Made by a program: the position numbers and the translations under genes. A stretch of 64,000 nt of DNA from Achromobacter xylosoxidans A8. GTDB taxonomy: Bacteria > Pseudomonadota > Gammaproteobacteria > Burkholderiales > Burkholderiaceae_B. This document shows positions 1 through 64,000 of this stretch, in pieces. Each line of letters starts with the position of its first letter. Positions within the stretch are counted from its first letter, which is position 1. The notes beneath the pieces were generated by a model, which saw only the letters and a list, made by a program, of their open reading frames with translations, was not told the DNA's origin and ran no database searches. The DNA lies in assembly GCF_000165835.1 (NCBI RefSeq), contig NC_014640.1, forward strand, positions 6,758,001-6,822,000, given 5' to 3'.

Positions 1-1
1 A

Positions 2-1222
2 TTGATCTTGGTAAGTGGCGCCGGGCTTGCTCACCTTATCACTGCGATCGCTCTGCCATTTCTTACCCGGCTGTATACGCCAAATGAGTTCAGCACTTTG
101 GCAGCATTTTCCGCCGTGCTGTCCACTATTTCTGTAGCCGCATGCTTACGATTTGATATCGCAATTCCATTGGCTAGTCGCGATGAAGAAGCCCGCCATC
201 TACTTGGATTTGCGTTAGCCGCTACATCTGTTATGGCTTTCGTCGCCGCGGTCGTGGTCTTTTGGAAAGGAGATGCGCTCGCTGCACTTTTTGGCAGAGG
301 TCTGTCAACTGCCCATCTTTGGCTTATGCCATTGGGCATTATATGCGCAGGAGCTTATGCTGCATTTCAAAATTGGTTCATCCGAGAAAAGAAATTTTGG
401 TCGATAGCAAAAAGCAGAATTGCCCAGTCAATAGCAAGCGTTGGAACACAAGTAACACTCGGAATTTTAGGGGCGGGTGCGGTAGGCCTGCTAACGGGAT
501 ATATATTTAATACTGGCATTGGCTTTTTAATTCTTTGTGGAATTTGGTGGTACTCGAGAGGATCGCGACCAACCCTTCACGCGGAACTGCCACCTAGTCC
601 AAAAGCAACATGGAAAAAATATGACCAATTTCCAAAATTCTCAGTTGTAGAGGCTTTAGCCAATAGTGCCTCCACTCAAATACCATTGATGATAATAGCC
701 GCCTCCCTTACTGGACCGGAGGCAGGCTATCTATTATTGGGGATAAGTATAATACAGGCTCCCATGGCGGTACTGGGATCATCCATTTCTCAAGTATTTA
801 TCTCCCAAGCCCCAGAACAATATCGGCAAGGAAAGCTCAATCAGTTTGTTTCCTCCATGCTGAAAAACTTGCTAAAAACAGGCGGCCCTCCGCTATTGGT
901 TTTAGGTGCCGTTTCTCCGTTTTGCTTTGGCATAATATTTGGAGCAGGATGGGAACGCGCAGGGACTCTAGTAGCATGGATGACTCCATGGTTTATCCTG
1001 CAGTTTGTCGTTGCCCCCGTATCTTCGAGCTTGCATATTATTGGCGCACTCAGGCTCGCACTATTCGTGCAAGTGCTGGGATTCTTGTTAAGAACGGGCG
1101 CAGTTTATCTCTGCACGCGCTTTGCTTCGGATTGGGTTTCTGAGGTCTATGCGCTGACCGGTGCGTTGTTTTATTTATTTTATTTGGCAGTGACAATGAT
1201 GGCAATCAAGAAACATCGTTAG
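2..1222 (+). CDS. wzx: O-antigen flippase, Wzx-like (5' end cut by window edge)
   Basis: Polytopic membrane protein of the polysaccharide transport (MATE/MVF-like) superfamily, expected to flip the undecaprenyl-linked O unit across the inner membrane. The visible 406 residues are almost continuous hydrophobic helices with short charged loops. The N-terminus carries the family hallmark 'LTRLYTPNEFSTLAAF' (first loop after helix 1). Family members normally have about 10-15 residues before the first visible one, so the true start probably lies left of the window and the TTG at position 2 is unlikely to be the real start. Codon use is clearly AT-richer than in the genes after 2.6 kb, as is usual for serotype-specific flippases. 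The exact O unit cannot be read from the sequence. Confidence 0.85.
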   Translation: MILVSGAGLAHLITAIALPFLTRLYTPNEFSTLAAFSAVLSTISVAACLRFDIAIPLASRDEEARHLLGFALAATSVMAFVAAVVVFWKGDALAALFGRGLSTAHLWLMPLGIICAGAYAAFQNWFIREKKFWSIAKSRIAQSIASVGTQVTLGILGAGAVGLLTGYIFNTGIGFLILCGIWWYSRGSRPTLHAELPPSPKATWKKYDQFPKFSVVEALANSASTQIPLMIIAASLTGPEAGYLLLGISIIQAPMAVLGSSISQVFISQAPEQYRQGKLNQFVSSMLKNLLKTGGPPLLVLGAVSPFCFGIIFGAGWERAGTLVAWMTPWFILQFVVAPVSSSLHIIGALRLALFVQVLGFLLRTGAVYLCTRFASDWVSEVYALTGALFYLFYLAVTMMAIKKHR

Positions 1223-1360
1223 ATCCATGTCTTTCTGGATTTCATGTCAAACGATGGCGAACATTATTAAGAGAAAGTCACTACAATCGGCTCCGGCCTT
1301 CCGCAATTGTTTTGCCTTTATGGCGCACTGTTCCGTACTATCAAAATCCCCGTGCAAACG

Positions 1361-2572
1361 ATGAGCATCCGCAAAAGAGTCCTCTATATCGATGGCGCCG
1401 GCCCTTTTGGCGGAGCAAGCAGAAGCCTTTTTGAATTGGTAAGACGCATGAAAGATACGGGCTTTATTTCTCCGTATTTTTTGACGACCAGAGGATCTTC
1501 CAACGAGTACTACCAGAAAGTGGCGGAGGATATGGTTGCCACTGTGGGCTTAACTCGATTCGACAATACCGAGTATAGCCACTATAGAGGGCTCCGATGG
1601 TTAGTGCTATTGCGTGAACTTTGGCATTTGCCGTTCATGTTGTCCGCTCTATTTCAAGCCAAGCGGCGATGGAAAAAATTTGATCTCATTCATGTTAATG
1701 AGATCACGGAGCTTATTCCCGGCCTGCTGGCCAAGTATTTGTTCGGATGCCCTTTGGTGGTGCATGTAAGATCGGTTCAGTCAAGAAAAGACAATCTGAG
1801 AACCAAATGGATAACCAGATTGTTGAAGAAGGTTGATGGAATTGTCTGTATTGACGAAACGGTCTCAAGAAGTGTTGATGCGCGTAATAAGATTGTAATT
1901 CACAATTCTTTTACTATTGACTCGGACAAATTAGACCAGGACTTTGAAAGCAGGATCTCCGCATACAAGAATTTCTTCCGCGTGGGCTTTGTTGGCAATT
2001 TTCAGGAGAACAAGGGAATTGCCGACCTGGTTGAGGCAGCCGTTTATTTGAAAGATCAGGGAAACATAAAATTTCTGATCGTGGGCGATGAAACGGAAAA
2101 GAAGAAGCTTTTTAGAAGACTGGTTGAACGTGTGCTTGGGTTAAGTCAAGATGCGAAATCACGAATTATTTCCCGGGTGAAAGAGGCAAGTGTCGAAGAT
2201 AATGTAATTTTTTTCGGAAAGACTTGGGACATTTCGTCGGCGTACAAGAACTTCGATGTCTTGTGTTTTCCATGCCATGCGAATGCCCCTGGACGTCCTA
2301 TTTTCGAAGCAGCCTTTTTCAAGGTTTCATCAATTGCTTGCATAGAAAACCCCACTGCAGACACTTTGATTCCTGACGTAACCGGCGTGACAGTGCCAGA
2401 GAAGGAGCCGAGGGCCCTGGCGGACTCGATTCTTTCTTTATCGAAAAACATATCCAAAGTGGAAGAAATGGGTGCAGCCGCCTTTATGCTGGCTCAACAA
2501 AATTTCGATCCAAAAAGAAACTCGGAAAGAATGAAAATTTTCTATAATTCCATTTTTGACAAAGAAGTTTAG
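1361..2572 (+). CDS. Glycosyltransferase family 4 (GT-B fold)
   Basis: Cytoplasmic GT-B glycosyltransferase, presumably adding one sugar of the O unit. The N-terminal half opens with a strand and glycine-rich loop 'LYIDGAGPFGGASRSLFEL'. The C-terminal half has the nucleotide-sugar binding pattern 'VGFVGNFQENKGIADLVEA', then 'FLIVGDE' and a terminal region around 'RPIFEAAFF' that stands where GT4 enzymes carry the EX7E-type motif. I chose the ATG at 1361 (403 aa) over the TTG at 1307 because residues upstream of it do not look like the family; no strong Shine-Dalgarno precedes either. Base composition is AT-rich like the preceding wzx, so the two were probably acquired together. Donor and acceptor sugars are unknown. 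Confidence 0.8.
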   Translation: MSIRKRVLYIDGAGPFGGASRSLFELVRRMKDTGFISPYFLTTRGSSNEYYQKVAEDMVATVGLTRFDNTEYSHYRGLRWLVLLRELWHLPFMLSALFQAKRRWKKFDLIHVNEITELIPGLLAKYLFGCPLVVHVRSVQSRKDNLRTKWITRLLKKVDGIVCIDETVSRSVDARNKIVIHNSFTIDSDKLDQDFESRISAYKNFFRVGFVGNFQENKGIADLVEAAVYLKDQGNIKFLIVGDETEKKKLFRRLVERVLGLSQDAKSRIISRVKEASVEDNVIFFGKTWDISSAYKNFDVLCFPCHANAPGRPIFEAAFFKVSSIACIENPTADTLIPDVTGVTVPEKEPRALADSILSLSKNISKVEEMGAAAFMLAQQNFDPKRNSERMKIFYNSIFDKEV

Positions 2573-2688
2573 AGCTATACTGGACGGCTATTGCACGTTG
2601 CCTCCAAGTTCTTTTTTAAATGTTTTTATGCCTTCTACGGCCCGACTGCGTGACGGGCCTATGGCGGAATGATTGACCTGGAAGTGAT

Positions 2689-3834
2689 ATGGCGACAGAT
2701 GGGAATTACAGGATTTGTAATCGCACCATAATGGACACCAGCGATCCGAACATTACGTTCGACGAGCGCGGCGAGTCCGATTACTGCGCGAATTTTGACA
2801 CGCAGATCAAACCCAATTGGCATACGGATGCGCGCGGCGAAGCCGAACTCATGCGGACGGCCGAGAGGATCAAGGCCGCAGGCAAAGGCAAGGACTTCGA
2901 CTGCATCATCGGCTTGAGCGGAGGTTTGGACAGCTCGTACACGGCTTACATCGCCAAGGAAAAAATGGGCTTGCGCCCGTTGCTGTTCCACGTCGACGCC
3001 GGTTGGAATACCGACCAGGCCGTCGGCAACGTGGAAAAGCTGGTCGATGGCCTGGGCCTGGAGCTGTATACGGAGGTCATCAACTGGGAAGAAATGAAGG
3101 ACCTGCAGGTCGCCTTCCTGAAAGCGCAGATACCGGACCAGGACCTGCCCCAGGACGTTGCTTTTTTCTCGGGGCTATATAAGTTCGCCAACAAGCACAA
3201 GCTCAAGTATGTGCTGACGGGCGGCAACTATTCGACCGAATGCTGTCGCGAACCGGAAGAATGGGGCGGCTACCCGGGTATCGACAAGCGCCTCATCCTG
3301 GATATCCACAAGAAATTCGGCAAGCGTCCGCTCAAGACTTTTCCAATCGTCGACATTCTGACGTACAAGCTGTACTACCGCTACGTGCTGGGCATGCAGG
3401 TCTTCAAGCCATTGAACCTGGTGCCGTACATCAAGGCCGACGCCGAGCGGGAACTGGAGTCGCGCTTCGGCTGGAAGAAATTTCAGCACAAGCATCACGA
3501 ATCGCGCTTCACCCGCTTCTACGAAGACTACTGGATGCCCCGCAAGTTCGGCTACGAAAAGCGCCGCGCCCACTTCTCCAGCCTGATCCTGACCGGCCAG
3601 ATGACGCGTGACGAGGCCCTGGACCGCATTTCGCGTCCCGAACTCGATGAGCACTTTTCGCGCCAGGAATTCCGCTACGTCGCGCACAAGCTGGACCTGA
3701 CCGAAGACGAACTGCAGGCGATATTCGACGGCCCGAACCAGACCTTCCGCGATTACGCCAACAAGAAGGCGCTGATCGGACTGGGCGCGACCGTCATGCA
3801 GAAGATCGGCCTGGAAAAGAGGCTTTTCCGATGA
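2689..3834 (+). CDS. wbpG: N-acetyl sugar amidotransferase (WbpG/LfnA/PseA type)
   Basis: ATP-dependent amidotransferase that turns an N-acetyl group on a nucleotide sugar into an acetamidino group, using ammonia delivered by a HisH/HisF pair. The PP-loop ATP-binding motif 'SGGLDSSYTAY' lies near residue 77, and the N-terminal signature 'MDTSDPNITFDE' is typical of the family. Only single cysteines remain where many relatives have CxxC pairs (ICNRT and DYC). The ATG at 2689 has a GGAAG Shine-Dalgarno. Its stop overlaps the hisH start by four bases, so the three subunits are translationally coupled. Because the operon next makes UDP-L-FucNAc, the likely substrate is FucNAc, giving FucNAm as in some Pseudomonas aeruginosa serotypes; this substrate is inferred. 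Confidence 0.85.
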   Translation: MATDGNYRICNRTIMDTSDPNITFDERGESDYCANFDTQIKPNWHTDARGEAELMRTAERIKAAGKGKDFDCIIGLSGGLDSSYTAYIAKEKMGLRPLLFHVDAGWNTDQAVGNVEKLVDGLGLELYTEVINWEEMKDLQVAFLKAQIPDQDLPQDVAFFSGLYKFANKHKLKYVLTGGNYSTECCREPEEWGGYPGIDKRLILDIHKKFGKRPLKTFPIVDILTYKLYYRYVLGMQVFKPLNLVPYIKADAERELESRFGWKKFQHKHHESRFTRFYEDYWMPRKFGYEKRRAHFSSLILTGQMTRDEALDRISRPELDEHFSRQEFRYVAHKLDLTEDELQAIFDGPNQTFRDYANKKALIGLGATVMQKIGLEKRLFR

Positions 3835-4445
3835 TCGCCATTATTGACTACGGCCTGGGCAACGTCCTGGCATTCGCGAATATGTACCGCCGCATGGCGG
3901 TACCTGTGTCCATTGCCCGCACCGCCGAAGACCTGGCTGGCGCAACCAAGCTGATCCTGCCCGGCGTGGGCGCATTCGACTACGCCATGGATTCGTTCCG
4001 CCGTTCAGGCATGTATGACGCCGCTGTCGAGCGCGTCACCAGGGACGAGGTCCCGGTCCTGGGCATCTGCGTCGGCATGCAGATGCTGGCGGGCGGCAGC
4101 GAGGAAGGCTCCGAGCCCGGCCTGAACTGGGTGCCCGGCATGGTCCGCAAGCTGGACACCACCCATTTCACGCAGCGCACCCAATTGCCGCATATGGGCT
4201 GGAACGACGTTTATCCCCGTCAGGCCTCACCGCTGTTCGCCGGCCTGGAAACGGATGCGCGCTTCTACTTTCTCCATTCGTACTATTTCGACTGTCAGAA
4301 CCAGGACGACACGCTGGCGAGCGCCGAATACGGCACCAAGTTCGCATGCGCGGTCAATCATAAGAACGTCTATGGCGTGCAATTCCACCCAGAGAAAAGC
4401 CACGAATTCGGTGCGCGGCTTCTGAAGAACTTCGCGGATATCTAA
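3831..4445 (+). CDS. hisH: HisH-type glutamine amidotransferase subunit (O-antigen paralogue)
   Basis: Class I glutamine amidotransferase that releases ammonia from glutamine. The full catalytic set is visible: Cys80 in 'LGICVGMQML', and His186 with Glu188 in 'YGVQFHPEKS'. Length (204 aa) is normal for HisH. It starts inside the wbpG stop codon (ATGA overlap) and is followed one base later by hisF. No other histidine gene is nearby, so this is the second, polysaccharide-dedicated copy that feeds ammonia through the HisF-like partner to the sugar amidotransferase, rather than the histidine biosynthesis copy. Confidence 0.92.
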   Translation: MIAIIDYGLGNVLAFANMYRRMAVPVSIARTAEDLAGATKLILPGVGAFDYAMDSFRRSGMYDAAVERVTRDEVPVLGICVGMQMLAGGSEEGSEPGLNWVPGMVRKLDTTHFTQRTQLPHMGWNDVYPRQASPLFAGLETDARFYFLHSYYFDCQNQDDTLASAEYGTKFACAVNHKNVYGVQFHPEKSHEFGARLLKNFADI

Positions 4446-4446
4446 C

Positions 4447-5232
4447 GTGCTTCGTCCCAGAATCATTCCCTGCCTACTGGTCCGAGATAAAGGTCTGGTC
4501 AAGACCGTGAAGTTCTCGTCCGACAAGTACGTCGGCGACCCGATCAATGCCGTCCGCATCTTTAACGAAAAGGAAGTGGACGAGTTGATTGTCGTCGACA
4601 TCGACGCCACTACCAAGGGCCACGGCCCCGATCTGCAAATGATCGAACGCCTGGCCGCTGAATGCCGCATGCCATTCTGCTACGGCGGCGGCGTCAAGAC
4701 GGTCGAACAGGCGCAAGCCATCATCAGCCTTGGCGTGGAGAAGGTCGCCCTCAGCTCTGCGTTGGTCGAAGACCCCTCGCTCGCAAGCCGGATCGCCGAC
4801 AAGCTCGGCCGCCAAAGCGTGGTCGCAGTCCTGGATGTCAAGAAGAAGCGCTTCAGCTCGCGTTACGAGGTCTGGACGCACAATGCCAGCAAGAACACAC
4901 ACCTGAACCCGGTTGAGCTTGCCCCCCTGCTACAGCAGCATGGCGTGGGCGAGATTGTCGTCAACTCCATCGACCATGACGGCGTCATGAAGGGTTATGA
5001 CCTCGGCATCATCGAGCAGATCCGCAATGTGACGACCGTGCCGATGTCGGTGCTTGGCGGTGCGGGCTCCGTCGCTGACCTCGGCGAACTCATCAAGAAA
5101 TTCGGGATCATCGGCGCCGGCGCCGGTAGCCTGTTCGTGTTCAAGGGCGCCTACAAGGCCGTGCTGATCAACTACCCCACCTTGGCTGATCGCGAAGCGC
5201 TGGTACGCGCGGCGCATCTGCACAGTGCCTGA
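4447..5232 (+). CDS. hisF: HisF-like subunit of the sugar amidotransferase complex
   Basis: TIM-barrel protein of the HisF family (261 aa, GTG start directly after the hisH stop). The barrel repeats are present ('CYGGGVKTVEQAQ', 'VVNSIDHDGVMKGYD', 'LGGAGSVADLGEL'). The first strand reads 'RIIPCLLVRDKGLVK', where histidine-pathway HisF enzymes have 'PCLDV': the acid/base aspartate at position 11 is replaced by leucine. The second catalytic aspartate region ('VAVLDVKKKR') is retained. Loss of the first aspartate would disable imidazole ring closure but leave an ammonia channel. This fits a scaffold that passes ammonia from HisH to the sugar amidotransferase. The role is inferred from family and context. 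Confidence 0.9.
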   Translation: MLRPRIIPCLLVRDKGLVKTVKFSSDKYVGDPINAVRIFNEKEVDELIVVDIDATTKGHGPDLQMIERLAAECRMPFCYGGGVKTVEQAQAIISLGVEKVALSSALVEDPSLASRIADKLGRQSVVAVLDVKKKRFSSRYEVWTHNASKNTHLNPVELAPLLQQHGVGEIVVNSIDHDGVMKGYDLGIIEQIRNVTTVPMSVLGGAGSVADLGELIKKFGIIGAGAGSLFVFKGAYKAVLINYPTLADREALVRAAHLHSA

Positions 5233-5270
5233 ACGGCATTGCCTCGGCTCATAGAAAGAGACTTGCGAAT

Positions 5271-6308
5271 ATGTTGAAACCTAACGCCAAACTGCTCATC
5301 ACCGGCGGCACGGGATCCTTTGGCAATGCCGTCCTCAAGCGCTTCCTCCAGACGGATATCGGTGAAATCCGGATATTCAGCCGCGACGAGAAGAAGCAAG
5401 ATGACATGCGCAAGCGCTACTCGCATCCGAAGCTGAAGTTCTACCTCGGCGACGTCCGGAATAGCCAGAGCCTGCTGAACGCGACGCGCGGCGTGGACTA
5501 CATCTTCCACGCTGCCGCGCTCAAGCAGGTGCCTTCCTGCGAATTCCACCCGATGGAGGCGGTCTACACCAACATCCTGGGAACTGAAAACGTCCTGGAA
5601 GCCGCCATCCGCAACAAGGTGAGCAAGGTGGTCTGCCTGAGCACGGACAAGGCGGTCTATCCCATCAATGCGATGGGTATTTCCAAAGCCATGATGGAGA
5701 AGGTCATGGTCGCGAAATCGCGCGACCTGGATGCGACCGAGACCGTGATCTGCGGCACGCGTTATGGCAACGTGATGGCTTCGCGCGGCTCCGTGATTCC
5801 GCTGTTCATCGAACAGATGCGCGCCGGCATTCCGCTGTCCATCACCGACCCCGACATGACCCGCTTCATGATGACGCTGTCGGACGCGGTGGACTTGGTG
5901 CTGTACGCGTTCGAACACGGCAACAACGGTGATCTGTTCGTGCAGAAGGCACCCGCGGCTACCGTCCAGACACTGGCCACGACCCTGGCCCGCATGGTCG
6001 GCACACCCGAGCACCCGATCAACGTGATCGGCACGCGGCACGGCGAGAAGCTGTACGAAGTCTTGCTGAGCCGTGAGGAAATGGCGTGCGCCGAGGACAT
6101 GGGCGATTACTATCGCATCCCGCCCGACCTGCGCGACCTGAATTACGCAAAGTTCGTCGAACAAGGCGAAGAGAAGATTTCGCGCAGCGAAGACTACAAC
6201 TCGCACAATACCCAGCGCCTGGACACCCACGGCATGGAGCAATTGCTGCTGAAGCTGGAATTCATGCAAGCCATTCAGCGCGGCGAGCAAGTGACGCCGG
6301 AGGAATAA
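5271..6308 (+). CDS. fnlA: UDP-GlcNAc 4,6-dehydratase/5-epimerase
   Basis: First enzyme of UDP-N-acetyl-L-fucosamine synthesis (FnlA/WbjB/CapE), a soluble extended SDR acting on UDP-GlcNAc. The NAD(P) loop 'ITGGTGSFGNAVLKRF' is at residues 9-24. The family signature 'RIFSRDEKKQDDMRKRY' follows. The catalytic segment is 'STDKAVYPINAMGISKAMMEK', with Met in place of the usual SDR tyrosine and a conserved Lys. Length (345 aa) is normal. It has an AGAAAGAG Shine-Dalgarno and is followed three bases later by fnlB, so fnlABC form one unit. Confidence 0.95.
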   Translation: MLKPNAKLLITGGTGSFGNAVLKRFLQTDIGEIRIFSRDEKKQDDMRKRYSHPKLKFYLGDVRNSQSLLNATRGVDYIFHAAALKQVPSCEFHPMEAVYTNILGTENVLEAAIRNKVSKVVCLSTDKAVYPINAMGISKAMMEKVMVAKSRDLDATETVICGTRYGNVMASRGSVIPLFIEQMRAGIPLSITDPDMTRFMMTLSDAVDLVLYAFEHGNNGDLFVQKAPAATVQTLATTLARMVGTPEHPINVIGTRHGEKLYEVLLSREEMACAEDMGDYYRIPPDLRDLNYAKFVEQGEEKISRSEDYNSHNTQRLDTHGMEQLLLKLEFMQAIQRGEQVTPEE

Positions 6309-6311
6309 GCC

Positions 6312-7418
6312 ATGAAGGTTCTCATCACCGGCAGCAACGGGTTCGTTGCGCAGAATCTCATCGCCACGCTGCAGGAGCGCAAGGACATCGAGATGTTGCG
6401 CTTCACGCGCGAAGACGACGTCTCCCGTCTGGAGGAACTGGTAGGCCAGGCCGATTTCGTCTTTCACTTGGCCGGCGTGAACCGGCCCAAAGATCCCGCC
6501 GATTTCCAAAGCGGCAACGCTGGATTGACGCAACAGCTCTGCGCCAGCATCGCCCGCAGCGGCCGGCGCACGCCCGTGATCTACTCCTCGTCGACCCAGG
6601 CAAGCCAGGACAATCCTTATGGCCTGAGCAAACGAGAGGCCGAGGATGCGCTGTCGCAGCTGGCAGATCAGCATGGCTCGCCCGTCCACCTATTCCGCCT
6701 GCCCAACGTATTCGGCAAATGGGCGCGCCCGAACTACAACTCCGCAGTAGCGACGTTCTGCCACAACGTCAATCGTGGCCTGCCCATCCAGATCAATGAT
6801 CCGGCTGCGGCAATCACGCTGGTGTACGTGGATGACGTCGTCGCCCGCTTCATCGAGCTGATGGACGGCGCCGTCACCGACGACCGGTTCTGCACCGTCG
6901 CGCCCCAGTACCGGATCACGGTCGGCGACCTCGCCGCGCAGCTGGAGACGTTCCGCGACAGCCGCAACACGCTGATCACGGCGCCCGTCGGCACCGGCCT
7001 GGTTCGCGCACTGTATGCCACCTACGTCAGCTACCTTCCGCCCGAGCGCTTTTCCTATGAAGTGCCTAAGTACGGCGATCCGCGCGGCGTGTTCGTCGAA
7101 ATGCTCAAGACGCGGGACAGCGGCCAGTTCTCCTACTTCACCGCCCACCCCGGCGTGACGCGCGGCGGCCACTACCATCACTCCAAAACCGAGAAATTCC
7201 TGGTCATCAAGGGACGCGCGCGCTTTCGCTTCCGCCACATTCTGACCGGTGAATTCCACGAGCAGGACACGGATGGCGAAAGGCCGGAAATCGTGGAAAC
7301 GGTGCCCGGCTGGACGCACGACATCACGAATATCGGCGACGACGAAATGGTCGTCATGCTGTGGGCCAACGAGATCTTCGACCGCGCCCGTCCCGACACT
7401 TATGCCCGCCCTCTCTGA
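6312..7418 (+). CDS. fnlB: Bifunctional UDP-2-acetamido-6-deoxy-talose synthase (reductase plus cupin)
   Basis: Second enzyme of UDP-L-FucNAc synthesis (FnlB/WbjC/CapF). The N-terminal SDR domain (about residues 1-245) carries '[12 protein letters not shown]' and the catalytic 'YGLSK' (YxxxK). The C-terminal cupin domain (about 255-368) has the metal-binding histidines in '[13 protein letters not shown]' and 'WTHDITN'. The cupin half does the C-3 epimerisation and the SDR half reduces the 4-keto group. The ATG at 6312 lies three bases after fnlA, and fnlC starts one base after its stop. Confidence 0.95.
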
Positions 7419-7419
7419 C

Positions 7420-8553
7420 ATGAAAAAACTCAAAGTCGCCACTGTCGTCGGCACCCGGCCGGAAATCATCAGACTGTCGCGCGTGCTCGCCAGCCTGGAT
7501 CGCCATTGCGACCACGTGCTGGTTCACACCGGCCAGAACTACGACTACGAACTCAACGAGATCTTCTTCCAGGACCTGGGCATCCGCAAGCCGGACCATT
7601 TCCTGAACGCAGCGGGCGCCACTGGCGCGGAAACGATCGGCAAGGTAATCATCGCAACCGACCAAGCCCTGGCCGAGATTCAACCGGATGCAATGCTGGT
7701 GCTGGGCGATACCAACAGCTGCATGGCTGTCCTGCCCGCCAAGCGCCGCAAGATCCCCACCTTCCACATGGAAGCGGGCAACCGCTGCTTCGACCAGCGC
7801 GTGCCTGAGGAGATCAACCGCCGCATCGTCGACCACACGTCCGACATCAACCTGACGTACAGCGACATCGCGCGCGAGTATCTGTTGCGTGAAGGCCTGC
7901 CCTCCGACCGGATCATCAAGACCGGCAGCCCGATGTTCGAAGTGCTGAATCATTACCGCGACGGCATCGAAGCATCCGACGTTCTGGATCGCCTGGGCCT
8001 GACGCCCGGCCAATTCTTCGTCGTGAGCGCCCACCGCGAAGAGAACATCGATTCAGACCACAACTTCTCCAAGCTGGTGAAGTTGCTGAATACGGTGGCC
8101 GCCACCTACGATCTGCCCGTTATCGTCTCGACCCATCCGCGCACGCAAAAGCGCGTGGACGCGATGGGGGTCAAATTCCACGCGAACGTGCGCCTGCTGA
8201 AGCCGCTCGGTTTCAAGGACTACAACAAGCTGCAGGTGTCCTCGTGCGCCGTGCTGTCAGACAGCGGCACGATCACCGAAGAATCGTCGATCCTGAACTT
8301 CCCGGCGCTCAACATCCGCGAGGCGCACGAGCGTCCCGAAGGCATGGAGGAAGCGTCCGTTATGATGGTTGGGCTGGAGACCGACCGGGCGTTGCAGGCG
8401 CTGGAACTGCTTACGCACCAGTCGCGCGGCGCGAACCGCGATTTCCGCCTGGTGGCGGACTACAGCATGCCGAACGTGTCCGAGAAGGTGGTGCGCATCA
8501 TTCATAGCTATACCGACTACGTCAATCGCGTCGTATGGAAAAAGGCGAATTGA
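7420..8553 (+). CDS. fnlC: UDP-N-acetyl-L-fucosamine synthase (C-2 epimerase, WecB-like)
   Basis: Third step to UDP-L-FucNAc: a non-hydrolysing UDP-HexNAc 2-epimerase (FnlC/WbjD/CapG), GT-B-like fold. Signatures are '[15 protein letters not shown]' at the N-terminus, '[15 protein letters not shown]', '[12 protein letters not shown]' and the catalytic-loop 'SAHREENID'. I placed the start at ATG 7420 (377 aa). The longer reading frame upstream only overlaps fnlB and does not resemble the family. The 3' end overlaps the next gene. Confidence 0.94.
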
Positions 8554-9788
8554 AGATCGCACTCGTTACCCAGTACTTCTGGCCCGAATCCTTCTCGATC
8601 AACGACCTGGTTGAAGCCTTGGTGGCCCAAGGCCATACCGTGGAAGTCTTCACGGGCAAGCCGAACTATCCTGACGGGAAGATCTTCCCTGGATATCAGG
8701 CGGAGGGCGCGTCCGAAGAATTGTTTGCCGGCTCCGTCGCTGTGCATCGGGCGCCGTTGCGCCCGCGCGGCGCCGGCGGCGCGGCCAACCTCGCACGTAA
8801 TTATCTGTCCTTCGTCTGGAACGGCCTGCGGCATTTCCCGCGGCAGGCCAAGGGCAAGTCGTTCGATATCGTTTTCGTATTTTCGCTGTCTCCGATCACC
8901 GCGGCCATTCCCGCAATCTATCTGAAATGGCGTCTGCGCAAACCCATGGCGATGTGGGTGCTGGACCTGTGGCCGGAAAGCCTCAGCGCAACCGGCTTCA
9001 TCAAGAACAAGTTCGTGCTGAACGCCATCGGGCTGATGGTGCGCGGAATCTACGCATGCTCCGGCCTGATCATGGTGCAGTCGCGTGCGTTCATCGACGC
9101 GGTTTCTCGCTATGCCGACCCGCGCAAGCTGGTCTACTACCCGAACTGCTCGCGCGACACGCCGCACACGCTGTCCGCCGACACGCAGGTACCGCGCGCA
9201 CTGCTGGAGGAAATGGAGTCGCGCTTTTGCGTCGTGTTCGCGGGCAACCTGGGAACCGCGCAGGCCGTCGAAACCTTGGCCGCGGCCGCCGAGCAGCTCA
9301 AGCATCTGCCCGATGTCCGCCTCGTGCTGGTCGGCAGCGGCAGCATGTCGCCTTGGCTGGCGGAGCAGAAACAGGCCCGCAACCTGGACAACCTGATTCT
9401 TGCCGGCCGCTTTCCGGCCAGCGAAATGCCACAGTTCCTGACGCGCGCGCAAGGACTGATCGTTTCGCTCAAACGCAGCGAAATCTACGCGCAGACTGTA
9501 CCCGCGAAGATCCAGACCTACTTGAGCGCCGGCCGCCCCATCCTCGCCTCGATCGACGGCGAAGGCGCGCGTGTCGTCGAGGAAGCGGGCGCCGGGCTGG
9601 TCAGTCCGGCCGAAGACGCCGGGCAATTGGCGCGCAACATCGAGCAATTGCACGGCATGTCGGCCGAGGCGCGCACCGCCATGGGCGAGCGCGGCCGCGC
9701 CTACTTCCTCGAACATTTCGAACTGGAAAAGCAGGCTGCCCGCCTGGCCGAACTGCTGCAGCAACATATCGATCGAGGTGGACGATGA
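8535..9788 (+). CDS. wbuB: Glycosyltransferase family 4, WbuB-like (probable L-FucNAc transferase)
   Basis: GT4 glycosyltransferase that always travels with fnlABC and is thought to transfer L-FucNAc to the lipid-linked acceptor. Seen: N-terminal '[21 protein letters not shown]', '[15 protein letters not shown]', membrane-facing 'LDLWPES', and in the C-terminal domain '[16 protein letters not shown]' and '[18 protein letters not shown]'. The start is ambiguous. ATG 8535 overlaps fnlC by 19 bases. A TTG at 8550 overlaps the fnlC stop, has AAAGGCG just upstream and gives the family-like N-terminus (M)[12 protein letters not shown]. The next gene starts inside its stop (ATGA). Confidence 0.9.
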
Positions 9789-10666
9789 GCCAAGCAATTA
9801 CCGTGGGCGTCCTGGGCGCGACTTCCCCTGCGGGCCGGCAGGTGCTCGTCAAGCTTGCGGCTGCCGGTCACCGTGTTGTGGCATTCTCGCGCAGCACGCA
9901 ACCGGCCGGCGAAACCGGCGCCGTAAGATGGGTATCGTTGGCCGACAGCCAGGCGGAAGATGCCGCCCGCGCCGCGGGTCCGATTACGGTCTGGATTGCG
10001 CTCTGCCATATCTGGGTGGTCGGTGAGCATTTCGATTTCATGCGCAGGCTGGGCGCCCAGCGCGTCGTCTGCCTGTCCTCGACCAGCCGCTACACCAAGA
10101 TCAGCTCCCAGAACGCCTACGAAGAAGCCCTGGTACGGCGCCTGTCCGACGGCGAACGCGCCCTGGCCGAATGGGCCGAGGACGCCGGCATCGGCTGGAC
10201 GGTGCTGCGCCCCACGCTGATCTACGGACGCAGCACCGACCGTAACCTGTCGGAGATCGTCCGCATCATCCGCAAGCTCCACATCTTTCCCGTGTTCGGG
10301 CGTGCCGGCGGAATGCGCCAGCCCGTCTATGTGGATGACGTCGCGCAGGCTGCCGTGCTCGCGGCGTTCGCGCCGCAAGCCGCCAACAAGGGATACAACA
10401 TTTCCGGCGCGGAAGTACTGAGCTATCGGGAAATGGTGACGCGGATTTTCAAAGCCATGGGCCGGGCTCCGCGCCTGCTGACCGTCCCGATCTGGCTATT
10501 CAATTCCGCCCTGTTCTTCCTACGCCTGATTCCGCGCTACCGGAACTGGAATAGCGACATGGTGCAACGCATGAACCGCGACATGGTATTTGCGCACGAC
10601 GACGCAGCGCGGGATTTCGATTTCAAACCGCAGCCATTCGTCCTGCGCGATATCGACGTTCTCTGA
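9785..10666 (+). CDS. NAD(P)-dependent sugar reductase/epimerase (SDR), possible QuiNAc 4-reductase
   Basis: Extended/atypical short-chain dehydrogenase (293 aa, start ATG 9785 inside the wbuB stop codon). A nucleotide-binding loop 'GVLGATSPAGRQVLVKL' is at the N-terminus. 'SSTSRYTKISSQNAYEEALV' lies where SDRs have their catalytic Ser and YxxxK, but a clean YxxxK is not visible. 'LRPTLIYG' and 'PVYVDDVAQAAV' are typical of sugar-nucleotide SDRs. In relatives such as the WbpV/WreQ group the enzyme reduces UDP-4-keto-QuiNAc made by a WbpM-type dehydratase, and the sugar is then used by the WbpL-type transferase. The neighbours here fit that role. The exact substrate is inferred from context. 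Confidence 0.7.
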   Translation: MSQAITVGVLGATSPAGRQVLVKLAAAGHRVVAFSRSTQPAGETGAVRWVSLADSQAEDAARAAGPITVWIALCHIWVVGEHFDFMRRLGAQRVVCLSSTSRYTKISSQNAYEEALVRRLSDGERALAEWAEDAGIGWTVLRPTLIYGRSTDRNLSEIVRIIRKLHIFPVFGRAGGMRQPVYVDDVAQAAVLAAFAPQAANKGYNISGAEVLSYREMVTRIFKAMGRAPRLLTVPIWLFNSALFFLRLIPRYRNWNSDMVQRMNRDMVFAHDDAARDFDFKPQPFVLRDIDVL

Positions 10667-10726
10667 ATTCGCGAGCGTGTCTGTTTTTCACTGGCCCGAA
10701 TCCGGCCATTTCTGCATAAAAAGATA

Positions 10727-11758
10727 ATGGATGCCCTGACGCTACCGTGGTGGTTATTCGCAGTATTCGCGGCGCTGGCCTGGCTGTTGACAGGCGCGCT
10801 GCGCCGCTATGCGCTAAAGCATGATGTCATCGACGTGCCAAATGCGCGCAGTTCGCACAAGACACCCACGCCTCGCGGCGGCGGTATTGCGTTTGTCATC
10901 AGCTTTCTGCTGGGATTGGCGACGCTGGCCGGTACCGGGAATATTGCACCCGTGGATGCGATCGCCCTGGGCGGCGCGGGCGCCTGGATCGCGCTCATCG
11001 GTTTTCTCGACGACCACGGCCATATCCCGGCGCGCTGGAGATTGCTGGCCCACTTCGCCGGGGCAGCCTGGGCGCTCTACTGGATAGGCGGCGTGCCCTC
11101 GATGTCGTTCTGGGGGCTGGAACTGCAAACAGGCTGGTTGCTCTCGATCTTGGGCGCGCTGTACCTGGTATGGATGCTCAATCTCTACAATTTCATGGAT
11201 GGCATCGACGGCATTGCCAGCATCGAGGCGCTCTGCGTCACGGTGGGCGGCTGCATTCTGTACGCGATGGCCGGCCAACCGTTGGCAGGCATTCCCAGCG
11301 CGCTGCTGGCGGCCACGGTGGCGGGCTTCCTGATCTGGAATTTTCCGCCGGCGAAGATATTCATGGGCGATGGCGGCAGTGGCTTCCTCGGCCTGATGCT
11401 CGGCGCCCTGTCGCTCTTGGCTGGATGGCATTCTCCGGCCATGTTGTGGGCGTGGCTGGTGCTGCTGGGTGTTTTCATCATCGACGCAACCGTGACCCTG
11501 ATACGCAGGCTTGGGCGCGGAGAAAAAGTTTATGAAGCGCACCGGACTCACGCGTACCAATATGCTAGCCGCAAATATTCCAGCCACAGAAAAGTCACGC
11601 TTACGGTGCTTGTGATTAATATCGTGTGGCTGTTCCCGTGGGCTGCGGCAATATCGACAGGATTAATCAACGGTCTGACTGGCGTACTTTGCGCATATAT
11701 ACCGCTAATAGCCCTGTCCATACGGCTTAAGGCGGGAACCCCGGAAACCACAAACTGA
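10727..11758 (+). CDS. wbpL: Undecaprenyl-phosphate sugar-1-phosphate transferase (WbpL/WecA family)
   Basis: Polytopic inner-membrane enzyme that starts O-unit assembly by moving a sugar-1-phosphate from a UDP-sugar to undecaprenyl phosphate. All family motifs are visible: 'PNARSSHKTPTPRGGG', 'GFLDDHGHIPARWRL' (Mg-binding DD), 'NLYNFMDGIDGIAS' (catalytic NxxNxxDGxDG), 'FMGDGGSGFLG' and the cytoplasmic HxH motif in 'EAHRTHAYQ'. About ten hydrophobic helices span 343 residues. There is a 60-base gap from the SDR gene. With WbpM encoded 700 bases downstream, the first sugar is probably QuiNAc or FucNAc rather than GlcNAc; that is inference. Confidence 0.92.
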   Translation: MDALTLPWWLFAVFAALAWLLTGALRRYALKHDVIDVPNARSSHKTPTPRGGGIAFVISFLLGLATLAGTGNIAPVDAIALGGAGAWIALIGFLDDHGHIPARWRLLAHFAGAAWALYWIGGVPSMSFWGLELQTGWLLSILGALYLVWMLNLYNFMDGIDGIASIEALCVTVGGCILYAMAGQPLAGIPSALLAATVAGFLIWNFPPAKIFMGDGGSGFLGLMLGALSLLAGWHSPAMLWAWLVLLGVFIIDATVTLIRRLGRGEKVYEAHRTHAYQYASRKYSSHRKVTLTVLVINIVWLFPWAAAISTGLINGLTGVLCAYIPLIALSIRLKAGTPETTN

Positions 11759-11847
11759 ACATTTGGTAGCCCGGCAGCGGGCGCATCTTGAGTAGAATTC
11801 CGTCTGCGTGCGTTTGGCCGCAAGACACAGGCATGAATGGCGTAATT

Positions 11848-12432
11848 ATGAATTCCAAAGGCATCTTGCTCATCATCGGCAGCGGCGGGCATGGACGCGC
11901 GGTCGCCGAAGCCGCCGAGCTGACAGGCGAATGGACCGGTATTGACTTCGCCGATGACGCGTATCCCGCCCTGCAGCAGTCGGGCGACTGGCACATCGTC
12001 GGCTCGACCGGCCAGCTGCCGGAGCTGGCCCGCAACTATCAGGCGGCGGTCGTGGCCATCGGCAACCAGGCTGTGCGCCAACGCTTGACCGACACGCTGA
12101 CTGATCTCGGCATACCGCTCGCAACCATCGTTCATCCGCGGGCCTGGGTCAGCGCGCTGGCCGAGGTCGGCGCTGGCTGCGCCATCATGGCCGGCGCCGT
12201 GGTCGGCGCCTGTGCGCGTTTGGGGCGTGGCGTCATCGTCAATGCCAACGCCACAGCGGACCACGATGTCGTGCTCGGCGACTTTGCCCATCTTGGCGTT
12301 GGCGTCCAGCTCGCCGGCGGCGTAGTCATTGAAGATCGCGCCTGGCTGCAGGCCGGATCCTGTGCCGGATACCGGGTCCGGGTGCCTGCGGACGCCGTAT
12401 TGCCCCCGGGTTCGCGCCTGATCGCGGATTGA
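11848..12432 (+). CDS. Sugar O/N-acyltransferase, PglD/NeuD-like hexapeptide family
   Basis: Trimeric left-handed beta-helix acyltransferase. The N-terminal sugar-nucleotide binding domain begins 'LLIIGSGGHGRAVAEAAEL'. The hexapeptide coil follows ('GAGCAIMAGAVVGACARLGRG'), with the catalytic histidine region 'NANATADHDVVLGDFAHLGVG'. Start choice is uncertain: ATG 11848 gives the family-like N-terminus (194 aa), while ATG 11833 would add five residues. It lies between the initiating transferase and wbpM, so it probably acetylates or otherwise acylates a sugar precursor of this O unit; the acceptor is unknown. Confidence 0.82.
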   Translation: MNSKGILLIIGSGGHGRAVAEAAELTGEWTGIDFADDAYPALQQSGDWHIVGSTGQLPELARNYQAAVVAIGNQAVRQRLTDTLTDLGIPLATIVHPRAWVSALAEVGAGCAIMAGAVVGACARLGRGVIVNANATADHDVVLGDFAHLGVGVQLAGGVVIEDRAWLQAGSCAGYRVRVPADAVLPPGSRLIAD

Positions 12433-12451
12433 ATCCAGACTAACTATAAAA

Positions 12452-14287
12452 ATGATCATCCCTACCCACTTTCGAACCGCACTGGTGTTTCTGTTTGACC
12501 TGGCGGCAATCCTCATCGCCTGGCTGGGGGCATTCCTCATCCGCTTCAATTTCGAATGGCCGACCGAGTGGGAAGGCCCCATAGCGCGAGCGCTGCTCGT
12601 CTTGCTGCCCGTGCAAATCATCGCCTGCCGCTGGGCGGGCCTGTATCGCGGCATGTGGATCTTCGCCAGCCTGCCAGACCTCAAGCGCGTCCTGAACGTG
12701 GTGCTCGCCTCAACGGTCGCCCTGCTGCTCTTTGCCTTCCTCAATCGTGGCCAGCCCGCATTGCCGCGTTCCATCCTGGTGCTGTATCCCTTGCTGCTGC
12801 TCTTGGTCATGGGCGGTGGACGCGCCGCCTGGCGCATGTGGAAGGAACACAGGCTATACCGCGCGGGCTTCGGCAAGGGCACGCCCGTCGTCGTGGTCGG
12901 CGCGGGCACGGCTGGCGCCATGCTGGTCCGCGAACTGGGTCGTAGTTCCGATTGGCATGTGGTGGCGTTGGTGGACGACGATCCCGCCAAGCGAGGCCTG
13001 GAAATCTCCGGCTGTCGCGTGGCCGGCGGCACCAACAGGCTGCCAGAAATCCTCAATGACTACGGCGCCAAGCACGTTATCCTGGCCATTCCTTCCGCCA
13101 AGGGAACCGCCATCCGCCACGTGTCCGACATCGTGACCCGCGCGGGCGCGTCGCTGTTCACCGTGCCGGGGTTGAGCGAGCTGATGAGCGGCCGTGTCGC
13201 CATCAACATGATGCGTCCGGTAAAGATCGAGGATCTGTTGGGCCGCGAATCCGTGCATATCGACAACGTCAATATCCACGAAATGATTGCCGGCAAGCAG
13301 ATCCTGGTGACCGGCGCGGGCGGCTCGATCGGCAGCGAACTGTGCCGTCAGCTTGCACGCTTCGCGCCGGCCGCCATCATCCTGTACGAGGTGAGCGAGT
13401 TCGCCCTCTACACCATCGAACAATGGTTCACCGACAACCAGCCCTCGGTGCGCGTCATCCCGCTAGCGGGAGACGTCAAGGACGCCACGCGCGTGGATGA
13501 GGTCTTTGCGCGCTACAAGCCGGACATCGTGTTCCATGCGGCGGCGTACAAGCACGTGCCTCTCATGGAGATCGACAATGCCTGGCAAGCTGTGCGCAAT
13601 AACGTGCTCGGCACCCTGAACGTGGCCCAATGCGCCGAACGCTACCAGGCGCAGCGCTTCGTCCTCATCTCTACCGACAAGGCCGTGAACCCCACCAACG
13701 TGATGGGAGCGACGAAGCGCATGGCTGAGATGGTGTGCGAAGTGCTGCATGGACGGAACGGCAAGACGCGGTTCCAGATCGTCCGTTTCGGGAACGTGCT
13801 GGGCAGCACGGGCAGCGTCATTCCCAGGTTCCAATCCCAAATCTCGCGCGGCGGCCCCGTTTCCGTCACCCACCCCGAGATTACGCGTTACTTCATGTCC
13901 ATTCCCGAAGCGGCTCGGCTGGTGTTGCAGGCGGCCGCCATGGGCAACGGCGGAGAAATCTTCGTGCTGGACATGGGCGAACCCGTCAAGATCGCGGATC
14001 TGGCGCGCAACATGATCCGCCTCTCGGGATTCACCGAAGAGGAGATCCACATCGAATTCACGGGGCTGCGCCCGGGCGAGAAACTTTACGAAGAGTTGCT
14101 CGCGGATTGTGAAGAAACACTGGAAACACCGCACCCCAAACTGCGGATCGCGCGTTCCCGTCCCGTTCCCGACGGTTTCCGTGAAGCCGGCATGAGCTGG
14201 ATCGCAGGATCCGAACCCGTGTCAGACGAGGACGTGCGCGCGGAATTGAAATGCTGGATGCCCGAGTACGAGCCCTCCAAGCAATGA
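12452..14287 (+). CDS. wbpM: Membrane nucleotide-sugar 4,6-dehydratase (WbpM/FlaA1-like)
   Basis: Long CapD/WbpM-type SDR that converts UDP-GlcNAc to UDP-4-keto-6-deoxy-GlcNAc. Four N-terminal membrane helices (residues about 10-125) are followed by a first Rossmann-like domain ('VVVVGAGTAGAMLVREL'). The catalytic SDR domain starts at 'VTGAGGSIGSELCRQLARF' (about residue 286). The active-site segment is 'STDKAVNPTNVMGATKRMAE', with Met replacing the SDR Tyr, as is known for WbpM. 611 aa is a normal length. It is the last gene of the plus-strand operon and meets rfbB tail to tail. Confidence 0.95.
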   Translation: MIIPTHFRTALVFLFDLAAILIAWLGAFLIRFNFEWPTEWEGPIARALLVLLPVQIIACRWAGLYRGMWIFASLPDLKRVLNVVLASTVALLLFAFLNRGQPALPRSILVLYPLLLLLVMGGGRAAWRMWKEHRLYRAGFGKGTPVVVVGAGTAGAMLVRELGRSSDWHVVALVDDDPAKRGLEISGCRVAGGTNRLPEILNDYGAKHVILAIPSAKGTAIRHVSDIVTRAGASLFTVPGLSELMSGRVAINMMRPVKIEDLLGRESVHIDNVNIHEMIAGKQILVTGAGGSIGSELCRQLARFAPAAIILYEVSEFALYTIEQWFTDNQPSVRVIPLAGDVKDATRVDEVFARYKPDIVFHAAAYKHVPLMEIDNAWQAVRNNVLGTLNVAQCAERYQAQRFVLISTDKAVNPTNVMGATKRMAEMVCEVLHGRNGKTRFQIVRFGNVLGSTGSVIPRFQSQISRGGPVSVTHPEITRYFMSIPEAARLVLQAAAMGNGGEIFVLDMGEPVKIADLARNMIRLSGFTEEEIHIEFTGLRPGEKLYEELLADCEETLETPHPKLRIARSRPVPDGFREAGMSWIAGSEPVSDEDVRAELKCWMPEYEPSKQ

Positions 14288-14300
14288 GGCCGCCCTGACC

Positions 14301-14365
14301 CCAGGTTTCGGCTCGCGCCAACAACACCTCCGCCAGATCTCCCTGGCGGTGAACCAGAAACCTGG
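14301..14365. terminator. Branched inverted repeat between convergent wbpM and rfbB
   Basis: Outer arms CCAGGTTTC (14301-14309) and GAAACCTGG (14357-14365) enclose a second hairpin, CCGCCAG (14330-14336) with CTGGCGG (14343-14349). It lies exactly between two converging stop codons, so a bidirectional termination role is likely. There is no T-run, so a classical intrinsic terminator is not proven. Confidence 0.5.
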
Positions 14366-14371
14366 AACCGG

Positions 14372-15436
14372 CTATTCCGCGTAGTGTTGGCCGACCCAGC
14401 TCCGGTGATAGGCGCCGTTAACGATGTCATCCACCCATTGGCTGTTGCCGAGATACCATTGCACGGTCTTGCGCAGCCCGGTTTCGAATGTCTCGGCCGG
14501 CCGCCAACCCAGTTCTTCGCCGATCTTGGATGCATTGATGGCGTAACGGCGATCATGGCCGGGCCTATCCTTAATGAAAGCGATCTGGCCCTTATACGAG
14601 GCGCCGTCCGACCGAGGCTGCAGCGCATCCAGCAACGCGCATATCTCCGTCACCACTGTCAGATTCGTGCGCTCGTTCCAGCCCCCGATGTTGTAGGTCT
14701 CGCCCAGGCGTCCGGCTTCGAGCACTCTGCGCAGGCCGCTGCAATGGTCCTTCACGTACAGCCAATCACGCACTTGCTGACCATCGCCATATATAGGCAA
14801 CGGCTTGCCGGCAAGCGCGTTGGCGATCACCAGCGGAATCAGCTTTTCCGGAAACTGGAGGGGGCCATAATTGTTCGAGCAGTTTGTCGTCAGTAGCGGC
14901 AAGCCATACGTGTGATGATAGGCCCGCACCAGATGGTCGCTGGCGGCCTTGCTTGCCGAATATGGACTATTGGGCTCATATGTGTGCGTTTCGGTAAACG
15001 CATCTTCATGCGCCGACAACGAACCATAGACTTCGTCCGTCGATACGTGCAGAAGGCGAAAACTGGCTTGGGCTGCCGGCTCCAGTTCGCTCCAGTAAGT
15101 TCTTACGGCTTCCAGCAGACTGAACGTGCCGACGATATTGGTTTGAATAAAAGCGCCAGGCCCATGGATGGAACGGTCCACGTGCGATTCGGCAGCCAGA
15201 TTGATTATCGCGCGCGGCCGATGTTGCATCAGTAGCTTGCCGACCAGGGCAGTGTCGCAAATATCGCCTACAACCAGTTCGTGCCGCTTATCCCCTTGCA
15301 GCGCTCGCAGACTCTGTGGATTGCCCGCGTAGGTGAGCTTGTCCAGGTTGATGATTGGTTCATCGCTTTGAGCCAACCAGTCAAGCACAAAGTTGGCTCC
15401 GATGAAACCGGCGCCGCCGGTAACGAGAATAGTCAT
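14372..15436 (-). CDS. rfbB: dTDP-glucose 4,6-dehydratase
   Basis: Converts dTDP-glucose to dTDP-4-keto-6-deoxy-glucose. N-terminal NAD loop 'ILVTGGAGFIGANFVLDWL'; catalytic 'YSASKAASDHLVRAY' (YxxxK); family signatures 'STDEVYGSL', 'NCSNNYGP' and 'VRDWLYVKDHCSGL'. 354 aa is normal length. Its usual partner rfbA lies 3 kb further right on the same strand, separated by three plus-strand genes. rfbC and rfbD are not in the window, so the 4-keto sugar may feed something other than rhamnose, or those genes lie elsewhere. Confidence 0.95.
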   Translation of the reverse strand: MTILVTGGAGFIGANFVLDWLAQSDEPIINLDKLTYAGNPQSLRALQGDKRHELVVGDICDTALVGKLLMQHRPRAIINLAAESHVDRSIHGPGAFIQTNIVGTFSLLEAVRTYWSELEPAAQASFRLLHVSTDEVYGSLSAHEDAFTETHTYEPNSPYSASKAASDHLVRAYHHTYGLPLLTTNCSNNYGPLQFPEKLIPLVIANALAGKPLPIYGDGQQVRDWLYVKDHCSGLRRVLEAGRLGETYNIGGWNERTNLTVVTEICALLDALQPRSDGASYKGQIAFIKDRPGHDRRYAINASKIGEELGWRPAETFETGLRKTVQWYLGNSQWVDDIVNGAYHRSWVGQHYAE

Positions 15437-15607
15437 GGGATTTACAGGGGGATGAGGCGCCGACAGAAAATGGCGGGCGAATGCCGATTCTACTCTGCCC
15501 CTCCTGGCCCGTGCCGCGCACGCGCACGTGAAAAATTATCAGGTTGGTGTTTTGCGCGGATTGGGTACACAATAAAGACACGGACCGCACCGAGCAAGGA
15601 GACGACC

Positions 15608-16177
15608 ATGCGCATTGCAGATGCCCAGTGGATTCCTTCAAGCCAACACCAAACTTGGGATGCCCTGACCGATCCTGCGGTGCTGCAGCGATGTATTCCA
15701 GGCTGCGTAGAGGTTTCCCGCCTTAGCCCGACCGAGTACGCCGTCAAACTCCACGCCAAGGTAGCGGGAATCGACACCGACTACGACGGAGAGATCCTAA
15801 TGTCCGACGTCGATCCCCACAACAGCTGCACGCTAGTCTTCGAAGGCAAGGGACGCGCCGCCTGCCTGGCTATCGGAACTGCGCAGATCAACCTCAGCAC
15901 CAAGGATGAAGGCACGCGGGTCGCGTATACCGTCGCCTGCATGACCGGCGGCAAGCTGGCGGAGTACGGTGAAGGGATGCTGCTGAAAGCGGGCGACAAG
16001 ATCATCCAGAAGTTCTTCGCCACCTTCATCGACTACATGGCCGCCCAGCCCCGCGTGGCACCGCCGCCGCCACCGCCCGAGCCCGAACCACGCGGACTGT
16101 CCAATTCGCGCTGGTCCTGGATCATGGTAGTGCTGGTGATCGCGGTTTTCTGGGGCTACCACGCCTTCTATAAGTGA
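15608..16177 (+). CDS. CoxG-like SRPBCC family protein with C-terminal membrane helix
   Basis: Small START/SRPBCC-fold protein of the CoxG (carbon monoxide dehydrogenase subunit G) family. Typical features are 'WDALTDPAVLQRCIPGC' at the N-terminus and 'GGKLAEYGEGML' later. A proline-rich linker ('PRVAPPPPPPEPEP') leads to one C-terminal membrane helix ('WIMVVLVIAVFWGYHAF'), which would tail-anchor the domain to the inner membrane. ATG 15608 has a strong AAGGAG site; the longer frame upstream is not used. No molybdenum CO dehydrogenase genes are nearby, so its job here is unknown. Confidence 0.85.
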   Translation: MRIADAQWIPSSQHQTWDALTDPAVLQRCIPGCVEVSRLSPTEYAVKLHAKVAGIDTDYDGEILMSDVDPHNSCTLVFEGKGRAACLAIGTAQINLSTKDEGTRVAYTVACMTGGKLAEYGEGMLLKAGDKIIQKFFATFIDYMAAQPRVAPPPPPPEPEPRGLSNSRWSWIMVVLVIAVFWGYHAFYK

Positions 16178-16198
16178 AATCCCTGACGCGCCGGTGAT

Positions 16199-17626
16199 AT
16201 GCTTTGCGGCATGACGCCGCCGCCCGCCTCACCTCCACCCCCACCCGCCCATACACGACGCGACCTGCTGATGGGTATGGCGGGGGTTTCGGCGACCGTC
16301 GTGCTGGCCGCGCTGGACTCCACCATCATCAGCACCACCCTGCCGCGTGTGGCCGATGCCCTGAATGGCATGGCGTTGTACGCCTGGGTGGGAACCGGCT
16401 ACCTGCTGGCCACCGCCGCCTCCATCATGATTTTTGGCCGGCTGGGGGACATGTTCGGCCGCAAGCCCCTGATGCTGCTGTCGGTACTGATCGTCGCGCT
16501 AGGCTCGATCGCCTGTGGCCTGTCGCAAACCATGACCCAACTGATCATCTTCCGATCGCTGCAAGGTGTAGGCGGCGGCATGATGATAGCAACCGCGTTC
16601 GCCGCGCCGGCGGACCTATTTCCCGACGCCAAACAACGGGTGCGCTGGATGGCGCTGGTATCGGCCGCGTTTGCCATGGCCAGCGGCATCGGCCCAGTCC
16701 TCGGTGGCGCCGCAACGCAAGCGCTGGGCTGGCGGGCAGCCTTTTTCATCGCACCGATCGCGGCCGTGGCCGCGTTCTTCCTGCTGGCCCGTTACTTCCC
16801 CCGCATCCGCCCCATCCACGACGGTAGCCGCAAGATCGACTGGCTTGGCGCCATCTTGCTAGTCCTCGCGGTCGGCGCTCCGCTGGCCGCACTGGAACTG
16901 GCCTTCGCCAGCGGTGATCACGCCCAGCCCATGTTGGGATTGGCGCTGGCCGTGCTGGGCGTCGCGGCCATTGCCATCCTAATCCCGACGGAACGCCGCG
17001 TGACCTCCCCCATTTTCCCGTTGCGCGTGCTGAGGGGCGCGGAATCGCGCCTACTGAATCTGGCGGCAATGATGGTGGGTGCGGTCATGTTCGTGCTGAT
17101 CTTCTACAGCCCGCTGCTGTTGCAGCAGGTACTGAGCTATACCCCCAGCGAAGCCGGCCTGCTACTCACGCCCCTGGTTGCCGCGATTTCCGTAGGAAGC
17201 ATCATCAACGGCCGCCTATTCCCCAAACAAGCCGAACCGCAGCGCCTGATGGTGTTCGGCGGTTGCCTGCTGGCGGCCGGTTCGCTAATGGTGCTGCTGA
17301 TCTCCCCGGGCACCTCGGCCTGGTGGATCCTGGCCGCTTTCTTCGTCAATGGCTGCGCGCTGGGCTTCCTGCTGCCCAACCTGACCCTGTTCATGCAGAT
17401 GCTGAGCGAACGGCGTGACGTAGGCGTAGCTTCGGCACTGGTTCAGACCACTCGCGCCATCGGCAGTGCGCTCGGGACGGCTGTGGTTGGCATCATCATC
17501 TCCCACAGCACGATACTAAACGGAGTGCGCGCGGGCCTGATGCTATGTATTGTCCTGTCACTCGCCTGTGCCGTGCTCGCGCACCGGGTGAAAATGAAGA
17601 ACTTGGTCACGTCGCGAAACCAGTAG
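16199..17626 (+). CDS. MFS drug exporter, DHA2 (14-helix) family
   Basis: Inner-membrane proton-driven exporter of the EmrB/QacA class. Motif 'LAALDSTIISTTLPRVADAL' is in helix 1 and motif A 'GRLGDMFGRKPLMLL' is in loop 2-3. Around fourteen hydrophobic helices span 475 residues. ATG 16199 follows a GGTGA sequence; ATG 16211 is an alternative. It lies 21 bases after the CoxG-like gene and 19 before the EamA transporter, forming a small plus-strand block inserted between rfbB and rfbA. Substrate unknown. Confidence 0.88.
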   Translation: MLCGMTPPPASPPPPPAHTRRDLLMGMAGVSATVVLAALDSTIISTTLPRVADALNGMALYAWVGTGYLLATAASIMIFGRLGDMFGRKPLMLLSVLIVALGSIACGLSQTMTQLIIFRSLQGVGGGMMIATAFAAPADLFPDAKQRVRWMALVSAAFAMASGIGPVLGGAATQALGWRAAFFIAPIAAVAAFFLLARYFPRIRPIHDGSRKIDWLGAILLVLAVGAPLAALELAFASGDHAQPMLGLALAVLGVAAIAILIPTERRVTSPIFPLRVLRGAESRLLNLAAMMVGAVMFVLIFYSPLLLQQVLSYTPSEAGLLLTPLVAAISVGSIINGRLFPKQAEPQRLMVFGGCLLAAGSLMVLLISPGTSAWWILAAFFVNGCALGFLLPNLTLFMQMLSERRDVGVASALVQTTRAIGSALGTAVVGIIISHSTILNGVRAGLMLCIVLSLACAVLAHRVKMKNLVTSRNQ

Positions 17627-17645
17627 GCAACGCCGGGGCTAACAG

Positions 17646-18536
17646 ATGCGTCAACGTGATTTAACAGATTTGCTGCTTTTGGCGGCGGTCTGGGGCGGGT
17701 CGTTTCTATTCATGCGCCTAGCCGTGCCAGAATTCGGTCCCATCGCGCTGATCGAACTTCGAGTCGGATTGGCGGCATTATCCTTGCTCCCGATCGCCGT
17801 CCTTCGCGGCAAGCTACCCGTAATGGCACGGCACTGGCGATCCATTCTCGTGGTGGGCACGCTGAACGCCGCTGTGCCCTTCCTGCTCTATGCGTACGCT
17901 GCGCAATCCCTGGGCGCGGGGTTCCTCTCTGTAGCCAATGCCGTAACGCCGGTCTGGGGCGCTGTTGTAGGCTGGCTTTGGCTCAAGGACAAACTGCCTA
18001 TAACGCGGGCGATAGGATTGGCCTTAGGGTTTCTAGGTATCGTCGTACTGGTCTGGGATAAGTTGGACTTCAGGGATGGAGGCGCGGGAATGGCCGTGCT
18101 CGCCTCGATCTCCGCACCAATCTTCTATGGAATCGCCGCCAACTGGACCAAGCGCTTCCTGAGCGAGGTAGACGCCCTAGCCAACGCCACGGGCAGCATG
18201 GTGGCCGCAGCTCTTGTTTTGCTGCCCTTCGCCCTTGCCGCGTGGCCAAGCACAACCATTTCCGCAACGGCGTGGCAAGCAACTATCGTCCTCGCTGTCG
18301 TATGTACCGGCGCGGCCTATATCGTGTTTTTCCGGTTAATCGCCAATGTAGGTCCGACGGGGGCCGTTAGCGTCACTTTTCTGGTTCCCATTTTTGGGGT
18401 GCTATGGGGTTCGTGGTTTCTCCACGAACCGGTCACTCCCTCAATTGCAGCTGGCGCCGGCATTATTCTGATAGGCACGGCGCTAGCTCTAGGCTTAATC
18501 AAGCCAAGACGGGCGGACCGAACCAGAGCGCCTTAA
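17646..18536 (+). CDS. EamA/DMT family permease
   Basis: Ten-helix drug/metabolite transporter made of two EamA repeats. The first repeat starts 'LLLAAVWGGSFLFMRLAVPEFG' and ends near 'ITRAIGLALGFLGIVVLVW'; the second spans roughly residues 145-285 and ends 'SIAAGAGIILIGTALALGL'. Substrate cannot be told. It converges with rfbA: the two stop regions overlap by four bases (18533-18536), which leaves no room for a terminator between them. Confidence 0.87.
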   Translation: MRQRDLTDLLLLAAVWGGSFLFMRLAVPEFGPIALIELRVGLAALSLLPIAVLRGKLPVMARHWRSILVVGTLNAAVPFLLYAYAAQSLGAGFLSVANAVTPVWGAVVGWLWLKDKLPITRAIGLALGFLGIVVLVWDKLDFRDGGAGMAVLASISAPIFYGIAANWTKRFLSEVDALANATGSMVAAALVLLPFALAAWPSTTISATAWQATIVLAVVCTGAAYIVFFRLIANVGPTGAVSVTFLVPIFGVLWGSWFLHEPVTPSIAAGAGIILIGTALALGLIKPRRADRTRAP

Positions 18537-19408
18537 TATGTTCGCTTGAATTCCTGAGCGATCGAGGCAAGATAGTCCCTGTATTCACAATTCGGCATAT
18601 CCAAAAGCAAGCGTTCGAACTCATCTATGTTCAGAAAGCCTCGCCGTAGTGAAGCTTCCTCGGGGCACCCTATCTTGACGCCCTGCCGGCGTTCAATCAT
18701 TTCAATATAGGCTGATGCCTCCTGCAAAGCGCTACTTGTACCCGCATCCAGCCAGGCAAAACCTCGACTCAGCTTGTGCACGCGCAACTCGCCGCGCTCG
18801 AGATACAGCCGATTAATATCCGTGATCTCGAGTTCACCTCTTGCCGATGGTCGCAGGCTCCTGGCCATCGGCAACACCTGGTTGTCATAGATATAAATGC
18901 CGGGCACCGCGTAATGGCTACGCGGCTGTTTCGGCTTTTCTTCAATGGACAAGGCATTGCCTTGCCCGTCAAACTCGATCACACCATAGCGTTGCGGATC
19001 CTTCACCGGATAGGCAAAAACAGCAGCACCCGAAACAAATCCTTCGAGTGCCTCCGGAAACGCCCGGGCCCCAGAAAAAATATTGTCCCCAAGCATCAAC
19101 ACGACACTATCGTCACCAATGAACTTTTCCGCGATCAAAAATGCTTGCGCAATACCCTCTGGCTTCGGCTGCGGCAGATACTCGATTGATAGCCCCCATT
19201 GCGCGCCGTCACCCAGCAATTGCTGAAATCTTGGTAGATCGTGAGGCGTGCAGATAATACAAAACTCCCTGACCTTCGCCGCTATCAGCATGGTCAACGG
19301 GTAGTAAATCATCGGCTTGTCATAGACAGCCTGCAATTGCTTGCTTGACACGCGCGTAAGCGGATACAACCGCGAACCATTGCCACCAGCGAGAATAATT
19401 GCTTTCAT
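18533..19408 (-). CDS. rfbA: Glucose-1-phosphate thymidylyltransferase
   Basis: Makes dTDP-glucose from dTTP and glucose-1-phosphate. Nucleotidyltransferase signature 'LAGGNGSRLYPLTRVSSKQL' at residues 6-25 (the family usually has GGSGTRL), then 'VYDKPMIYYPLTMLI', the metal-binding 'MLGDNIF' and 'EEKPKQPRSHYAV'. 291 aa is a normal length. It is the most distal gene of the minus-strand cluster that begins at 27.5 kb, 47 bases after the second SMR-like gene, and is AT-richer than the surrounding core genes. Confidence 0.95.
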   Translation of the reverse strand: MKAIILAGGNGSRLYPLTRVSSKQLQAVYDKPMIYYPLTMLIAAKVREFCIICTPHDLPRFQQLLGDGAQWGLSIEYLPQPKPEGIAQAFLIAEKFIGDDSVVLMLGDNIFSGARAFPEALEGFVSGAAVFAYPVKDPQRYGVIEFDGQGNALSIEEKPKQPRSHYAVPGIYIYDNQVLPMARSLRPSARGELEITDINRLYLERGELRVHKLSRGFAWLDAGTSSALQEASAYIEMIERRQGVKIGCPEEASLRRGFLNIDEFERLLLDMPNCEYRDYLASIAQEFKRTY

Positions 19409-19455
19409 TTTTCAATACTCGTCAAGGTCTCTCCAATATGAGACGGCAACTCAAA

Positions 19456-19782
19456 TTAGAACAGCGTAAGCAGTACGCCAAGCAAAATTACACCCACACC
19501 AAGCCAAAAAGACTTGTTCACTTTCTCGCCGAAGAACACCACACCCCCTAGAGGTACCAAAATATACGCACCTGCGGCGAAGGGTACTAGCTGGGATAGC
19601 TGCAATGTCCGCAACACCCAAACGGCAATCAACATCGACACGAACATCAAGCTTCCGCCGGCGCCGAGCAGCAAGATGCCCAACAACGTGTGCACGCGTT
19701 TGGATGCCCCCTTGACGCACAACTGAGACGCACTGCTGCAGCACACCGCTGCCACGCACAGCATGAACTCGGCCAATGTCAT
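19456..19782 (-). CDS. Small four-helix membrane protein (SMR/EamA-like, ArnF-type partner)
   Basis: 108-residue protein with four predicted membrane helices, e.g. 'FMLCVAAVCCSSASQLCV' and 'LGVGVILLGVLLTLF' at the ends. It resembles half an EamA repeat or an SMR protein, including a 'LVPFAAGAYILVPLGGVVFFGEKV' third helix typical of the fold. ATG 19782 overlaps the stop of the preceding small membrane protein by four bases; the longer frame upstream is antisense to nothing recognisable. Paired half-size proteins next to a polyprenyl-phosphate GT2 recall ArnE/ArnF, which flip undecaprenyl-phosphate aminoarabinose. A lipid-linked sugar flippase subunit is the best guess. Confidence 0.75.
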   Translation of the reverse strand: MTLAEFMLCVAAVCCSSASQLCVKGASKRVHTLLGILLLGAGGSLMFVSMLIAVWVLRTLQLSQLVPFAAGAYILVPLGGVVFFGEKVNKSFWLGVGVILLGVLLTLF

Positions 19783-20183
19783 GATACGGTGCCAGCGTTC
19801 CGAGTCGTGATGAGAATGCCAACACAGATTAAAACGATACCCACGCAATAGGGCCAAGTCAGGGAATCGCCAAAGCAAAAAAAACTGACGATGGGCGTGA
19901 GGACGTAGACGGCAGCGGTCCACGGATACGCCTGCGACACTGGCAAGCGACGCAATGCAGCCAGCCAAGAAAACATGCCGAACAGGCAGGCAACGCCTCC
20001 GGCAATAAACCAGGTGTTGATCCAGCGCTGCAAGCCTTCCCCGGTCCCACCAATAACTGGGCCAGCAGCTAACTTGAATGCCAGCTGAGAGAAGACCGTG
20101 GCGCAGATGGTCAAACTGACAAACAGCCACGGCAAATAGCGACTGCCTTCTGTTTTAGCCACCGTTTCTCCATCAATCACCAT
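19779..20183 (-). CDS. Small four-helix membrane protein (SMR/EamA-like, ArnE-type partner)
   Basis: 134-residue protein with a short hydrophilic N-terminus and four hydrophobic helices, e.g. 'LPWLFVSLTICATVFSQLAF' and 'YCVGIVLICVGILI'. The third helix pattern 'VSQAYPWTAAVYVLTPIVSF' is like that of SMR/EamA proteins. I chose ATG 20183, which has AGAAGAGG just upstream, rather than the frame start at 20219. It begins eight bases after the methyltransferase stop and overlaps the next small membrane gene by ATGA. The pair would form a heteromeric transporter; function is inferred from context. Confidence 0.75.
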   Translation of the reverse strand: MVIDGETVAKTEGSRYLPWLFVSLTICATVFSQLAFKLAAGPVIGGTGEGLQRWINTWFIAGGVACLFGMFSWLAALRRLPVSQAYPWTAAVYVLTPIVSFFCFGDSLTWPYCVGIVLICVGILITTRNAGTVS

Positions 20184-20191
20184 GGCCTCTT

Positions 20192-20935
20192 CTAGCCACG
20201 GGTGGCGACAATCGTGCATTGCCCGCAGCCGATCTCCCTGACCAACGGCAGTCGCTCCACAATTCCCTCAAGTCCCTTGCAGAGCCTTGCCATCCAGTCT
20301 GGGCAAAACATGGGTACCAGGTTTGTGTACTCGACCTTACGCACCGTCATGCCGGCACTGGTAGCCCAGCCTTTTAATGTTGCCCCAGAGAATGAGCGCT
20401 CCTCGTGTTCGATATGGTAACGGGAAAAACGCTCGAGCAATTTCAGGACAGGGTTATACCCATTAGGCTCAAGTATTACCAAGGTTGGAGCAATAGAACT
20501 CACGCAATCAATCGCCTTTTTGGGATCAGGCAGATGGTGCAACACACCTCGCAGCACCACAACATCAAACTGCCTGTCGCCGAGCAGGGGTCCAAGATCG
20601 TAGATGTTTCCGACTTCGAAAGACACTTTGTCAGCGATGTCCATCTCGTGCGAACGCTTGTTGGCGCTCTCAACGGCCATGCTCGCTGGATCGATGCCCA
20701 ATACGAGCTGAGCGCCATGCGCTATAAACTCGACCGAATAGGTGCCATCACCGCAACCCAGGTCCAATACTCGCTTTCCCTTAAAATCATAACTACTGGA
20801 AATCGATTCGCTAATCCGGCGATTCGCATACTTTGCAGACAATTTCTCGGCGGTGTAGGCATACGAACCTGTCCGACGGACATCCTCATCAAAACGCGCT
20901 ACGTTATCTTTTACGGTCTTCGTGGGGACACTCAT
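20192..20935 (-). CDS. Class I SAM-dependent methyltransferase
   Basis: 247-residue Rossmann-fold methyltransferase. SAM-binding motif I 'VLDLGCGDGTYSVEF' is near residue 55, the acidic end of strand 2 is 'LGIDPAS', and motif IV is 'FDVVVLRGVLHHLPDP'. The C-terminal part resembles those of methyltransferases in polysaccharide and lipid loci; the acceptor is not visible. The gene overlaps the second methyltransferase by four bases and clearly belongs to the sugar modification cluster, so a sugar or lipid-linked sugar is the likely acceptor. Confidence 0.82.
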   Translation of the reverse strand: MSVPTKTVKDNVARFDEDVRRTGSYAYTAEKLSAKYANRRISESISSSYDFKGKRVLDLGCGDGTYSVEFIAHGAQLVLGIDPASMAVESANKRSHEMDIADKVSFEVGNIYDLGPLLGDRQFDVVVLRGVLHHLPDPKKAIDCVSSIAPTLVILEPNGYNPVLKLLERFSRYHIEHEERSFSGATLKGWATSAGMTVRKVEYTNLVPMFCPDWMARLCKGLEGIVERLPLVREIGCGQCTIVATRG

Positions 20936-21867
20936 TTGAGCTCCTTTCGTGTTTTTCTTCCGGTCGCAATTATATTTCCCACGCGCAAAGCTACGCGCAG
21001 TTTTGCCAGGCCGGTCCTCTCCAGCACATACGCAACACCCCGCTTTAACGTTCGAGGCAGCGGCATCAGCCTTAGCCAGTATCGCAACGGGTAGGCATTA
21101 CTGATGGCTTTTACTTGTATATCTTCGAACCCGGCGCCTTTCAGAAGAACTGTTATGGACTGCGGATTAAACAACTGGAGATGCTCGACATCGATTATTG
21201 GCGACTTCATGCCAAGCATACGATTAAGAAATCCTGAACGATTATGTACCACTACGGCAACCATGCCGTCCTGTTCAAGCAGATCAAAGGCGGTTCGTGC
21301 AAACTGCCCCGGATCCCGCAAATGCTCCAATGTCATGAACGAACATATCAAGGCAAGCGGCGTATTTTCCAATGCAACCGCAGAAAACATCCCTTCGCGC
21401 AACCATGGGAGAACTTCCGGACTGGCGGCGGCTATTGCCTGTCGTGATGGCTCGATGCCAATAACCTCCCGGAACCCGCTACGCTTCAACCAAGGCAGCA
21501 AAGGACCGCTGCCCGCCCCCACATCGACCGCCGCGCTCCGCGACACTAGGTTTCTCAACGGCGCCTGCAGGGCACGCGCATAGCTCCTGGCTGCGCAGGA
21601 CGCCTCTTCCACAGAATCGTAAGCCGCATCTGCGTAAGCATCTGATAAAAACGAGTTATCAGGCGGCTGCGGTGCAAATACCAGGTCGCAGTCCGAGCAG
21701 CACACCAGTTTCAAACACATGAATTCTGGCTGTTTGCGAGAAGCATATGTAAATTCGCTCACCTTCTGCTGGTCCAACCGCTCATCAGCAAAATGCGAAT
21801 TCCGGAAGCTGCCACATCCGGGGCATGCCCGACCCTTGCTGGCAGTACTCGGCACGGCCGCGTTCAT
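20932..21867 (-). CDS. SAM-dependent methyltransferase with N-terminal zinc-finger-like domain
   Basis: 311 residues. The N-terminal 75 residues carry two cysteine pairs, 'CPGCGSF' and 'CCSDCDLVF', typical of a zinc ribbon placed before the catalytic domain in many sugar methyltransferases. The SAM motif I is 'AVDVGAGSGPLLPWLKR' (near residue 118), followed by 'IGIEPSRQ' and 'SFMTLEHLRDPGQF'. Zinc-bearing members of this broad family include C-methyltransferases of deoxysugar pathways, but sequence alone cannot separate C- from O-methylation. Start ATG 21867 overlaps the previous stop. Confidence 0.8.
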   Translation of the reverse strand: MNAAVPSTASKGRACPGCGSFRNSHFADERLDQQKVSEFTYASRKQPEFMCLKLVCCSDCDLVFAPQPPDNSFLSDAYADAAYDSVEEASCAARSYARALQAPLRNLVSRSAAVDVGAGSGPLLPWLKRSGFREVIGIEPSRQAIAAASPEVLPWLREGMFSAVALENTPLALICSFMTLEHLRDPGQFARTAFDLLEQDGMVAVVVHNRSGFLNRMLGMKSPIIDVEHLQLFNPQSITVLLKGAGFEDIQVKAISNAYPLRYWLRLMPLPRTLKRGVAYVLERTGLAKLRVALRVGNIIATGRKTRKELK

Positions 21868-23846
21868 ACTGACGCTCCTGGGCCGTCCTGCTCAGCGGGT
21901 TTTATCTTGCCGCCCGAAATCAGACTTCTTCGTATGAACGCCGGCCGCGCCTTCGTTTCTTCAAGGATCTTTCCGACGTACTCGCCAAGCAGGCCAACTC
22001 CCAGCATCGTGGTAGACCCGAAAAACATCACGATCAATGATAGAAAAGTTACCCCTTTTGGCACAGACTCAGCATCGAAAATTCGAATACCAATACTAAT
22101 CAAAGCGAGCAGCACGGTACCGACGAACGCAAGCCCTCCGAAGGCAGTCAACAAGTGCAACGGCATCCTGGAAAATGAGAAGATCGCCTTCTTCGCCCAG
22201 CCGATGTTCTTTATCCAATTATTAGTGCTGATGCCGAACATTCGCTCGGGCCGCACGTAGTCAACCCCAACTTGATTGAACCCCACGTAGGCGCGCAATC
22301 CACGCAGGAATGAGTCCCGCTCTTGACAGTTAAGGATCCACCGAACCACCGTGCGATCCATAAGCGAGAAGTCGCCAGCATTCCGCGGAATGGGCACTTC
22401 GCTCAGGGCGCTGAACAACTTATAAAATCCTCTATAGCACGCCTCCAACCAGGGGGGCATATCCCTCTTGATTCGACGTCCATACACAACATCCGCCCCA
22501 GCCCGCCACTCCGCCACAAATGACGCTATCAGTTCCGGCGGATCCTGCAGATCACCGTCAAGCAAAACACACGCTTGCTTACTGGCCAGTTCCATACCAC
22601 TACGAAAGGCCGCCTGCGAACCGAAATTTCTAGAATGAGTGATACCCAAAACATGCGAATCGCGCGCGGATATTTCTCGGATTATCTCTGCTGAGTCATC
22701 CGGTGAATTATCGTTCACGAATATTATCTGGTAATCCACACCCAGATCGGTGAAAACCCGGACCAACCTATCGTGCATGATAGGAATAGCTTGTGCATCC
22801 CTATAACACGCGATGATCGCCGAAACGGAGTATTTCCCTTCGCGAATCTTGCTCTTCTTCGTGAGGGCATCGAACGGCAAACCGGACGATTGCAGATATT
22901 CCTGCCACCAATTACGCGTACGACGCAATCCCTCCCGCAGTGGCACGCTTGGTTCCCAGCCCAGCTTCTGTCTAGCCTTGCTGATGTCGGCAAACCAATT
23001 ATCTACATCCCACGCCCTGCCTGCAGCCACATTAAATCGTGGCTTTGCACTAAGGGAGAAAATCTCGGTGGCTGTGTTCGCCAAAGCCTTCAATGTGGTT
23101 TCGACGCCCGTTCCTATATTGAAAGATTCACCAGCGATCTCCTGCCTCATCGCCAGAGCGGCATTGGCAAATGCCAGCACCACGTCGTCCACATGAACAA
23201 AATCTCGCGAAATCTCGGCTCCTGCGAATACCGGCAACTCTCCGTTCTCAGCGTTGTGGCACAGCGCCGGAATCAAGCGTGACGAATCCTCATAGGGGCC
23301 ATATACGGAATACAGCCGCAAATTGACGACAGGCACGCCCTTCACTTTACCGTAATAGGTGATGGCTTGCGTTGTCGCGGCTTTGCTGACCGCGTAGTCG
23401 CTATTCGGAATTAGTGCGGCGTCTTCTCTGGGACCGGCAGAATTCAATCCGTATTCTGAGGAGCTTCCCGCATGCACGAATGCTGTCAACTCCCTCGCCA
23501 AAACGAGCTCCATCAGTTGAATAAAGCTCAGGTAATTCGTTGCATGGATGCGCGCTTTGTCTTGTTCGAAGGAATAGGCACCGAATGATGAACAGTCGAA
23601 TATGGTCTTGGGATTGACACGATCCAACACCATTCTCATGCTGTCTACGTCTTGTAGATTCATGAATATGAGATTGGTCGTCTGGACACCGCTCAGCCGC
23701 CATGAGTCGCCAGAGAAAGTGGTCCCCACCACATCATTCCGCTGGTGCAGCAATTGACGCAGCAAATTCGCACCGATAAAGCCGCTTGCACCTATAACCA
23801 AAATAGGGCCCGGCACATCGCGTAGTTTCGCCCCGATGTCAATCAC
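21864..23846 (-). CDS. Fusion: NAD-dependent sugar epimerase/reductase + GT2 polyprenyl-phosphate glycosyltransferase
   Basis: 660-residue two-domain protein. Residues about 1-320 form an extended SDR: 'ILVIGASGFIGANLLRQLL' near the start, catalytic 'YAVSKAATTQAITYYGK' (YxxxK), and 'RLYSVYGPYEDSSRLIPAL'. After a linker, residues about 335-660 form a DPM1/ArnC/GtrB-like GT2: 'SAIIACYRDAQAIPIMHDRL', 'FVNDNSPDDSAEII', 'LLDGDLQDPPELI' (metal-binding D-D) and two C-terminal membrane helices with 'GLLGEYVGKILEETKARP'. The start is GTG 23846, which overlaps the transketolase stop (GTGA) and follows GGAAGGA; the frame extends further upstream but only over that gene. The fusion would make an NDP-sugar and load it on undecaprenyl phosphate; this is inference. 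Confidence 0.88.
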   Translation of the reverse strand: MIDIGAKLRDVPGPILVIGASGFIGANLLRQLLHQRNDVVGTTFSGDSWRLSGVQTTNLIFMNLQDVDSMRMVLDRVNPKTIFDCSSFGAYSFEQDKARIHATNYLSFIQLMELVLARELTAFVHAGSSSEYGLNSAGPREDAALIPNSDYAVSKAATTQAITYYGKVKGVPVVNLRLYSVYGPYEDSSRLIPALCHNAENGELPVFAGAEISRDFVHVDDVVLAFANAALAMRQEIAGESFNIGTGVETTLKALANTATEIFSLSAKPRFNVAAGRAWDVDNWFADISKARQKLGWEPSVPLREGLRRTRNWWQEYLQSSGLPFDALTKKSKIREGKYSVSAIIACYRDAQAIPIMHDRLVRVFTDLGVDYQIIFVNDNSPDDSAEIIREISARDSHVLGITHSRNFGSQAAFRSGMELASKQACVLLDGDLQDPPELIASFVAEWRAGADVVYGRRIKRDMPPWLEACYRGFYKLFSALSEVPIPRNAGDFSLMDRTVVRWILNCQERDSFLRGLRAYVGFNQVGVDYVRPERMFGISTNNWIKNIGWAKKAIFSFSRMPLHLLTAFGGLAFVGTVLLALISIGIRIFDAESVPKGVTFLSLIVMFFGSTTMLGVGLLGEYVGKILEETKARPAFIRRSLISGGKIKPAEQDGPGASV

Positions 23847-24736
23847 GTTCCTTCCACCATTGCCAAGATGCCCCCAACGTCCAAACCACATTGCGCCCGA
23901 TGAAAAGCCTGGGATCCAAACTCCCTCACGGCATGCCCGGACGCATGGCGATGGTTGAAACTTGCCGGCACGCACGCTCTAGTAGCCAATGCCAAAGAAA
24001 ACTGCATGCCGAGCCCGCCGGCGGCCACGTGCTCCTCGACGATGTAAACAGCCTGCCCAGAGGCTATGACGGCAAGGATTTCCACGGGCACGTCGCCAAA
24101 CGGCAGCTCGCATACCGCCCACACCGCCGGTCGCCACTCCTTCGGCAATCCCTGCAGCGCCTCCCATGCCACTCCAGCCAATGGACCAAGCGCCAGCAGT
24201 ATGCCGTGGTCGCCAGGGAGCACCTTACGCCAGGCTGCGTACGGTTCCACCGTCGCGCCTTTAGGCCGGGCGTCGTAGCCTAAACGCAGATATGTCGGAC
24301 CATGAATGTGGGAAATGAGCGTCGGCAAATCATCGTCGAAGGCCGGCACCAAAACGCGCACACCCAGTGCGTTCATCGCCGCACAATCTTCCAGAGCGTG
24401 GTGTGTTGGCCCCATGTAACCGTAGGCGTAGCCGCCTCCGTTACCGACCAGGCATACTGATAGCTGCCCAAAGCAGATGTCATTCCGGATCTGTTCATAT
24501 GGGCGTGCGTAGCAAAATGGAGCAATGCTATACACAAATGGTTTGAGTCCTTCGCGCGCCAGCCCCGCCGCCACGCCCACCATGTTTTGTTCGGACACAC
24601 CCATGTTCACAAACCGGGGGCCCAATGACTCCCGCACTTCCTCAAGCGCCATGAAACCCAGATCGCCTGTAAGAAAGAATGCACTCGGATCGTCTTTATA
24701 TTGCGCGATAATTGCCTGAGCGAATGCGACTCTCAT
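23843..24736 (-). CDS. Transketolase-like protein, C-terminal (Pyr/C domain) subunit
   Basis: 297 residues covering the pyrimidine-binding and C-terminal domains of a split transketolase. The cofactor-activating glutamate sits in 'NMGVSEQNMVGVAAGLA' (near residue 50). The Pyr-domain pattern 'GPTHHALEDCAAMNAL' follows, with the histidine pair seen in transketolases. The C-domain begins near 'PLAGVAWEAL'. It overlaps both neighbours by four bases (ATGA with the N-terminal subunit, GTGA with the fusion gene). Split transketolases in polysaccharide clusters are thought to move a two-carbon ketol unit; the substrate here is unknown. Confidence 0.87.
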   Translation of the reverse strand: MRVAFAQAIIAQYKDDPSAFFLTGDLGFMALEEVRESLGPRFVNMGVSEQNMVGVAAGLAREGLKPFVYSIAPFCYARPYEQIRNDICFGQLSVCLVGNGGGYAYGYMGPTHHALEDCAAMNALGVRVLVPAFDDDLPTLISHIHGPTYLRLGYDARPKGATVEPYAAWRKVLPGDHGILLALGPLAGVAWEALQGLPKEWRPAVWAVCELPFGDVPVEILAVIASGQAVYIVEEHVAAGGLGMQFSLALATRACVPASFNHRHASGHAVREFGSQAFHRAQCGLDVGGILAMVEGT

Positions 24737-25557
24737 GAGCTGGCTGCCTCATCATCCAAACGCATGCACGCTGCCGCAAAAAGATCGTCCGAAAGCGGCA
24801 AATAATGGGATTCCATCAAGTTTTCGTTGTGCAGACCCCGGCCCTTTATCGTATTCAGTACGATGATCGCCGGCTTACCTGGATGGCGCGACGCAAGAGT
24901 ACTCTGCAGCGCCTCTGGATCGTGTCCATCGGCACTCACGACGTGAGCACCAAACGACATCAACCGCGGTGCCAAGTCATTGCACGAAATGACATCATGC
25001 GTAGATCCAAACCCCTGCAGACCGTTCTGGTCAATTACGATCGTCAAATTGTCCAGCTTCTGATGGACCGCGAATATCAAGGCTTCCCAGCAGGATCCCT
25101 CCTGCCACTCGCCATCCGAGCAGAGACAATAGATGTGGCGGCCACTCTTCTGATGACGCGCAGCGAGCGCCAATCCGGCAGCCAATGAAGGACCGTGCCC
25201 TAGACTGCCTGTCGAAAACATCAGGCCTGGGACCCCAGTGCCCGAAGGATGGCCCGGCAATTGAGTTCCATCCTGGCAGAACGTGTCGAGTTGCGCATCG
25301 GTCAGCAATCCAATGCTCCAAAGCGCCACATAGAGCGCGCCAGCCGAATGACCCTTGGAGAGTACGAAACGATCTTGCGGACGCATGATCAGAAGATGCA
25401 GGGCAATCATCGCGTCCAGGCAGGACAGATTCCCTCCGATATGGCCCGCACGTGCACGGTGATGCATCGTCAGTAAGCGCCTACGCGCCTTGAAAATGGC
25501 GGCAGGCAGCGATGCTACCTCCGGCAGTCGGCCACCGACGGCTGTCTTGTTAGTCAT
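24733..25557 (-). CDS. Transketolase-like protein, N-terminal (thiamine diphosphate-binding) subunit
   Basis: 274 residues equal to the PP domain of transketolase. 'RAGHIGGNLSCLDAMIAL' and 'FVLSKGHSAGALYVAL' line the substrate channel. The thiamine diphosphate/Mg motif is 'CSDGEWQEGSCWEAL' followed by N in 'VIDQNGLQG' (GDG...N type; here SDG). Together with the next gene it would form one full enzyme. Being so tightly overlapped with nucleotide-sugar and glycosyltransferase genes argues against a central-metabolism role and for modification of a sugar precursor, possibly adding a two-carbon branch to a keto sugar. Confidence 0.87.
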   Translation of the reverse strand: MTNKTAVGGRLPEVASLPAAIFKARRRLLTMHHRARAGHIGGNLSCLDAMIALHLLIMRPQDRFVLSKGHSAGALYVALWSIGLLTDAQLDTFCQDGTQLPGHPSGTGVPGLMFSTGSLGHGPSLAAGLALAARHQKSGRHIYCLCSDGEWQEGSCWEALIFAVHQKLDNLTIVIDQNGLQGFGSTHDVISCNDLAPRLMSFGAHVVSADGHDPEALQSTLASRHPGKPAIIVLNTIKGRGLHNENLMESHYLPLSDDLFAAACMRLDDEAASS

Positions 25558-25672
25558 ACGACAAGGCTCAAGAAGAGAGAGCGCACTAGTTCGTCACTAG
25601 CTCGCAGCGGATTTACCATACCGGATTAAGAACCTTGCGACGGCCCCATGTGTCGGTGCTTTCTCAAGAAAC

Positions 25673-27520
25673 TCAAGGCCTACGCACCGAACCCCTGCTC
25701 TCCCGCGCAGCGTCGCACGCCGCAACCGCCGCCTTGAGCTCTCGGGTGGGTTTGTAGAGAAATTGACTATAACTAGCCGCAACTTCCCCTTTGGGCGACA
25801 TAACCGTACCAATCAAGGCGTAATCTCTTGAAAGGTCAATCCCCAACTCTGGTAATAGACCTAAAGGCATCGGTCGGACTCCCTCGGGTTCTGCCAGCAG
25901 CCATGCCTCAGCCATCTGTTTGCATGGCACAGTGTCCAGCATGACTCTAGCCAGATCCTGGCTGCCGGGATAACCGCCGACCATCCAAGGTTGCCCGATG
26001 GCGTTCCCTCCCAGCGCGTAGACTGTACCCGGAGAGCGCCCAGTGAGGTCTATGACAGGTGTTCCCGCCACGAACCCACTTCCCCTTGCCAAATCACGCA
26101 GGTTGCTGATGTACCGTTCCACTGGCTCGGCTACCTGCAAGGGCCGAGTCCCTGGCGTTAGAAGGAGTCTAGCATGTTGGTCAACCAGAGGTACGCTCTG
26201 GCGATACGGTGCCAAAACAGTCAATCCAAGTAGGCAAACCGCTCCAAACTGAAGAAAGGCGGAGATGGGCAGGGTAGCAATCCAGGCCCCCTCCTCCCGC
26301 CGTCCTGGCACTACCAAGGCAACAGCGCTGAGCCCCCAAAACATGGCATTCGACCCAGCTGCCGGCCAGTAGTTTGCTGCGGTACCGAAAGCGGACAGGT
26401 GTGGCACTAACAGCAATAGGGCCGCCAGGACGACTTGGCGGAAAGACGGCCAAGGAGCGTAGCCAACCAGCGCCCGCACCACTACTGCAACTGCGGCTCC
26501 AGCCGGCACAGCGAGAAAAACGACGTTACGGAAGATGGTCAACGACCCATTTATCAGCGAATAGCCGGCCATGGCCATCATGGCCAGGACACTCGCTACA
26601 ACCACCAAAGTCAAGGAGCCGACAAGGCCGAAAGCGCGAAGCGGCTGAACCAGGAGCACGAGAATCGTTGCCAGGGCCAATATTAGGCAAAGATGCCACT
26701 CATACTCGCTCATGGCGATGATGTCGGCTCTGAACATTGACACGTAGTCATGCTGCGCACCCAGTATTTGATACATCGCAGCGCCATTCTTCAGCCTATC
26801 CGCGAACCGATATATCGAGCCATCCTCCAGCAATGCACTAGCCGTCAACAGCGCCCCGCCAAGCAAGCATGCCAGGCCCAGCAGGCGCCAATTGACTTGC
26901 CTAGTGACGCAAAGACATGTGAACGCCAGGATTGCGAACGCCACCGCGGAAGTGGGCTTCGCCATGAAGATCAGCCAACAACCGATGACAAGACAGAACC
27001 ACCCAAGCGTGCTGGTCCTGCTGGCCGTCCTGTCTGCCAGCACATATCCAATCACGCCCATGGTCAGGCCCTGGGAATTCAGTATGTTGTAGTTCGGCGT
27101 GGGAATCCACGGGCCCACCGTAAGCAGCGCCATGGAGCCCAGCATCAGGGCAACGCACAGCGTGCCACTCAAACTCCAGCCGCCCTTGAACGGCGACGAC
27201 CGCCACATCACCAGCCCGCCCAACAACGCAGCCAATGCAAACGTCACCAGATAGGTAAACCAACGCAACATGGTGACGTCGCCGGACAATAGGACGTACA
27301 GAGGGTGATAGATAAAACCGAACTGCGTGGCTGACGCGTGGTATTGCCATGGATCGCGCATCCACAGCAGGTAGAACGCCTCGTCACTGAGTTCCACCCC
27401 ACGACCGCTCAAGGTCCAGAACCAATAGAGAGCGATCGCGGCGGTACTCGCCCCAAAAAACGCCACTCCTAGCGTCAGTACCGATTTCCAACTGCGCTGG
27501 GCCTCCATCGCGGCAATCAT
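25673..27520 (-). CDS. Polytopic GT-C-type membrane glycosyltransferase
   Basis: 615-residue inner-membrane protein with roughly a dozen hydrophobic helices and a periplasm-facing C-terminal domain of about 150 residues. The first extracytoplasmic loop holds 'GVELSDEAFYLLWMRDP', an acidic D-E pair where GT-C enzymes have their catalytic/metal site. Such enzymes take sugars from polyprenyl-phosphate donors and act in the periplasm, matching the GT2 fusion and small flippase-like pair downstream. ATG 27520 has GAGGGA upstream; the frame opens at a TTG (27544) that I do not favour. It is the first gene of the cluster and is separated by 115 bases from the transketolase genes. Exact family not recognised. 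Confidence 0.75.
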   Translation of the reverse strand: MIAAMEAQRSWKSVLTLGVAFFGASTAAIALYWFWTLSGRGVELSDEAFYLLWMRDPWQYHASATQFGFIYHPLYVLLSGDVTMLRWFTYLVTFALAALLGGLVMWRSSPFKGGWSLSGTLCVALMLGSMALLTVGPWIPTPNYNILNSQGLTMGVIGYVLADRTASRTSTLGWFCLVIGCWLIFMAKPTSAVAFAILAFTCLCVTRQVNWRLLGLACLLGGALLTASALLEDGSIYRFADRLKNGAAMYQILGAQHDYVSMFRADIIAMSEYEWHLCLILALATILVLLVQPLRAFGLVGSLTLVVVASVLAMMAMAGYSLINGSLTIFRNVVFLAVPAGAAVAVVVRALVGYAPWPSFRQVVLAALLLLVPHLSAFGTAANYWPAAGSNAMFWGLSAVALVVPGRREEGAWIATLPISAFLQFGAVCLLGLTVLAPYRQSVPLVDQHARLLLTPGTRPLQVAEPVERYISNLRDLARGSGFVAGTPVIDLTGRSPGTVYALGGNAIGQPWMVGGYPGSQDLARVMLDTVPCKQMAEAWLLAEPEGVRPMPLGLLPELGIDLSRDYALIGTVMSPKGEVAASYSQFLYKPTRELKAAVAACDAARESRGSVRRP

Positions 27521-27824
27521 CAGTCCCTCAAAAAAAATGGGCAACCGCCCAATAGCTGTGCCCCGAAAACCGGCGAAATTCTAGCACCCGTGAAACGATG
27601 GCAACAACATATGCGGAATAACCCCTAAGGACGCTGACATGCGTTAAATGCCTGCTCCAACATCGTCTTGCAAAACTGACTAATGCGTTCGGCGCATGCC
27701 ACACCAGGGATTTATCATCCAGGACTTGGCTACCGCTATCTCCCGGAATCTATAGGTATCGGTTGCCATCGATCTGGAGCAAGCAACGGCAATCTGCGCG
27801 GCGACGGGCAGTGCACACTCCGGA
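27521..27824. other. Intergenic region upstream of the GT-C gene
   Basis: Non-coding gap between the polysaccharide cluster and clsB. The clsB gene ends at its right-hand side limit, so the region must hold the promoter of the minus-strand GT-C gene and the end of the clsB transcript. No convincing hairpin with T-run, repeat or small gene was seen. Confidence 0.4.
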
Positions 27825-29036
27825 TCAGTACTTGTCCGAGGTCCCCGTCAACGCCACCCCGATGCGCAGCAGCGTATAGGAAACCGCGTCGACCCAACGC
27901 CGCAACCATCCGCGGCGCTGGTATTCGATCGGCCGAATGAAGCGCCCGCCCTCCCGGATGGCCGCCTCCAGCCGTTCCTGCAGGTCCCAGGAAAAGGGCT
28001 GGTCGTCCACCACCACGTTGGCTTCGCGCGCCAGCAGCAGGCTGAAGGGGTCCAGGTTGGACGACCCCACCGTCGCCACGTTGTCGATGACTGCCACCTT
28101 GGCGTGCAGGTAGCTCGGCATGTATTCGTAGATCTCGATGCCGTCGCGCAGTAGCTGGTCGTACAGCGAGCGCGTGGCGTGGTACTGCATGCGGTATTCG
28201 ATCTTGCCTTGCAGCAGCAGGCGCACGCGCACGCCACGCGCGGCGGCCTTGGCGAGCGCGCGGCGGAACTGGCGGCCGGGGAAGAAATAGGCGTTGGCAA
28301 TGAGGATGTCGCGGCGCGCATGCGCGATGCCGTACAGGTAGGCGCGTTCGAAGGTCTGGCGGAAGCGCAGGTTGTCGCGCAGCACCAGCGCCGCGCGCAG
28401 GTCGCCACAGGGCGCAACGGAAGCGTGGCGCGGCTTCAGCAGGCGCATGCGGTTCCAGTCGCGCGGATGGCGCCGCAGGCGCGCCCAGTTCAGCCGTACC
28501 CACAGCAGTTCCTGGGCATAGGAGGCTTCGGTGACCAGCGGTCCCTGCACCTGCACCGCGAAATCGAAGCGCGGCCCCGTGATGCCGTCCGTCGGGTCCT
28601 GGTCATCGTAGTCGTCGATGATGTTGATGCCGCCGATGAAGGCGATGCGTCCATCCACCACCGTAACCTTGCGGTGCAAGCGCCGCAGGCGGCTGCGCGA
28701 TGGAATGTAGCGCGCGAACCAGCGCGGCTCGGGGCGGAAAATGCGGCACTGCGCACCAGCGTTGGTCAGGCGCGTGCGCAAGGGATCGACGAACTCGGCG
28801 CTGCCGAAGCCGTCCAGCACCACCCGCACTTTGACCCCGCGCCGCACGGCGGCCTCCAGGCAGTCCAGCACCTGCGAGCCGGTGCGGTCCGGCGTGAAGA
28901 TGTAGGTTTCCAGGTGCACGCTGACCTGGGCGGCGTCGATGGCCGCGCACAGCGCGGGAAAGAAGTCGGCGCCGTTCTGGAGCAACCGAATGTCGTTGCC
29001 CTGCGTCCAGTCCAGCTTGGACTGCTCTGCCCTCAC
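27825..29036 (-). CDS. clsB: Cardiolipin synthase B / phospholipase D family
   Basis: 403-residue phosphatidyltransferase with two HKD motifs: 'LHRKVTVVDGRIAFIGGINI' (first) and 'HAKVAVIDNVATVGSSNLDP' (second), each followed by the G-S/G and N/D residues of the family. No N-terminal membrane helices are visible, which fits ClsB rather than ClsA. GTG 29036 overlaps the stop of the upstream EEP-family gene (GTGA). The same gene pair (ybhP-clsB) is conserved in Escherichia coli. It acts at the inner membrane on phosphatidylglycerol and related lipids. Confidence 0.9.
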   Translation of the reverse strand: MRAEQSKLDWTQGNDIRLLQNGADFFPALCAAIDAAQVSVHLETYIFTPDRTGSQVLDCLEAAVRRGVKVRVVLDGFGSAEFVDPLRTRLTNAGAQCRIFRPEPRWFARYIPSRSRLRRLHRKVTVVDGRIAFIGGINIIDDYDDQDPTDGITGPRFDFAVQVQGPLVTEASYAQELLWVRLNWARLRRHPRDWNRMRLLKPRHASVAPCGDLRAALVLRDNLRFRQTFERAYLYGIAHARRDILIANAYFFPGRQFRRALAKAAARGVRVRLLLQGKIEYRMQYHATRSLYDQLLRDGIEIYEYMPSYLHAKVAVIDNVATVGSSNLDPFSLLLAREANVVVDDQPFSWDLQERLEAAIREGGRFIRPIEYQRRGWLRRWVDAVSYTLLRIGVALTGTSDKY

Positions 29037-29899
29037 GGCAGTTCCAGCTCGGCCAGCAAGGGGGAATGATCAGAAAGCCTGGCCCATTCGCGGCCGCGCA
29101 GCACGCGGGCGCTGCGCACGGCGAAGCCGCGCTGGTAGATGCGGTCCAGGCGGAACCACGGGAATACCGCGGGGAAGGTGCGCGGCGGCGGCAGCAGCAG
29201 GCGCGAACTGTCGCCCATGCCGAGCTGGTTGGTGCGCTCCATGACGGAGACGCCGCCATTGGGCAGCCCGCGCAGGGCATTGCTCAGGCGCTTGACCGAA
29301 TCGCGCAGGCGCGGCAATTCGCCGCCATGGCTGCGTGGCGCATGCGAGAACACTTCGTACAGGCCCAGCTGCTGCACGAACAGCGGCGCCAGGCGATCGC
29401 CCCAATCATTGAAATCGCCCGCGATCAGGATGGGCTCGCCATCCGGCACCATGCGCCGGATGCGCTCGGTCAAGGCCAGGATCTGGCGGCTGCGGCTGCC
29501 GGCGAACAGGCCCAGGTGTACGACGAAGCAATGCACGGCACGCCCGCCCAGCTCGATGCGCGCGTGCAACAACCCGCGCTGCTCCAGCCGGTGGTCGGAA
29601 ATATCCAGATTTTCGTGGTCAAGAATGGGAAAGCGCGACAACAGCGCGTTGCCATGGTCCGTCTCGTGGCGGATGGCATTGCGGCCATAAGCCACATCCA
29701 GCCGCAAGGCGGCGGCAAGGGATTCGTGCTGGGCATCGAGCAGCGATTTCTGCTCGTTGCGGCCCTGGACTTCCTGCAGGAAGACCAGATCCGGACGCAG
29801 GCCATAAAGGCCCAGACGCAATTCGTTCAGGGAGTCGCGCCGGCCCAATGCCGAGCGGCCCTTGTGTATGTTGTAGCTGACGACGCGGATGAGCGACAT
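29033..29899 (-). CDS. Endonuclease/exonuclease/phosphatase (EEP) family protein, YbhP-like
   Basis: 288-residue Mg-dependent phosphohydrolase fold. Landmarks: 'VVSYNIHKGRSALGRRDSL' (Asn for the metal site), 'LVFLQEVQGRN' (Glu metal ligand), 'ILIAGDFNDWGDRL' (D-x-N) and C-terminal 'SDHSPLLAELELP' (D-H catalytic pair). It forms an operon with clsB and might act on a phospholipid product or headgroup; the substrate is not known. ATG 29899 follows a GAAAGGCG site. Confidence 0.87.
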   Translation of the reverse strand: MSLIRVVSYNIHKGRSALGRRDSLNELRLGLYGLRPDLVFLQEVQGRNEQKSLLDAQHESLAAALRLDVAYGRNAIRHETDHGNALLSRFPILDHENLDISDHRLEQRGLLHARIELGGRAVHCFVVHLGLFAGSRSRQILALTERIRRMVPDGEPILIAGDFNDWGDRLAPLFVQQLGLYEVFSHAPRSHGGELPRLRDSVKRLSNALRGLPNGGVSVMERTNQLGMGDSSRLLLPPPRTFPAVFPWFRLDRIYQRGFAVRSARVLRGREWARLSDHSPLLAELELP

Positions 29900-30105
29900 G
29901 GAAAATGGCGCCTTTCAAAACTGGGGAACCGCCGGCCACCGCAAAAAAGAAGCCCGGCCAGCACCGCCAAAATCAGGCGGCGTTTGCCAGATTACTCCAA
30001 TTCAGAAGACCGTTCCCACCGCCGCGGCGCACACCCCGCCCTCAAGCAGCAACAGGTCCCAGCGCCCAGTCGAGCACCCCACGCCGCAAGCAAACAACGC
30101 CCCCC

Positions 30106-30189
30106 AAGCCGGGCCGCACGGATCCGGGCTCCGCCGGTCCGTAGCGGCGCCCCCCTGGGGGGGAAGCGCCTACGGCGCTTCGGGGGGGG
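30106..30189 (-). repeat. Intergenic repeat copy A (directly after the aspS stop)
   Basis: About 84 bp read on the minus strand from the base after the aspS stop codon: a C-run, hairpin GAAGCGCCGTAGGCGCTTC, a C/G-run hairpin, then GCCGCTACGGACCGGCGG and GAGCCCGGATCCGTGCGGC. A nearly identical copy in the same orientation relative to its gene lies at 47301-47386. The gap to the EEP gene (29900-30189) otherwise holds no gene. Confidence 0.85.
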
Positions 30190-31977
30190 TCACTTCGGCT
30201 CTACGTTGCGCAAGCGGATGTGCAGTTCGCGCAACTGCTTCTCGTCGACTTCCGAGGGCGCCTGAGTCAGCAGATCCTGGGCACGCTGGGTCTTCGGGAA
30301 GGCGATCACGTCGCGGATCGATTCGGCGCCGGTCATCATCGTGACGATGCGGTCCAGGCCGAAGGCGATGCCGCCATGGGGAGGCGCGCCATACTGCAGC
30401 GCATCCAGCAGGTAGCCGAACTTCTCGCGTGCTTCCTCGGCGCCGATCTTGAGCGCGCGGAACACCTTGCTCTGCACTTCTTCGCGGTGGATACGGACCG
30501 AGCCGCCGCCGATTTCCCAACCGTTCAGCACCATGTCGTAAGCCTTGGCGAACGCCTTGCTGGGATCGGTTTCCAGGAAGTCTTCGTGGCCATCCTTCGG
30601 GCTGGTGAAGGGGTGGTGGGCGGCGGTGTAGCGGCCGTCTTCCTCGTCGTACTCGAACATCGGGAAGTCGACCACCCACAGCGGCTGCCAACCGGCTTCG
30701 AACAAGCCCGTCTTTTTGCCGAATTCGCTGTGACCGATCTTCACGCGCAGCGCGCCGATGGCGTCGTTGACGACCTTCTCGCGATCCGCGCCGAAGAAAA
30801 TGATGTCGCCATCTTGCGCGCCGGTGCGCTTGACCAGTTCGGCCAGGGCAGCGTCATGCAGGTTCTTGACGATGGGCGATTGCAGGCCTTCACGGCCCTT
30901 GGCCACTTCGTTGACCTTGATGTAGGCCAGGCCCTTGGCGCCATAGATGCCGACGAACTGGGTGTAGCCGTCGATCTCGCTGCGCGACATTTCGGCGCCG
31001 CCGGGCACGCGCAAGGCGACCACGCGGCTGCCGGGCGCCGTGGCGGCGGCGGCGAACACCTTGAAGTCCACATCGCGCATGACGTCGGTCATGTCAGTGA
31101 ATTCGAGCTTCACGCGCAGGTCCGGCTTGTCCGAACCGTAGCGACGCATGGCTTCGGTCCACGGCATGATCGGGAACGGCGAAGCCAGGTCGACGCCCTG
31201 CACCACCTTGAACACGTGGCGGATCAGGTTCTCGAAGATTTCACGGATCTCGAACTCGTTCAGGAACGAGGTTTCGCAGTCGATCTGGGTGAATTCAGGC
31301 TGGCGATCGGCGCGCAGGTCTTCGTCGCGGAAGCACTTGGTGATCTGGTAGTAGCGGTCAAAGCCCGACACCATCAGCATCTGCTTGAACAGCTGCGGCG
31401 ATTGCGGCAACGCGAAGAAATGGCCAGCGTTCACACGCGAGGGCACCAGGTAGTCGCGCGCGCCTTCGGGCGTGCTCTTGGCCAGCATCGGGGTTTCGAT
31501 GTCGATGAAACCCAGCTGGTCCAGGAACTTGCGCGTTTCGATCGACACGCGATAGCGCAGCATCAGATTGCGCTGCATCTGCGGACGGCGCAGGTCCAGC
31601 ACGCGATGCGTGAGGCGCGTCGTTTCCGAGAGGTTGTCGTCATCCAGCTGGAACGGCGGCGTGACCGACGCGTTCAGGATCTCGACTTCCTTGCAGAGCA
31701 CTTCGATTTCACCCGAAGCCAGTTCGGCGTTGGCGGTGCCCGCCGGACGCTCGCGCACCAGGCCGGTGACGCGGACGCAGAATTCGTTGCGCAGGCGCTC
31801 CGCGGTGGCGAAGGCGGCGTTGTCCGGATCGAACACGATCTGCGCCAGGCCCGCGCGGTCGCGCAGGTCGATGAAGATGACCCCGCCGTGGTCGCGGCGG
31901 CGGTTCACCCAGCCGTACAGGGTGACGGTCTGGCCGAGATGGTCACGGCAAACCTGGCCGGTGTAGCAGGTACGCAT
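30190..31977 (-). CDS. aspS: Aspartyl-tRNA synthetase
   Basis: Class IIb aminoacyl-tRNA synthetase of bacterial type, 595 aa. Anticodon-binding OB fold at the N-terminus ('[23 protein letters not shown]'), then the class II core with motif 1 (around '[20 protein letters not shown]'), motif 2 ('[20 protein letters not shown]') and motif 3 ('[20 protein letters not shown]'). The GAD insertion domain of bacterial enzymes is present between motifs 2 and 3. Core housekeeping gene downstream of fmdB and the DUF502 gene, as in many betaproteobacteria. Confidence 0.97.
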
Positions 31978-32018
31978 GCGGGATGACTCCGTTTATGTGC
32001 TTGGTTATAGCGTAAGGG

Positions 32019-32690
32019 TTACGAATCGGCGCGAGGCGTGTCCTGCACGCCAGGAGCCGGGACGGGAGCGGCCGGCCGGTCCGCAGGCGTCGCCGCCTGA
32101 ACCGGGGCGACTACGCCCATGGAAACGATGTACTTCAATGCCGCGTCCACGCTCATCTGAAGATCGATCGCGTCGGCGCGCGGGACCATCAGGAAAAAGC
32201 CGGACGTGGGATTCGGCGTGGTCGGCACGTACACGCTGATGTGGTCGCCGGGCAACCGGTCGGCCACTTCGCCGCTAGGCGTGCCGGTAACGAAAGCAAT
32301 GGTCCAGCTGCCCGCGCGCGGATACTGCACCAGCACCGCGCGGCGGAACGCCTGGCCGTTGGGCGCAAGCACGGTATCGCTGACCTGCTTGACCGAGTTG
32401 TAGATCGAGCGCACCAGGGGTATGCGGCCCAGCATATTTTCCCACTGGTCCACCATGGTGCGGCCGATCAGGTTGGCGGCGAACACGCCCGTCAGAAGCA
32501 CCACCACGATGACCAGCACGAAGCGGAAGCCGGGAATGTCGATGCCGAACAGCGATTCGGACGACAGGAAGCCGGGCACGAACCCTTCGAGGGTCGCAAC
32601 CAGCAAGCCCAGCACCCACACCGTGATGACCAGGGGAACCCAGATCAGCAGGCCGGTGATGAAGTACTTCTTGATGACGCGCATACGCAT
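32019..32690 (-). CDS. DUF502 family inner-membrane protein
   Basis: 223-residue protein with two N-terminal membrane helices ('YFITGLLIWVPLVITVWVLG' and 'FVLVIVVVLLTGVFAANLIG') and a soluble DUF502 domain containing the family signature 'IPLVRSIYNSVKQVSDTVL' and 'YPRAGSWTIAFVTG'. An alanine/proline-rich tail follows. I start at ATG 32690; ATG 32684 is equally possible and the long arginine-rich upstream frame is the antisense-shifted end of fmdB. Function is unknown; the gene is conserved between fmdB and aspS. Confidence 0.9.
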   Translation of the reverse strand: MRMRVIKKYFITGLLIWVPLVITVWVLGLLVATLEGFVPGFLSSESLFGIDIPGFRFVLVIVVVLLTGVFAANLIGRTMVDQWENMLGRIPLVRSIYNSVKQVSDTVLAPNGQAFRRAVLVQYPRAGSWTIAFVTGTPSGEVADRLPGDHISVYVPTTPNPTSGFFLMVPRADAIDLQMSVDAALKYIVSMGVVAPVQAATPADRPAAPVPAPGVQDTPRADS

Positions 32691-32700
32691 CGCGTGTGCT

Positions 32701-33021
32701 CTAGGAGGCGGCGCTACCGGCGGCAGGCGTCGCCGGGGCGGCCGGAGCTGCGGGCGCGGCGGCAGGCGCGGCGCTTTCAGCGGACGCCGCCGGCGTGCTG
32801 GCCGCAGCCGCACCCTGGCTGGCGCCGTTGCCGTTGCCGTTGCCGCGGAAGTCCGTGACATACCAGCCGGAGCCCTTGAGCTGGAATCCAGCCGCGGTCA
32901 CCTGCTTGGAGAACGTGCTTTGGCCGCATTCGGGGCAAACCGAAAGCGGCGCATCGGAAATCTTCTGCAAGACGTCTTTGGCATGGCCGCAGGCGCTGCA
33001 CTTGTAAGCGTAAATGGGCAT
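32701..33021 (-). CDS. FmdB family zinc-ribbon protein
   Basis: 106-residue small protein. The N-terminal FmdB zinc ribbon 'MPIYAYKCSACGHAKDVLQK' has its second CxxC in 'CPECGQSTFSKQV', then the conserved 'FQLKGSGWYVTDFRG'. The C-terminal third is alanine-rich and low-complexity. Thought to be a putative regulatory protein; the exact role is unknown. It is the first gene of the fmdB-DUF502-aspS group. Confidence 0.9.
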   Translation of the reverse strand: MPIYAYKCSACGHAKDVLQKISDAPLSVCPECGQSTFSKQVTAAGFQLKGSGWYVTDFRGNGNGNGASQGAAAASTPAASAESAAPAAAPAAPAAPATPAAGSAAS

Positions 33022-33249
33022 CTAGGACTCCCAGGCGCGGGCCCGGCGTATCAAAAGCCGCTGTCGCCGGACGCGATGTCCGGGGCCGGATTGAATCCGA
33101 ACGGAAGCGGCGGGCGGGCAAGGCCGGAAAAAATACGGGAAAGTCTTGAATTTTAGCGGTTTTTCGTGAACGGCCGGTGTCCGCCCCCGGCAGCCCACCT
33201 GGGGCGGCGCCTCAAGGACGCCGCCAGCCGGTTTTCCGGCCCCGTCGCC

Positions 33250-34533
33250 CTATACGGGAAGCAGGAACATGACGGCCGCCACCAGGGTCGGCGCCAGGGC
33301 CGACAGGAACAGCCGCCCCGACGAAATGCTGCCGTCCGGGAAGTGGTTCTTCAGGATGGCGAAGCCGGCCGGGTTGGGCGCGTTGGCGATCACCGTCAGG
33401 CCCCCGCCCGTGACCGCGCCGGCCACCAGCATGTAGCGCCAGGCCTCGTTGGTGCCTTCGACCAGCGAACCCAGGTAGGTCAGCGCGGCGTTGTCGGTAA
33501 TGGCGGTGAGCGCGGTGGCGCCCCAGAACAGCACGAAGGGCTCGAGCCCGCCCAGCAGGTCCTGCAGCCACCATTTCTGCAGGCCGCCCAGCACCACCAG
33601 GCCGGCCAGGAAGAAGCCCACCATCAGGCCTTCCTTGATCATCAGACGGCTCTGGTAGCGCTTATAGGCTTCGGCAAAGCCGATGAACATCATCAACAAG
33701 CCCAGGAAGATGGCCGGATGGTGCGCGCTGAGCACCACGGCGACCAGGAAGACCAGATGCACCAGCATGACCAGCAGCGGCACCGGTCCGCGCGCATCGC
33801 CGCCTTCCGGCGCGTCCACGCCGCCGCCCGTGCCCACCGAGCGCTCCAGCAGCGCCTTACGGCAGATGAAGGTCAGGAGGGCCGCGTTCAGGCAGACCGC
33901 GATCGCGGCGCGCCAGCCGAAGTGCTGGGCCATGAAGGCCGAGTCCCAGCCGAAGGTGGAGGCCACCATCAGCACGGGCGGCGCGGCATAGGAGGTCAGC
34001 ACGCCGCCGATGGAGACGTTGACGAACAGCACGCCAAGAGTCAGGTACTTGAAGCCCGCGCGCCCGCTGCTGCGGAAGTAAGCGTCGCGCAACAGGATGG
34101 CAGCCAGCGTCATGGCGGCCGGTTCGGTGATGAAGGAGCCGCCCAGCGGTACCAACGACATCACGACGAAGAAGGTGGCGAGTTCGCGCGGCAGCGGCAG
34201 CACCCGCGCCACCAGCCGCACCAGCGTCCCCACCAGTTCAAGGATCGGCCGGCTGGCCGCCACCACCATGATCACAAAGACGAACAGCGGCTCGGTGAAG
34301 TTGCGCGTGTCCATGTACTCGATGGCATGCGACGGACCCGACAGCGCCGCCATCGCCACGATCAGCACGAAGGCCCAGACGCCAAACACGGCCTCGACTT
34401 CGGAGAACAGATGCCAGATGCCCGCATGCGGTCCGCCACGATGCGCGAGCCGCGCGAAGAAGGGAACCGAGAAGGTATGAAGAACCGCCACTGCGAACAG
34501 GAGAGTGGCGATGACTTCAAGTGTCTGGGGCAT
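33250..34533 (-). CDS. Putative Na+/H+ antiporter
   Basis: 427-residue polytopic membrane protein of the family annotated as Na+/H+ antiporter (pfam Na_H_antiport_3). About ten to twelve helices; conserved-looking intramembrane stretches are 'MSLVPLGGSFITEPAAMTLA', 'SIGGVLTSYAAPPVLMVAS' and 'ALTAITDNAALTYLGSLV' (aspartate within a helix). I start at ATG 34533 with GGAAG ten bases upstream rather than at the frame start 34605, whose extra residues are arginine/proline-rich. Transport activity is by family only. Confidence 0.82.
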   Translation of the reverse strand: MPQTLEVIATLLFAVAVLHTFSVPFFARLAHRGGPHAGIWHLFSEVEAVFGVWAFVLIVAMAALSGPSHAIEYMDTRNFTEPLFVFVIMVVAASRPILELVGTLVRLVARVLPLPRELATFFVVMSLVPLGGSFITEPAAMTLAAILLRDAYFRSSGRAGFKYLTLGVLFVNVSIGGVLTSYAAPPVLMVASTFGWDSAFMAQHFGWRAAIAVCLNAALLTFICRKALLERSVGTGGGVDAPEGGDARGPVPLLVMLVHLVFLVAVVLSAHHPAIFLGLLMMFIGFAEAYKRYQSRLMIKEGLMVGFFLAGLVVLGGLQKWWLQDLLGGLEPFVLFWGATALTAITDNAALTYLGSLVEGTNEAWRYMLVAGAVTGGGLTVIANAPNPAGFAILKNHFPDGSISSGRLFLSALAPTLVAAVMFLLPV

Positions 34534-34682
34534 GTAAACGACTTCCGGAAGAGGGATACGACAGCGCGGACGCCGCCCGGCGGGCCTGCGGGGCAAGGGT
34601 CGCAATATAGCGCAAGGCCCTTGCCGTGTAACGCAGGGTCAACACCAAGGCGCGCGGATCCGCGCCGCTATTTCCGCCAGTC

Positions 34683-36191
34683 TTACGCGTCGTTGGCTGC
34701 GCCCTGGCGCGCATGCCGGAACGGCAGCAGCCGCAGGTCCAGCGCCGAGGGTCCGGGCGCGTCGACGTCGATGATCGCGGCGCACAGCGGCAGGAAGGCC
34801 GCGCGGAAGTGGTTCTTGGCCTTCACGCACAGCAGCCGCACCTGATTGAGGTCGATGCCATGCAGGGTGAAGAAGCCCGGATCGTTGGCCGGCGCCACCA
34901 GTTCGGTAATGATGACCTGCACGTTGGGCCGGTCGCGCAGCGACAGCAGCGCGGTGCGACCGCAACGCGTGCGAACGCCCGTTTCCATCGGCCCGGTGTT
35001 GCTGAATTCGCCGTCGGTGTAGCGTTCGACCCGGAATGCCGCGCGCACTGGCGGACCGAAATCGCGGCTTACGCGGCCGCCCAGGTCCAGTTCGCAATCG
35101 CCGCCCAGACCCGCTTCGTACGCGCGCCTAACCGCATCCGGATCCGCGAAGCTGGCGAACACGCAAGACAGATCGATCTGCGCATCCAGCAAGGCGCGGA
35201 ACAGTTCCGGTGTGTCGCAGACGCCTCCCGACAGCGGGTTGTCGCCCGGATCGGTGACGGCCACCAGGCCGCCGGCGCGCGCCGCCTCCACGGCTTGCGC
35301 CAGGCCCTCTTGCGGCGTCGGCAAGGTGACCGCAAACGCAGGCGCCAACCGCCGCATGGCGGCCATCATGGTCTCGGCCGCGGCCTGCGCCTGCGCGCCC
35401 GCGGCATCGCGGACCGTGTCGGCCACCACCAGCACCGATGCGCCGGTATCGACGGTATCCGCGTACGGAAAGCCGCCGAACACCGAGACTTCGGCCACGC
35501 CTTCTCGTACCTGCGCTGCGGCAAGATCCTGCAGCTCGCGCATCGGACCGGCATCGGTGCGCATGTTGAAGCTGGACAACAGCAAATCCGGCTTGGTCAC
35601 CAGCACCCGCGGCGACAGCGTGCCGGCCTGCGCGCGCAGCAACATGTCGAGCACCCGCCCCGCCGCCTCGCGCATGTCGATGTGGGGATAAGTCTTGTAG
35701 CCGCTGGCGCAATCCAGCAGGCTGCCCAGTTCAGGGGCCAGGTTGGCGTGCAGGTCGAAGCTCGCGCCCAGGGGAACGCCGGGCAACAGGGCCCGCACGG
35801 CGCGCACGAAGTCCAGGTCGGGCGTCTGGCGCAGGTCGGTGATGGCGGCGCCGTGCAACGACAGGTAGACGGCGTCCCAGCCGGCGTCATCCGCGGCCAG
35901 CTCGGCCAGTACCTCTTCGGTAAAGGCGCGGTGCACGGCGTCTGCTATCGACCCGCCAGGCAGGGCGGATGCGCAGCGCAGGGCCACGACCTCCCAATCC
36001 GGATGCGCGCGGGCGAACTCGGCCACTTCACCCAGTTCGGTGGCCGTGCCAGCGGCGGCGGCCAGGGCGTCGCCGCCCTTGCGCCACTCGCGCCGTTCGA
36101 AATCCGCCATGGTGCAGGGCACCGGGCAGAAGGCGTTGCCTTCGTACCAGAAGCGCGCCACCGCCAGCCTTTTCTTCATGCCCTTGCCCAT
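34683..36191 (-). CDS. M81 family metallopeptidase (MlrC-like)
   Basis: 502-residue zinc peptidase-like protein of the M81/microcystinase C family. The N-terminal domain has 'ARFWYEGNAFCPVPCTMADF' and the metal-binding 'LSLHGAAI' and 'FDLHANLAPEL'; 'YKTYPHIDMREAAGRVLDM' is a family hallmark. The C-terminal MlrC_C domain has 'VTDPGDNPLSGGVCDTPELF'. Family members often sit beside dipeptide or Bug-type transport genes, as here (12 bases after the receptor gene), and are thought to process small peptides or amides. Substrate unknown. Confidence 0.87.
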   Translation of the reverse strand: MGKGMKKRLAVARFWYEGNAFCPVPCTMADFERREWRKGGDALAAAAGTATELGEVAEFARAHPDWEVVALRCASALPGGSIADAVHRAFTEEVLAELAADDAGWDAVYLSLHGAAITDLRQTPDLDFVRAVRALLPGVPLGASFDLHANLAPELGSLLDCASGYKTYPHIDMREAAGRVLDMLLRAQAGTLSPRVLVTKPDLLLSSFNMRTDAGPMRELQDLAAAQVREGVAEVSVFGGFPYADTVDTGASVLVVADTVRDAAGAQAQAAAETMMAAMRRLAPAFAVTLPTPQEGLAQAVEAARAGGLVAVTDPGDNPLSGGVCDTPELFRALLDAQIDLSCVFASFADPDAVRRAYEAGLGGDCELDLGGRVSRDFGPPVRAAFRVERYTDGEFSNTGPMETGVRTRCGRTALLSLRDRPNVQVIITELVAPANDPGFFTLHGIDLNQVRLLCVKAKNHFRAAFLPLCAAIIDVDAPGPSALDLRLLPFRHARQGAANDA

Positions 36192-36203
36192 GCGTTTCCC
36201 CGC

Positions 36204-37184
36204 TTATTCCGGACGGATGTCGGTGCCTTCGATCAGGACGCGGTACTTCTCGCGCTCGGTCTGCAGATGCTGCGCCAAGGCTTGCGGCGTGCCGCCGATG
36301 GGCTGCGCGGCCAAGGTTGCCAGCCGTTCACGCGTGGCGGGCGCATCCAGCACGCGCTGGGCGGCGGCGTTGAGCTTGTCGATGACCGCTTGCGGCGTGC
36401 CGGCGGGCGCCATCACCACGAACCAGGAGGTCAGCTCGAAGCCCGGCACGGACTGCGCGATGGCGGCCACGCCCGGCGCGGCGGGCACCGGCTGGGCCGA
36501 AGTCACGCCCAGAGCCACCAGCTTGCCCGCCTTGATCAAGGGCAAGGCGGTGGGCAGGTTGTCGGCGGACAGATCGATCTGCCCGCCCAGCAGGTCATTG
36601 TTGGCCTGGCTGGCGCCCTTGTACGGCACGTGGCGGATGTCCACCTTGCCCATGCGCTTGATCATCTCCAGCGCCAGATGGCCCGAACTGCCCACGCCCG
36701 GCGAACCCCAGTTCAGCCGCCCGGGCTCCGCGCGCGCGGTGCGCAGCAGGTCGTCCATGTTCTTCAGGCCGGACCCGGGATGCGTCAGCACCACGTTGGG
36801 CACCTGCGCCACATAGGCGACCGGCGCGAAGTCCTTGACCGGGTCGTAGCCGATCTTCTTGTAGACGTAGGCATTGATGATCTGCGTGCCGGGCGTGCCC
36901 AGCAGCAGGGTGTAGCCGTCCGGCTGCGCGTGCGCCACCTCGGACGCGCCCAGGCTGCCGCCCGCGCCGGCCTTGTTGACCACCACCACGGATTGGCCGA
37001 GTTCGGCGCCCAGACCCTCGGCCATCAGGCGGCCCAGCAGGTCGGTCGTGCCGCCGGCGGCGAACGGCACCACCAGCCGCACCGGCTGTTCCGGCCAGGC
37101 GGCGCCGGCCTGCCCGGCCGCGCCCAACGCGGCAGCCGCCGCAATCCCTAGAGTCCAGCCACGCAACAGATGGGAAAACTTCAT
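36204..37184 (-). CDS. Bug-family periplasmic solute receptor (tripartite tricarboxylate transport type)
   Basis: 326-residue secreted binding protein. A signal peptide covers about residues 1-28 ('MKFSHLLRGWTLGIAAAAAL', cleavage near AGA-AWP). The Bug hallmarks are 'PVRLVVPFAAGGTTDLLGR' and 'NKAGAGGSLGASEVAHAQPD'. ATG 37184 has AAGGGGG upstream, so the longer frame start is wrong. It is the first gene of the minus-strand half of a divergent locus and would present a small carboxylate or amino acid derivative to a transporter encoded elsewhere. Confidence 0.92.
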   Translation of the reverse strand: MKFSHLLRGWTLGIAAAAALGAAGQAGAAWPEQPVRLVVPFAAGGTTDLLGRLMAEGLGAELGQSVVVVNKAGAGGSLGASEVAHAQPDGYTLLLGTPGTQIINAYVYKKIGYDPVKDFAPVAYVAQVPNVVLTHPGSGLKNMDDLLRTARAEPGRLNWGSPGVGSSGHLALEMIKRMGKVDIRHVPYKGASQANNDLLGGQIDLSADNLPTALPLIKAGKLVALGVTSAQPVPAAPGVAAIAQSVPGFELTSWFVVMAPAGTPQAVIDKLNAAAQRVLDAPATRERLATLAAQPIGGTPQALAQHLQTEREKYRVLIEGTDIRPE

Positions 37185-37313
37185 GACGCCCCCTTGAGCG
37201 AATGATGACGATGCAACGGCCAATGCGACAATAAAACCGTTTGGTTTATTTTTACAATAAATATACCATGTGTTTTATTTGACAAACCAGACCACGAGTC
37301 ACCGCCCCCCATC
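37185..37313. promoter_or_regulatory. Divergent promoter region with AT-rich inverted repeat
   Basis: 129-base region between the Bug receptor and the aminotransferase gene, clearly AT-rich against its surroundings. An inverted repeat AAACC-GTTT-GGTTT at about 37234-37247 is flanked by AATAA/TTATT. This is the natural site for promoters of both arms and for the RpiR-type regulator encoded at 38672. Confidence 0.6.
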
Positions 37314-38645
37314 ATGAGCCGCATCATCCATCGCAATGCCAGCCCCCTGCCCGTCGCCGTCAAAGGCGAAGGCTGCTTCATCGTCGACCAGGAGGGCCGG
37401 CGCTACTTCGACGCCTCGGGCGGCGCGGCGGTCTCGTGCCTGGGACACGCGCACCTTGAAGTGCGCGCCGCGGCCATTGCGCAGCTGGACGCGCTGGAGT
37501 ACGCACACACCAGCTTCTTCACCACGCCGGCCGCCGAAGAGCTGGCCGAACTGCTGGCGGCCAACAGCCCGGCCGGCCTGGGCAACGCCTATTTCGTTTC
37601 GGGCGGTTCGGAAGCGGTAGAGACCGCCTTGAAGATGGCGCGCCAATACCATGTTGAACGCGGCGAGCCGGGACGCTACCGCTACATCGCGCGGCGCCAG
37701 AGCTATCACGGCAACACGCTGGCAGCCTTGTCGGTGGGCGGCAACGCGGGCCGGCGCGCCCTGTACCAGCCCGTGCTGATCGAAAGCCACCACGTCTCGC
37801 CCTGCTTTGCCCTGCATTACCGCGAGGCCGGCGAAACGGACGAGCAGTACAGCGACCGCCTGGCCGCGGAACTGGACGCCGAGATCCTGCGGCTGGGCCC
37901 GGACACCGTGTCCGCCTTCATCGCCGAAACCGTGGTCGGCGCCACCGCCGGCACCGTCGCGCCCGTACCCGGCTACTTCCGCAAGATCCGCCAGGTGTGC
38001 GACCGCCACGGCGTGCTCTTGATCCTGGACGAGGTCATGTGCGGGCTGGGCCGCACCGGCAGCTATCACGCCTTCGAACAGGAAGGCGTGGTGCCGGACC
38101 TGCTGACGCTGGCCAAGGGCTTGGGCGGGGGCTATCTGCCGATCGGCGCCGTGCTGGCGCATGACCGCGTCATCGGGGCCATCAACGCGGGCTCGGGCGC
38201 GTTCCAGCATGGCTACACGTATGTCGGCCACCCGGTGGCCTGCGCCGCGGCGCTCGCGGTGCAGCGCATCGTGCTGCGCGACAAGCTGGTGGAGCGCGTG
38301 GCGGACATGGGCGCGCAGTTCGGCGCCATGTTGGCGGCGCGCCTGGAAAAGCATCCACACGTGGCCGACATCCGCGGCCGCGGCATGTTCTGGAGCGTGG
38401 AACTGGCCGAGGATCCCGGCAGCCTGCGCGCGTTCGCGCCGCAACGCCGCCTGCATGCACGCATCAAGGCCCAGGCGCGCGACCTGGGCCTGCTGTGCTA
38501 TCCGGGCGGCGGCACCGTGGACGGCAAGCTCGGCGACCACGTGCTGCTGGCGCCGCCCTACCTCAGCACGGCTGACGAGCTGGCGTTCACGGTGGATGCG
38601 CTGACCCGCGCTATCGATCTGGCGCTGGCGGACGATACGCCATAA
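37314..38645 (+). CDS. Class III PLP-dependent aminotransferase
   Basis: 443-residue fold type I omega-aminotransferase. The PLP lysine lies in 'LLTLAKGLGGGYLPIGAVLA'; the cofactor aspartate is in 'LILDEVMCGLGRTG'; the phosphate-binding region is 'FVSGGSEAVETALKMARQYH'. Length and motifs match the large omega-transaminase group; the amino donor and acceptor cannot be told. It is divergent from the receptor/peptidase genes and followed 26 bases later by an RpiR regulator, so it is probably part of a catabolic route for the transported compound. Confidence 0.92.
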   Translation: MSRIIHRNASPLPVAVKGEGCFIVDQEGRRYFDASGGAAVSCLGHAHLEVRAAAIAQLDALEYAHTSFFTTPAAEELAELLAANSPAGLGNAYFVSGGSEAVETALKMARQYHVERGEPGRYRYIARRQSYHGNTLAALSVGGNAGRRALYQPVLIESHHVSPCFALHYREAGETDEQYSDRLAAELDAEILRLGPDTVSAFIAETVVGATAGTVAPVPGYFRKIRQVCDRHGVLLILDEVMCGLGRTGSYHAFEQEGVVPDLLTLAKGLGGGYLPIGAVLAHDRVIGAINAGSGAFQHGYTYVGHPVACAAALAVQRIVLRDKLVERVADMGAQFGAMLAARLEKHPHVADIRGRGMFWSVELAEDPGSLRAFAPQRRLHARIKAQARDLGLLCYPGGGTVDGKLGDHVLLAPPYLSTADELAFTVDALTRAIDLALADDTP

Positions 38646-38671
38646 TACGCGGCACCTTACCCGGAGCGCAG

Positions 38672-39544
38672 ATGGATAAAGCCGCCATCGACAAACTGAT
38701 CGAAGCCCAGTTTTCCGCCCTGCCGCCCAAGCTGCGGCAGGCGGCCCGTTATGCGATCGATCATCCCAACGACATCGCCCTGGAATCGATGCGCGCCGCG
38801 GCCGGCCATGCCGGCGTGCAGGCGGGCGTCATGCTGCGCCTGGCCCGGCAACTGGGATTCGACACCTACGAGGCGTTCCGCCAGCCGTACCGCGACTGGC
38901 TGGCCGCGGGCGGGTCGAGCTTTTCCGGCCGCGCCACCGCCCTGCGCAAGCGCCCACAGCACGACGCCGACGCGGGCCTGGTCGCCGACATCCTCGATGC
39001 CGAAGTGCGCAACCTGGGCAGCAGCCTCGGCCCCGCCGCCCTGCCCGCGCTGAAGGCCGCACACGGCCTGCTGGCGGGCGCGCGCCGCATCTACGTCATC
39101 GGCCTGCGCAGCCTGTATCCGGCAGCCTATCACTTCAGCTACGCCTGCGGCATGTTCCTGGACAAGGTCACGTTGCTCAGCGGCGTAGGCGGCACCTTGG
39201 CCGATGAACTGCGCCGCATCGGGCCGGACGACGCGCTAATCGCCTTCAGCCAGGCACCTTATGCGCAGGCGGCAGTCACGGCCGTGGAATTCGCGCATGA
39301 ACGCGGCGCCGGCGTGGTGGCGGTCACCGACAGCGCGGTGTCGCCGATTGCCCCAGGCGCAAAGGCGCTGCTGCTGGTGGCCAACGACACGCCCTCGCTG
39401 TTTCCCTCGGTGGTGCCTGCGCTGTCCATCGCGCAGACGCTGGCCGCCCTGCTGGTCGCGCACAGCGGCGAGGAAAGCCTGCGCGAAATCTCCAACAGCG
39501 AAGCGCAGTTGCAGCGCTTCGGCGTGTACGCGGAAAAGCGCTGA
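38672..39544 (+). CDS. MurR/RpiR family transcriptional regulator
   Basis: 290 residues: an N-terminal HTH_6 domain (about 1-80, 'QAARYAIDHPNDIALESM' and 'GVMLRLARQLGFDTYEAFR') and a SIS phosphosugar-binding domain (about 120-260, 'IYVIGLRSLYPAAYHFSY' and 'VVAVTDSAVSPIAPGAKALL'). Such proteins sense sugar phosphates or related ligands. It follows the aminotransferase and likely controls the divergent promoter at 37.2 kb. Confidence 0.92.
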   Translation: MDKAAIDKLIEAQFSALPPKLRQAARYAIDHPNDIALESMRAAAGHAGVQAGVMLRLARQLGFDTYEAFRQPYRDWLAAGGSSFSGRATALRKRPQHDADAGLVADILDAEVRNLGSSLGPAALPALKAAHGLLAGARRIYVIGLRSLYPAAYHFSYACGMFLDKVTLLSGVGGTLADELRRIGPDDALIAFSQAPYAQAAVTAVEFAHERGAGVVAVTDSAVSPIAPGAKALLLVANDTPSLFPSVVPALSIAQTLAALLVAHSGEESLREISNSEAQLQRFGVYAEKR

Positions 39545-39548
39545 GACC

Positions 39549-40445
39549 TCAGGCGATCGGCGCGGGCGGCTCGCCGCCTTGCTGCGCCTCTTTCATTTCC
39601 ATCAGCAGGCTGTGCAGCATCTCGGTGGACAGCCCGTGCAGCACCAGCCGGTAGCCCGCGCGCAGGGTCGACATCGGCACCAGCGGATGGTTGTTGTTGA
39701 CCAGGATCAAGTGCTGCGGCGCGCCCAGCAGCTTGGCCGCGTAGATGCCGATGGTCTCGTCCAGCTGCAGCGAATTGGCCGCGCGCCAGAAGTCGTTGTC
39801 GGTCAGCATCAGCTGATACAACGGCGTGAAGAGTTCGATCGCGCTTTGCAGGTCCAGGAAGTTCAGCTTGCCCTGCGGCATGTCTTCTAGCAGCAAGTCC
39901 GGATCGCGGATCATCGAAAAATCGACTCGTTCCGGCGCATGCATTTCCACGCCTGCGTCGCGCAACGCCTGGTTCAAACGAATGACGAAATTGAACAGGT
40001 TCAGGTCATGCTTGACGAAGAGTTCGTCCTTTAGATCGTCGATATCGCGCGGCTCCAGCGGCGTGGTGGTGACACGCACCGGCGAGTTGGCCGCGATGAA
40101 GGACAGTATCTGCGCGCCCAGGTGGAAGTGGCGCAGGATCAGCCAGTTGGCCTCGGGCGACACGAAGCGCTTCAAGCCCCAAGCCAGGATGCGGTGCAGC
40201 AGCTTCGAATGCGACCAGCGGCGCGGCAGGAAGGTCTTGATGACCTGGATCAGGATGATGAAGGCACGCGCCAGCGGCCGCAGAAAGGGCAGCAGGTACT
40301 GGCGCGAAGCGCAGCTGGAATCCGTCAGCCAGGCCTTCTTGACCTTGTCCGGCAGAGGCGTGCTGCGGTCCAGGTAGAGCGCCAGCCAGGGGCTGGGATC
40401 GGCGGGATCGTGCGGCTTGGCAAGGAATTCGGGCTCTTGGCTCAT
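39549..40445 (-). CDS. Uncharacterised protein of the KAS III/desaturase operon
   Basis: 298-residue protein I do not recognise. It has a moderately hydrophobic stretch near residues 50-75 ('LPFLRPLARAFIILIQVIKTF') and otherwise looks soluble, with 'HFHLGAQILSFIAANSP' and 'FMDLQSAI'-like helical regions ('LNFLDLQSAIELFTPLYQL'). The start ATG 40445 overlaps the stop of the KAS III fusion gene (ATGA); the longer frame beginning at 41387 runs over that gene and is not used. Last gene of a four-gene operon, so a role in the same lipid pathway is likely. Confidence 0.75.
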   Translation of the reverse strand: MSQEPEFLAKPHDPADPSPWLALYLDRSTPLPDKVKKAWLTDSSCASRQYLLPFLRPLARAFIILIQVIKTFLPRRWSHSKLLHRILAWGLKRFVSPEANWLILRHFHLGAQILSFIAANSPVRVTTTPLEPRDIDDLKDELFVKHDLNLFNFVIRLNQALRDAGVEMHAPERVDFSMIRDPDLLLEDMPQGKLNFLDLQSAIELFTPLYQLMLTDNDFWRAANSLQLDETIGIYAAKLLGAPQHLILVNNNHPLVPMSTLRAGYRLVLHGLSTEMLHSLLMEMKEAQQGGEPPAPIA

Positions 40446-42367
40446 GACGCGTCGCCTTCCATCACGTGGTGGAACTGCATTAGGTACAGCGCGGCCGTGC
40501 GGCGCGCGGTGTCGACGATGCGCTGTTCGGCGCGGCCGTCCTCGTCGCAGTCCAGCGCCAGCTCCACCGCCGACAGCCAGCGCGCCAGGTGATGCTCGTC
40601 GTTGTGGCCGTGGTACTCCAGGAAGCGGAAGGCGTCGGGCGGCAGCGTCAGGCTGGCCTTGAGCAGCGGCAGCAGCGCCGGCACGATGCGCTGCCCGGTG
40701 CCCTCGATGATGTAGATGGCGCCCAGCAAGCCGATGGGATCGCGCGTAGCGGCCAGGCCGTGCAGATAGGCGTTGAGCGCCTCGCCGCCGGGATTGCGGC
40801 GCAGGGCATCGATGCTGTCCACCGGACCGCCCGCGTTGCGGTAGTCCTGGAACAGGATCTGGAAATCGTTCTGCTCTTCGCCGGCGTGCGTATCGATCAA
40901 TGCGGCCAGCGGCGCGTACTGCTCCGACAGCGAGGCCGCGCCTTCGCGCATCCACTTGCTGCCTTCGCGCACCTGCGGAATCCAGTTCTCCATCCAGTTC
41001 AGATAGTCGGCCGTCTGGAACTGGCGATTGCGCAGGCGCCGCACTACCGGCGTGCGCCACACGCGCGAACGGTAGTCGTGCCAGATCGCGGCCAGTTCGG
41101 TCAGCAGCTGGCCCAGGCCTTGCGGCGCCATGTCCGGATCGTGCGGCGGCGCGATCGCGGCGGCGTCGTCGCTGTTCGCGTCCTCGCGCGCGGCGACCGT
41201 TGCGGGCGCGCCCACGGCGATCTGCGGCGCGTGCACGGCTTCGGCTTCCAGCAGCATGTACGCGGCCATGAAACGGCCCGATTCCGGGATGTAGCAGAAG
41301 ATCTGCTCGCCCGGCTTCACTTCGCGCGTTTCCAGGAACTCGGCCAGCATGATCAGGATGGACGCCGCGCCGGTATTGCCGCGCCACGCCAGGTTGCTGA
41401 ACCAGCGTTCACGCGGGATCACCAGGCCGGCCTTCTCCATCAAGTCTTCCACCACGGGAATGAACTTCTCGGACGAGTAGTGGCACAGGAAGTGGTCCAC
41501 CTGGTCCGGATCCACCCAGCCGTCGCGCACCAGCTTGGCGTATTCATGGATGCCGATGTCGAACAGATGCGGCAGCAGGCGGATGTCCTGACGCAAGGAC
41601 AGCGCGCCATCGGCCTCGGCCTCGTTCCACGACGGATAGTCCAGATGACCCTTGGCCCGGTCGGCCGACAGGCCCAGCTGCATGCACACCGGATAGTCGC
41701 CCGAGAACGAACGCTGATGCACCCACTTCAGACGCAGGCGCACGCCTTGCGAGGCGCCCGGCAAGGGCCGTCCGCTATTGCCCAACAACACCGCCCCCGC
41801 GCCGTCCGACAGCATCCAGCGCAGGAAATGCGCGTCGAAGTCGGCGTCGTAGCCGCGCGCCGCGAAGCGCGAGCGCTTGAACAGCCGCGACGGCAGCTCG
41901 CTGGCCACCGCCAGGGCGCTGGCGTGTCCGCCCAGCTCCACGCCCTGCGCGGCCGTCTGGATGGCCGACACGCCCGCCGCGCAAATGCCGTGCACCGACA
42001 GGGTTTCCATCGGATGCGCGGCCAGCTCGCCCTGGATCATGTTCGAGAAACCCGGCATCAACGCGTCCCCGCCCGACGAGCCGCTGGCCAGCAGCGACAC
42101 GGCGGACAGGTCGCTGTCGTTGCGCCGCAGGCAATCGCGGATGGCGTTGGCCGCTAGCTGCGCGTTGGTGAATACCGTGGCGCCCTCGGGATCGATCGCG
42201 TAGTAGCGCTGCTTGATGCCGTTCTCGGCCAGGATGCGGCTCTTGATGCGGCTGGACATGCGGTTCAGCGGCGCGATGTAGCTGTCCATGGCATCGTTGG
42301 ACACGGGCTCGCCCGGCATGAAGTAGCCGGCGCTTTCCAGGTAGACACGATGAAACGCAATGGGCAT
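40442..42367 (-). CDS. 3-oxoacyl-ACP synthase III-like enzyme fused to a heme-oxygenase-like domain
   Basis: 641-residue fusion. Residues 1-375 form a KAS III/thiolase fold with the complete triad: Cys129 in 'VHGICAAGVSAI', His296 in 'LCHYSSEK' and Asn331 in 'WRGNTGAAS'. After an acidic/alanine linker (about 380-415), residues 415-635 form an all-helical heme-oxygenase/TenA-like domain with acidic and histidine clusters ('DTHAGEEQNDFQ', 'YIIEGTGQ', 'EYHGHNDEHHLARW') that could bind iron. That would suggest a non-heme di-iron oxidase acting on an acyl product. The operon also encodes two membrane histidine-box oxygenases. Reaction unknown; domain assignment is by pattern. Confidence 0.82.
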   Translation of the reverse strand: MPIAFHRVYLESAGYFMPGEPVSNDAMDSYIAPLNRMSSRIKSRILAENGIKQRYYAIDPEGATVFTNAQLAANAIRDCLRRNDSDLSAVSLLASGSSGGDALMPGFSNMIQGELAAHPMETLSVHGICAAGVSAIQTAAQGVELGGHASALAVASELPSRLFKRSRFAARGYDADFDAHFLRWMLSDGAGAVLLGNSGRPLPGASQGVRLRLKWVHQRSFSGDYPVCMQLGLSADRAKGHLDYPSWNEAEADGALSLRQDIRLLPHLFDIGIHEYAKLVRDGWVDPDQVDHFLCHYSSEKFIPVVEDLMEKAGLVIPRERWFSNLAWRGNTGAASILIMLAEFLETREVKPGEQIFCYIPESGRFMAAYMLLEAEAVHAPQIAVGAPATVAAREDANSDDAAAIAPPHDPDMAPQGLGQLLTELAAIWHDYRSRVWRTPVVRRLRNRQFQTADYLNWMENWIPQVREGSKWMREGAASLSEQYAPLAALIDTHAGEEQNDFQILFQDYRNAGGPVDSIDALRRNPGGEALNAYLHGLAATRDPIGLLGAIYIIEGTGQRIVPALLPLLKASLTLPPDAFRFLEYHGHNDEHHLARWLSAVELALDCDEDGRAEQRIVDTARRTAALYLMQFHHVMEGDAS

Positions 42368-42400
42368 GAGAGGCCTCTGGTGGATGTAGGGAGTGCGGCG

Positions 42401-43333
42401 CTAGCGGATGTGCTCGGGCGCCATGCATGAACGGCTGCGAAAGCGCGGCATGAAGGCGCCCAGCACGAACACGCGGAACATATAGGGCGTGAGGCCCGGC
42501 TCGTTCAAGGCCGGATTCACGCGGTTGCGGTATTGCTCGCGGTGCAGGCGCGTCAGTTCGGACCAGTGCGCCCGCGGATGCTCGTGGTGGGCGGTGTGCA
42601 GGCCGATGTTGAAGAGCAGCGGATTGACCAGCCCTTCGAAATTGCGCGCATAGTTCAGGCCCGCGACGGACCGAGGCCCGCCGTCGGCGTGCGCATGCTG
42701 CAGGTAGTTGGTAGCCAGCAGCCAGTGCAACCCATGCAGCTGCGGCACGATGACGAACAGCAGCGCCTTCATGGGGTTTACGGCCAGCAGCCCGCCCCAC
42801 AGGCCCAACCATACGCCGTACTGCGCCATGCAATAGCGCCAGGCGCCCGGCCAATGCCGGTACAAGCGGCCCAGCCACGCGAAGAACAAGGGATACAGCA
42901 CCCAACCCGCCTGCAATGGATGGATCAGGTAGCCCCACAGATGGTTGGTGTCGCCGCCAAAGCGATAGGTACGCGCCACGTCGCGCGCGCCGTGCTTGTA
43001 GCGATGGTGGTTGGCCACGTGCGCCGGATAGAACACGAAGGTCGGATGCCCCTGCAGCAGCGTGATCCAGAAATCGGTCGCGCGGTTGGTCCAGCGTCCG
43101 CGCCACATGCGGATGTGCGTATGGTTGTGGTGGATGACGCCCACGCCCAGGGTCAGGAACAGCATCAGGCCGTACAGCGGCCACCAGAAGCCGTGCACCC
43201 ACTGCCACGCCGCCAGCGCCGGCAACGCGGCCAGGTAGGCCAGGCTTTGCCAGTCGCGCCAGCTGCGCAGCGACGGCAGGCGGCGCTGCCGCTTAAGCGC
43301 GCCCGCCAAGCGATTCTCGCTGCCGGAAAGCAT
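42401..43333 (-). CDS. Membrane fatty acid desaturase/hydroxylase
   Basis: 310-residue integral membrane di-iron enzyme of the fatty acid desaturase family. Three histidine boxes are visible: 'HHNHTH' (68-73), 'HVANHHRYKH' (105-114, HxxxHH) and 'HTAHHEHPRAHW' in the C-terminal part (HxxHH). Hydrophobic helices lie between the boxes. The 5' end (ATG 43333) overlaps the upstream gene by 41 bases; TTG 43309 is an alternative start. With the neighbouring KAS III fusion it would modify an acyl chain; regiochemistry cannot be read. Confidence 0.85.
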   Translation of the reverse strand: MLSGSENRLAGALKRQRRLPSLRSWRDWQSLAYLAALPALAAWQWVHGFWWPLYGLMLFLTLGVGVIHHNHTHIRMWRGRWTNRATDFWITLLQGHPTFVFYPAHVANHHRYKHGARDVARTYRFGGDTNHLWGYLIHPLQAGWVLYPLFFAWLGRLYRHWPGAWRYCMAQYGVWLGLWGGLLAVNPMKALLFVIVPQLHGLHWLLATNYLQHAHADGGPRSVAGLNYARNFEGLVNPLLFNIGLHTAHHEHPRAHWSELTRLHREQYRNRVNPALNEPGLTPYMFRVFVLGAFMPRFRSRSCMAPEHIR

Positions 43334-44069
43334 TCAGCTGGGCCTGCGCCGCCTCGGCCTTGAGACGGGTGCGGAACAGACGATCCATGAAGGTGAACTG
43401 GAAGCCGTAGTTGCCGTTGTAGCAGGCGTGGTGCAGGTGATGCCTGCGGCTGGCGGCGAACCAGTGCGCGTAGGACACGTTGGGAAAGAAGTCGTAGTTG
43501 GCGTGGCCGATGCAATTGAAGAACAGGCTGAACAGCGGCACCGACGCCAGCGACCAGAAACTGAAGTCGTGCAGCACCATGGGCAGCATGATCACGTTGC
43601 CCAGCATCAGCGCTTCGATGGGATGGAAGCTGTAGGTCGAGAACGGCGTGGTCACGACCGAGCGGTGATGCGGCAGGTGGAAGCGGCGCAGCAGCTTGGT
43701 GTGCAGCAGGCGGTGGTTGATCCAGAAATGCACGTCGTTCCAGGCCACCAGCACCAGGATCTCGAGCGTGATCTTTTGCCAGCTGGCATCCGGGTCCAGG
43801 TGCGCCCAGCCCAGCTGCAACAGGCCCCAAGGGAAAATCATGCCCGTGCCGAACAGCAGGATGGACAGCCCGGATTGCGCGAGCTCGCGCCGCAGCTGGC
43901 CCGGCGCCAACGGACGCGGATCCAGCGGGCGTCCGATGCCCAGCGCCGGCAGGACGTAGTGCGTCAGCAGCCAGGTGGCCGCGCCGAAGACCAGATAGAT
44001 GCCGCCGAAGAAAAGCAGGCCCGCCAGCATCACTTGCCAGGCGGACAAGGCTACAAAAGCTTGGGCCAT
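43293..44069 (-). CDS. Sterol desaturase/fatty acid hydroxylase superfamily protein
   Basis: 258-residue membrane di-iron oxygenase of the FA hydroxylase superfamily. N-terminal helices ('VMLAGLLFFGGIYLVFGAAT') precede the histidine motifs 'HFWINHRLLH', 'HLPHHRSV' and 'HHLHHACYNGNYGFQF'. First gene of the minus-strand operon 44069-39549. Family members hydroxylate or desaturate sterols, carotenoids, fatty acids or ornithine lipids; which applies here is unknown. Confidence 0.87.
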   Translation of the reverse strand: MAQAFVALSAWQVMLAGLLFFGGIYLVFGAATWLLTHYVLPALGIGRPLDPRPLAPGQLRRELAQSGLSILLFGTGMIFPWGLLQLGWAHLDPDASWQKITLEILVLVAWNDVHFWINHRLLHTKLLRRFHLPHHRSVVTTPFSTYSFHPIEALMLGNVIMLPMVLHDFSFWSLASVPLFSLFFNCIGHANYDFFPNVSYAHWFAASRRHHLHHACYNGNYGFQFTFMDRLFRTRLKAEAAQAQLNAFRQRESLGGRA

Positions 44070-44192
44070 GAACGTTCTGTTTCACCCTGAGAATGGGCGC
44101 ATGATAAGCAATCCGTCAGCTTCCAGGTAGGACATTTATTACAAAATGAATCCGAAGGCCACAAAGCTGGCGGACTGCTCGCCAAGTTCGGG

Positions 44193-45089
44193 CTACTGGC
44201 AAGGATATTGCCGGTTCAACCCCGCCACGGCGGCGTCCATGCGCGCGGCCAAGGCCATGCTGGCGGGCGGCATGGGCATGCGCAGCTCCTCGCTCAGCAG
44301 GCCCTGGCGCCCCAGTTGCGCCTTCAAGGGACCGGGATTGGGCTCGGCGAAGGTCAGCTGGATGATGGGGACCAGCGCGTGGAACAGCTTGCGGGCCAAG
44401 TCCAGCTGCTGCGCCTTCACGGCCTGGTGCATGGCCACGAACAGGTCGGGGCGGATATGTGCCGCGGCCGCGATCATGCCGGCGCCCCCCAGGCTCATCA
44501 CGGACAGCGCCTGCAGGTCCTCGCCCGCCAGCACGTGCATGTTGCCGTCGGCGATCAGCGCGATCGTCTTTTCCAGCGAGCCGCCGCAGTCCTTGATCGC
44601 CGCGATATTGGGATGCGCGGCCAGCGCCAGCAAGGTCGCTGTATCCAATGTCGTGCCGGTGCGATAGGGAATGTCGTAGAGCACCAGGGGGAAGCGCGAG
44701 GCATCGGCCAGGCAGCGGAAATAGGCGGCGGCGCCTTCCTGGCCGGGGCGCACGTAGTACGGCGCGGGCGCCAGGATGCCGGCCAACGGACGCGTGCCGA
44801 AGGCGGCCAGGCGCTGCATCACGTGTCCATGATGGTTGCCCGCCAGGCCCATGATGACGGGCAGCCTGCCGGCCTCGGTCAGCACGGCGTCCAGCACCGC
44901 CAGCTGTTCGGCATCGTCCAGCGACGCAGCCTCGCCGGTGCTGCCGCACACGACCAGCCCGTCCACGCCCGCGGCGGCATAGTGGCGCACCAGGCGGCGC
45001 AAGGCCCCGCCATCCACGGCGCCGCCGGAAAACGGCGTGACCAGAGGCACCCAGACGCCCTGGATCGGAGATTGATGATGAGATTGCAT
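44193..45089 (-). CDS. DapA-family aldolase/lyase (dihydrodipicolinate synthase-like)
   Basis: 298-residue TIM-barrel class I aldolase. Substrate loop 'LVVCGSTGEAASL', catalytic Tyr in 'LYDIPYRTG' and Schiff-base Lys in 'IAAIKDCGGS'. These motifs fit the DapA/NanA/KDG aldolase superfamily but sequence does not say which substrate; a stand-alone copy outside lysine genes suggests a catabolic aldolase or a paralogue. No dap neighbours are present. Confidence 0.87.
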   Translation of the reverse strand: MQSHHQSPIQGVWVPLVTPFSGGAVDGGALRRLVRHYAAAGVDGLVVCGSTGEAASLDDAEQLAVLDAVLTEAGRLPVIMGLAGNHHGHVMQRLAAFGTRPLAGILAPAPYYVRPGQEGAAAYFRCLADASRFPLVLYDIPYRTGTTLDTATLLALAAHPNIAAIKDCGGSLEKTIALIADGNMHVLAGEDLQALSVMSLGGAGMIAAAAHIRPDLFVAMHQAVKAQQLDLARKLFHALVPIIQLTFAEPNPGPLKAQLGRQGLLSEELRMPMPPASMALAARMDAAVAGLNRQYPCQ

Positions 45090-45191
45090 GTGAACACTCC
45101 TGCGTTGTAAGCGGACCGTGGTTGGGGACCGTACAGAAGTGCTCGGGATGCCAGGGGATGCGCGGACGGCGCCAAGCGCCGCCAGGAGGCC

Positions 45192-45236
45192 GCTGTTCCG
45201 TCGCCCATCTGACGGAACAGCATGCTCCGGTCAGAT
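45192..45236. promoter_or_regulatory. Nested, mutually exclusive inverted repeats upstream of the DapA-family gene
   Basis: Gap 45090-45432 holds no gene. It contains a perfect 11-bp inverted repeat (GCTGTTCCGTC 45192-45202 with GACGGAACAGC 45211-45221). This overlaps a second one (ATCTGAC 45207-45213 with GTCAGAT 45230-45236). The middle segment can pair with either side, as in attenuators, or the two could be protein operators. It lies about 100 bases ahead of the DapA-family start on the minus strand. Confidence 0.5.
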
Positions 45237-45432
45237 GAGCGGCTGTTTTTTGGATTTCAGGCCGGCGCAAGCCAGTACCACGCCCTGGGCGCGGAACGGG
45301 AAAGCGGATTGCTTGGCCTGATGAATCATGAATGTGGGAACGGATGCGGTGGTGTGCAAGCGCAGATGCGGGAATCTACCGGGAGGCCGCAACCGTGTCA
45401 ACGGCGCGCAGCGCGGCGGCTGCCGCCGCGGC

Positions 45433-45918
45433 TCAGCCCAGGCTGGCCAGGAACACCGCGCACAGGGCTTCCATGCCCTGGCGGTCGTCCTCGTCGAAAC
45501 GATCCGGCACCGGGCTGTCCACGTCCCACACGCCGATCAATTGGCCCTGGTGGACCAGCGGCACCACGATCTCGGAACGCGAAGCCGCGTCGCAGGCGAT
45601 GTGGCCGGGAAAGGCATGCACGTCGGGCACCAGCTGCGTCTGGCGCTGGCTGGCCGCGGCTCCGCACACGCCGCGATTCAGCGGAATGCGCACGCAAGCC
45701 GGCTTGCCCTGGAAGGGGCCCAGCACCAGTTCCGTGCCGTCATAGAAATAGAAGCCCGCCCAATTCAGGTCGGGCAGGGCCTGGTAGGCCAGCGCGCTCA
45801 GGTTGGCGGCGTTGGCGATGCGGTCGGGCTCGCCGTCGAGCAGGGCGCGGGCCTGGGCGACCAGGCCGGCATACAGGGCGGCCTTGGAGTCGGCGACGAT
45901 GGGAGCGGCTTCGAACAT
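45433..45918 (-). CDS. msrC: Free methionine-(R)-sulfoxide reductase (GAF domain)
   Basis: 161-residue single GAF-domain enzyme that reduces free methionine-R-sulfoxide. 'NWAGFYFYDGTELVLGPFQG' is the family hallmark. The catalytic and resolving cysteines fall in 'KPACVRI', 'RGVCGAA' and 'HIACDAAS'; 'SEIVVPLVHQGQLIGVWDVD' closes the pocket. Length is typical. Divergently oriented from the aminotransferase gene at 46097. Confidence 0.92.
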   Translation of the reverse strand: MFEAAPIVADSKAALYAGLVAQARALLDGEPDRIANAANLSALAYQALPDLNWAGFYFYDGTELVLGPFQGKPACVRIPLNRGVCGAAASQRQTQLVPDVHAFPGHIACDAASRSEIVVPLVHQGQLIGVWDVDSPVPDRFDEDDRQGMEALCAVFLASLG

Positions 45919-46096
45919 GGAAAATGTAACTGTACAGGCGGTTATCGATGCAGGTGATTTTAGGGGCTGCGGCCGTTAAGGGGGCCGGGCCGCCGCCGTG
46001 TGGGACAATAGTTTTTTTCCGAATGTTTTTCCGCCGGGCCACCCAAAGGGACCAACCGCCCGTATTTTCCTACCCTTCTTTTTCAAGAAGCACTCC

Positions 46097-47299
46097 ATGG
46101 ACAAGCCTCTCGAACCTGCGTTTTCCTTTTCGGAACGCGCCCAGCAACTCACCAGCTCCGCCATCCGCGAGATCCTCAAGGTCACCGAGCGCCCCGAAGT
46201 CATTTCGTTCGCCGGCGGCCTGCCGGCGCCCGGCGGCTTCCCGGTAGAGGTAGTTCGCGCGGCATTCGACAAGGTACTGTCCACCAACGGCCGCGCCGCC
46301 CTGCAGTACGGCCCCACGGAAGGCTTTGCGCCGCTGCGCCAATGGGTTGCCGATGATCTGAACAAGGCCGGCGCCAGCGTCGCCGCCGACCAGATCCTGA
46401 TCGTGTCGGGTTCGCAGCAAGCGCTGGACCTGCTGGGCAAGGTGCTGATCGACAAGGACAGCAAGGTGCTGGTCGAAGACCCCAGCTACCTGGGCGCGCT
46501 GCAATCGTTCAGCCTGTACCAGCCCAACTTCGTGCCGGTGCCCACCGACGAAGGCGGCCTGATCCCGGAAGCCATCACCCCTGAACTGGCCGAAGGCGCC
46601 CGCTTCCTGTACGCCCTGCCCAACTTCCAGAACCCCACCGGCCGCACGCTGAACCTGGAACGCCGCATCGCGCTGGTCAAGCGCGCCGCGGAACTGAACC
46701 TGACCATCGTCGAGGACGACCCCTACGGCGAACTGCGCTACGCGGGCGAACCGCAGCCCGGCCTGATCGCGCTGGCCGCCGAATACGGCGCCAACGTGGT
46801 GCGCCTGGGCACGTTCTCCAAGGTGCTGGCCCCCGGCCTGCGCCTGGGCTACATCGCCGCCGCGCGCCCGCTGATCAACAAGCTGGTGCAGGCCAAGCAA
46901 GCCACCGACCTGCACACGCCCACGCTGACGCAGATGGCCGTGTACGAGATCGTCAAGGACGGCTTCCTGGAAGAGCACCTGCCCAACGTGCGCGAAATCT
47001 ACCGCGCCCAGGGCAGTTGCATGCTGGAAGCCATCAAGCAGGAGTTCCCGGACACCGTCACCTGGACCAAGCCTGAAGGCGGCATGTTCATCTGGCTGAC
47101 CTTGCCCGACCACATCGACAGCACCAAGCTGCTGGAAAAGGCCATCGCGCAAAACGTGGCGTTCGTGCCCGGCGCGCCGTTCTACTGCGGCGCCGGCAAG
47201 ACCAACACGCTGCGCCTGAGCTTCGCCACCGTGCCGGAAGACAAGATCCGCCGCGGCATTGCGATCCTGGGCAAGCTGCTAAAAGACGAGGTGAAGTAG
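46097..47299 (+). CDS. PLP-dependent aminotransferase (class I/II, LysN-like group)
   Basis: 400-residue fold type I aminotransferase. Typical opening 'ISFAGGLPAPGGFPVE', 'YGPTEGFAPLRQWVADDL', 'NPTGRTL', and PLP lysine in 'TFSKVLAPGLRLGY'. The ATG at 46097 is preceded by AAGAAG; the upstream extension is not family-like. Related enzymes are annotated as 2-aminoadipate or branched/aromatic aminotransferases; the substrate is not determinable. An interspersed repeat begins two bases after its stop codon. Confidence 0.9.
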   Translation: MDKPLEPAFSFSERAQQLTSSAIREILKVTERPEVISFAGGLPAPGGFPVEVVRAAFDKVLSTNGRAALQYGPTEGFAPLRQWVADDLNKAGASVAADQILIVSGSQQALDLLGKVLIDKDSKVLVEDPSYLGALQSFSLYQPNFVPVPTDEGGLIPEAITPELAEGARFLYALPNFQNPTGRTLNLERRIALVKRAAELNLTIVEDDPYGELRYAGEPQPGLIALAAEYGANVVRLGTFSKVLAPGLRLGYIAAARPLINKLVQAKQATDLHTPTLTQMAVYEIVKDGFLEEHLPNVREIYRAQGSCMLEAIKQEFPDTVTWTKPEGGMFIWLTLPDHIDSTKLLEKAIAQNVAFVPGAPFYCGAGKTNTLRLSFATVPEDKIRRGIAILGKLLKDEVK

Positions 47300-47300
47300 G

Positions 47301-47386
47301 CCCCCCCCCCCGAAGCGCCTGCGGCGCTTCCCCCCAGGGGGGCGCCGCTACGGACCGGCGGAGCCCGGATCCGTGCGGCCCCGCTT
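47301..47386 (+). repeat. Intergenic repeat copy B (directly after the aminotransferase stop)
   Basis: About 86 bp: C-run, hairpin GAAGCGCCTGCGGCGCTTC, CCCCCCAGGGGGG hairpin, then GCCGCTACGGACCGGCGG and GAGCCCGGATCCGTGCGGC. It matches copy A (30106-30189) at nearly every base, and both start at the base after a stop codon. Probably a dispersed palindromic repeat family of this genome. Confidence 0.85.
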
Positions 47387-47440
47387 TCGCCACGACAGTG
47401 GCAATATGACGCGGGTGCCTCGTAGGTGCTGTAGGACATG

Positions 47441-47478
47441 AACGGCGGCCGGGCGCGATGCCCGGCCGCCGTTGTTTT
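47441..47478 (+). terminator. Strong intrinsic terminator before ubiA
   Basis: Perfect 14-bp stem: AACGGCGGCCGGGC (47441-47454), loop GCGAT, GCCCGGCCGCCGTT (47460-47473), followed by GTTTT. It ends aminotransferase transcription just before the ubiA start region, so ubiA needs its own promoter or the ATG at 47479 cannot be reached from upstream transcripts. Confidence 0.85.
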
Positions 47479-47514
47479 ATGCTCTTGGTTTTCCCATTCC
47501 GTTTCGCCGTGACA

Positions 47515-48441
47515 GTGAGCGCCCCCCAACCATCCCCCGTTGACCTCAGCGACATCGTCTTCACCGACTGGGTCGAACGCTGGCTGCCCAAGTCCTGGCG
47601 GCCCTATGCCCGTCTGTGCCGCCTGGACCGCCCCATCGGCACCTGGCTGACCCTGCTGCCGGCCATCGCCGCGCTGGTACAGGCCGCGGGCGGCCTGCCG
47701 GACCTGCGGCGTTTGATCGTGTTCTCGCTGGGCGCGCTGCTGATGCGCGGCATCGGCTGCACCGTCAACGACATGTGCGACCGCAACTTCGACAAGCACG
47801 TCGAGCGTACCCGCTTCCGTCCGTTGACCAGCGGCCAGCTCACGATGAAGAACGCGGTCTGGTTCCTCATCGGGCAGTTGCTGGTCTGCGGGTCGCTGCT
47901 ATTCTTCCTGAACGAAATGAGCCGCTGGCTGGCCGTGGCCGTGCTGCCCTTCGTCTTCATCTACCCGCTGTGCAAGCGCGTCACGTACTGGCCGCAAGTC
48001 GTGCTGGGCATCTGCTTCAACTGGGGCATGCTGATGGCCTGGTCGGACACGCAGAATCACGTGCCGCTGGCCGCCATCGCCATGTGGGCGGGCGCGGTGC
48101 TGTGGCAGGTCGGCTACGACAGCATCTACGCCTACGTGGACGTGCGCGACGATCGCAGCCTGGGCCTGCATTCCACCGCCATGCGTTTCGGCGACCAGGG
48201 CAAGCTCTGGATCGGCGGCTTCTACCTGGCCACCATCGCGCTGTGGGCCTGGGGCGGCTATGCCATCGGACTGTCGTGGGCCTATCAGGTCGGCATGGTG
48301 GCCGTGGCGGCGCACTTGGCGTGGCAGTTGTGGGTCTTCGACATCCAGCGGCCCGACCGCAACTTCATGCTGTTCCGCGCCAACCTCTGGCTGGGCGCCC
48401 TGTTGGTCGCCGCCGCGCTGGCGGGTACGCTGATCCGCTAA
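47515..48441 (+). CDS. ubiA: 4-hydroxybenzoate octaprenyltransferase
   Basis: Membrane prenyltransferase of ubiquinone synthesis, attaching the polyprenyl tail to 4-hydroxybenzoate. Both aspartate-rich motifs are visible: 'GCTVNDMCDRNFDKHVERTR' (NDxxDxxxD) and 'YDSIYAYVDVRDDRSLGLHS' (second DxxxD site). About eight helices. Start is uncertain: GTG 47515 gives the family-like beginning (308 aa), GTG 47509 and ATG 47479 are in frame, and none has a good Shine-Dalgarno. ATG 47479 abuts a terminator, which disfavours it. Confidence 0.93.
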   Translation: MSAPQPSPVDLSDIVFTDWVERWLPKSWRPYARLCRLDRPIGTWLTLLPAIAALVQAAGGLPDLRRLIVFSLGALLMRGIGCTVNDMCDRNFDKHVERTRFRPLTSGQLTMKNAVWFLIGQLLVCGSLLFFLNEMSRWLAVAVLPFVFIYPLCKRVTYWPQVVLGICFNWGMLMAWSDTQNHVPLAAIAMWAGAVLWQVGYDSIYAYVDVRDDRSLGLHSTAMRFGDQGKLWIGGFYLATIALWAWGGYAIGLSWAYQVGMVAVAAHLAWQLWVFDIQRPDRNFMLFRANLWLGALLVAAALAGTLIR

Positions 48442-48557
48442 AAGCCGCATCGGCGCCGCACTAGCGGCCGCGCCGATGCCCCGTTGACGCTGCGCATTGC
48501 CCGCGGCGCCGACTGGGACCATGATGTAGCCTCCGCAACACATTCCGGAGACCACGC

Positions 48558-48962
48558 ATGCCCTCATTGTTCAAATCCCTGGCCTTGACGGCCGCCGCAG
48601 CCGCCGCGTTCGTGGCCATTCCGGCCCAGGCCGCCAGCGATTGCTCGGCCCAGCGCGGCTGCGCCGCCAAGTTCTGCGCAATCGAAAACGACATCGCCGC
48701 TGCCAAGGCGCAGAACAATACCCGCCGCGAAGCCGGGCTGCGCAAAGCCCTGGCCGAAGCCAAAGCAAACTGCACCGACAGCCGCCTGCAATCGCAGCGC
48801 GAAGCTGATGTGCGCGAGAAGCAAAGCAAGGTCGCCGAACGCGAAAGCGAGCTCAAGCAGGCCCGCGCCAAGGGCAAGCAGGACAAGATCGACAAGGCCC
48901 AGCGCAAGCTGGACGAAGCCCAGGCGGAATACAACGCCGCGCTGGTTGAACTGAACCGCTGA
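48558..48962 (+). CDS. DUF1090 family periplasmic protein (YqjC-like)
   Basis: 134 residues with a signal peptide (about 1-26, ending 'AIPAQA-AS'), a short cysteine-containing region ('SDCSAQRGCAAKFC'), and a long charged coiled coil from about residue 50 to the end ('READVREKQSKVAERESELK'). Length and layout match DUF1090. GGAGA precedes the ATG. Function unknown. Confidence 0.85.
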   Translation: MPSLFKSLALTAAAAAAFVAIPAQAASDCSAQRGCAAKFCAIENDIAAAKAQNNTRREAGLRKALAEAKANCTDSRLQSQREADVREKQSKVAERESELKQARAKGKQDKIDKAQRKLDEAQAEYNAALVELNR

Positions 48963-48975
48963 TCCCCCCTCCTGC

Positions 48976-48999
48976 CAGCCCCGGATCAGTCCGGGGCTG
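48976..48999 (+). terminator. Hairpin after the DUF1090 gene
   Basis: CAGCCCCGGA (48976-48985), loop TCAG, TCCGGGGCTG (48990-48999), 13 bases after the stop. No T-run follows, so termination strength is uncertain. Confidence 0.55.
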
Positions 49000-49061
49000 C
49001 GCGCCATCACTTCCCCCCCTCCGCCGCCTGACCTCCGCCCCTCCCGGGTGGACTACCTCCT

Positions 49062-49113
49062 ATGGTGTCATCAAACGGAAATTCCACCATCCATGGTGCC
49101 ATTTGGCGAAATG
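49062..49113. promoter_or_regulatory. Imperfect 21-bp direct repeat upstream of a DUF4148 gene
   Basis: Gap 48963-49275 holds no gene beyond the hairpin at its left end. Two copies of ATGGTGnCATnnnnCGnAAT begin at 49062 and 49093, 31 bp (about three helical turns) apart, in a patch AT-richer than its surroundings. This suggests tandem binding sites for an activator or repressor of the DUF4148 gene at 49276. Confidence 0.45.
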
Positions 49114-49275
49114 AAAACCTATTAGTCTCTTTTTTGGAAAGATGTTTTCAGGGAATCAGGGTTTATCCGGGGGTGTTTTGAGGCCAGAATGCATCTCATC
49201 GGGACACAGCAAGCGAACCCCCAGGCAATCAGGCCGGCGGTTCGGCTCCCAAGCTCAAGACACTGGAGGTCTGCC

Positions 49276-49668
49276 ATGAAAACCCTTGCTACCGCTTTGA
49301 TGCTGTCGATGTCCGTTCTGGCTGCCGGCGCCCAAGCCGCCGAGGCTGATCAGGGTCCCACCCGCGCTCAAGTCCAAGCCGAACTGCAACAAGCCAAGGC
49401 CTCGGGCCAATACACCTTCGGCGAAGAAGGCTACCCCGCCGCCATCGCCCCGAAGTCGACCCTGACCTCGCAGCAAGTGCAGGCTGAACTGCAGCAAGCC
49501 AAGAACGCCGGCGAAGTGACCTTCGGCAATCTGGACTACCCGCCCGTCGCCGCCGCCGAACAAGCCACCTCGTTGACCCGCGCCCAGGTCCGCACCGAAC
49601 TGGCTGAGGCCAAGTCGGAAGGCCTGGTCACCTTCGGCAACCTGGACTACCCGCCCCTGGGCAGCTGA
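49276..49668 (+). CDS. Secreted DUF4148 repeat protein
   Basis: 130 residues. Signal peptide about 1-22 ('MKTLATALMLSMSVLAAGAQ'). Then three DUF4148-like units, each with a TRAQVxxEL-type helix and a 'TFG...YP' end: 'QAELQQAKASGQYTFGEEGY', 'QAELQQAKNAGEVTFGNLDY' and 'RTELAEAKSEGLVTFGNLDY'. The start ATG 49276 has GGAGG. Two shorter homologues lie at 56.9-57.6 kb. The family is abundant in Burkholderiales; role unknown. Confidence 0.9.
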   Translation: MKTLATALMLSMSVLAAGAQAAEADQGPTRAQVQAELQQAKASGQYTFGEEGYPAAIAPKSTLTSQQVQAELQQAKNAGEVTFGNLDYPPVAAAEQATSLTRAQVRTELAEAKSEGLVTFGNLDYPPLGS

Positions 49669-49702
49669 TCCCCCCCTGGCCTCCCCGGCCAGGCAGCGCC
49701 CC

Positions 49703-49739
49703 GAAGCCCTCCGGCCCCAAACCGGAGGGCTTCGTTCTT
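49703..49739 (+). terminator. Intrinsic terminator after the DUF4148 gene
   Basis: Perfect 12-bp stem GAAGCCCTCCGG (49703-49714) and CCGGAGGGCTTC (49722-49733), 7-base loop, followed by GTTCTT. Confidence 0.75.
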
Positions 49740-49869
49740 GACGTTTCGACAATAAATTAAGTCGAATTAACGTTACCTACGGCCGATTCGACTATTTAGC
49801 ATCTACACATCGACAGCGCCCCCGCATAGGATGAGCTCACCCACTCCCCTTCCATGCAGGAGCCGCACC

Positions 49870-50994
49870 ATGACCACCGCCTCTCCCCGGCCCGTCCTAC
49901 TCCTGGGCGCCGGAAAAATCGGTTTCGCCATTGCCCTAATGCTGGAACGCAGCGGCGGCTACTCGGTGCTGGTTGCCGACCAAAATCCCGAGCGCCTACG
50001 CATCGTGGCCGAGCTGGGCTGCGGAACCCGCCAGATTTCCGATGACGACAGCGTGGCGCAATGCATCGAAGGACGCTACGCGGTGATCAACGCGCTGCCC
50101 TTTCACCGCGCCGCCGCGGTGGCCGGCCTGTGCGCCAAGGCTGGCGTGCACTATTTCGACCTGACCGAAGACGTGGCCAGCACGCACGCGATCCAGGCGC
50201 TGGCGGAAACCGCAAGCAGCGTGCTGATGCCGCAATGCGGCCTGGCCCCGGGCTTCATCGGCGTAGTCGGCAACGCATTGGCGCGCCGCTTCGACACGCT
50301 GCTCGACCTGCGCATGCGCGTGGGCGCCCTGCCGCGCTATCCCTCCAACAGCCTGCGCTACAACCTGACCTGGAGCACCGAAGGGCTGATCAACGAGTAC
50401 TGCAACCCTTGCGAGGCCATCGTCGACGGCCAGCTGACCAGCGTGCCCGCGCTGGAAGGCTACGAAACCTTCGCGCTGGACGGCGTGGAGTATGAGGCCT
50501 TCAACACCTCGGGCGGATTGGGCACCCTGCCCGCCACCTTGCGCGGCCGCGCCCGCAACGTGGACTACAAATCGGTGCGCTACCCGGGCCACTGCAGCAT
50601 CATGAAACTGCTGCTCAACGACCTGCGCCTGCGCGACCGCCGCGACCTGCTCAAGGAAATCTTCGAAGCCGCCATTCCCACCACCGAGCAGGACGTGATC
50701 GTGATCCAGGCCTCGGCGTCCGGGCGCCGCCATGGTCGCCTTGAGGAAGAGTCCTACCCCATCCGCATCTTCGGCGCGGAAGTCGACGGCCATCGCCTCA
50801 GCGCCATCCAGCTCTCCACCGCTGCGGGAATCTGCGCCGCGCTGGATCTGGTGGCGCAAGGCGCCTTGCCGCAACGCGGGTTCGTGGGCCAGGAAGCGAT
50901 AGACCTGGACGCTTTCATCAACAACCGTTTCGGCCGGGTCTACGCGGGCAAACCGCTGGCGTTGGCGGGCAGCGGCGCCATGGCCGACCGCTGA
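49870..50994 (+). CDS. Saccharopine dehydrogenase family oxidoreductase
   Basis: 374 residues. N-terminal Rossmann fold 'VLLLGAGKIGFAIALMLERS' and second strand acid 'LVADQNPERL'; the family signature 'LMPQCGLAPGFIGVVGNALA' is in the middle. ATG 49870 has AGGAG; the frame start at 49831 is not used. Family members act on saccharopine, lysine or related amino acid derivatives with NAD(P); the substrate is unknown. An inverted repeat TCGAC/GTCGA (49746-49765) in the AT-rich leader may be regulatory. Confidence 0.85.
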   Translation: MTTASPRPVLLLGAGKIGFAIALMLERSGGYSVLVADQNPERLRIVAELGCGTRQISDDDSVAQCIEGRYAVINALPFHRAAAVAGLCAKAGVHYFDLTEDVASTHAIQALAETASSVLMPQCGLAPGFIGVVGNALARRFDTLLDLRMRVGALPRYPSNSLRYNLTWSTEGLINEYCNPCEAIVDGQLTSVPALEGYETFALDGVEYEAFNTSGGLGTLPATLRGRARNVDYKSVRYPGHCSIMKLLLNDLRLRDRRDLLKEIFEAAIPTTEQDVIVIQASASGRRHGRLEEESYPIRIFGAEVDGHRLSAIQLSTAAGICAALDLVAQGALPQRGFVGQEAIDLDAFINNRFGRVYAGKPLALAGSGAMADR

Positions 50995-51015
50995 ATCCGG
51001 GCGCGCGCCGCCCCC

Positions 51016-51056
51016 AGCGTCCTATCCCGCAAAAACTCACGGCGGGATGGGACGCT
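51016..51056. terminator. 15-bp hairpin between convergent genes
   Basis: AGCGTCCTATCCCGC (51016-51030) pairs with GCGGGATGGGACGCT (51042-51056), with one G-T pair and an 11-base loop. It lies between the saccharopine dehydrogenase-like gene and the regulator and runs into the regulator's stop codon. Probably bidirectional termination. Confidence 0.6.
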
Positions 51057-51819
51057 AGCTCCAGCCTTCCAGGCGCAAGGTCGCGCGCACCAGGCGCTGC
51101 TCTTCCTGCTCGATATCGGCCAGGCTCTGGCGCACGCTGTCTACGTGGTCCGCAGCCGCCTTGCGCGCCTGCTCCGGCTGGCGCGCCGTCACGGCGTTGA
51201 ACAGCCGCGTGTGCTGGCGGTCGATCTGACGCTTCTCTGGCTGGCGGTGGTACAGGTTGTTGACGCAGGCGAAGACCGATCCCAGCAGCAGATCCGTCAG
51301 GGATTGAAGCGTGTGCACCAGCACCGGATTGTGCGAAGCCTCGCAGATGGCCAGGTGGAAAGCATGGTCCAGGTGCGCATGCGTCGCCGTGTCGGTGGCC
51401 GTGCCTTGGGCCGCCACCATTTCGTCGTAGCGGCGGCGGATCATGATGAAGTCCGCCTCGGTGCCGCGTATGGCGGCCAGCCGCGCGGACTCGGCCTCCA
51501 GCAGCGAACGCACTTCCAGCAAGTCATAGAGCGTGCGCGGCTGCGAATTGAACAAGTGCATCAAGGGGCCGGCGTCCACCTTCGAGATATGCGCCACATA
51601 GGAACCCTTGCCCTGCGCGGTATGGATGATCTCGCGCGCGCGCAACAGCTTCAGCCCTTCGCGCAGCGCCGTGCGCGACACGCCGAGCTTCTCGGTCAGG
51701 CGCCGTTCGGAAGGCAGCGCCTGGCCGGCCTTCAGCACCCCGTCCAGGATCAGGCGCTCGATCCGCTCGGCGACCTCGTCCGCCACCTGGCGGGGCTTTT
51801 CCTCTGTTTCCGCGTACAT
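51055..51819 (-). CDS. glcC: GntR/FadR-family regulator, GlcC-like
   Basis: 254 residues: winged HTH of the GntR type (about 10-75, 'LPSERRLTEKLGVSRTALRE' and 'GKGSYV') and an FCD ligand domain (about 95-230) with metal-binding type residues in 'DHAFHLAICEASHNPVLVHT' and 'QHTRLF' / 'AADHVDSVR'. ATG 51819 has GGAGAG. It is divergent from malate synthase G, and two TGGT-ATG-ACCA operators lie between them. This strongly suggests control of glyoxylate/glycolate use, like GlcC. The gene name rests on context plus family. Confidence 0.82.
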   Translation of the reverse strand: MYAETEEKPRQVADEVAERIERLILDGVLKAGQALPSERRLTEKLGVSRTALREGLKLLRAREIIHTAQGKGSYVAHISKVDAGPLMHLFNSQPRTLYDLLEVRSLLEAESARLAAIRGTEADFIMIRRRYDEMVAAQGTATDTATHAHLDHAFHLAICEASHNPVLVHTLQSLTDLLLGSVFACVNNLYHRQPEKRQIDRQHTRLFNAVTARQPEQARKAAADHVDSVRQSLADIEQEEQRLVRATLRLEGWS

Positions 51820-51836
51820 GCACTCTCCGTCACCAG

Positions 51837-51847
51837 TGGTATGACCA
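51837..51847. promoter_or_regulatory. FadR/GlcC-type operator 1 (TGGTATGACCA)
   Basis: TGGT-ATG-ACCA palindrome, the pattern recognised by FadR-subfamily GntR regulators, 18 bases ahead of the regulator start; suits autoregulation. Confidence 0.75.
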
Positions 51848-51941
51848 AGCGGCACCGCGACTGGGACGCTTGAGAAACACCTCTGTAAGTAGCTGATATA
51901 AAACCATAAAAAATACCGCCTTGCCCATACGGCAGTGCACA

Positions 51942-51958
51942 AACTGGTATGACCAGTT
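51942..51958. promoter_or_regulatory. FadR/GlcC-type operator 2 (AACTGGTATGACCAGTT)
   Basis: Perfect 7-bp arms AACTGGT and ACCAGTT around ATG, 100 bases ahead of the glcB start. It is the more symmetric of two sites about 107 bp apart, consistent with looping or independent control of glcB. Confidence 0.8.
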
Positions 51959-52057
51959 GGTTTTGATATGGACATTGAGACAGACGCGAACGATGATGTC
52001 GGGACCAGATACGCCCGGCGCGCGGCGTCGGCCAGTCCCTTACCGCTAGAGAACCGC

Positions 52058-54232
52058 ATGACTCAACGCATCCAGCACCACGGCCTGCAAGTGGCGGCCA
52101 ATCTCAACCAATTCATCGAACAGGAAGCCCTGCCCGGCACCGGCCTGGATGCCGACGGCTTCTGGCAAGGCTTCGCGGCCCTGGTGGACGACCTGGCGCC
52201 CAAGAACCGCGCGCTGCTGGCCGAACGTGACCGCCTGCAGGCCGAGCTCGACGCCTGGCACCGCGCCCATCCCGGCCCCATCGCCGATCCGGCCGCCTAC
52301 CGCAAGTTCCTGGAAGGCATCGGCTACCTGCTGCCGCAGCCCGCCAGCGTGCGCGCCACCACCGAAAACGTCGACACCGAAATCTCGCAGCAGGCCGGCC
52401 CGCAGCTGGTTGTGCCCATGTCCAACTCGCGGTACGCGCTGAACGCCGCCAACGCGCGCTGGGGCAGCCTGTACGACGCGCTCTACGGCACCGACGCCAT
52501 TCCCGCCACGCCCGGCGACACGGGGCACGGCTACAACCCGGAACGCGGCGCCGCCGTCATCGCCCGCGCCCGCGCCTTCCTCGACACCGCCGCTCCGCTG
52601 GCCCAGGGCTCGCATGCCGACGCCCGCGGCTATACCGTTGAAAACGGCCAATTGCGCGTGGCGCTGGCCAACGGCGCCACAGGTCTGAAGAACCCCGCGC
52701 AGTTCGCCGGCTACCAGGGCGAGGCGTCCGCCCCCTCGGCCATCCTGCTCAAGAACAACGGCCTGCACTTCGAAATCCAGATCGACCGCGGCCACAGCAT
52801 CGGCGCCACCGACGCCGCAGGCGTCAAGGACGTGCTGGTTGAAGCCGCGCTCACCACCATCATGGACTGCGAGGACTCCATCGCCGCCGTGGACGCCGAC
52901 GACAAGGTCCACGTCTACCGCAACTGGCTCGGCCTGATGAAGGGCGACCTGACCGAGGAGGTCACCAAGGGCGGCAAGACCTTCACCCGCAAGCTCAACG
53001 CCGACCGCAACTACACGCGCCCCGACGGTTCGCCGCTGACCCTGCACGGCCGTTCGCTCATGTTCGTGCGCAACGTCGGCCACCTGATGACCAACCCGGC
53101 CATCCTGGACCGCGAAGGCCGCGAGATCCCCGAAGGCATCCTGGACGCCGTGGTCACCAGCCTGGCCGCCTTGCAAGACCGCCAGCGCAAGCTGAATTCG
53201 CGCACTGGCTCCGTCTACATCGTGAAGCCCAAGATGCACGGCCCGGTCGAAGCCGCCTTCGCCAGCGAATTGTTCGACCGTGTCGAAGACCTGCTGAAGC
53301 TGCCGCGCAACACCCTGAAAATGGGCATCATGGACGAAGAGCGCCGCACCAGCATCAACCTCAAGGCCTGCATCGAGGCCGCCGCCGCGCGCGTGGCCTT
53401 CATCAACACGGGCTTCCTGGACCGCACCGGCGACGAAATGCACTCCAGCATGGAAGCCGGCCCAATGCTGCGCAAGGGCGACATGAAGTCCACCGCCTGG
53501 ATCACCGCCTACGAGCGCAACAACGTGCTGGTCGGGCTGGACGCGGGTTTGCGCGGCCGCGCCCAGATTGGCAAGGGCATGTGGGCCATGCCGGACCTGA
53601 TGGCCGCGATGCTGGAACAGAAGATCGCCCATCCCAAGGCGGGCGCCAACACCGCCTGGGTGCCCTCGCCCACCGCCGCCACGCTGCATGCGCTGCACTA
53701 TCACCAGGTCGACGTGCAGACCGTGCAGCAAGAACTGGAGCGCACCAAGCTCGACAGCGTGCGCGATGATTTGCTGGGCGGCCTGCTGACCGTGCCGGTC
53801 GGAGACCCGTCCAAGTGGTCCGCGCAGGACATCCAGCAGGAACTGGACAACAACGTCCAGGGCATCCTGGGCTACGTGGTGCGCTGGATCGACCAAGGCG
53901 TAGGTTGCTCCAAGGTGCCGGACATCCACAACGTCGGCCTGATGGAAGACCGCGCCACCCTGCGCATCTCCAGCCAGCACATCGCCAACTGGCTGCGCCA
54001 CGGCGTGACCAACCGCGACCAAGTCATGGAAACCTTCAAGCGCATGGCCAAGGTGGTCGACGGCCAGAACGCGGGCGACGCGCTCTATCGTCCGATGGCC
54101 GGCAACTTCGACACGTCGCTGGCGTTCAAGGCCGCCTGCGCCCTGGTGTTCGAAGGCCTGACCCAGCCCAACGGCTACACCGAGCCGCTGCTGCACAAGT
54201 ACCGCCTGGAGTTCAAGGCCGCCCAGGCCTGA
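52058..54232 (+). CDS. glcB: Malate synthase G
   Basis: 724-residue enzyme condensing glyoxylate and acetyl-CoA to malate in the glyoxylate route. Landmarks: '[20 protein letters not shown]', '[14 protein letters not shown]', '[20 protein letters not shown]', 'KPKMHGP' and '[18 protein letters not shown]' (catalytic region), with the catalytic base Asp expected near '[13 protein letters not shown]'. Length is that of isoform G. Start ATG 52058; the frame upstream is non-homologous. Transcribed away from the GlcC-like regulator. Confidence 0.96.
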
Positions 54233-54257
54233 GCCCGACGTGCCAGGCCGCGGCACG

Positions 54258-54290
54258 AAAACCGGACAGCAAAGGCTGTCCGGTTTTTTT
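54258..54290 (+). terminator. Intrinsic terminator of glcB
   Basis: Perfect 12-bp stem AAAACCGGACAG (54258-54269) with CTGTCCGGTTTT (54276-54287), loop CAAAGG, continuing into a T-run of eight. Confidence 0.92.
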
Positions 54291-54324
54291 TGGGGGGTCG
54301 CGCCCCTGAAAAATAATGCGCGCC

Positions 54325-54346
54325 ATTTCGCACGATCGTGCTAAAT
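54325..54346. promoter_or_regulatory. TetR-type operator A (core GCACGATCGTGC)
   Basis: ATTTC-GCACGATCGTGC-TAAAT, a palindrome with one mismatch, ending eight bases before the TetR gene start. The same core is at 55014-55037. A self-repressing site is likely. Confidence 0.8.
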
Positions 54347-54353
54347 TTGCCGC

Positions 54354-54971
54354 ATGACTGCCAAAACCGAGAAAAGCGAACTGACCTTCGCGGCCATTGT
54401 GGACGCGGCCCTGGACATGGCCGCGGCACAGGGCATGGAAAGCCTGTCGCTCGGCCAGGTGGCCAAGCGCCTGGGCATCAGCAAGAGCGGCGTGTTCTCG
54501 CGCGTGGGGTCGCTGGAAGCCTTGCAACAGGCGGTGCTGGACGAATACGACCGGCGTTTCGTCGGAGCCGTGTTCGCGCCAGCCATGGCCTATCCCCGCG
54601 GCCTGCCGCGCCTGAACGCCCTGGTCTCGCTCTGGATCGAACGCGCCAGCAACGTCGAAACGCTCACCGGCTGCATCTATGTGGCTGGCGCCTTCGAGTA
54701 TGACGATGTGGAATCGCCCCTGCGCGCGGTGCTGGAAGGCAATCTGCGGCGCTGGCGCGACGCCATGCTGCGCACGGTCAACCAGGCGCTGGAAGCCGGC
54801 CACGTCAGGCCGGACACGGATCCCGAACAACTCGTGTTCGAGGTCTACAGCCTGATGATCGGGCTGATGCACGATGCCCGCTTCCTGCGCGACCCCAAGG
54901 CTCCCGACCGGGTGCGGGCCGCTTATGAACGATTGATTTCCACCTACCGCAGTTTCAAATACCTCGAGTAG
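54354..54971 (+). CDS. TetR/AcrR family regulator
   Basis: 205 residues. HTH about 10-60 ('AAAQGMESLSLGQVAKRLGI' and 'SKSGVFSRVGSLEALQQAVL'). The ligand domain has 'ALEAGHVRPDTDPEQLVFEV'. Flanked on both sides by a GCACGATCGTGC palindrome, so it most likely represses itself and the small gene plus hydrolase downstream. Confidence 0.9.
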   Translation: MTAKTEKSELTFAAIVDAALDMAAAQGMESLSLGQVAKRLGISKSGVFSRVGSLEALQQAVLDEYDRRFVGAVFAPAMAYPRGLPRLNALVSLWIERASNVETLTGCIYVAGAFEYDDVESPLRAVLEGNLRRWRDAMLRTVNQALEAGHVRPDTDPEQLVFEVYSLMIGLMHDARFLRDPKAPDRVRAAYERLISTYRSFKYLE

Positions 54972-55013
54972 TCGTCTTTCTTGCGCCGGCCTGTGCCGGC
55001 AATTCTTCACTTT

Positions 55014-55037
55014 AATTTCGCACGATCGTGCGAAATT
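55014..55037. promoter_or_regulatory. TetR-type operator B (perfect 24-bp palindrome)
   Basis: Arm AATTTCGCACGA (55014-55025) is followed by its exact complement TCGTGCGAAATT (55026-55037). It lies 15 bases ahead of a small gene start and shares its core with operator A. Confidence 0.9.
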
Positions 55038-55052
55038 TGACAGGAGTCTGAC

Positions 55053-55166
55053 ATGTGGATCCTTATCGCAGTGATCGCCGTTTCAGCAGGAGCCAGAGTC
55101 TGGCTGCAGTGGCGTGCCCTGCTGAAACAGTTGCCGGACTGCGCCGAGCATCTGGTACTTTTCTAG
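55053..55166 (+). CDS. Small membrane peptide (37 aa) under the TetR-type operator
   Basis: Reads MWILIAVIAVSAGARVWLQW at the start and ends LVLF; AGGAG lies eight bases before the ATG. Residues 1-15 are one hydrophobic helix, followed by a basic turn and a short amphipathic part with a lone Cys. It starts 15 bases after operator B and stops six bases before the cysteine hydrolase gene, so the two are probably co-transcribed. No function is recognised; a leader for the hydrolase is an alternative. Confidence 0.6.
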   Translation: MWILIAVIAVSAGARVWLQWRALLKQLPDCAEHLVLF

Positions 55167-55172
55167 AAAGAC

Positions 55173-56081
55173 ATGGCCATCCCGTTCTATATTTCGAGTT
55201 CGCCTCCCCCGAACGTCGTCATGCCGCGCTCCAATCATCTACTGATCATCGATCCGCAGAATGACTTCTGCGACCTGCCTGAGTCCTACCTGCCCAGGGA
55301 TCCCGTGACAGGCGCTGCGCATGCGCCCGCCCTGCCGGTGGCTGGCGCGCACGCCGACATGCAGCGGCTGGCGCGCTTCATCGACACGGCCGCGCCCGCG
55401 CTCACGTCGATCACGGTGACGCTGGATTCGCACCACCGCCTGGACATCGCCCATCCGACCTTCTGGTCCACCGGCGATGGCCAAGCCGTGGCTCCATACA
55501 CGCCGATCACGGCGGCGCAGCTGCGCGCAGGCGAATTCCGGCCGCGCCACGCCGACGACCTGCCGCGCACCTTGTCCTACCTGGACGAACTGGAAGCGCG
55601 CGGCCGCTACACCCTGATGGTGTGGCCGCTGCATTGCGAGATCGGCACCTGGGGCCACAACGTGCATGCCGACGTGCGCGCCGCCTACAGTCGTTGGGAA
55701 GACGAGCGCCAGTTCATCGTGCGCAAGGTGCCCAAAGGCATGAACCCCTGGACCGAGCACTACAGCGCGCTGATGGCCGAAGTCCCCGACGCCGACGATC
55801 CGCGCAGCCAACTCAACCACAGCCTGCTGGATTCGCTGGACCGCGCCGAAACCATCCTCATCGCCGGCCAGGCCGGCAGCCATTGCGTCAAGGCCACCGT
55901 CGAACACCTGGCCGAGCATCTGCCCGGCCGCGACCTGTCGCGCCTGGTCCTGCTGACCGACTGCATGAGCCCGGTCGCGGGCTTCGAAGACGCACAGGCG
56001 ACATTCCAGCAGCGCATGCGCGACCTGGGCATACAGGCGCGCACCAGCGTCGACATGGCGCGGGCGCTGCTCGCGGCCTGA
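55173..56081 (+). CDS. Cysteine hydrolase (isochorismatase/nicotinamidase superfamily)
   Basis: 302 residues. 'NHLLIIDPQNDFCDLPESYL' carries the catalytic Asp, 'TVTLDSHHRLDIAHPTFW' resembles the metal site of nicotinamidases, and the nucleophile is in 'AGQAGSHCVKATVEHLAEHL'. ATG 55173 follows AGAAAG; an internal ATG at 55221 gives a family-like start too. It hydrolyses an amide or ester bond in a small molecule, as yet unknown. Induced presumably when the TetR regulator lets go of operator B. Confidence 0.88.
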   Translation: MAIPFYISSSPPPNVVMPRSNHLLIIDPQNDFCDLPESYLPRDPVTGAAHAPALPVAGAHADMQRLARFIDTAAPALTSITVTLDSHHRLDIAHPTFWSTGDGQAVAPYTPITAAQLRAGEFRPRHADDLPRTLSYLDELEARGRYTLMVWPLHCEIGTWGHNVHADVRAAYSRWEDERQFIVRKVPKGMNPWTEHYSALMAEVPDADDPRSQLNHSLLDSLDRAETILIAGQAGSHCVKATVEHLAEHLPGRDLSRLVLLTDCMSPVAGFEDAQATFQQRMRDLGIQARTSVDMARALLAA

Positions 56082-56099
56082 TTTCGCCGCGCAAAGACA

Positions 56100-56128
56100 A
56101 CGGCCGCCTGCTTGCGCATGGCGGCCGT
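56100..56128. terminator. Hairpin between convergent hydrolase and TetR genes
   Basis: ACGGCCGCC (56100-56108) and GGCGGCCGT (56120-56128) with an 11-base loop; located 18 bases after the hydrolase stop and 23 before the TetR stop. No T-run. Confidence 0.5.
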
Positions 56129-56150
56129 GGCTGACAGGCTGAAGAAGCGT

Positions 56151-56744
56151 TCAGGCGCCGCCTTCGTGGCCTTCGCACTGCACGTACAAGGCGCCGATCG
56201 CTTCGCACAGGGCGGCGGGTTGCTGGAACAGGCGCGCAATCAGTATGCAGCCCTGCACCGTGGCGAACACCGCGCGGCCGGCCGCCTCGGGCGTGCCGGA
56301 GAACTTCATCGTGCCCTGCGCCGCGCCTTCGGCCAGCACCCGGGCCAGCCAGGCTTCGTGCGCGCGGAAGAATCCCTGCAATGCGCCGCGCACACGTTCG
56401 GGCAGCGAGTTCACCTCGGCCGCCAGCATGCCGGCCAGACAGAGTTCGCCGGACCCGCAGGCGCGCGACTCCATCATCGACAGATATTGATCCAGCTGCT
56501 CCTGCGCCCGCAGCGAAGTATCGATGGCGCGTATGGCAGCCAGCGCACGCGTGCTGTAGGCGTCGACAGCTTCGTAGAGCAAGTCGTCCTTGCCCGGAAA
56601 GTAATAGTGGATGCTGGACGTCTTCACGCCCACGTGCTCAGCCAGGTCGCGATAGCTGAAGCCGTTGCATCCGCGCGTGCGGATCAGCTTCTCGGCATGA
56701 GCCAGAAGCTGTTCGCGAGTGGTGTTGGAAGTAGGAGTGTCCAT
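56151..56744 (-). CDS. TetR/AcrR family regulator
   Basis: 197 residues. HTH about 10-55: 'AEKLIRTRGCNGFSYRDLAE', 'HVGVKTSSIHYYFPGKDDLL'. The C-terminal ligand domain holds two cysteines ('RACGSGELCLAGM'), of the type seen in thiol- or electrophile-sensing members. A near-palindrome ACCTA-CTAA-TAGGT lies 12 bases upstream of its start. Similar sequences stand ahead of both DUF4148 genes that follow on the map, pointing to a small local regulon. Confidence 0.9.
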   Translation of the reverse strand: MDTPTSNTTREQLLAHAEKLIRTRGCNGFSYRDLAEHVGVKTSSIHYYFPGKDDLLYEAVDAYSTRALAAIRAIDTSLRAQEQLDQYLSMMESRACGSGELCLAGMLAAEVNSLPERVRGALQGFFRAHEAWLARVLAEGAAQGTMKFSGTPEAAGRAVFATVQGCILIARLFQQPAALCEAIGALYVQCEGHEGGA

Positions 56745-56755
56745 GGCTGAATATT

Positions 56756-56769
56756 ACCTACTAATAGGT
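56756..56769. promoter_or_regulatory. TetR operator-like site 1 (ACCTACTAATAGGT)
   Basis: Inverted repeat ACCTA/TAGGT just ahead of the TetR gene; related to the sites at 57228, 57610 and 57718. Confidence 0.65.
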
Positions 56770-56874
56770 TGATTCGTCATCGGTTCCGGCAGCGTTGCCA
56801 CTGCTCCAAAACCCTTGCGGATCCCGGCCGGGAAACATCCCGCCCCCCGGGATCCGCATGTGCCGGCATCAGAT

Positions 56875-57180
56875 TCAGCCTTGCACGGGCGGGTAGGCCA
56901 GTTCGCCACTGTCGGTCAGGCCATGCGCACGGGCGGCGGCCAGTTCTTGCTGCACTTGCGCGCGGGTCTTGTCGCCGGTGGCGGCAAACAGGGTCGTCGG
57001 GTAGCCTTCTTCGCCAGACACCAGTTCGCCATTGGCGCGGGCTTGGGCCAACTCTTCTTGCACCTGGGCGCGGGTCACCGTGCTTTCGGTGTTCAGGGGA
57101 GGCGGGTAGCCCAGCTCGCCGGCTTGGGCGGCGCCGATGAAGGAGGCGGACAGGATCAGGGCGGATACGAGGGTCTTCAT
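56875..57180 (-). CDS. Secreted DUF4148 protein (paralogue 1)
   Basis: 101 residues: signal peptide about 1-20 ('MKTLVSALILSASFIGAAQA-GE'), then two DUF4148 units with 'TRAQVQEELAQARANGELV', 'TRAQVQQELAAARAHGLTD' and a 'YPPVQG' end. It is nearly identical to the gene at 57264, so a recent tandem duplication. An operator-like palindrome lies 48 bases upstream of its start. Expected in the periplasm; function unknown. Confidence 0.9.
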   Translation of the reverse strand: MKTLVSALILSASFIGAAQAGELGYPPPLNTESTVTRAQVQEELAQARANGELVSGEEGYPTTLFAATGDKTRAQVQQELAAARAHGLTDSGELAYPPVQG

Positions 57181-57227
57181 GGTTGATCTCCAGTAAGGAT
57201 CGGGTGCTGCATTCGGGATTCGAAAAG

Positions 57228-57245
57228 CTATCTACTTATAGATAG
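57228..57245. promoter_or_regulatory. TetR operator-like site 2 (CTATCTACTTATAGATAG)
   Basis: Inverted repeat CTATCTA/TAGATAG (half-sites separated by CTTA) ahead of DUF4148 paralogue 1. Confidence 0.65.
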
Positions 57246-57263
57246 ATTTGATGTGAAAAATAC

Positions 57264-57569
57264 TCAGCCTTGCACGGGCGGATAAGCCAGTTCGCTGCTG
57301 TCAGTCAGGCCTTGAGCGCGGGCGGCGGCCAGTTCTTTCTGGACTTGGGCGCGGCTCTTGTCGCCGGAGGCAGCAAAAATCGTGGCGGCGTAGCCTTCTT
57401 CGCCGGACACCAGTTCGCCATTGGCGCGGGCCTGGGCCAGCTCTTGTTGCACCTGGGTGCCGGTCACCGTGCTTTCGGTGTTCAGGGCGGGCGGATAGTC
57501 CAGTTCGCCGGCTTGGGCGGCGCCGATGAAGGAAGCGGACAGGATCAGGGCGGATACGAGGGTCTTCAT
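57264..57569 (-). CDS. Secreted DUF4148 protein (paralogue 2)
   Basis: 101 residues, differing from its neighbour at scattered positions only (for example GELDYPPAL against GELGYPPPL). It has the same signal peptide, two DUF4148 units and a YPPVQG end. ATG 57569 chosen over the frame start 57605 because it matches the paralogue exactly and has GGAGATCAACC upstream. An operator-like site lies 41 bases ahead. Confidence 0.9.
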   Translation of the reverse strand: MKTLVSALILSASFIGAAQAGELDYPPALNTESTVTGTQVQQELAQARANGELVSGEEGYAATIFAASGDKSRAQVQKELAAARAQGLTDSSELAYPPVQG

Positions 57570-57609
57570 GGTTGATCTCCAGATAACGATTACGTAGCGG
57601 TTCAAAAAA

Positions 57610-57627
57610 CTATCTACTTATAGGTAG
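57610..57627. promoter_or_regulatory. TetR operator-like site 3 (CTATCTACTTATAGGTAG)
   Basis: Same pattern as sites 1, 2 and 4; lies 41 bases ahead of DUF4148 paralogue 2. Confidence 0.65.
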
Positions 57628-57717
57628 ATGAAGAGGGAAATAAAAAAACGGTCCTACTGTATTTCTGGTTTCGACTGCGGCGGGGTGTTTGGTTTGCTGC
57701 GTCGATGGATGAATCTT

Positions 57718-57734
57718 ATCTACTACTAGGTAGA
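57718..57734. promoter_or_regulatory. TetR operator-like site 4 (ATCTACTACTAGGTAGA)
   Basis: Fourth copy of the pattern, about 150 bases ahead of DUF4148 paralogue 2; may be a second site of the same promoter or serve an undetected transcript. Confidence 0.55.
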
Positions 57735-57891
57735 CAACGCAAGAGGGTTTTGTGAAACAAAATGCTTCAACCCGCCTCACCGTTTGGCGCGACTGCCGAT
57801 TGAACCCTGTCTCGGGTCCGTCCAGCGAGAAGCTGCAACGCCTGCGGCATGCCGGCGCGCATGTCGCAGGCATGCGAACCCGGACAATCCT

Positions 57892-59442
57892 TCACCCCAA
57901 CACTTGCCGCCGGGGCCGCGCCGGAGCGATGGCCGCGCCTATGGGTTGGCCGGAGGCCGGCACGGCGCGCTCACGGCCCCAAGCGCGAATGTTCTCGATT
58001 TGTTCCGGGGCGGTCTTCGACAACGGCACCACATTGCGGAAGCTGTCGCGGAACAGTTCGGGCGTGACGGCCGCGTCACCGCTGAGATAGGCCTCCTTGA
58101 CGACTTCGCGCACGGCGGCTTCCAGGTCCGAACCAGCGAAACCGTCAGACAACTCCACCAGTTCATCCATCAAAGCCTGCGGCTGCGCGGCTTTCAGGCC
58201 ACGCTTGATATAGATGTCGATGATCTCGTGACGCTCGTGCGCGGTGGGCAGGTCCACGAAGAATAACTCGTCGAACCGGCCACGGCGCAGCAGCTCGGGC
58301 GGCAACTTCGACACGTCATTGGCCGTGGCCACCACGAACACCCGCGACCGGGCTTCCTGCAGCCAGTAGAGGAACTGCCCCACCAGCCGGGTCGACGTGC
58401 CGCCGTCGCCCGACCCCTGCGCGCCGGCCAGGCCCTTCTCGATCTCGTCGATCCACAGTATGCAGGGCGCCACATGGTCCGCCGTGGCCAGCGCGTCCTT
58501 AAGGCGCGATTCGCTCTGGCCCAGATACTGGCCGTGGATCGTGGACAGGTCCAGGCGATACAGCGGCAAGCTCCAGCTCGCCGCGATGGCCTTGGCGGAC
58601 AGAGACTTGCCGCAGCCCGGCACACCCACCAGCAGCACGCCACGCGGCGGACGGATGCCGCGTTCGCGCAGGTCGGCGGTCAGCAGCGGCCGCTCCTTGT
58701 CCAGCCAGGCCTTCAGGCCGCCCAGCCCCCCCACGCTCAGTTCGTTGCCGCGCACCGACACGCGTTCGATGCCGCTGATGTCAGCGAAAATGCGATCCTT
58801 GGCGTGCATGAGTTCCACCATGTCGCTCTTGGCGATGCGGCCATTGGCCAGCAACGTGGCGATGATGTTCTCGGCTTCGATGCGCGAGATGCCCGCGAGG
58901 ATCGCAGCGGCGCGGCGCTCATCATCGGTGTCCCATTCGATCTCGAAGTGGCTGCGGTACGCCTCCAGCGTATCGTGGATGATGGCGTACATCTCGTCCT
59001 CGCTTGGCGCGGAGAGCGTCAGCGCCATGCCGGCCCGCTGGAGTTGGCCCCACACCGGTTTGGTCGTGATGACTATGACCACGCCGCTGTGCTCAGCGGC
59101 CAGCATCACGACATCGAGCAAATGACGGGCAGAGGCAGTGTCGTCCTCGATGTCCGAGATTTCAGTCAACACGCAGGACAGATTCTGGCGCTGCGCGAAC
59201 TGCTGGCTCGCGAAGTCGACCGCGCCTGTGACCGAGCGGTCTTCGTTCACGCTGCGGCCGGTCGCGAGTTCGCGCGTGCCCTGCGACAGGGTGTGCACGA
59301 AGATGGGCGCGTTGAGCGGCGCCACCACTTCGCGCAACAGCTCCAGCACCCGGCTGCGCTCGGCGCTGCGGATCGAAATGAAGGGAATGCGGGCCTTGAG
59401 GTAACGCGTCAGCGTGGCCTTGAACTCGGTCGTGTCGCTCAT
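57892..59442 (-). CDS. AAA ATPase, Ycf46-like
   Basis: 516 residues. A divergent N-terminal half (about 1-240) resembles a degenerate AAA-like fold ('[15 protein letters not shown]', '[14 protein letters not shown]'). The C-terminal half (about 260-480) is an active-looking AAA module: Walker A 'GVPGCGKS' (273-280), Walker B '[10 protein letters not shown]' (328-337), sensor 1 'VATAND' (371-376) and arginine-finger region 'RRGRFDE' (386-392). No membrane helix or protease domain. Last gene of a tight five-gene operon; it may remodel a complex formed by the other products. Function unknown. Confidence 0.88.
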
Positions 59443-59451
59443 GGATCGATA

Positions 59452-60042
59452 TCAGAGAATAATGTTGCGCCGGCGCGCGCCGGTTTGCGAAAGAGGATGC
59501 TGTGCCGCCGCGCCAACGGCAGCGCCCATGCCCATCGCCCGCGCTGTGGAGGCGGCGCCCCCGTCCTGGGCGGCGGGCTCGTACCGCACCAGCGGGTTGT
59601 TGCGCAACAGGACCAGCAGGCGGCCGCTACGGTCTGTCCTGGCGCTGTCTTCCAGCGACTGTTGCGCGCGCTGCGCGAACTTGCGCAACTCGTCGGTCAG
59701 GTGCGTACGCAACGTGGCGGGAAAGCTCTCGATGTGCGCCAGGCGATGCAGGAAAGCCAGATGCTTGCGAGCATTCAGAATGGCGCGCACGACCTGGCTT
59801 TCGTCGTTGCCTATGCTCAGGTCACGGGTCAGGTGTTCCGAGCAGCGCATCAGACGCGCATTGAACTCTTCCGCCAGACGCTGTGAAAATAGCGTGACCA
59901 CGCCACCGCTGGCATTGAGTTCACCCGCACGCATCGCATCCAGGCAGGCCTCGTCTTGCAGCCCTTCCGACAAGCGATCCAGCCAGACAGACCACTGCGC
60001 ATAGCTGCGCGGCACATCGGCGGGCGCGGGCGCCGCGTTCAC
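59452..60042 (-). CDS. Uncharacterised protein of the AAA operon
   Basis: 196 residues; no family recognised. Mostly helical, rich in Leu/Ala/Arg, with 'FSQRLAEEFNARLMRCSEHL' and 'ILNARKHLAFLHRLAHIES'; the last 45 residues are Gly/Ala-rich and end in a basic patch. I start at GTG 60042, which overlaps the stop of the upstream small gene (GTGA). Nine bases separate it from the ATPase gene. Confidence 0.75.
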   Translation of the reverse strand: MNAAPAPADVPRSYAQWSVWLDRLSEGLQDEACLDAMRAGELNASGGVVTLFSQRLAEEFNARLMRCSEHLTRDLSIGNDESQVVRAILNARKHLAFLHRLAHIESFPATLRTHLTDELRKFAQRAQQSLEDSARTDRSGRLLVLLRNNPLVRYEPAAQDGGAASTARAMGMGAAVGAAAQHPLSQTGARRRNIIL

Positions 60043-60230
60043 TTGAAGCGGCGAATGAAGGGCGAGGCGGGCAACAGGTCCCACGCCGGCAGCGCTCCCG
60101 CCAGCGCATCGCGCGTATCGGCAGACGCCGGTACCGCGGCGCTTGCAGGCGCTGCAGCAGGGACGACGGCTGGCACTACAGGCCGCGATTCAGGCATAAG
60201 CGCGGGGTCCGGGGAAATCTGGCGGATCAT
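60039..60230 (-). CDS. Small Pro/Ala-rich protein of the AAA operon
   Basis: 63 residues, starting MIRQISPDPALMPESRPVV, with a disordered Ala/Pro/Val middle and a C-terminal segment 'PAWDLLPASPFIRRFK'. ATG 60230 has AAGGAACC upstream and lies ten bases after the membrane-protein gene, and its stop overlaps the next start. Coupling on both sides argues it is real; it could be a linker peptide of the complex. Confidence 0.65.
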   Translation of the reverse strand: MIRQISPDPALMPESRPVVPAVVPAAAPASAAVPASADTRDALAGALPAWDLLPASPFIRRFK

Positions 60231-60240
60231 CGTTGGTTCC

Positions 60241-61953
60241 TTAAGCCTTGACCATGACGCGGCGCACCGCGTCATGCGAAGAAAGCACGTGCTGTTCAGG
60301 GGAGATGCTTTCCAGCAGTTCGGCCACGCGGGTCGATATCGAGTCGCGGGCCGCAATATCGCGACGCAACTCGACCACTTCGGCCAAACACGCGCGCAGC
60401 GCATCGCCGGCCTGCTGGCGCAGCTTGGCATAGTTCGCCTTGACCGTCTTGCGTCTCGTCTCCATCTGGCGATGCGTGAGGTAGACCCACAACAGACCAG
60501 CGGCGCCCAGCAGCAGGGGCAAGATGCCCACGCTCACGGAACTCAGAACGAGGGCCGCGCTCAGCGCCGCGCCCAGCCAGTGCTTGGCCGTGAACTTGAT
60601 GGCGGCCAGATCGCCTGCCTCGCGCACGGCGATGGCGTCCTCCAGGCTGCGCAGCAGTTCGGCCTCGTTGTCGCCGTTTTGCGTGATGCCTTGCCAGTCT
60701 TCGATATCGAGATGCACGTCGGCCGGCACGGTCATGCGCGCCTTAGCGGTCACATCGGCATGACCGTCCAGGATCCAGTCTCGCGAATGCGCGACCGCGA
60801 ACCGTTGCGTGGCTCGCGTCACGTGCGAGACCTCGGGATGCATGGCCGCGTTGGTAAGCAGTTGGGTGAAATCGACTTCCTCGTCCAGCGCGGCGCTCTG
60901 CAGGTCGAAACGCTTCTGGGCGGCGCGGCGGTCGCCGCTTTCCTCGATGATGAGGCGGCACAACTCTTCCTGGCGGCGCAGCGGCAGCTCTTCGTCATCG
61001 AAACGCGTGACCAGCTTGCTCAACAGGTCGTCGACCGCCGCCAGCACGCTGGCGGCGGGACGGATCTCGCCCAGAAACACGCCTTCGAAGTGCGCCAACG
61101 CGGCGGCGTGCACGGCAACCCCGTTGATGGCTTGATTGAGCTCGGGCCAGGTCGGGCTCATGCGCTTGAGGTGCGGATAGCGGTTGCCGTGGTCCTCGTT
61201 GGGGGCCTTGGACAGCAGCGCGCGCCCCCATTGGTTGCGTTGCGCCTCGACGAACCCGGCCTGGGCCGACAACTCGTCGATCCAGTCGGCGATGCGCTTG
61301 GTGCAATGCAGGGCGACTTCCGCGCCAAATACGCCATTAGCCAGCGCATCGACCATGACCACAGTCTGGCGGTCAAGCTTGAACGGATTCTGCAAGCCGA
61401 AATAGCGATCCAGCCAGATGCGGTTGAGCTCGTTGCGGCCCGCGCGACGGGCGATCAGGGCGAAAAACAACGAGGTCTTCTCGTCGTCGCGACGTATGGC
61501 TTCGCTGAGCGCCCGCTCGGCCAGTCCGCGGTTGTCGCCCAACCAGGACGACAGCGCCACAAGCGCCGGCGCGAGCCAGTAGCGCGGCGCCGAGATCATG
61601 AGTTCTTCGGTCGCGCTGCGCAGCGTCTCGTTGCGCACGAGCTGGATATCCGAGGCCTGCAGGATGCCAGTAGCCTGGCGTCGCACGATTCCGTAGTACT
61701 CGTAGGTCGTGTCCAGCTCCTGGCGCACCTTCACCTGACGGGTTTCGGCTAGCGACAGCTCCTTGGCCTTCAGGTCGGACTCCACGAAGTCGGCGAACGC
61801 CTGCTCGAGCCTGGACAACTCGGCGCGCGTCTGGTTCAACTCCCGGCCCACCGAACCCACCTGGTCCGATACCGTGCCGATGTCGCCCTGCAAGCCGCGC
61901 AGTGAACCCAGGATGCTGCTCAGGTCTGCCGTCTGGATGATGCGATCTGCCAT
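60241..61953 (-). CDS. Coiled-coil membrane protein of the AAA operon
   Basis: 570 residues; no family recognised. N-terminal heptad coiled coil (about 20-75, 'VSDQVGSVGRELNQTRAELS'), a large helical middle (75-450), two adjacent membrane helices (about 455-495) and a second coiled coil at the C-terminus (about 495-545). The layout, coil-soluble-TM hairpin-coil, resembles scaffold or dynamin-like partner proteins without a GTPase motif. Ten bases from each neighbour. It would anchor the system at the inner membrane. Confidence 0.8.
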   Translation of the reverse strand: MADRIIQTADLSSILGSLRGLQGDIGTVSDQVGSVGRELNQTRAELSRLEQAFADFVESDLKAKELSLAETRQVKVRQELDTTYEYYGIVRRQATGILQASDIQLVRNETLRSATEELMISAPRYWLAPALVALSSWLGDNRGLAERALSEAIRRDDEKTSLFFALIARRAGRNELNRIWLDRYFGLQNPFKLDRQTVVMVDALANGVFGAEVALHCTKRIADWIDELSAQAGFVEAQRNQWGRALLSKAPNEDHGNRYPHLKRMSPTWPELNQAINGVAVHAAALAHFEGVFLGEIRPAASVLAAVDDLLSKLVTRFDDEELPLRRQEELCRLIIEESGDRRAAQKRFDLQSAALDEEVDFTQLLTNAAMHPEVSHVTRATQRFAVAHSRDWILDGHADVTAKARMTVPADVHLDIEDWQGITQNGDNEAELLRSLEDAIAVREAGDLAAIKFTAKHWLGAALSAALVLSSVSVGILPLLLGAAGLLWVYLTHRQMETRRKTVKANYAKLRQQAGDALRACLAEVVELRRDIAARDSISTRVAELLESISPEQHVLSSHDAVRRVMVKA

Positions 61954-61963
61954 GTCTGCCTAT

Positions 61964-62443
61964 TCAGTTTTCGATGATGGCGGTCTGACCGTTGACGCCC
62001 ACGGCGATCAGTTTGTCGGTGTAGACCTCGATAAATGCGTAGTAGCCGTTGCGCGCCAGCGACCGGGCCTGCTCCATGCCCTGGGGCAGGGCCTCGCCGC
62101 CCTTGAAATGCTGGATGATGCTGCCCGAACAACTCAGCGTATGGACCTCGTAAGGCGCGCCCAGAAAACATTTGGCGATGATGCCCAAAGGCCAGGCCTC
62201 GACATGCACGTCCGGGAATTCCTGACGGATCGCATCGATGAGCGCCTCGGTGGCGGCCCTGCTGTGGACATGCCCGCCGGCATCAAGACGAGTCATGGCT
62301 TCGACGTAGGCGGTCGATCGGCGCTGGCGCAGCCGGGCCTGCAATTCAGCGGGGTTCAGGCGGGCACGGGATGCCGTGCTGAGGCTCAAATCGGTCTTGA
62401 GCTCGACTTTGGGGACTGCCGCCCCAAGGATGGAACGCACCAT
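61964..62443 (-). CDS. Uncharacterised first protein of the AAA operon
   Basis: 159 residues, soluble, no family recognised. 'DAGGHVHSRAATEALIDAIR' and 'VEAWPLGIIAKCFLGAPYEV' are its most distinctive parts, with 'GGEALPQGMEQARSLARNGY' and 'YTDKLIAVGVNG' near the end. The ATG at 62443 opens the operon; the stop is ten bases before the next gene. Confidence 0.75.
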   Translation of the reverse strand: MVRSILGAAVPKVELKTDLSLSTASRARLNPAELQARLRQRRSTAYVEAMTRLDAGGHVHSRAATEALIDAIRQEFPDVHVEAWPLGIIAKCFLGAPYEVHTLSCSGSIIQHFKGGEALPQGMEQARSLARNGYYAFIEVYTDKLIAVGVNGQTAIIEN

Positions 62444-62901
62444 TTCGACTGACGAGCCGCGAAGGCCCCTGGACGCAAAAACTGTGACGGAGCGAAGCTT
62501 AACCCATTCTTACAAAAAATTTCGTAATGAACGGCCAGCGCGTACGGCGATTGCGAGCGCAAGAACCGGCCCGCGCCGCACGGACGCCCGCGATCAAAAC
62601 AGACGGAAATAAAAAAACCCCCGCCTGAGGCGAGGGTTTGCATGAACCGGCCAGTAGCGATCAAAATGGTTATACGCACTAGAAGATGTTGATAGACGCC
62701 TGGAACGCAGTGGGAAACTCTAGAATCGCTGAACAAAAGTGTTGGTAGCGGTGGCCCAGCGCCGTCCACTCTCCGTCGTTCTACGTGTTTTACGGTGTTT
62801 TGTGGGTAGCAGGCACTGTTGTTCCACAACCACAAACAAGCCACAGGCCACGCTCACATTACATAGCTTTTCTGTCAACAGAGCCTTCAGGCGACGAACC
62901 A
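62444..62901. other. Gap between hsdR and the AAA operon
   Basis: 458 bases without a convincing gene. Right part is clearly AT-richer. Minus-strand frames here end in Phe before a stop ('FPTAFQASINIF'), which could be a remnant of a longer gene, but nothing is certain. The left part must hold the promoter of the AAA operon; no clear -10/-35 pair was found. Confidence 0.4.
62611..62639 (-). terminator. Intrinsic terminator on the minus strand after hsdR
   Basis: On the minus strand: AAACCCTCGCC, loop TCA, GGCGGGGGTTT, then TTTT (11-bp stem with one G-T pair). It would end transcripts coming from hsdR and insulate the AAA operon. Confidence 0.85.
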
Positions 62902-64000
62902 TCAAGCCGCCTTCCGAGCAAGCTCATCCAGGATCCCAACGATCGCCTCCGCGTCCGCATCACGGAACGCGCCATCCAATCCTTCATGATGAATACTGGT
63001 GAATGGAGCGTCATAAAGTTGGCCGGGATCGACGGCTCCTTGCCGAGTAAGCCGCTCGATGATCATTTCCACAAAACGGATCTGCTGGCTGTTGTAGCGC
63101 GTGCTATCCAGGAAGATGCCAAAGGCCTCCTTGGCCGCGTTGCGATCCAGGCCTACCAGTGAGCGTATGAACTGCGGCAGCGACACCTCACCAAACTCCT
63201 GCACAAAGCGATCCCGGCCGCCTACCGCTTCGGCTTCGTAGACAAATCGCTCCAGCTCGGTCAGATCGGTCGGCGTCAAGGGTTTGGCGAAGCGTAGCTT
63301 GGCCATGGCGACGTGATTCTCATTGGCCCGTATCCAGGCCTCGACCTTGCGCTTGTACAGCGCAGTATTGATGCCAGTGCTGAAATCCCGCAGTTCGACC
63401 CTACTGGCCGCCCCGAGGACATCCTGCAAATCGGTGTAGACCGGCCCAATGGACTTGCGCTCGATGAATTGAATCAGGCCGCGTAGATGCTTACGCAGGT
63501 GCTCAATGATCGCCAGCGTGATGTCCTGCCAATAGGCTTCGGTCTGCACTTCCTGAATCAAAGGCAGCTCCTGCTTGACGGCCGGAATGCTCTGCACGTT
63601 CTCCAACGCCATGGCTAATTCAATCACCCGGTCACGATGACGGACGAAATCCTGGCTGTGCTGAACAATGGCGATCTGCAGGCCCAAGCAAGTCATGTCA
63701 AACAGCTTGGCGGTGATGTCTTCTTCGGGCAGTTGACTGGGCAAGCCCGCGACGTGGTCACGTAGTTCCACGTAATCCGTAGCACCAAGCGTGTTCCAAC
63801 GCCCTCTGTCGGTGAACTTGCTGACGTGCTCACGCTGCTCACGCACGAGGAAGTTATCCAGGTTCATCGCCGCCACTTCATCATGCAATTGGGTCTGCAA
63901 GGCTGCTTGCAAGCCTTCCAATGCGTTGTAAGCAGCAGTCCCCTCTTGCAGTGCACCGTTTCCACTTGGTGGCGCGTCAGGTAGCAGAGACAACAACTCC
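62902..64000 (-). CDS. hsdR: Type I restriction enzyme R subunit, C-terminal part (runs off the right edge)
   Basis: The last 365 or so residues of an HsdR-like protein; the frame is open to the window end, so the motor and nuclease domains lie outside. The region matches the helical C-terminal domain of EcoEI-type R subunits, ending 'QLYDAPFTSIHHEGLDGAF' and 'ADAEAIVGILDEL'. Composition is less GC-rich than its neighbours. It cleaves DNA at a distance from unmethylated sites together with HsdM/HsdS, which are expected to the right. Confidence 0.85.
   Translation of the reverse strand, partial: ELLSLLPDAPPSGNGALQEGTAAYNALEGLQAALQTQLHDEVAAMNLDNFLVREQREHVSKFTDRGRWNTLGATDYVELRDHVAGLPSQLPEEDITAKLFDMTCLGLQIAIVQHSQDFVRHRDRVIELAMALENVQSIPAVKQELPLIQEVQTEAYWQDITLAIIEHLRKHLRGLIQFIERKSIGPVYTDLQDVLGAASRVELRDFSTGINTALYKRKVEAWIRANENHVAMAKLRFAKPLTPTDLTELERFVYEAEAVGGRDRFVQEFGEVSLPQFIRSLVGLDRNAAKEAFGIFLDSTRYNSQQIRFVEMIIERLTRQGAVDPGQLYDAPFTSIHHEGLDGAFRDADAEAIVGILDELARKAA

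What the first reader, a model, noticed from the sequence alone, without database searches (positions are those of the whole stretch)
18533..27520. Uncharacterised sugar-modification cassette: split transketolase, epimerase-GT2 fusion, two methyltransferases, small flippase pair and GT-C
Seen: eight minus-strand genes between 27.5 and 19.4 kb plus rfbA, with 4-base stop/start overlaps at five consecutive junctions (24733-36, 23843-46, 21864-67, 20932-35, 19779-82). Known: DPM1/GtrB/ArnC-like GT2 enzymes load sugars on undecaprenyl phosphate, ArnE/F-type pairs flip such lipids, and GT-C enzymes use them in the periplasm. Inference: this is a GtrABC-like surface-glycan modification system whose sugar is first remodelled by a ketol-transferring transketolase and methylated. 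I know no described system with this gene set.
Basis: partly seen in the sequence, partly recalled or inferred. Interest (0 to 1): 0.78.

Follow-up and report, generated by a model that had tools for sequence, protein, structure and literature searches.

The report
Transketolase-based surface-sugar building cassette
A set of bacterial genes that nearly always travel together looks like a machine that adds a two-carbon branch to a sugar and then mounts that sugar on the cell surface; the sugar itself has not been seen, so it is a lead for finding a new one.

Summary
Observation confirmed: eight minus-strand genes at 27520-19456 with all five stated 4-base overlaps. The core (two transketolase halves, then an SDR-GT2 fusion) is a conserved module that I found described nowhere. 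In a scan seeded with the SDR domain alone, both transketolase halves sat directly upstream in 47 of 47 testable loci (49 close hits; 45 of 45 without the two seed loci), in proteobacteria, Mycobacterium and, from MAGs only, Verrucomicrobiota and Myxococcota. The transketolases form one clade and co-vary with the fusion (Mantel r 0.96). Flippases swap (SMR2 in 8 loci, GtrA in 19, none both); the 615-aa protein has a GT-C fold. In the genus (Achromobacter) the cassette fills a slot empty in 27 of 39 other genomes and holding other GtrB-type cassettes in four. GtrABC-like use is well supported. rfbA probably does not belong: 2 of 49 relatives have it nearby, and rfbA/rfbB are the genome's only close copies beside a separate rmlC. 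Best model: the SDR makes an NDP-ketosugar, the transketolase adds a two-carbon ketol branch, GT2 loads it on undecaprenyl phosphate. That chemistry is inferred; one relative lacks the SDR, one lacks the GT2.

The parts
25673..27520 (-). GT-C-like membrane glycosyltransferase (615 aa from ATG 27520; the ORF opens at TTG 27544); predicted to move the lipid-linked sugar on to a periplasmic glycan
24733..25557 (-). Split transketolase, N-terminal (thiamine diphosphate) half, 274 aa
   Evidence: PF00456 5.5e-31; best solved relative is the N component of a split-chain transketolase, 6yak
23843..24736 (-). Split transketolase, C-terminal (pyrimidine-binding) half, 297 aa
   Evidence: PF02779 8.4e-19; E411, R358, H473 equivalents kept
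21864..23846 (-). SDR (epimerase-like, about residues 1-325) fused to a GtrB/ArnC-type GT2 (about 338-660), 660 aa, GTG start
   Evidence: Epimerase 2e-41, Glycos_transf_2 4.4e-22; one frame in 47 of 47 relatives in which both domains were found; SDR serine, YxxxK and GT2 DGDLQDPPE kept
20932..21867 (-). SAM methyltransferase MT1 with an N-terminal cysteine cluster, 311 aa
   Evidence: Methyltransf_23 2.3e-21; homologue in 33 of 49 loci at 150 bits or more; invariant C15, C18, C57, C60 in 27 sequences
20192..20935 (-). SAM methyltransferase MT2, 247 aa
   Evidence: Methyltransf_23 3.7e-19; in 6 of 9 type A and 3 of 30 type B loci with 6 kb or more downstream
19779..20180 (-). Small EamA/SMR membrane protein SMR1 (ArnF-like, weak); start uncertain, ATG at 20219 or GTG at 20180
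   Evidence: EamA 9.1e-9; ArnF model 6.9e-9, below its cut-off
19456..19782 (-). Small EamA/SMR membrane protein SMR2 (ArnE-like, weak), 108 aa
   Evidence: ArnE model 3.3e-6, below its cut-off, on the longer ORF; in 8 of 49 loci, never with GtrA
18533..19408 (-). rfbA (rmlA): neighbour, probably not part of the module
   Evidence: TIGR01207 391 bits, over cut-off; in 2 of 49 relatives; only close copy in the genome
14372..15436 (-). rfbB (rmlB): neighbour, probably not part of the module
   Evidence: TIGR01181 490 bits, over cut-off; only close copy in the genome

Best explanation
This is a horizontally moving glycan-modification cassette of the GtrB/flippase/GT-C kind whose donor sugar is built by a dedicated split transketolase. 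Proposed route: the SDR domain oxidises a common NDP-sugar (probably at C4) to an NDP-ketosugar; the two-subunit transketolase transfers a ketol (hydroxyacetyl, two-carbon) unit on to the ketone, giving a branched NDP-sugar; the SDR may give its hydride back to the new side-chain ketone; the fused GT2 domain loads the sugar on undecaprenyl phosphate; one or two methyltransferases decorate it; the SMR pair (GtrA in relatives) flips it; the GT-C enzyme places it on a periplasmic glycan, probably LPS O-antigen. Shown by computation: the gene set, its linkage, the fusion, catalytic residues, the flippase swap, the GT-C-like fold, the slot. Inferred: acceptor, donor, position and timing of branching and methylation, and the final glycan.
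For: Linkage: TKN-TKC-SDR on one strand in 47 of 47 loci with 2 kb or more upstream, out of 49 close hits; L079 and L106 are cut by contig ends; 45 of 45 without seeds L092 and L098. Reverse test with a transketolase query: seven further genomes at clade-level identity (53-59%), six with the SDR-GT2 next to it. One clade, SH-aLRT 100 (quick tree, no bootstrap), against 27 other split transketolases. Mantel r 0.96 transketolase/SDR-GT2 (43 loci) and 0.93 transketolase/MT1 (31 loci), 0 of 999 permutations as high. Residues for cofactor and ketol kept: H66 in 45 of 46 rows, H100, D155, N185, H261, E411, H473 in 46. L088: transketolase halves plus a stand-alone SDR, no GtrB-type GT2, beside genes that read as ordinary glycosyltransferases, so the product can serve without the GT2, pointing to an NDP-sugar. 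A rough ORF clustering shows no further labelled activating enzyme recurring. Seven of 28 other split-transketolase loci have an RfbB-like SDR over 100 bits directly upstream. GT-C fold; slot.
Against: No product, substrate or mutant is known. G823 (L165) has the transketolase halves with an MT1-like gene, an unfused GT2 and a second methyltransferase, but no SDR in the 16 kb held, so the SDR may not be what makes the ketone. The loss of canonical phosphate-site residues is also common in other split transketolases (G at H461 in 16 of 27, L at D469 in 15 of 27) and so says little about this clade. MT1 is missing (under 150 bits) in 9 of 39 loci with 6 kb or more downstream. The window's GT-C sequence family recurs in only 1 of 49 loci; other loci carry other large membrane proteins, ten of which gave no named GT-C family in Pfam and whose fold was not tested. 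The GT-C model itself is of low confidence. Unlabelled ORF clusters (at most 4 loci each) were not annotated.
Confidence: 0.55

Rival explanations
1. The transketolase makes a precursor in the ordinary sense (a ketose or long-chain sugar phosphate such as an octulose or heptulose phosphate) that is later activated by enzymes encoded elsewhere; the SDR-GT2 then handles the resulting NDP-sugar.
For: Transketolase residues for ketose donors are kept; the transketolase and a GT2 can occur without the SDR (G823).
Against: The genome already has a full-length transketolase (L003); beyond the labelled families no ORF cluster occurs in more than 4 of 49 loci (unlabelled clusters not annotated), so no kinase or nucleotidyltransferase is evident; tight linkage to an NDP-sugar-type SDR favours action on the NDP-sugar.
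Confidence: 0.2
2. The transketolase acts after the GT2, on the lipid-linked sugar, or the SDR acts on the lipid-linked sugar (as DprE1/DprE2 do for decaprenyl-phosphoryl ribose; recalled).
For: The SDR is fused to the lipid-linking GT2 in 47 of 47 loci in which both domains were found.
Against: L088 has the transketolase and SDR with no GtrB-type GT2 in its 21 kb; the SDR's nearest solved relatives are titled as NDP-sugar epimerases and dehydratases.
Confidence: 0.12
3. The branch comes from an alpha-keto acid (YerE-like chemistry by a transketolase-fold enzyme; pyruvate would give an acetyl branch, hydroxypyruvate still a hydroxyacetyl branch).
For: S385, H461 and D469 of the canonical sugar-phosphate site are replaced in the window, which would suit an unphosphorylated donor.
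Against: H100 and H473, which read the donor's C1 hydroxyl in transketolases (recalled), are kept in 46 of 46 rows; the halves match transketolase models best.
Confidence: 0.1
4. An accidental neighbourhood of unrelated sugar genes, with rfbA supplying a dTDP sugar.
For: rfbA follows SMR2 on the same strand after 47 bases.
Against: 47 of 47 linkage and Mantel r 0.96; rfbA in 2 of 49 relatives, on the other strand.
Confidence: 0.03

Closest known systems
GtrABC / ArnC-ArnEF-ArnT type undecaprenyl-phosphate-sugar modification systems
   Same: GtrB/ArnC-like GT2 with two C-terminal membrane helices (hydropathy), small flippase (SMR pair or GtrA), GT-C enzyme with ArnT-like fold
   Different: The GT2 carries an N-terminal SDR and is tied to a split transketolase; one or two methyltransferases. 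My ten paper searches found no GtrABC system described with these
Yersiniose-type branched LPS sugars made by YerE (thiamine-dependent decarboxylase family)
   Same: A thiamine-dependent enzyme in a surface-glycan cluster, here proposed to add a two-carbon branch to an NDP-ketosugar as YerE does (PMC12247030, passages read)
   Different: YerE is a decarboxylase-family enzyme using pyruvate on CDP-3,6-dideoxy-4-ketoglucose; here a split transketolase, and delivery through a lipid carrier
Split-gene transketolases of miharamycin and amipurimycin clusters (Streptomyces)
   Same: Split transketolase proposed to transfer a hydroxyacetyl unit to a keto sugar (PMC12247030 section 2.3, read in full)
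   Different: Those make nucleoside antibiotics; the review reports 13 putative sequences, all from Streptomycetes and none tested in vitro.
Other split transketolases (6yak; AptA/AptB for apulose 4-phosphate, recalled)
   Same: Same two-subunit architecture; 6yak is the nearest solved relative of the N half
   Different: The present clade stands on a long, fully supported branch apart from 27 other split transketolases of the order and is tied to glycan genes
Actinoplanes missouriensis wps-2 cluster
   Same: Split transketolase, methyltransferase and polysaccharide genes (PMC13390465, abstract and passages read)
   Different: Wzx/Wzy pathway with two DegT aminotransferases; no SDR-GT2 fusion in the passages read; deletion of the cluster gave no phenotype under the conditions used

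Membership tests
GtrABC-like lipid-carrier glycan modification system | GtrB/ArnC-type GT2 for undecaprenyl phosphate | tested here: met
   GT2 domain: sll0501 8.3e-55, ArnC 5.5e-36; DGDLQDPPE kept in 48 of 48 rows
GtrABC-like lipid-carrier glycan modification system | Small flippase (GtrA or SMR pair) | tested here: met
   Two EamA/SMR proteins in the window; GtrA in 19 and SMR2 in 8 of 49 relatives, none with both; L092 has GtrA plus an SMR1-like gene
GtrABC-like lipid-carrier glycan modification system | GT-C fold transferase | tested here: met
GtrABC-like lipid-carrier glycan modification system | Transfers the sugar to a surface glycan | not testable with these tools
   No glycan structure or mutant available
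Transketolase | Both domains with cofactor and catalytic residues | tested here: met
   PF00456 and PF02779; H66, H100, D155, N185, H261, E411, H473 equivalents (E. coli numbering recalled) kept in 45-46 of 46 rows
Transketolase | Canonical sugar-phosphate site (R358, S385, H461, D469, R520) | tested here: not met
   R358 kept; S385, H461, D469 replaced by M, G, M in the window; the R520 column (Y in the window) depends on the alignment. Other split transketolases also depart from it
Transketolase | Ketol transfer | not testable with these tools
   Needs an assay
YerE-type branching enzyme | Pyruvate decarboxylase/acetolactate synthase family protein | tested here: not met
   Pfam and NCBIfam place both halves best with transketolases; TPP_enzyme_C only 21.4 bits, under its cut-off
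ArnE/ArnF flippase | NCBIfam equivalog cut-off | tested here: not met
   36 of 99 bits for ArnF and 27 of 92 for ArnE
NDP-sugar 4,6-dehydratase (SDR domain) | Thr-Asp-Glu active-site triad (recalled) | tested here: not met
   The SDR has AGSSSEYG where RfbB has STDEVYG
NDP-sugar 4-epimerase (SDR domain) | NAD motif, serine and YxxxK | tested here: met
   GxxGFxG and SSSE in 50 of 50 rows, Y151 50 of 50, K155 49 of 49 filled rows; activity not testable, GalE model far below cut-off (85 of 262 bits)

The most novel reading that the evidence does not exclude
A cross-phylum, redox-neutral route to a new class of branched sugars: one SDR-GT2 fusion borrows a hydride from an NDP-sugar, a split transketolase adds a ketol unit to the resulting ketone, the SDR returns the hydride to the side chain, and the same protein loads the branched sugar on a lipid carrier for export, in Gram-negative bacteria and mycobacteria alike.
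Probability: 0.3. Interest if true: 0.8.

Novelty: new variant of a known kind. Interest (0 to 1): 0.64.

Why it matters
A core that stays together in carriers of four phyla while its flippase, methyltransferases and GT-C partner change probably makes one particular kind of sugar, and none of the papers I found describes this gene set. If the model holds, it would be, as far as I found, the first transketolase shown to branch a cell-surface sugar; it would give a genetic handle (the SDR-GT2 fusion) for finding such sugars in sequence data; and it would supply a ketone-accepting transketolase, a class that the review PMC12247030 says is proposed but untested.

Tried and rejected
rfbA and a dTDP-4-keto-6-deoxy sugar as the acceptor: rejected as the general case, though the window's own strain could still use it. 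Phosphate-site loss as proof of an NDP-sugar acceptor: rejected, because other split transketolases show it too. The RfbB-like SDR beside other split transketolases as a true dehydratase: not claimed; six of the seven were scanned and score below the model cut-off, and the two read in full have TPE and YxxxR at the active site. Phages: 14 records hold a relative of the N half, the ten listed at 36-40% identity, below this clade's level. Plasmids: one record, a Methylobacterium aquaticum megaplasmid, with the same TKN-TKC-SDR-GT2 order. Rfam: no match in the window at gathering score.

Papers. Ten searches; four of them returned no paper, which may reflect the all-terms rule, so absence from print is claimed only for these searches in this open-access library. 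PMC12247030: section 2.3 in full and passages. PMC13390465: abstract, outline, passages. PMC10338323, PMC9834719, PMC11766843, PMC9040725: passages only. All others: search listing only.

Rows dropped. Searches used 46 of 48 clade pairs (L098 and L103 fell out, a half under 200 aa) and 27 other pairs (L002 and 26 of the loci L028-L056). One search used 39 of the 41 other genus genomes with the flank gene (43 genomes searched); G033 and G034 were not fetched. H26 was not counted (wrong offset in my script); it is visible in the printed rows only. Loci L109 and L110 (23-25% identity) were left out of the 49. Type A/B labels were given by me from the tree.
Full report
What is there. The window lies in a 7.36 Mb genome. 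Its genus is inferred as Achromobacter: the same-genus genome G032 has the contig of Achromobacter sp. UMC46 (L092; equal contig length). Eight minus-strand genes run from 27520 to 19456: a 615-aa membrane protein, two transketolase halves, an SDR-GT2 fusion, two methyltransferases and two small EamA/SMR proteins, followed by rfbA. The five 4-base overlaps read ATGA, GTGA, ATGA, ATGA, ATGA. The region is 55.3% G+C against 65.5% to its right.

Is it a unit? Among 36 other same-genus genomes in a 61-genome search, only G032 carries a full-length homologue of the fusion (53%); its neighbours are again the two transketolase halves and MT1. A third case, G105 from another family, has TKN-TKC-SDR-GT2-MT1 and a large membrane protein, its N half broken by a frame change. 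With the SDR domain of these three as seeds, a scan of genome contigs (84,980 species) gave 51 loci, 49 of them close. Two of the 49 (L092, L098) are the seed genomes themselves. In 47 of the 47 loci with at least 2 kb upstream, both transketolase halves precede the SDR on the same strand; L079 and L106 are cut by contig ends. In 47 of 47 loci where both domains were found, SDR and GT2 are one frame (43 as listed ORFs; four by direct translation). L107 is cut by its contig end; L088 has a stand-alone SDR. Record titles include Zoogloea, Duganella, Curvibacter, Xanthomonas, Pseudomonas protegens, Cupriavidus, Variovorax, Bordetella, Azorhizobium, Methylobacterium and Mycobacterium asiaticum, plus Verrucomicrobia and Myxococcales MAGs; the last two phyla rest on MAGs alone.

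Reverse test. A transketolase query in 369 class-level and 398 phylum-level genomes found seven further genomes at 53-59% identity. Six have the SDR-GT2 next to it; G823 has an MT1-like gene, an unfused GT2 and a second methyltransferase instead, with no SDR in the 16 kb held. These seven were not placed in the tree and may overlap with the species. The 399-genome order-level search found the seed G105 and otherwise matches at 36-43%. In a quick tree the 46 clade rows form one group with SH-aLRT 100 against 27 other split transketolases (the program flags several long branches among the others). Distances of transketolase and SDR-GT2 correlate at r 0.96 over 43 loci, and transketolase and MT1 at 0.93 over 31, with no permutation of 999 as high, although carriers span phyla. 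So the core moves as a block.

Two architectures. Type A, the window's kind, mostly has MT1, MT2 and the SMR pair; type B often has GtrA and another methyltransferase. Of 39 loci with 6 kb or more downstream, SMR2 is in 7 of 9 type A and 0 of 30 type B; GtrA in 0 of 9 and 18 of 30; MT1 in 8 of 9 and 22 of 30. Over all 49, SMR2 is in 8 and GtrA in 19, none with both. Exceptions: L069, type A by its transketolase, has GtrA, and L092 has GtrA plus an SMR1-like gene. A swap of small flippases around one core is what a lipid-carrier route predicts.

The slot. In the genus the cassette sits between a gene that reads as phospholipase-D family (27825) and one that reads as EamA (to 18536); both names are from reading, not from a family search. 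In 27 of 39 other genomes examined the two are within 200 bases; 8 hold rfbB-rfbA; 4 hold cassettes with a GtrB-like GT2. One of these (L117) has RfbA and a WecE-type transaminase over their model cut-offs and a GT2 like PgfS/ArnC; its WbqC, GtrA and methyltransferase genes are named from resemblance. G036 has a comparable set near WbpM, with DegT, WbqC and GtrA confirmed by Pfam. The window's cassette is thus one alternative load of a glycan-modification slot. In G032 that slot is empty and its cassette lies further along the same region.

rfbA. The window's rfbA and rfbB are the only close copies in the genome (next best 32% and 31%); rmlC (PF00908) and, by resemblance, rmlD lie together about 24 kb left of the window. 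The simplest reading is rhamnose supply.

Chemistry. Cofactor and ketol-binding residues are kept in 45-46 of 46 rows; S385, H461 and D469 are replaced, but many other split transketolases do the same, so this does not single out the acceptor (E. coli numbering and roles are recalled). The SDR keeps a nucleotide motif, serine and YxxxK but not RfbB's triad. L088 shows the transketolase-SDR trio without a GtrB-type GT2, next to genes that read as ordinary glycosyltransferases, which points to a nucleotide sugar as the product. Seven of 28 other split-transketolase loci have an RfbB-like SDR (over 100 bits) directly upstream (L030 and L054 have weaker ones); five of the six placed in the tree group together, L046 falls elsewhere. 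From this I infer: the SDR makes an NDP-ketosugar, the transketolase adds a two-carbon ketol branch. G823 without an SDR speaks against the SDR being indispensable. A rough ORF clustering found, beyond the labelled families, no cluster in more than 4 of 49 loci; those were not annotated.

Known work. A 2025 review reports split-gene transketolases proposed to branch keto sugars in Streptomyces nucleosides, none tested in vitro (PMC12247030, section 2.3), and YerE as the known branching enzyme of an LPS sugar. A 2026 paper has a split transketolase in an Actinoplanes polysaccharide cluster whose deletion gave no phenotype (PMC13390465, passages). None of the passages read describes the SDR-GT2 module.

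Verdict. Observation confirmed; GtrABC-like reading well supported; transketolase branching plausible and testable but inferred; rfbA excluded from the conserved module.

Noticed in passing
L034, L036, L038, L039, L045, L046, L048: Other split transketolases of the order have an RfbB-like SDR directly upstream (below the dehydratase cut-off in the six scanned; TPE and YxxxR in the two read); possibly another branched-sugar pathway.
   Followed up: partly
L165 8352-12984: G823 has clade-type transketolase halves with an MT1-like gene, an unfused GtrB-like GT2 and another methyltransferase, but no SDR in the 16 kb held.
   Followed up: partly
L088 8281-16704: Transketolase halves and a stand-alone SDR ending where the GT2 would start, followed by genes that read as glycosyltransferases and an asparagine synthetase; the GT2 seems to have been lost.
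   Followed up: partly
window 17646-29036: The slot between the EamA-like and phospholipase-D-like genes is a glycan-cassette hot spot in the genus: empty in 27, rfbB-rfbA in 8 and other GtrB-type cassettes in 4 of 39 genomes.
   Followed up: yes
window 2689-14287: Plus-strand O-antigen genes: WbuX, HisH and HisF2-type acetamidino genes, FnlA-like, WbcJ reductase, a WcaI-like glycosyltransferase and a WbpM-like dehydratase, suggesting an acetamidino-sugar O-antigen.
   Followed up: no
L098 8.3-9.0 kb and L059 5988-6744 (G105): The N half of the transketolase is broken by a frame change in this complete genome; whether a real pseudogene or a sequence error is unknown.
   Followed up: no
L089, L097, L102: One Mycobacterium asiaticum isolate and two Mycobacterium MAGs carry the type B core, so the module crosses from Gram-negative bacteria to Actinomycetota.
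   Followed up: no
L002 (G000:C1:5184719-5185408): The window's genome has a second, distant split transketolase (37% to the window's N half) outside the clade; its context was not examined.
   Followed up: no
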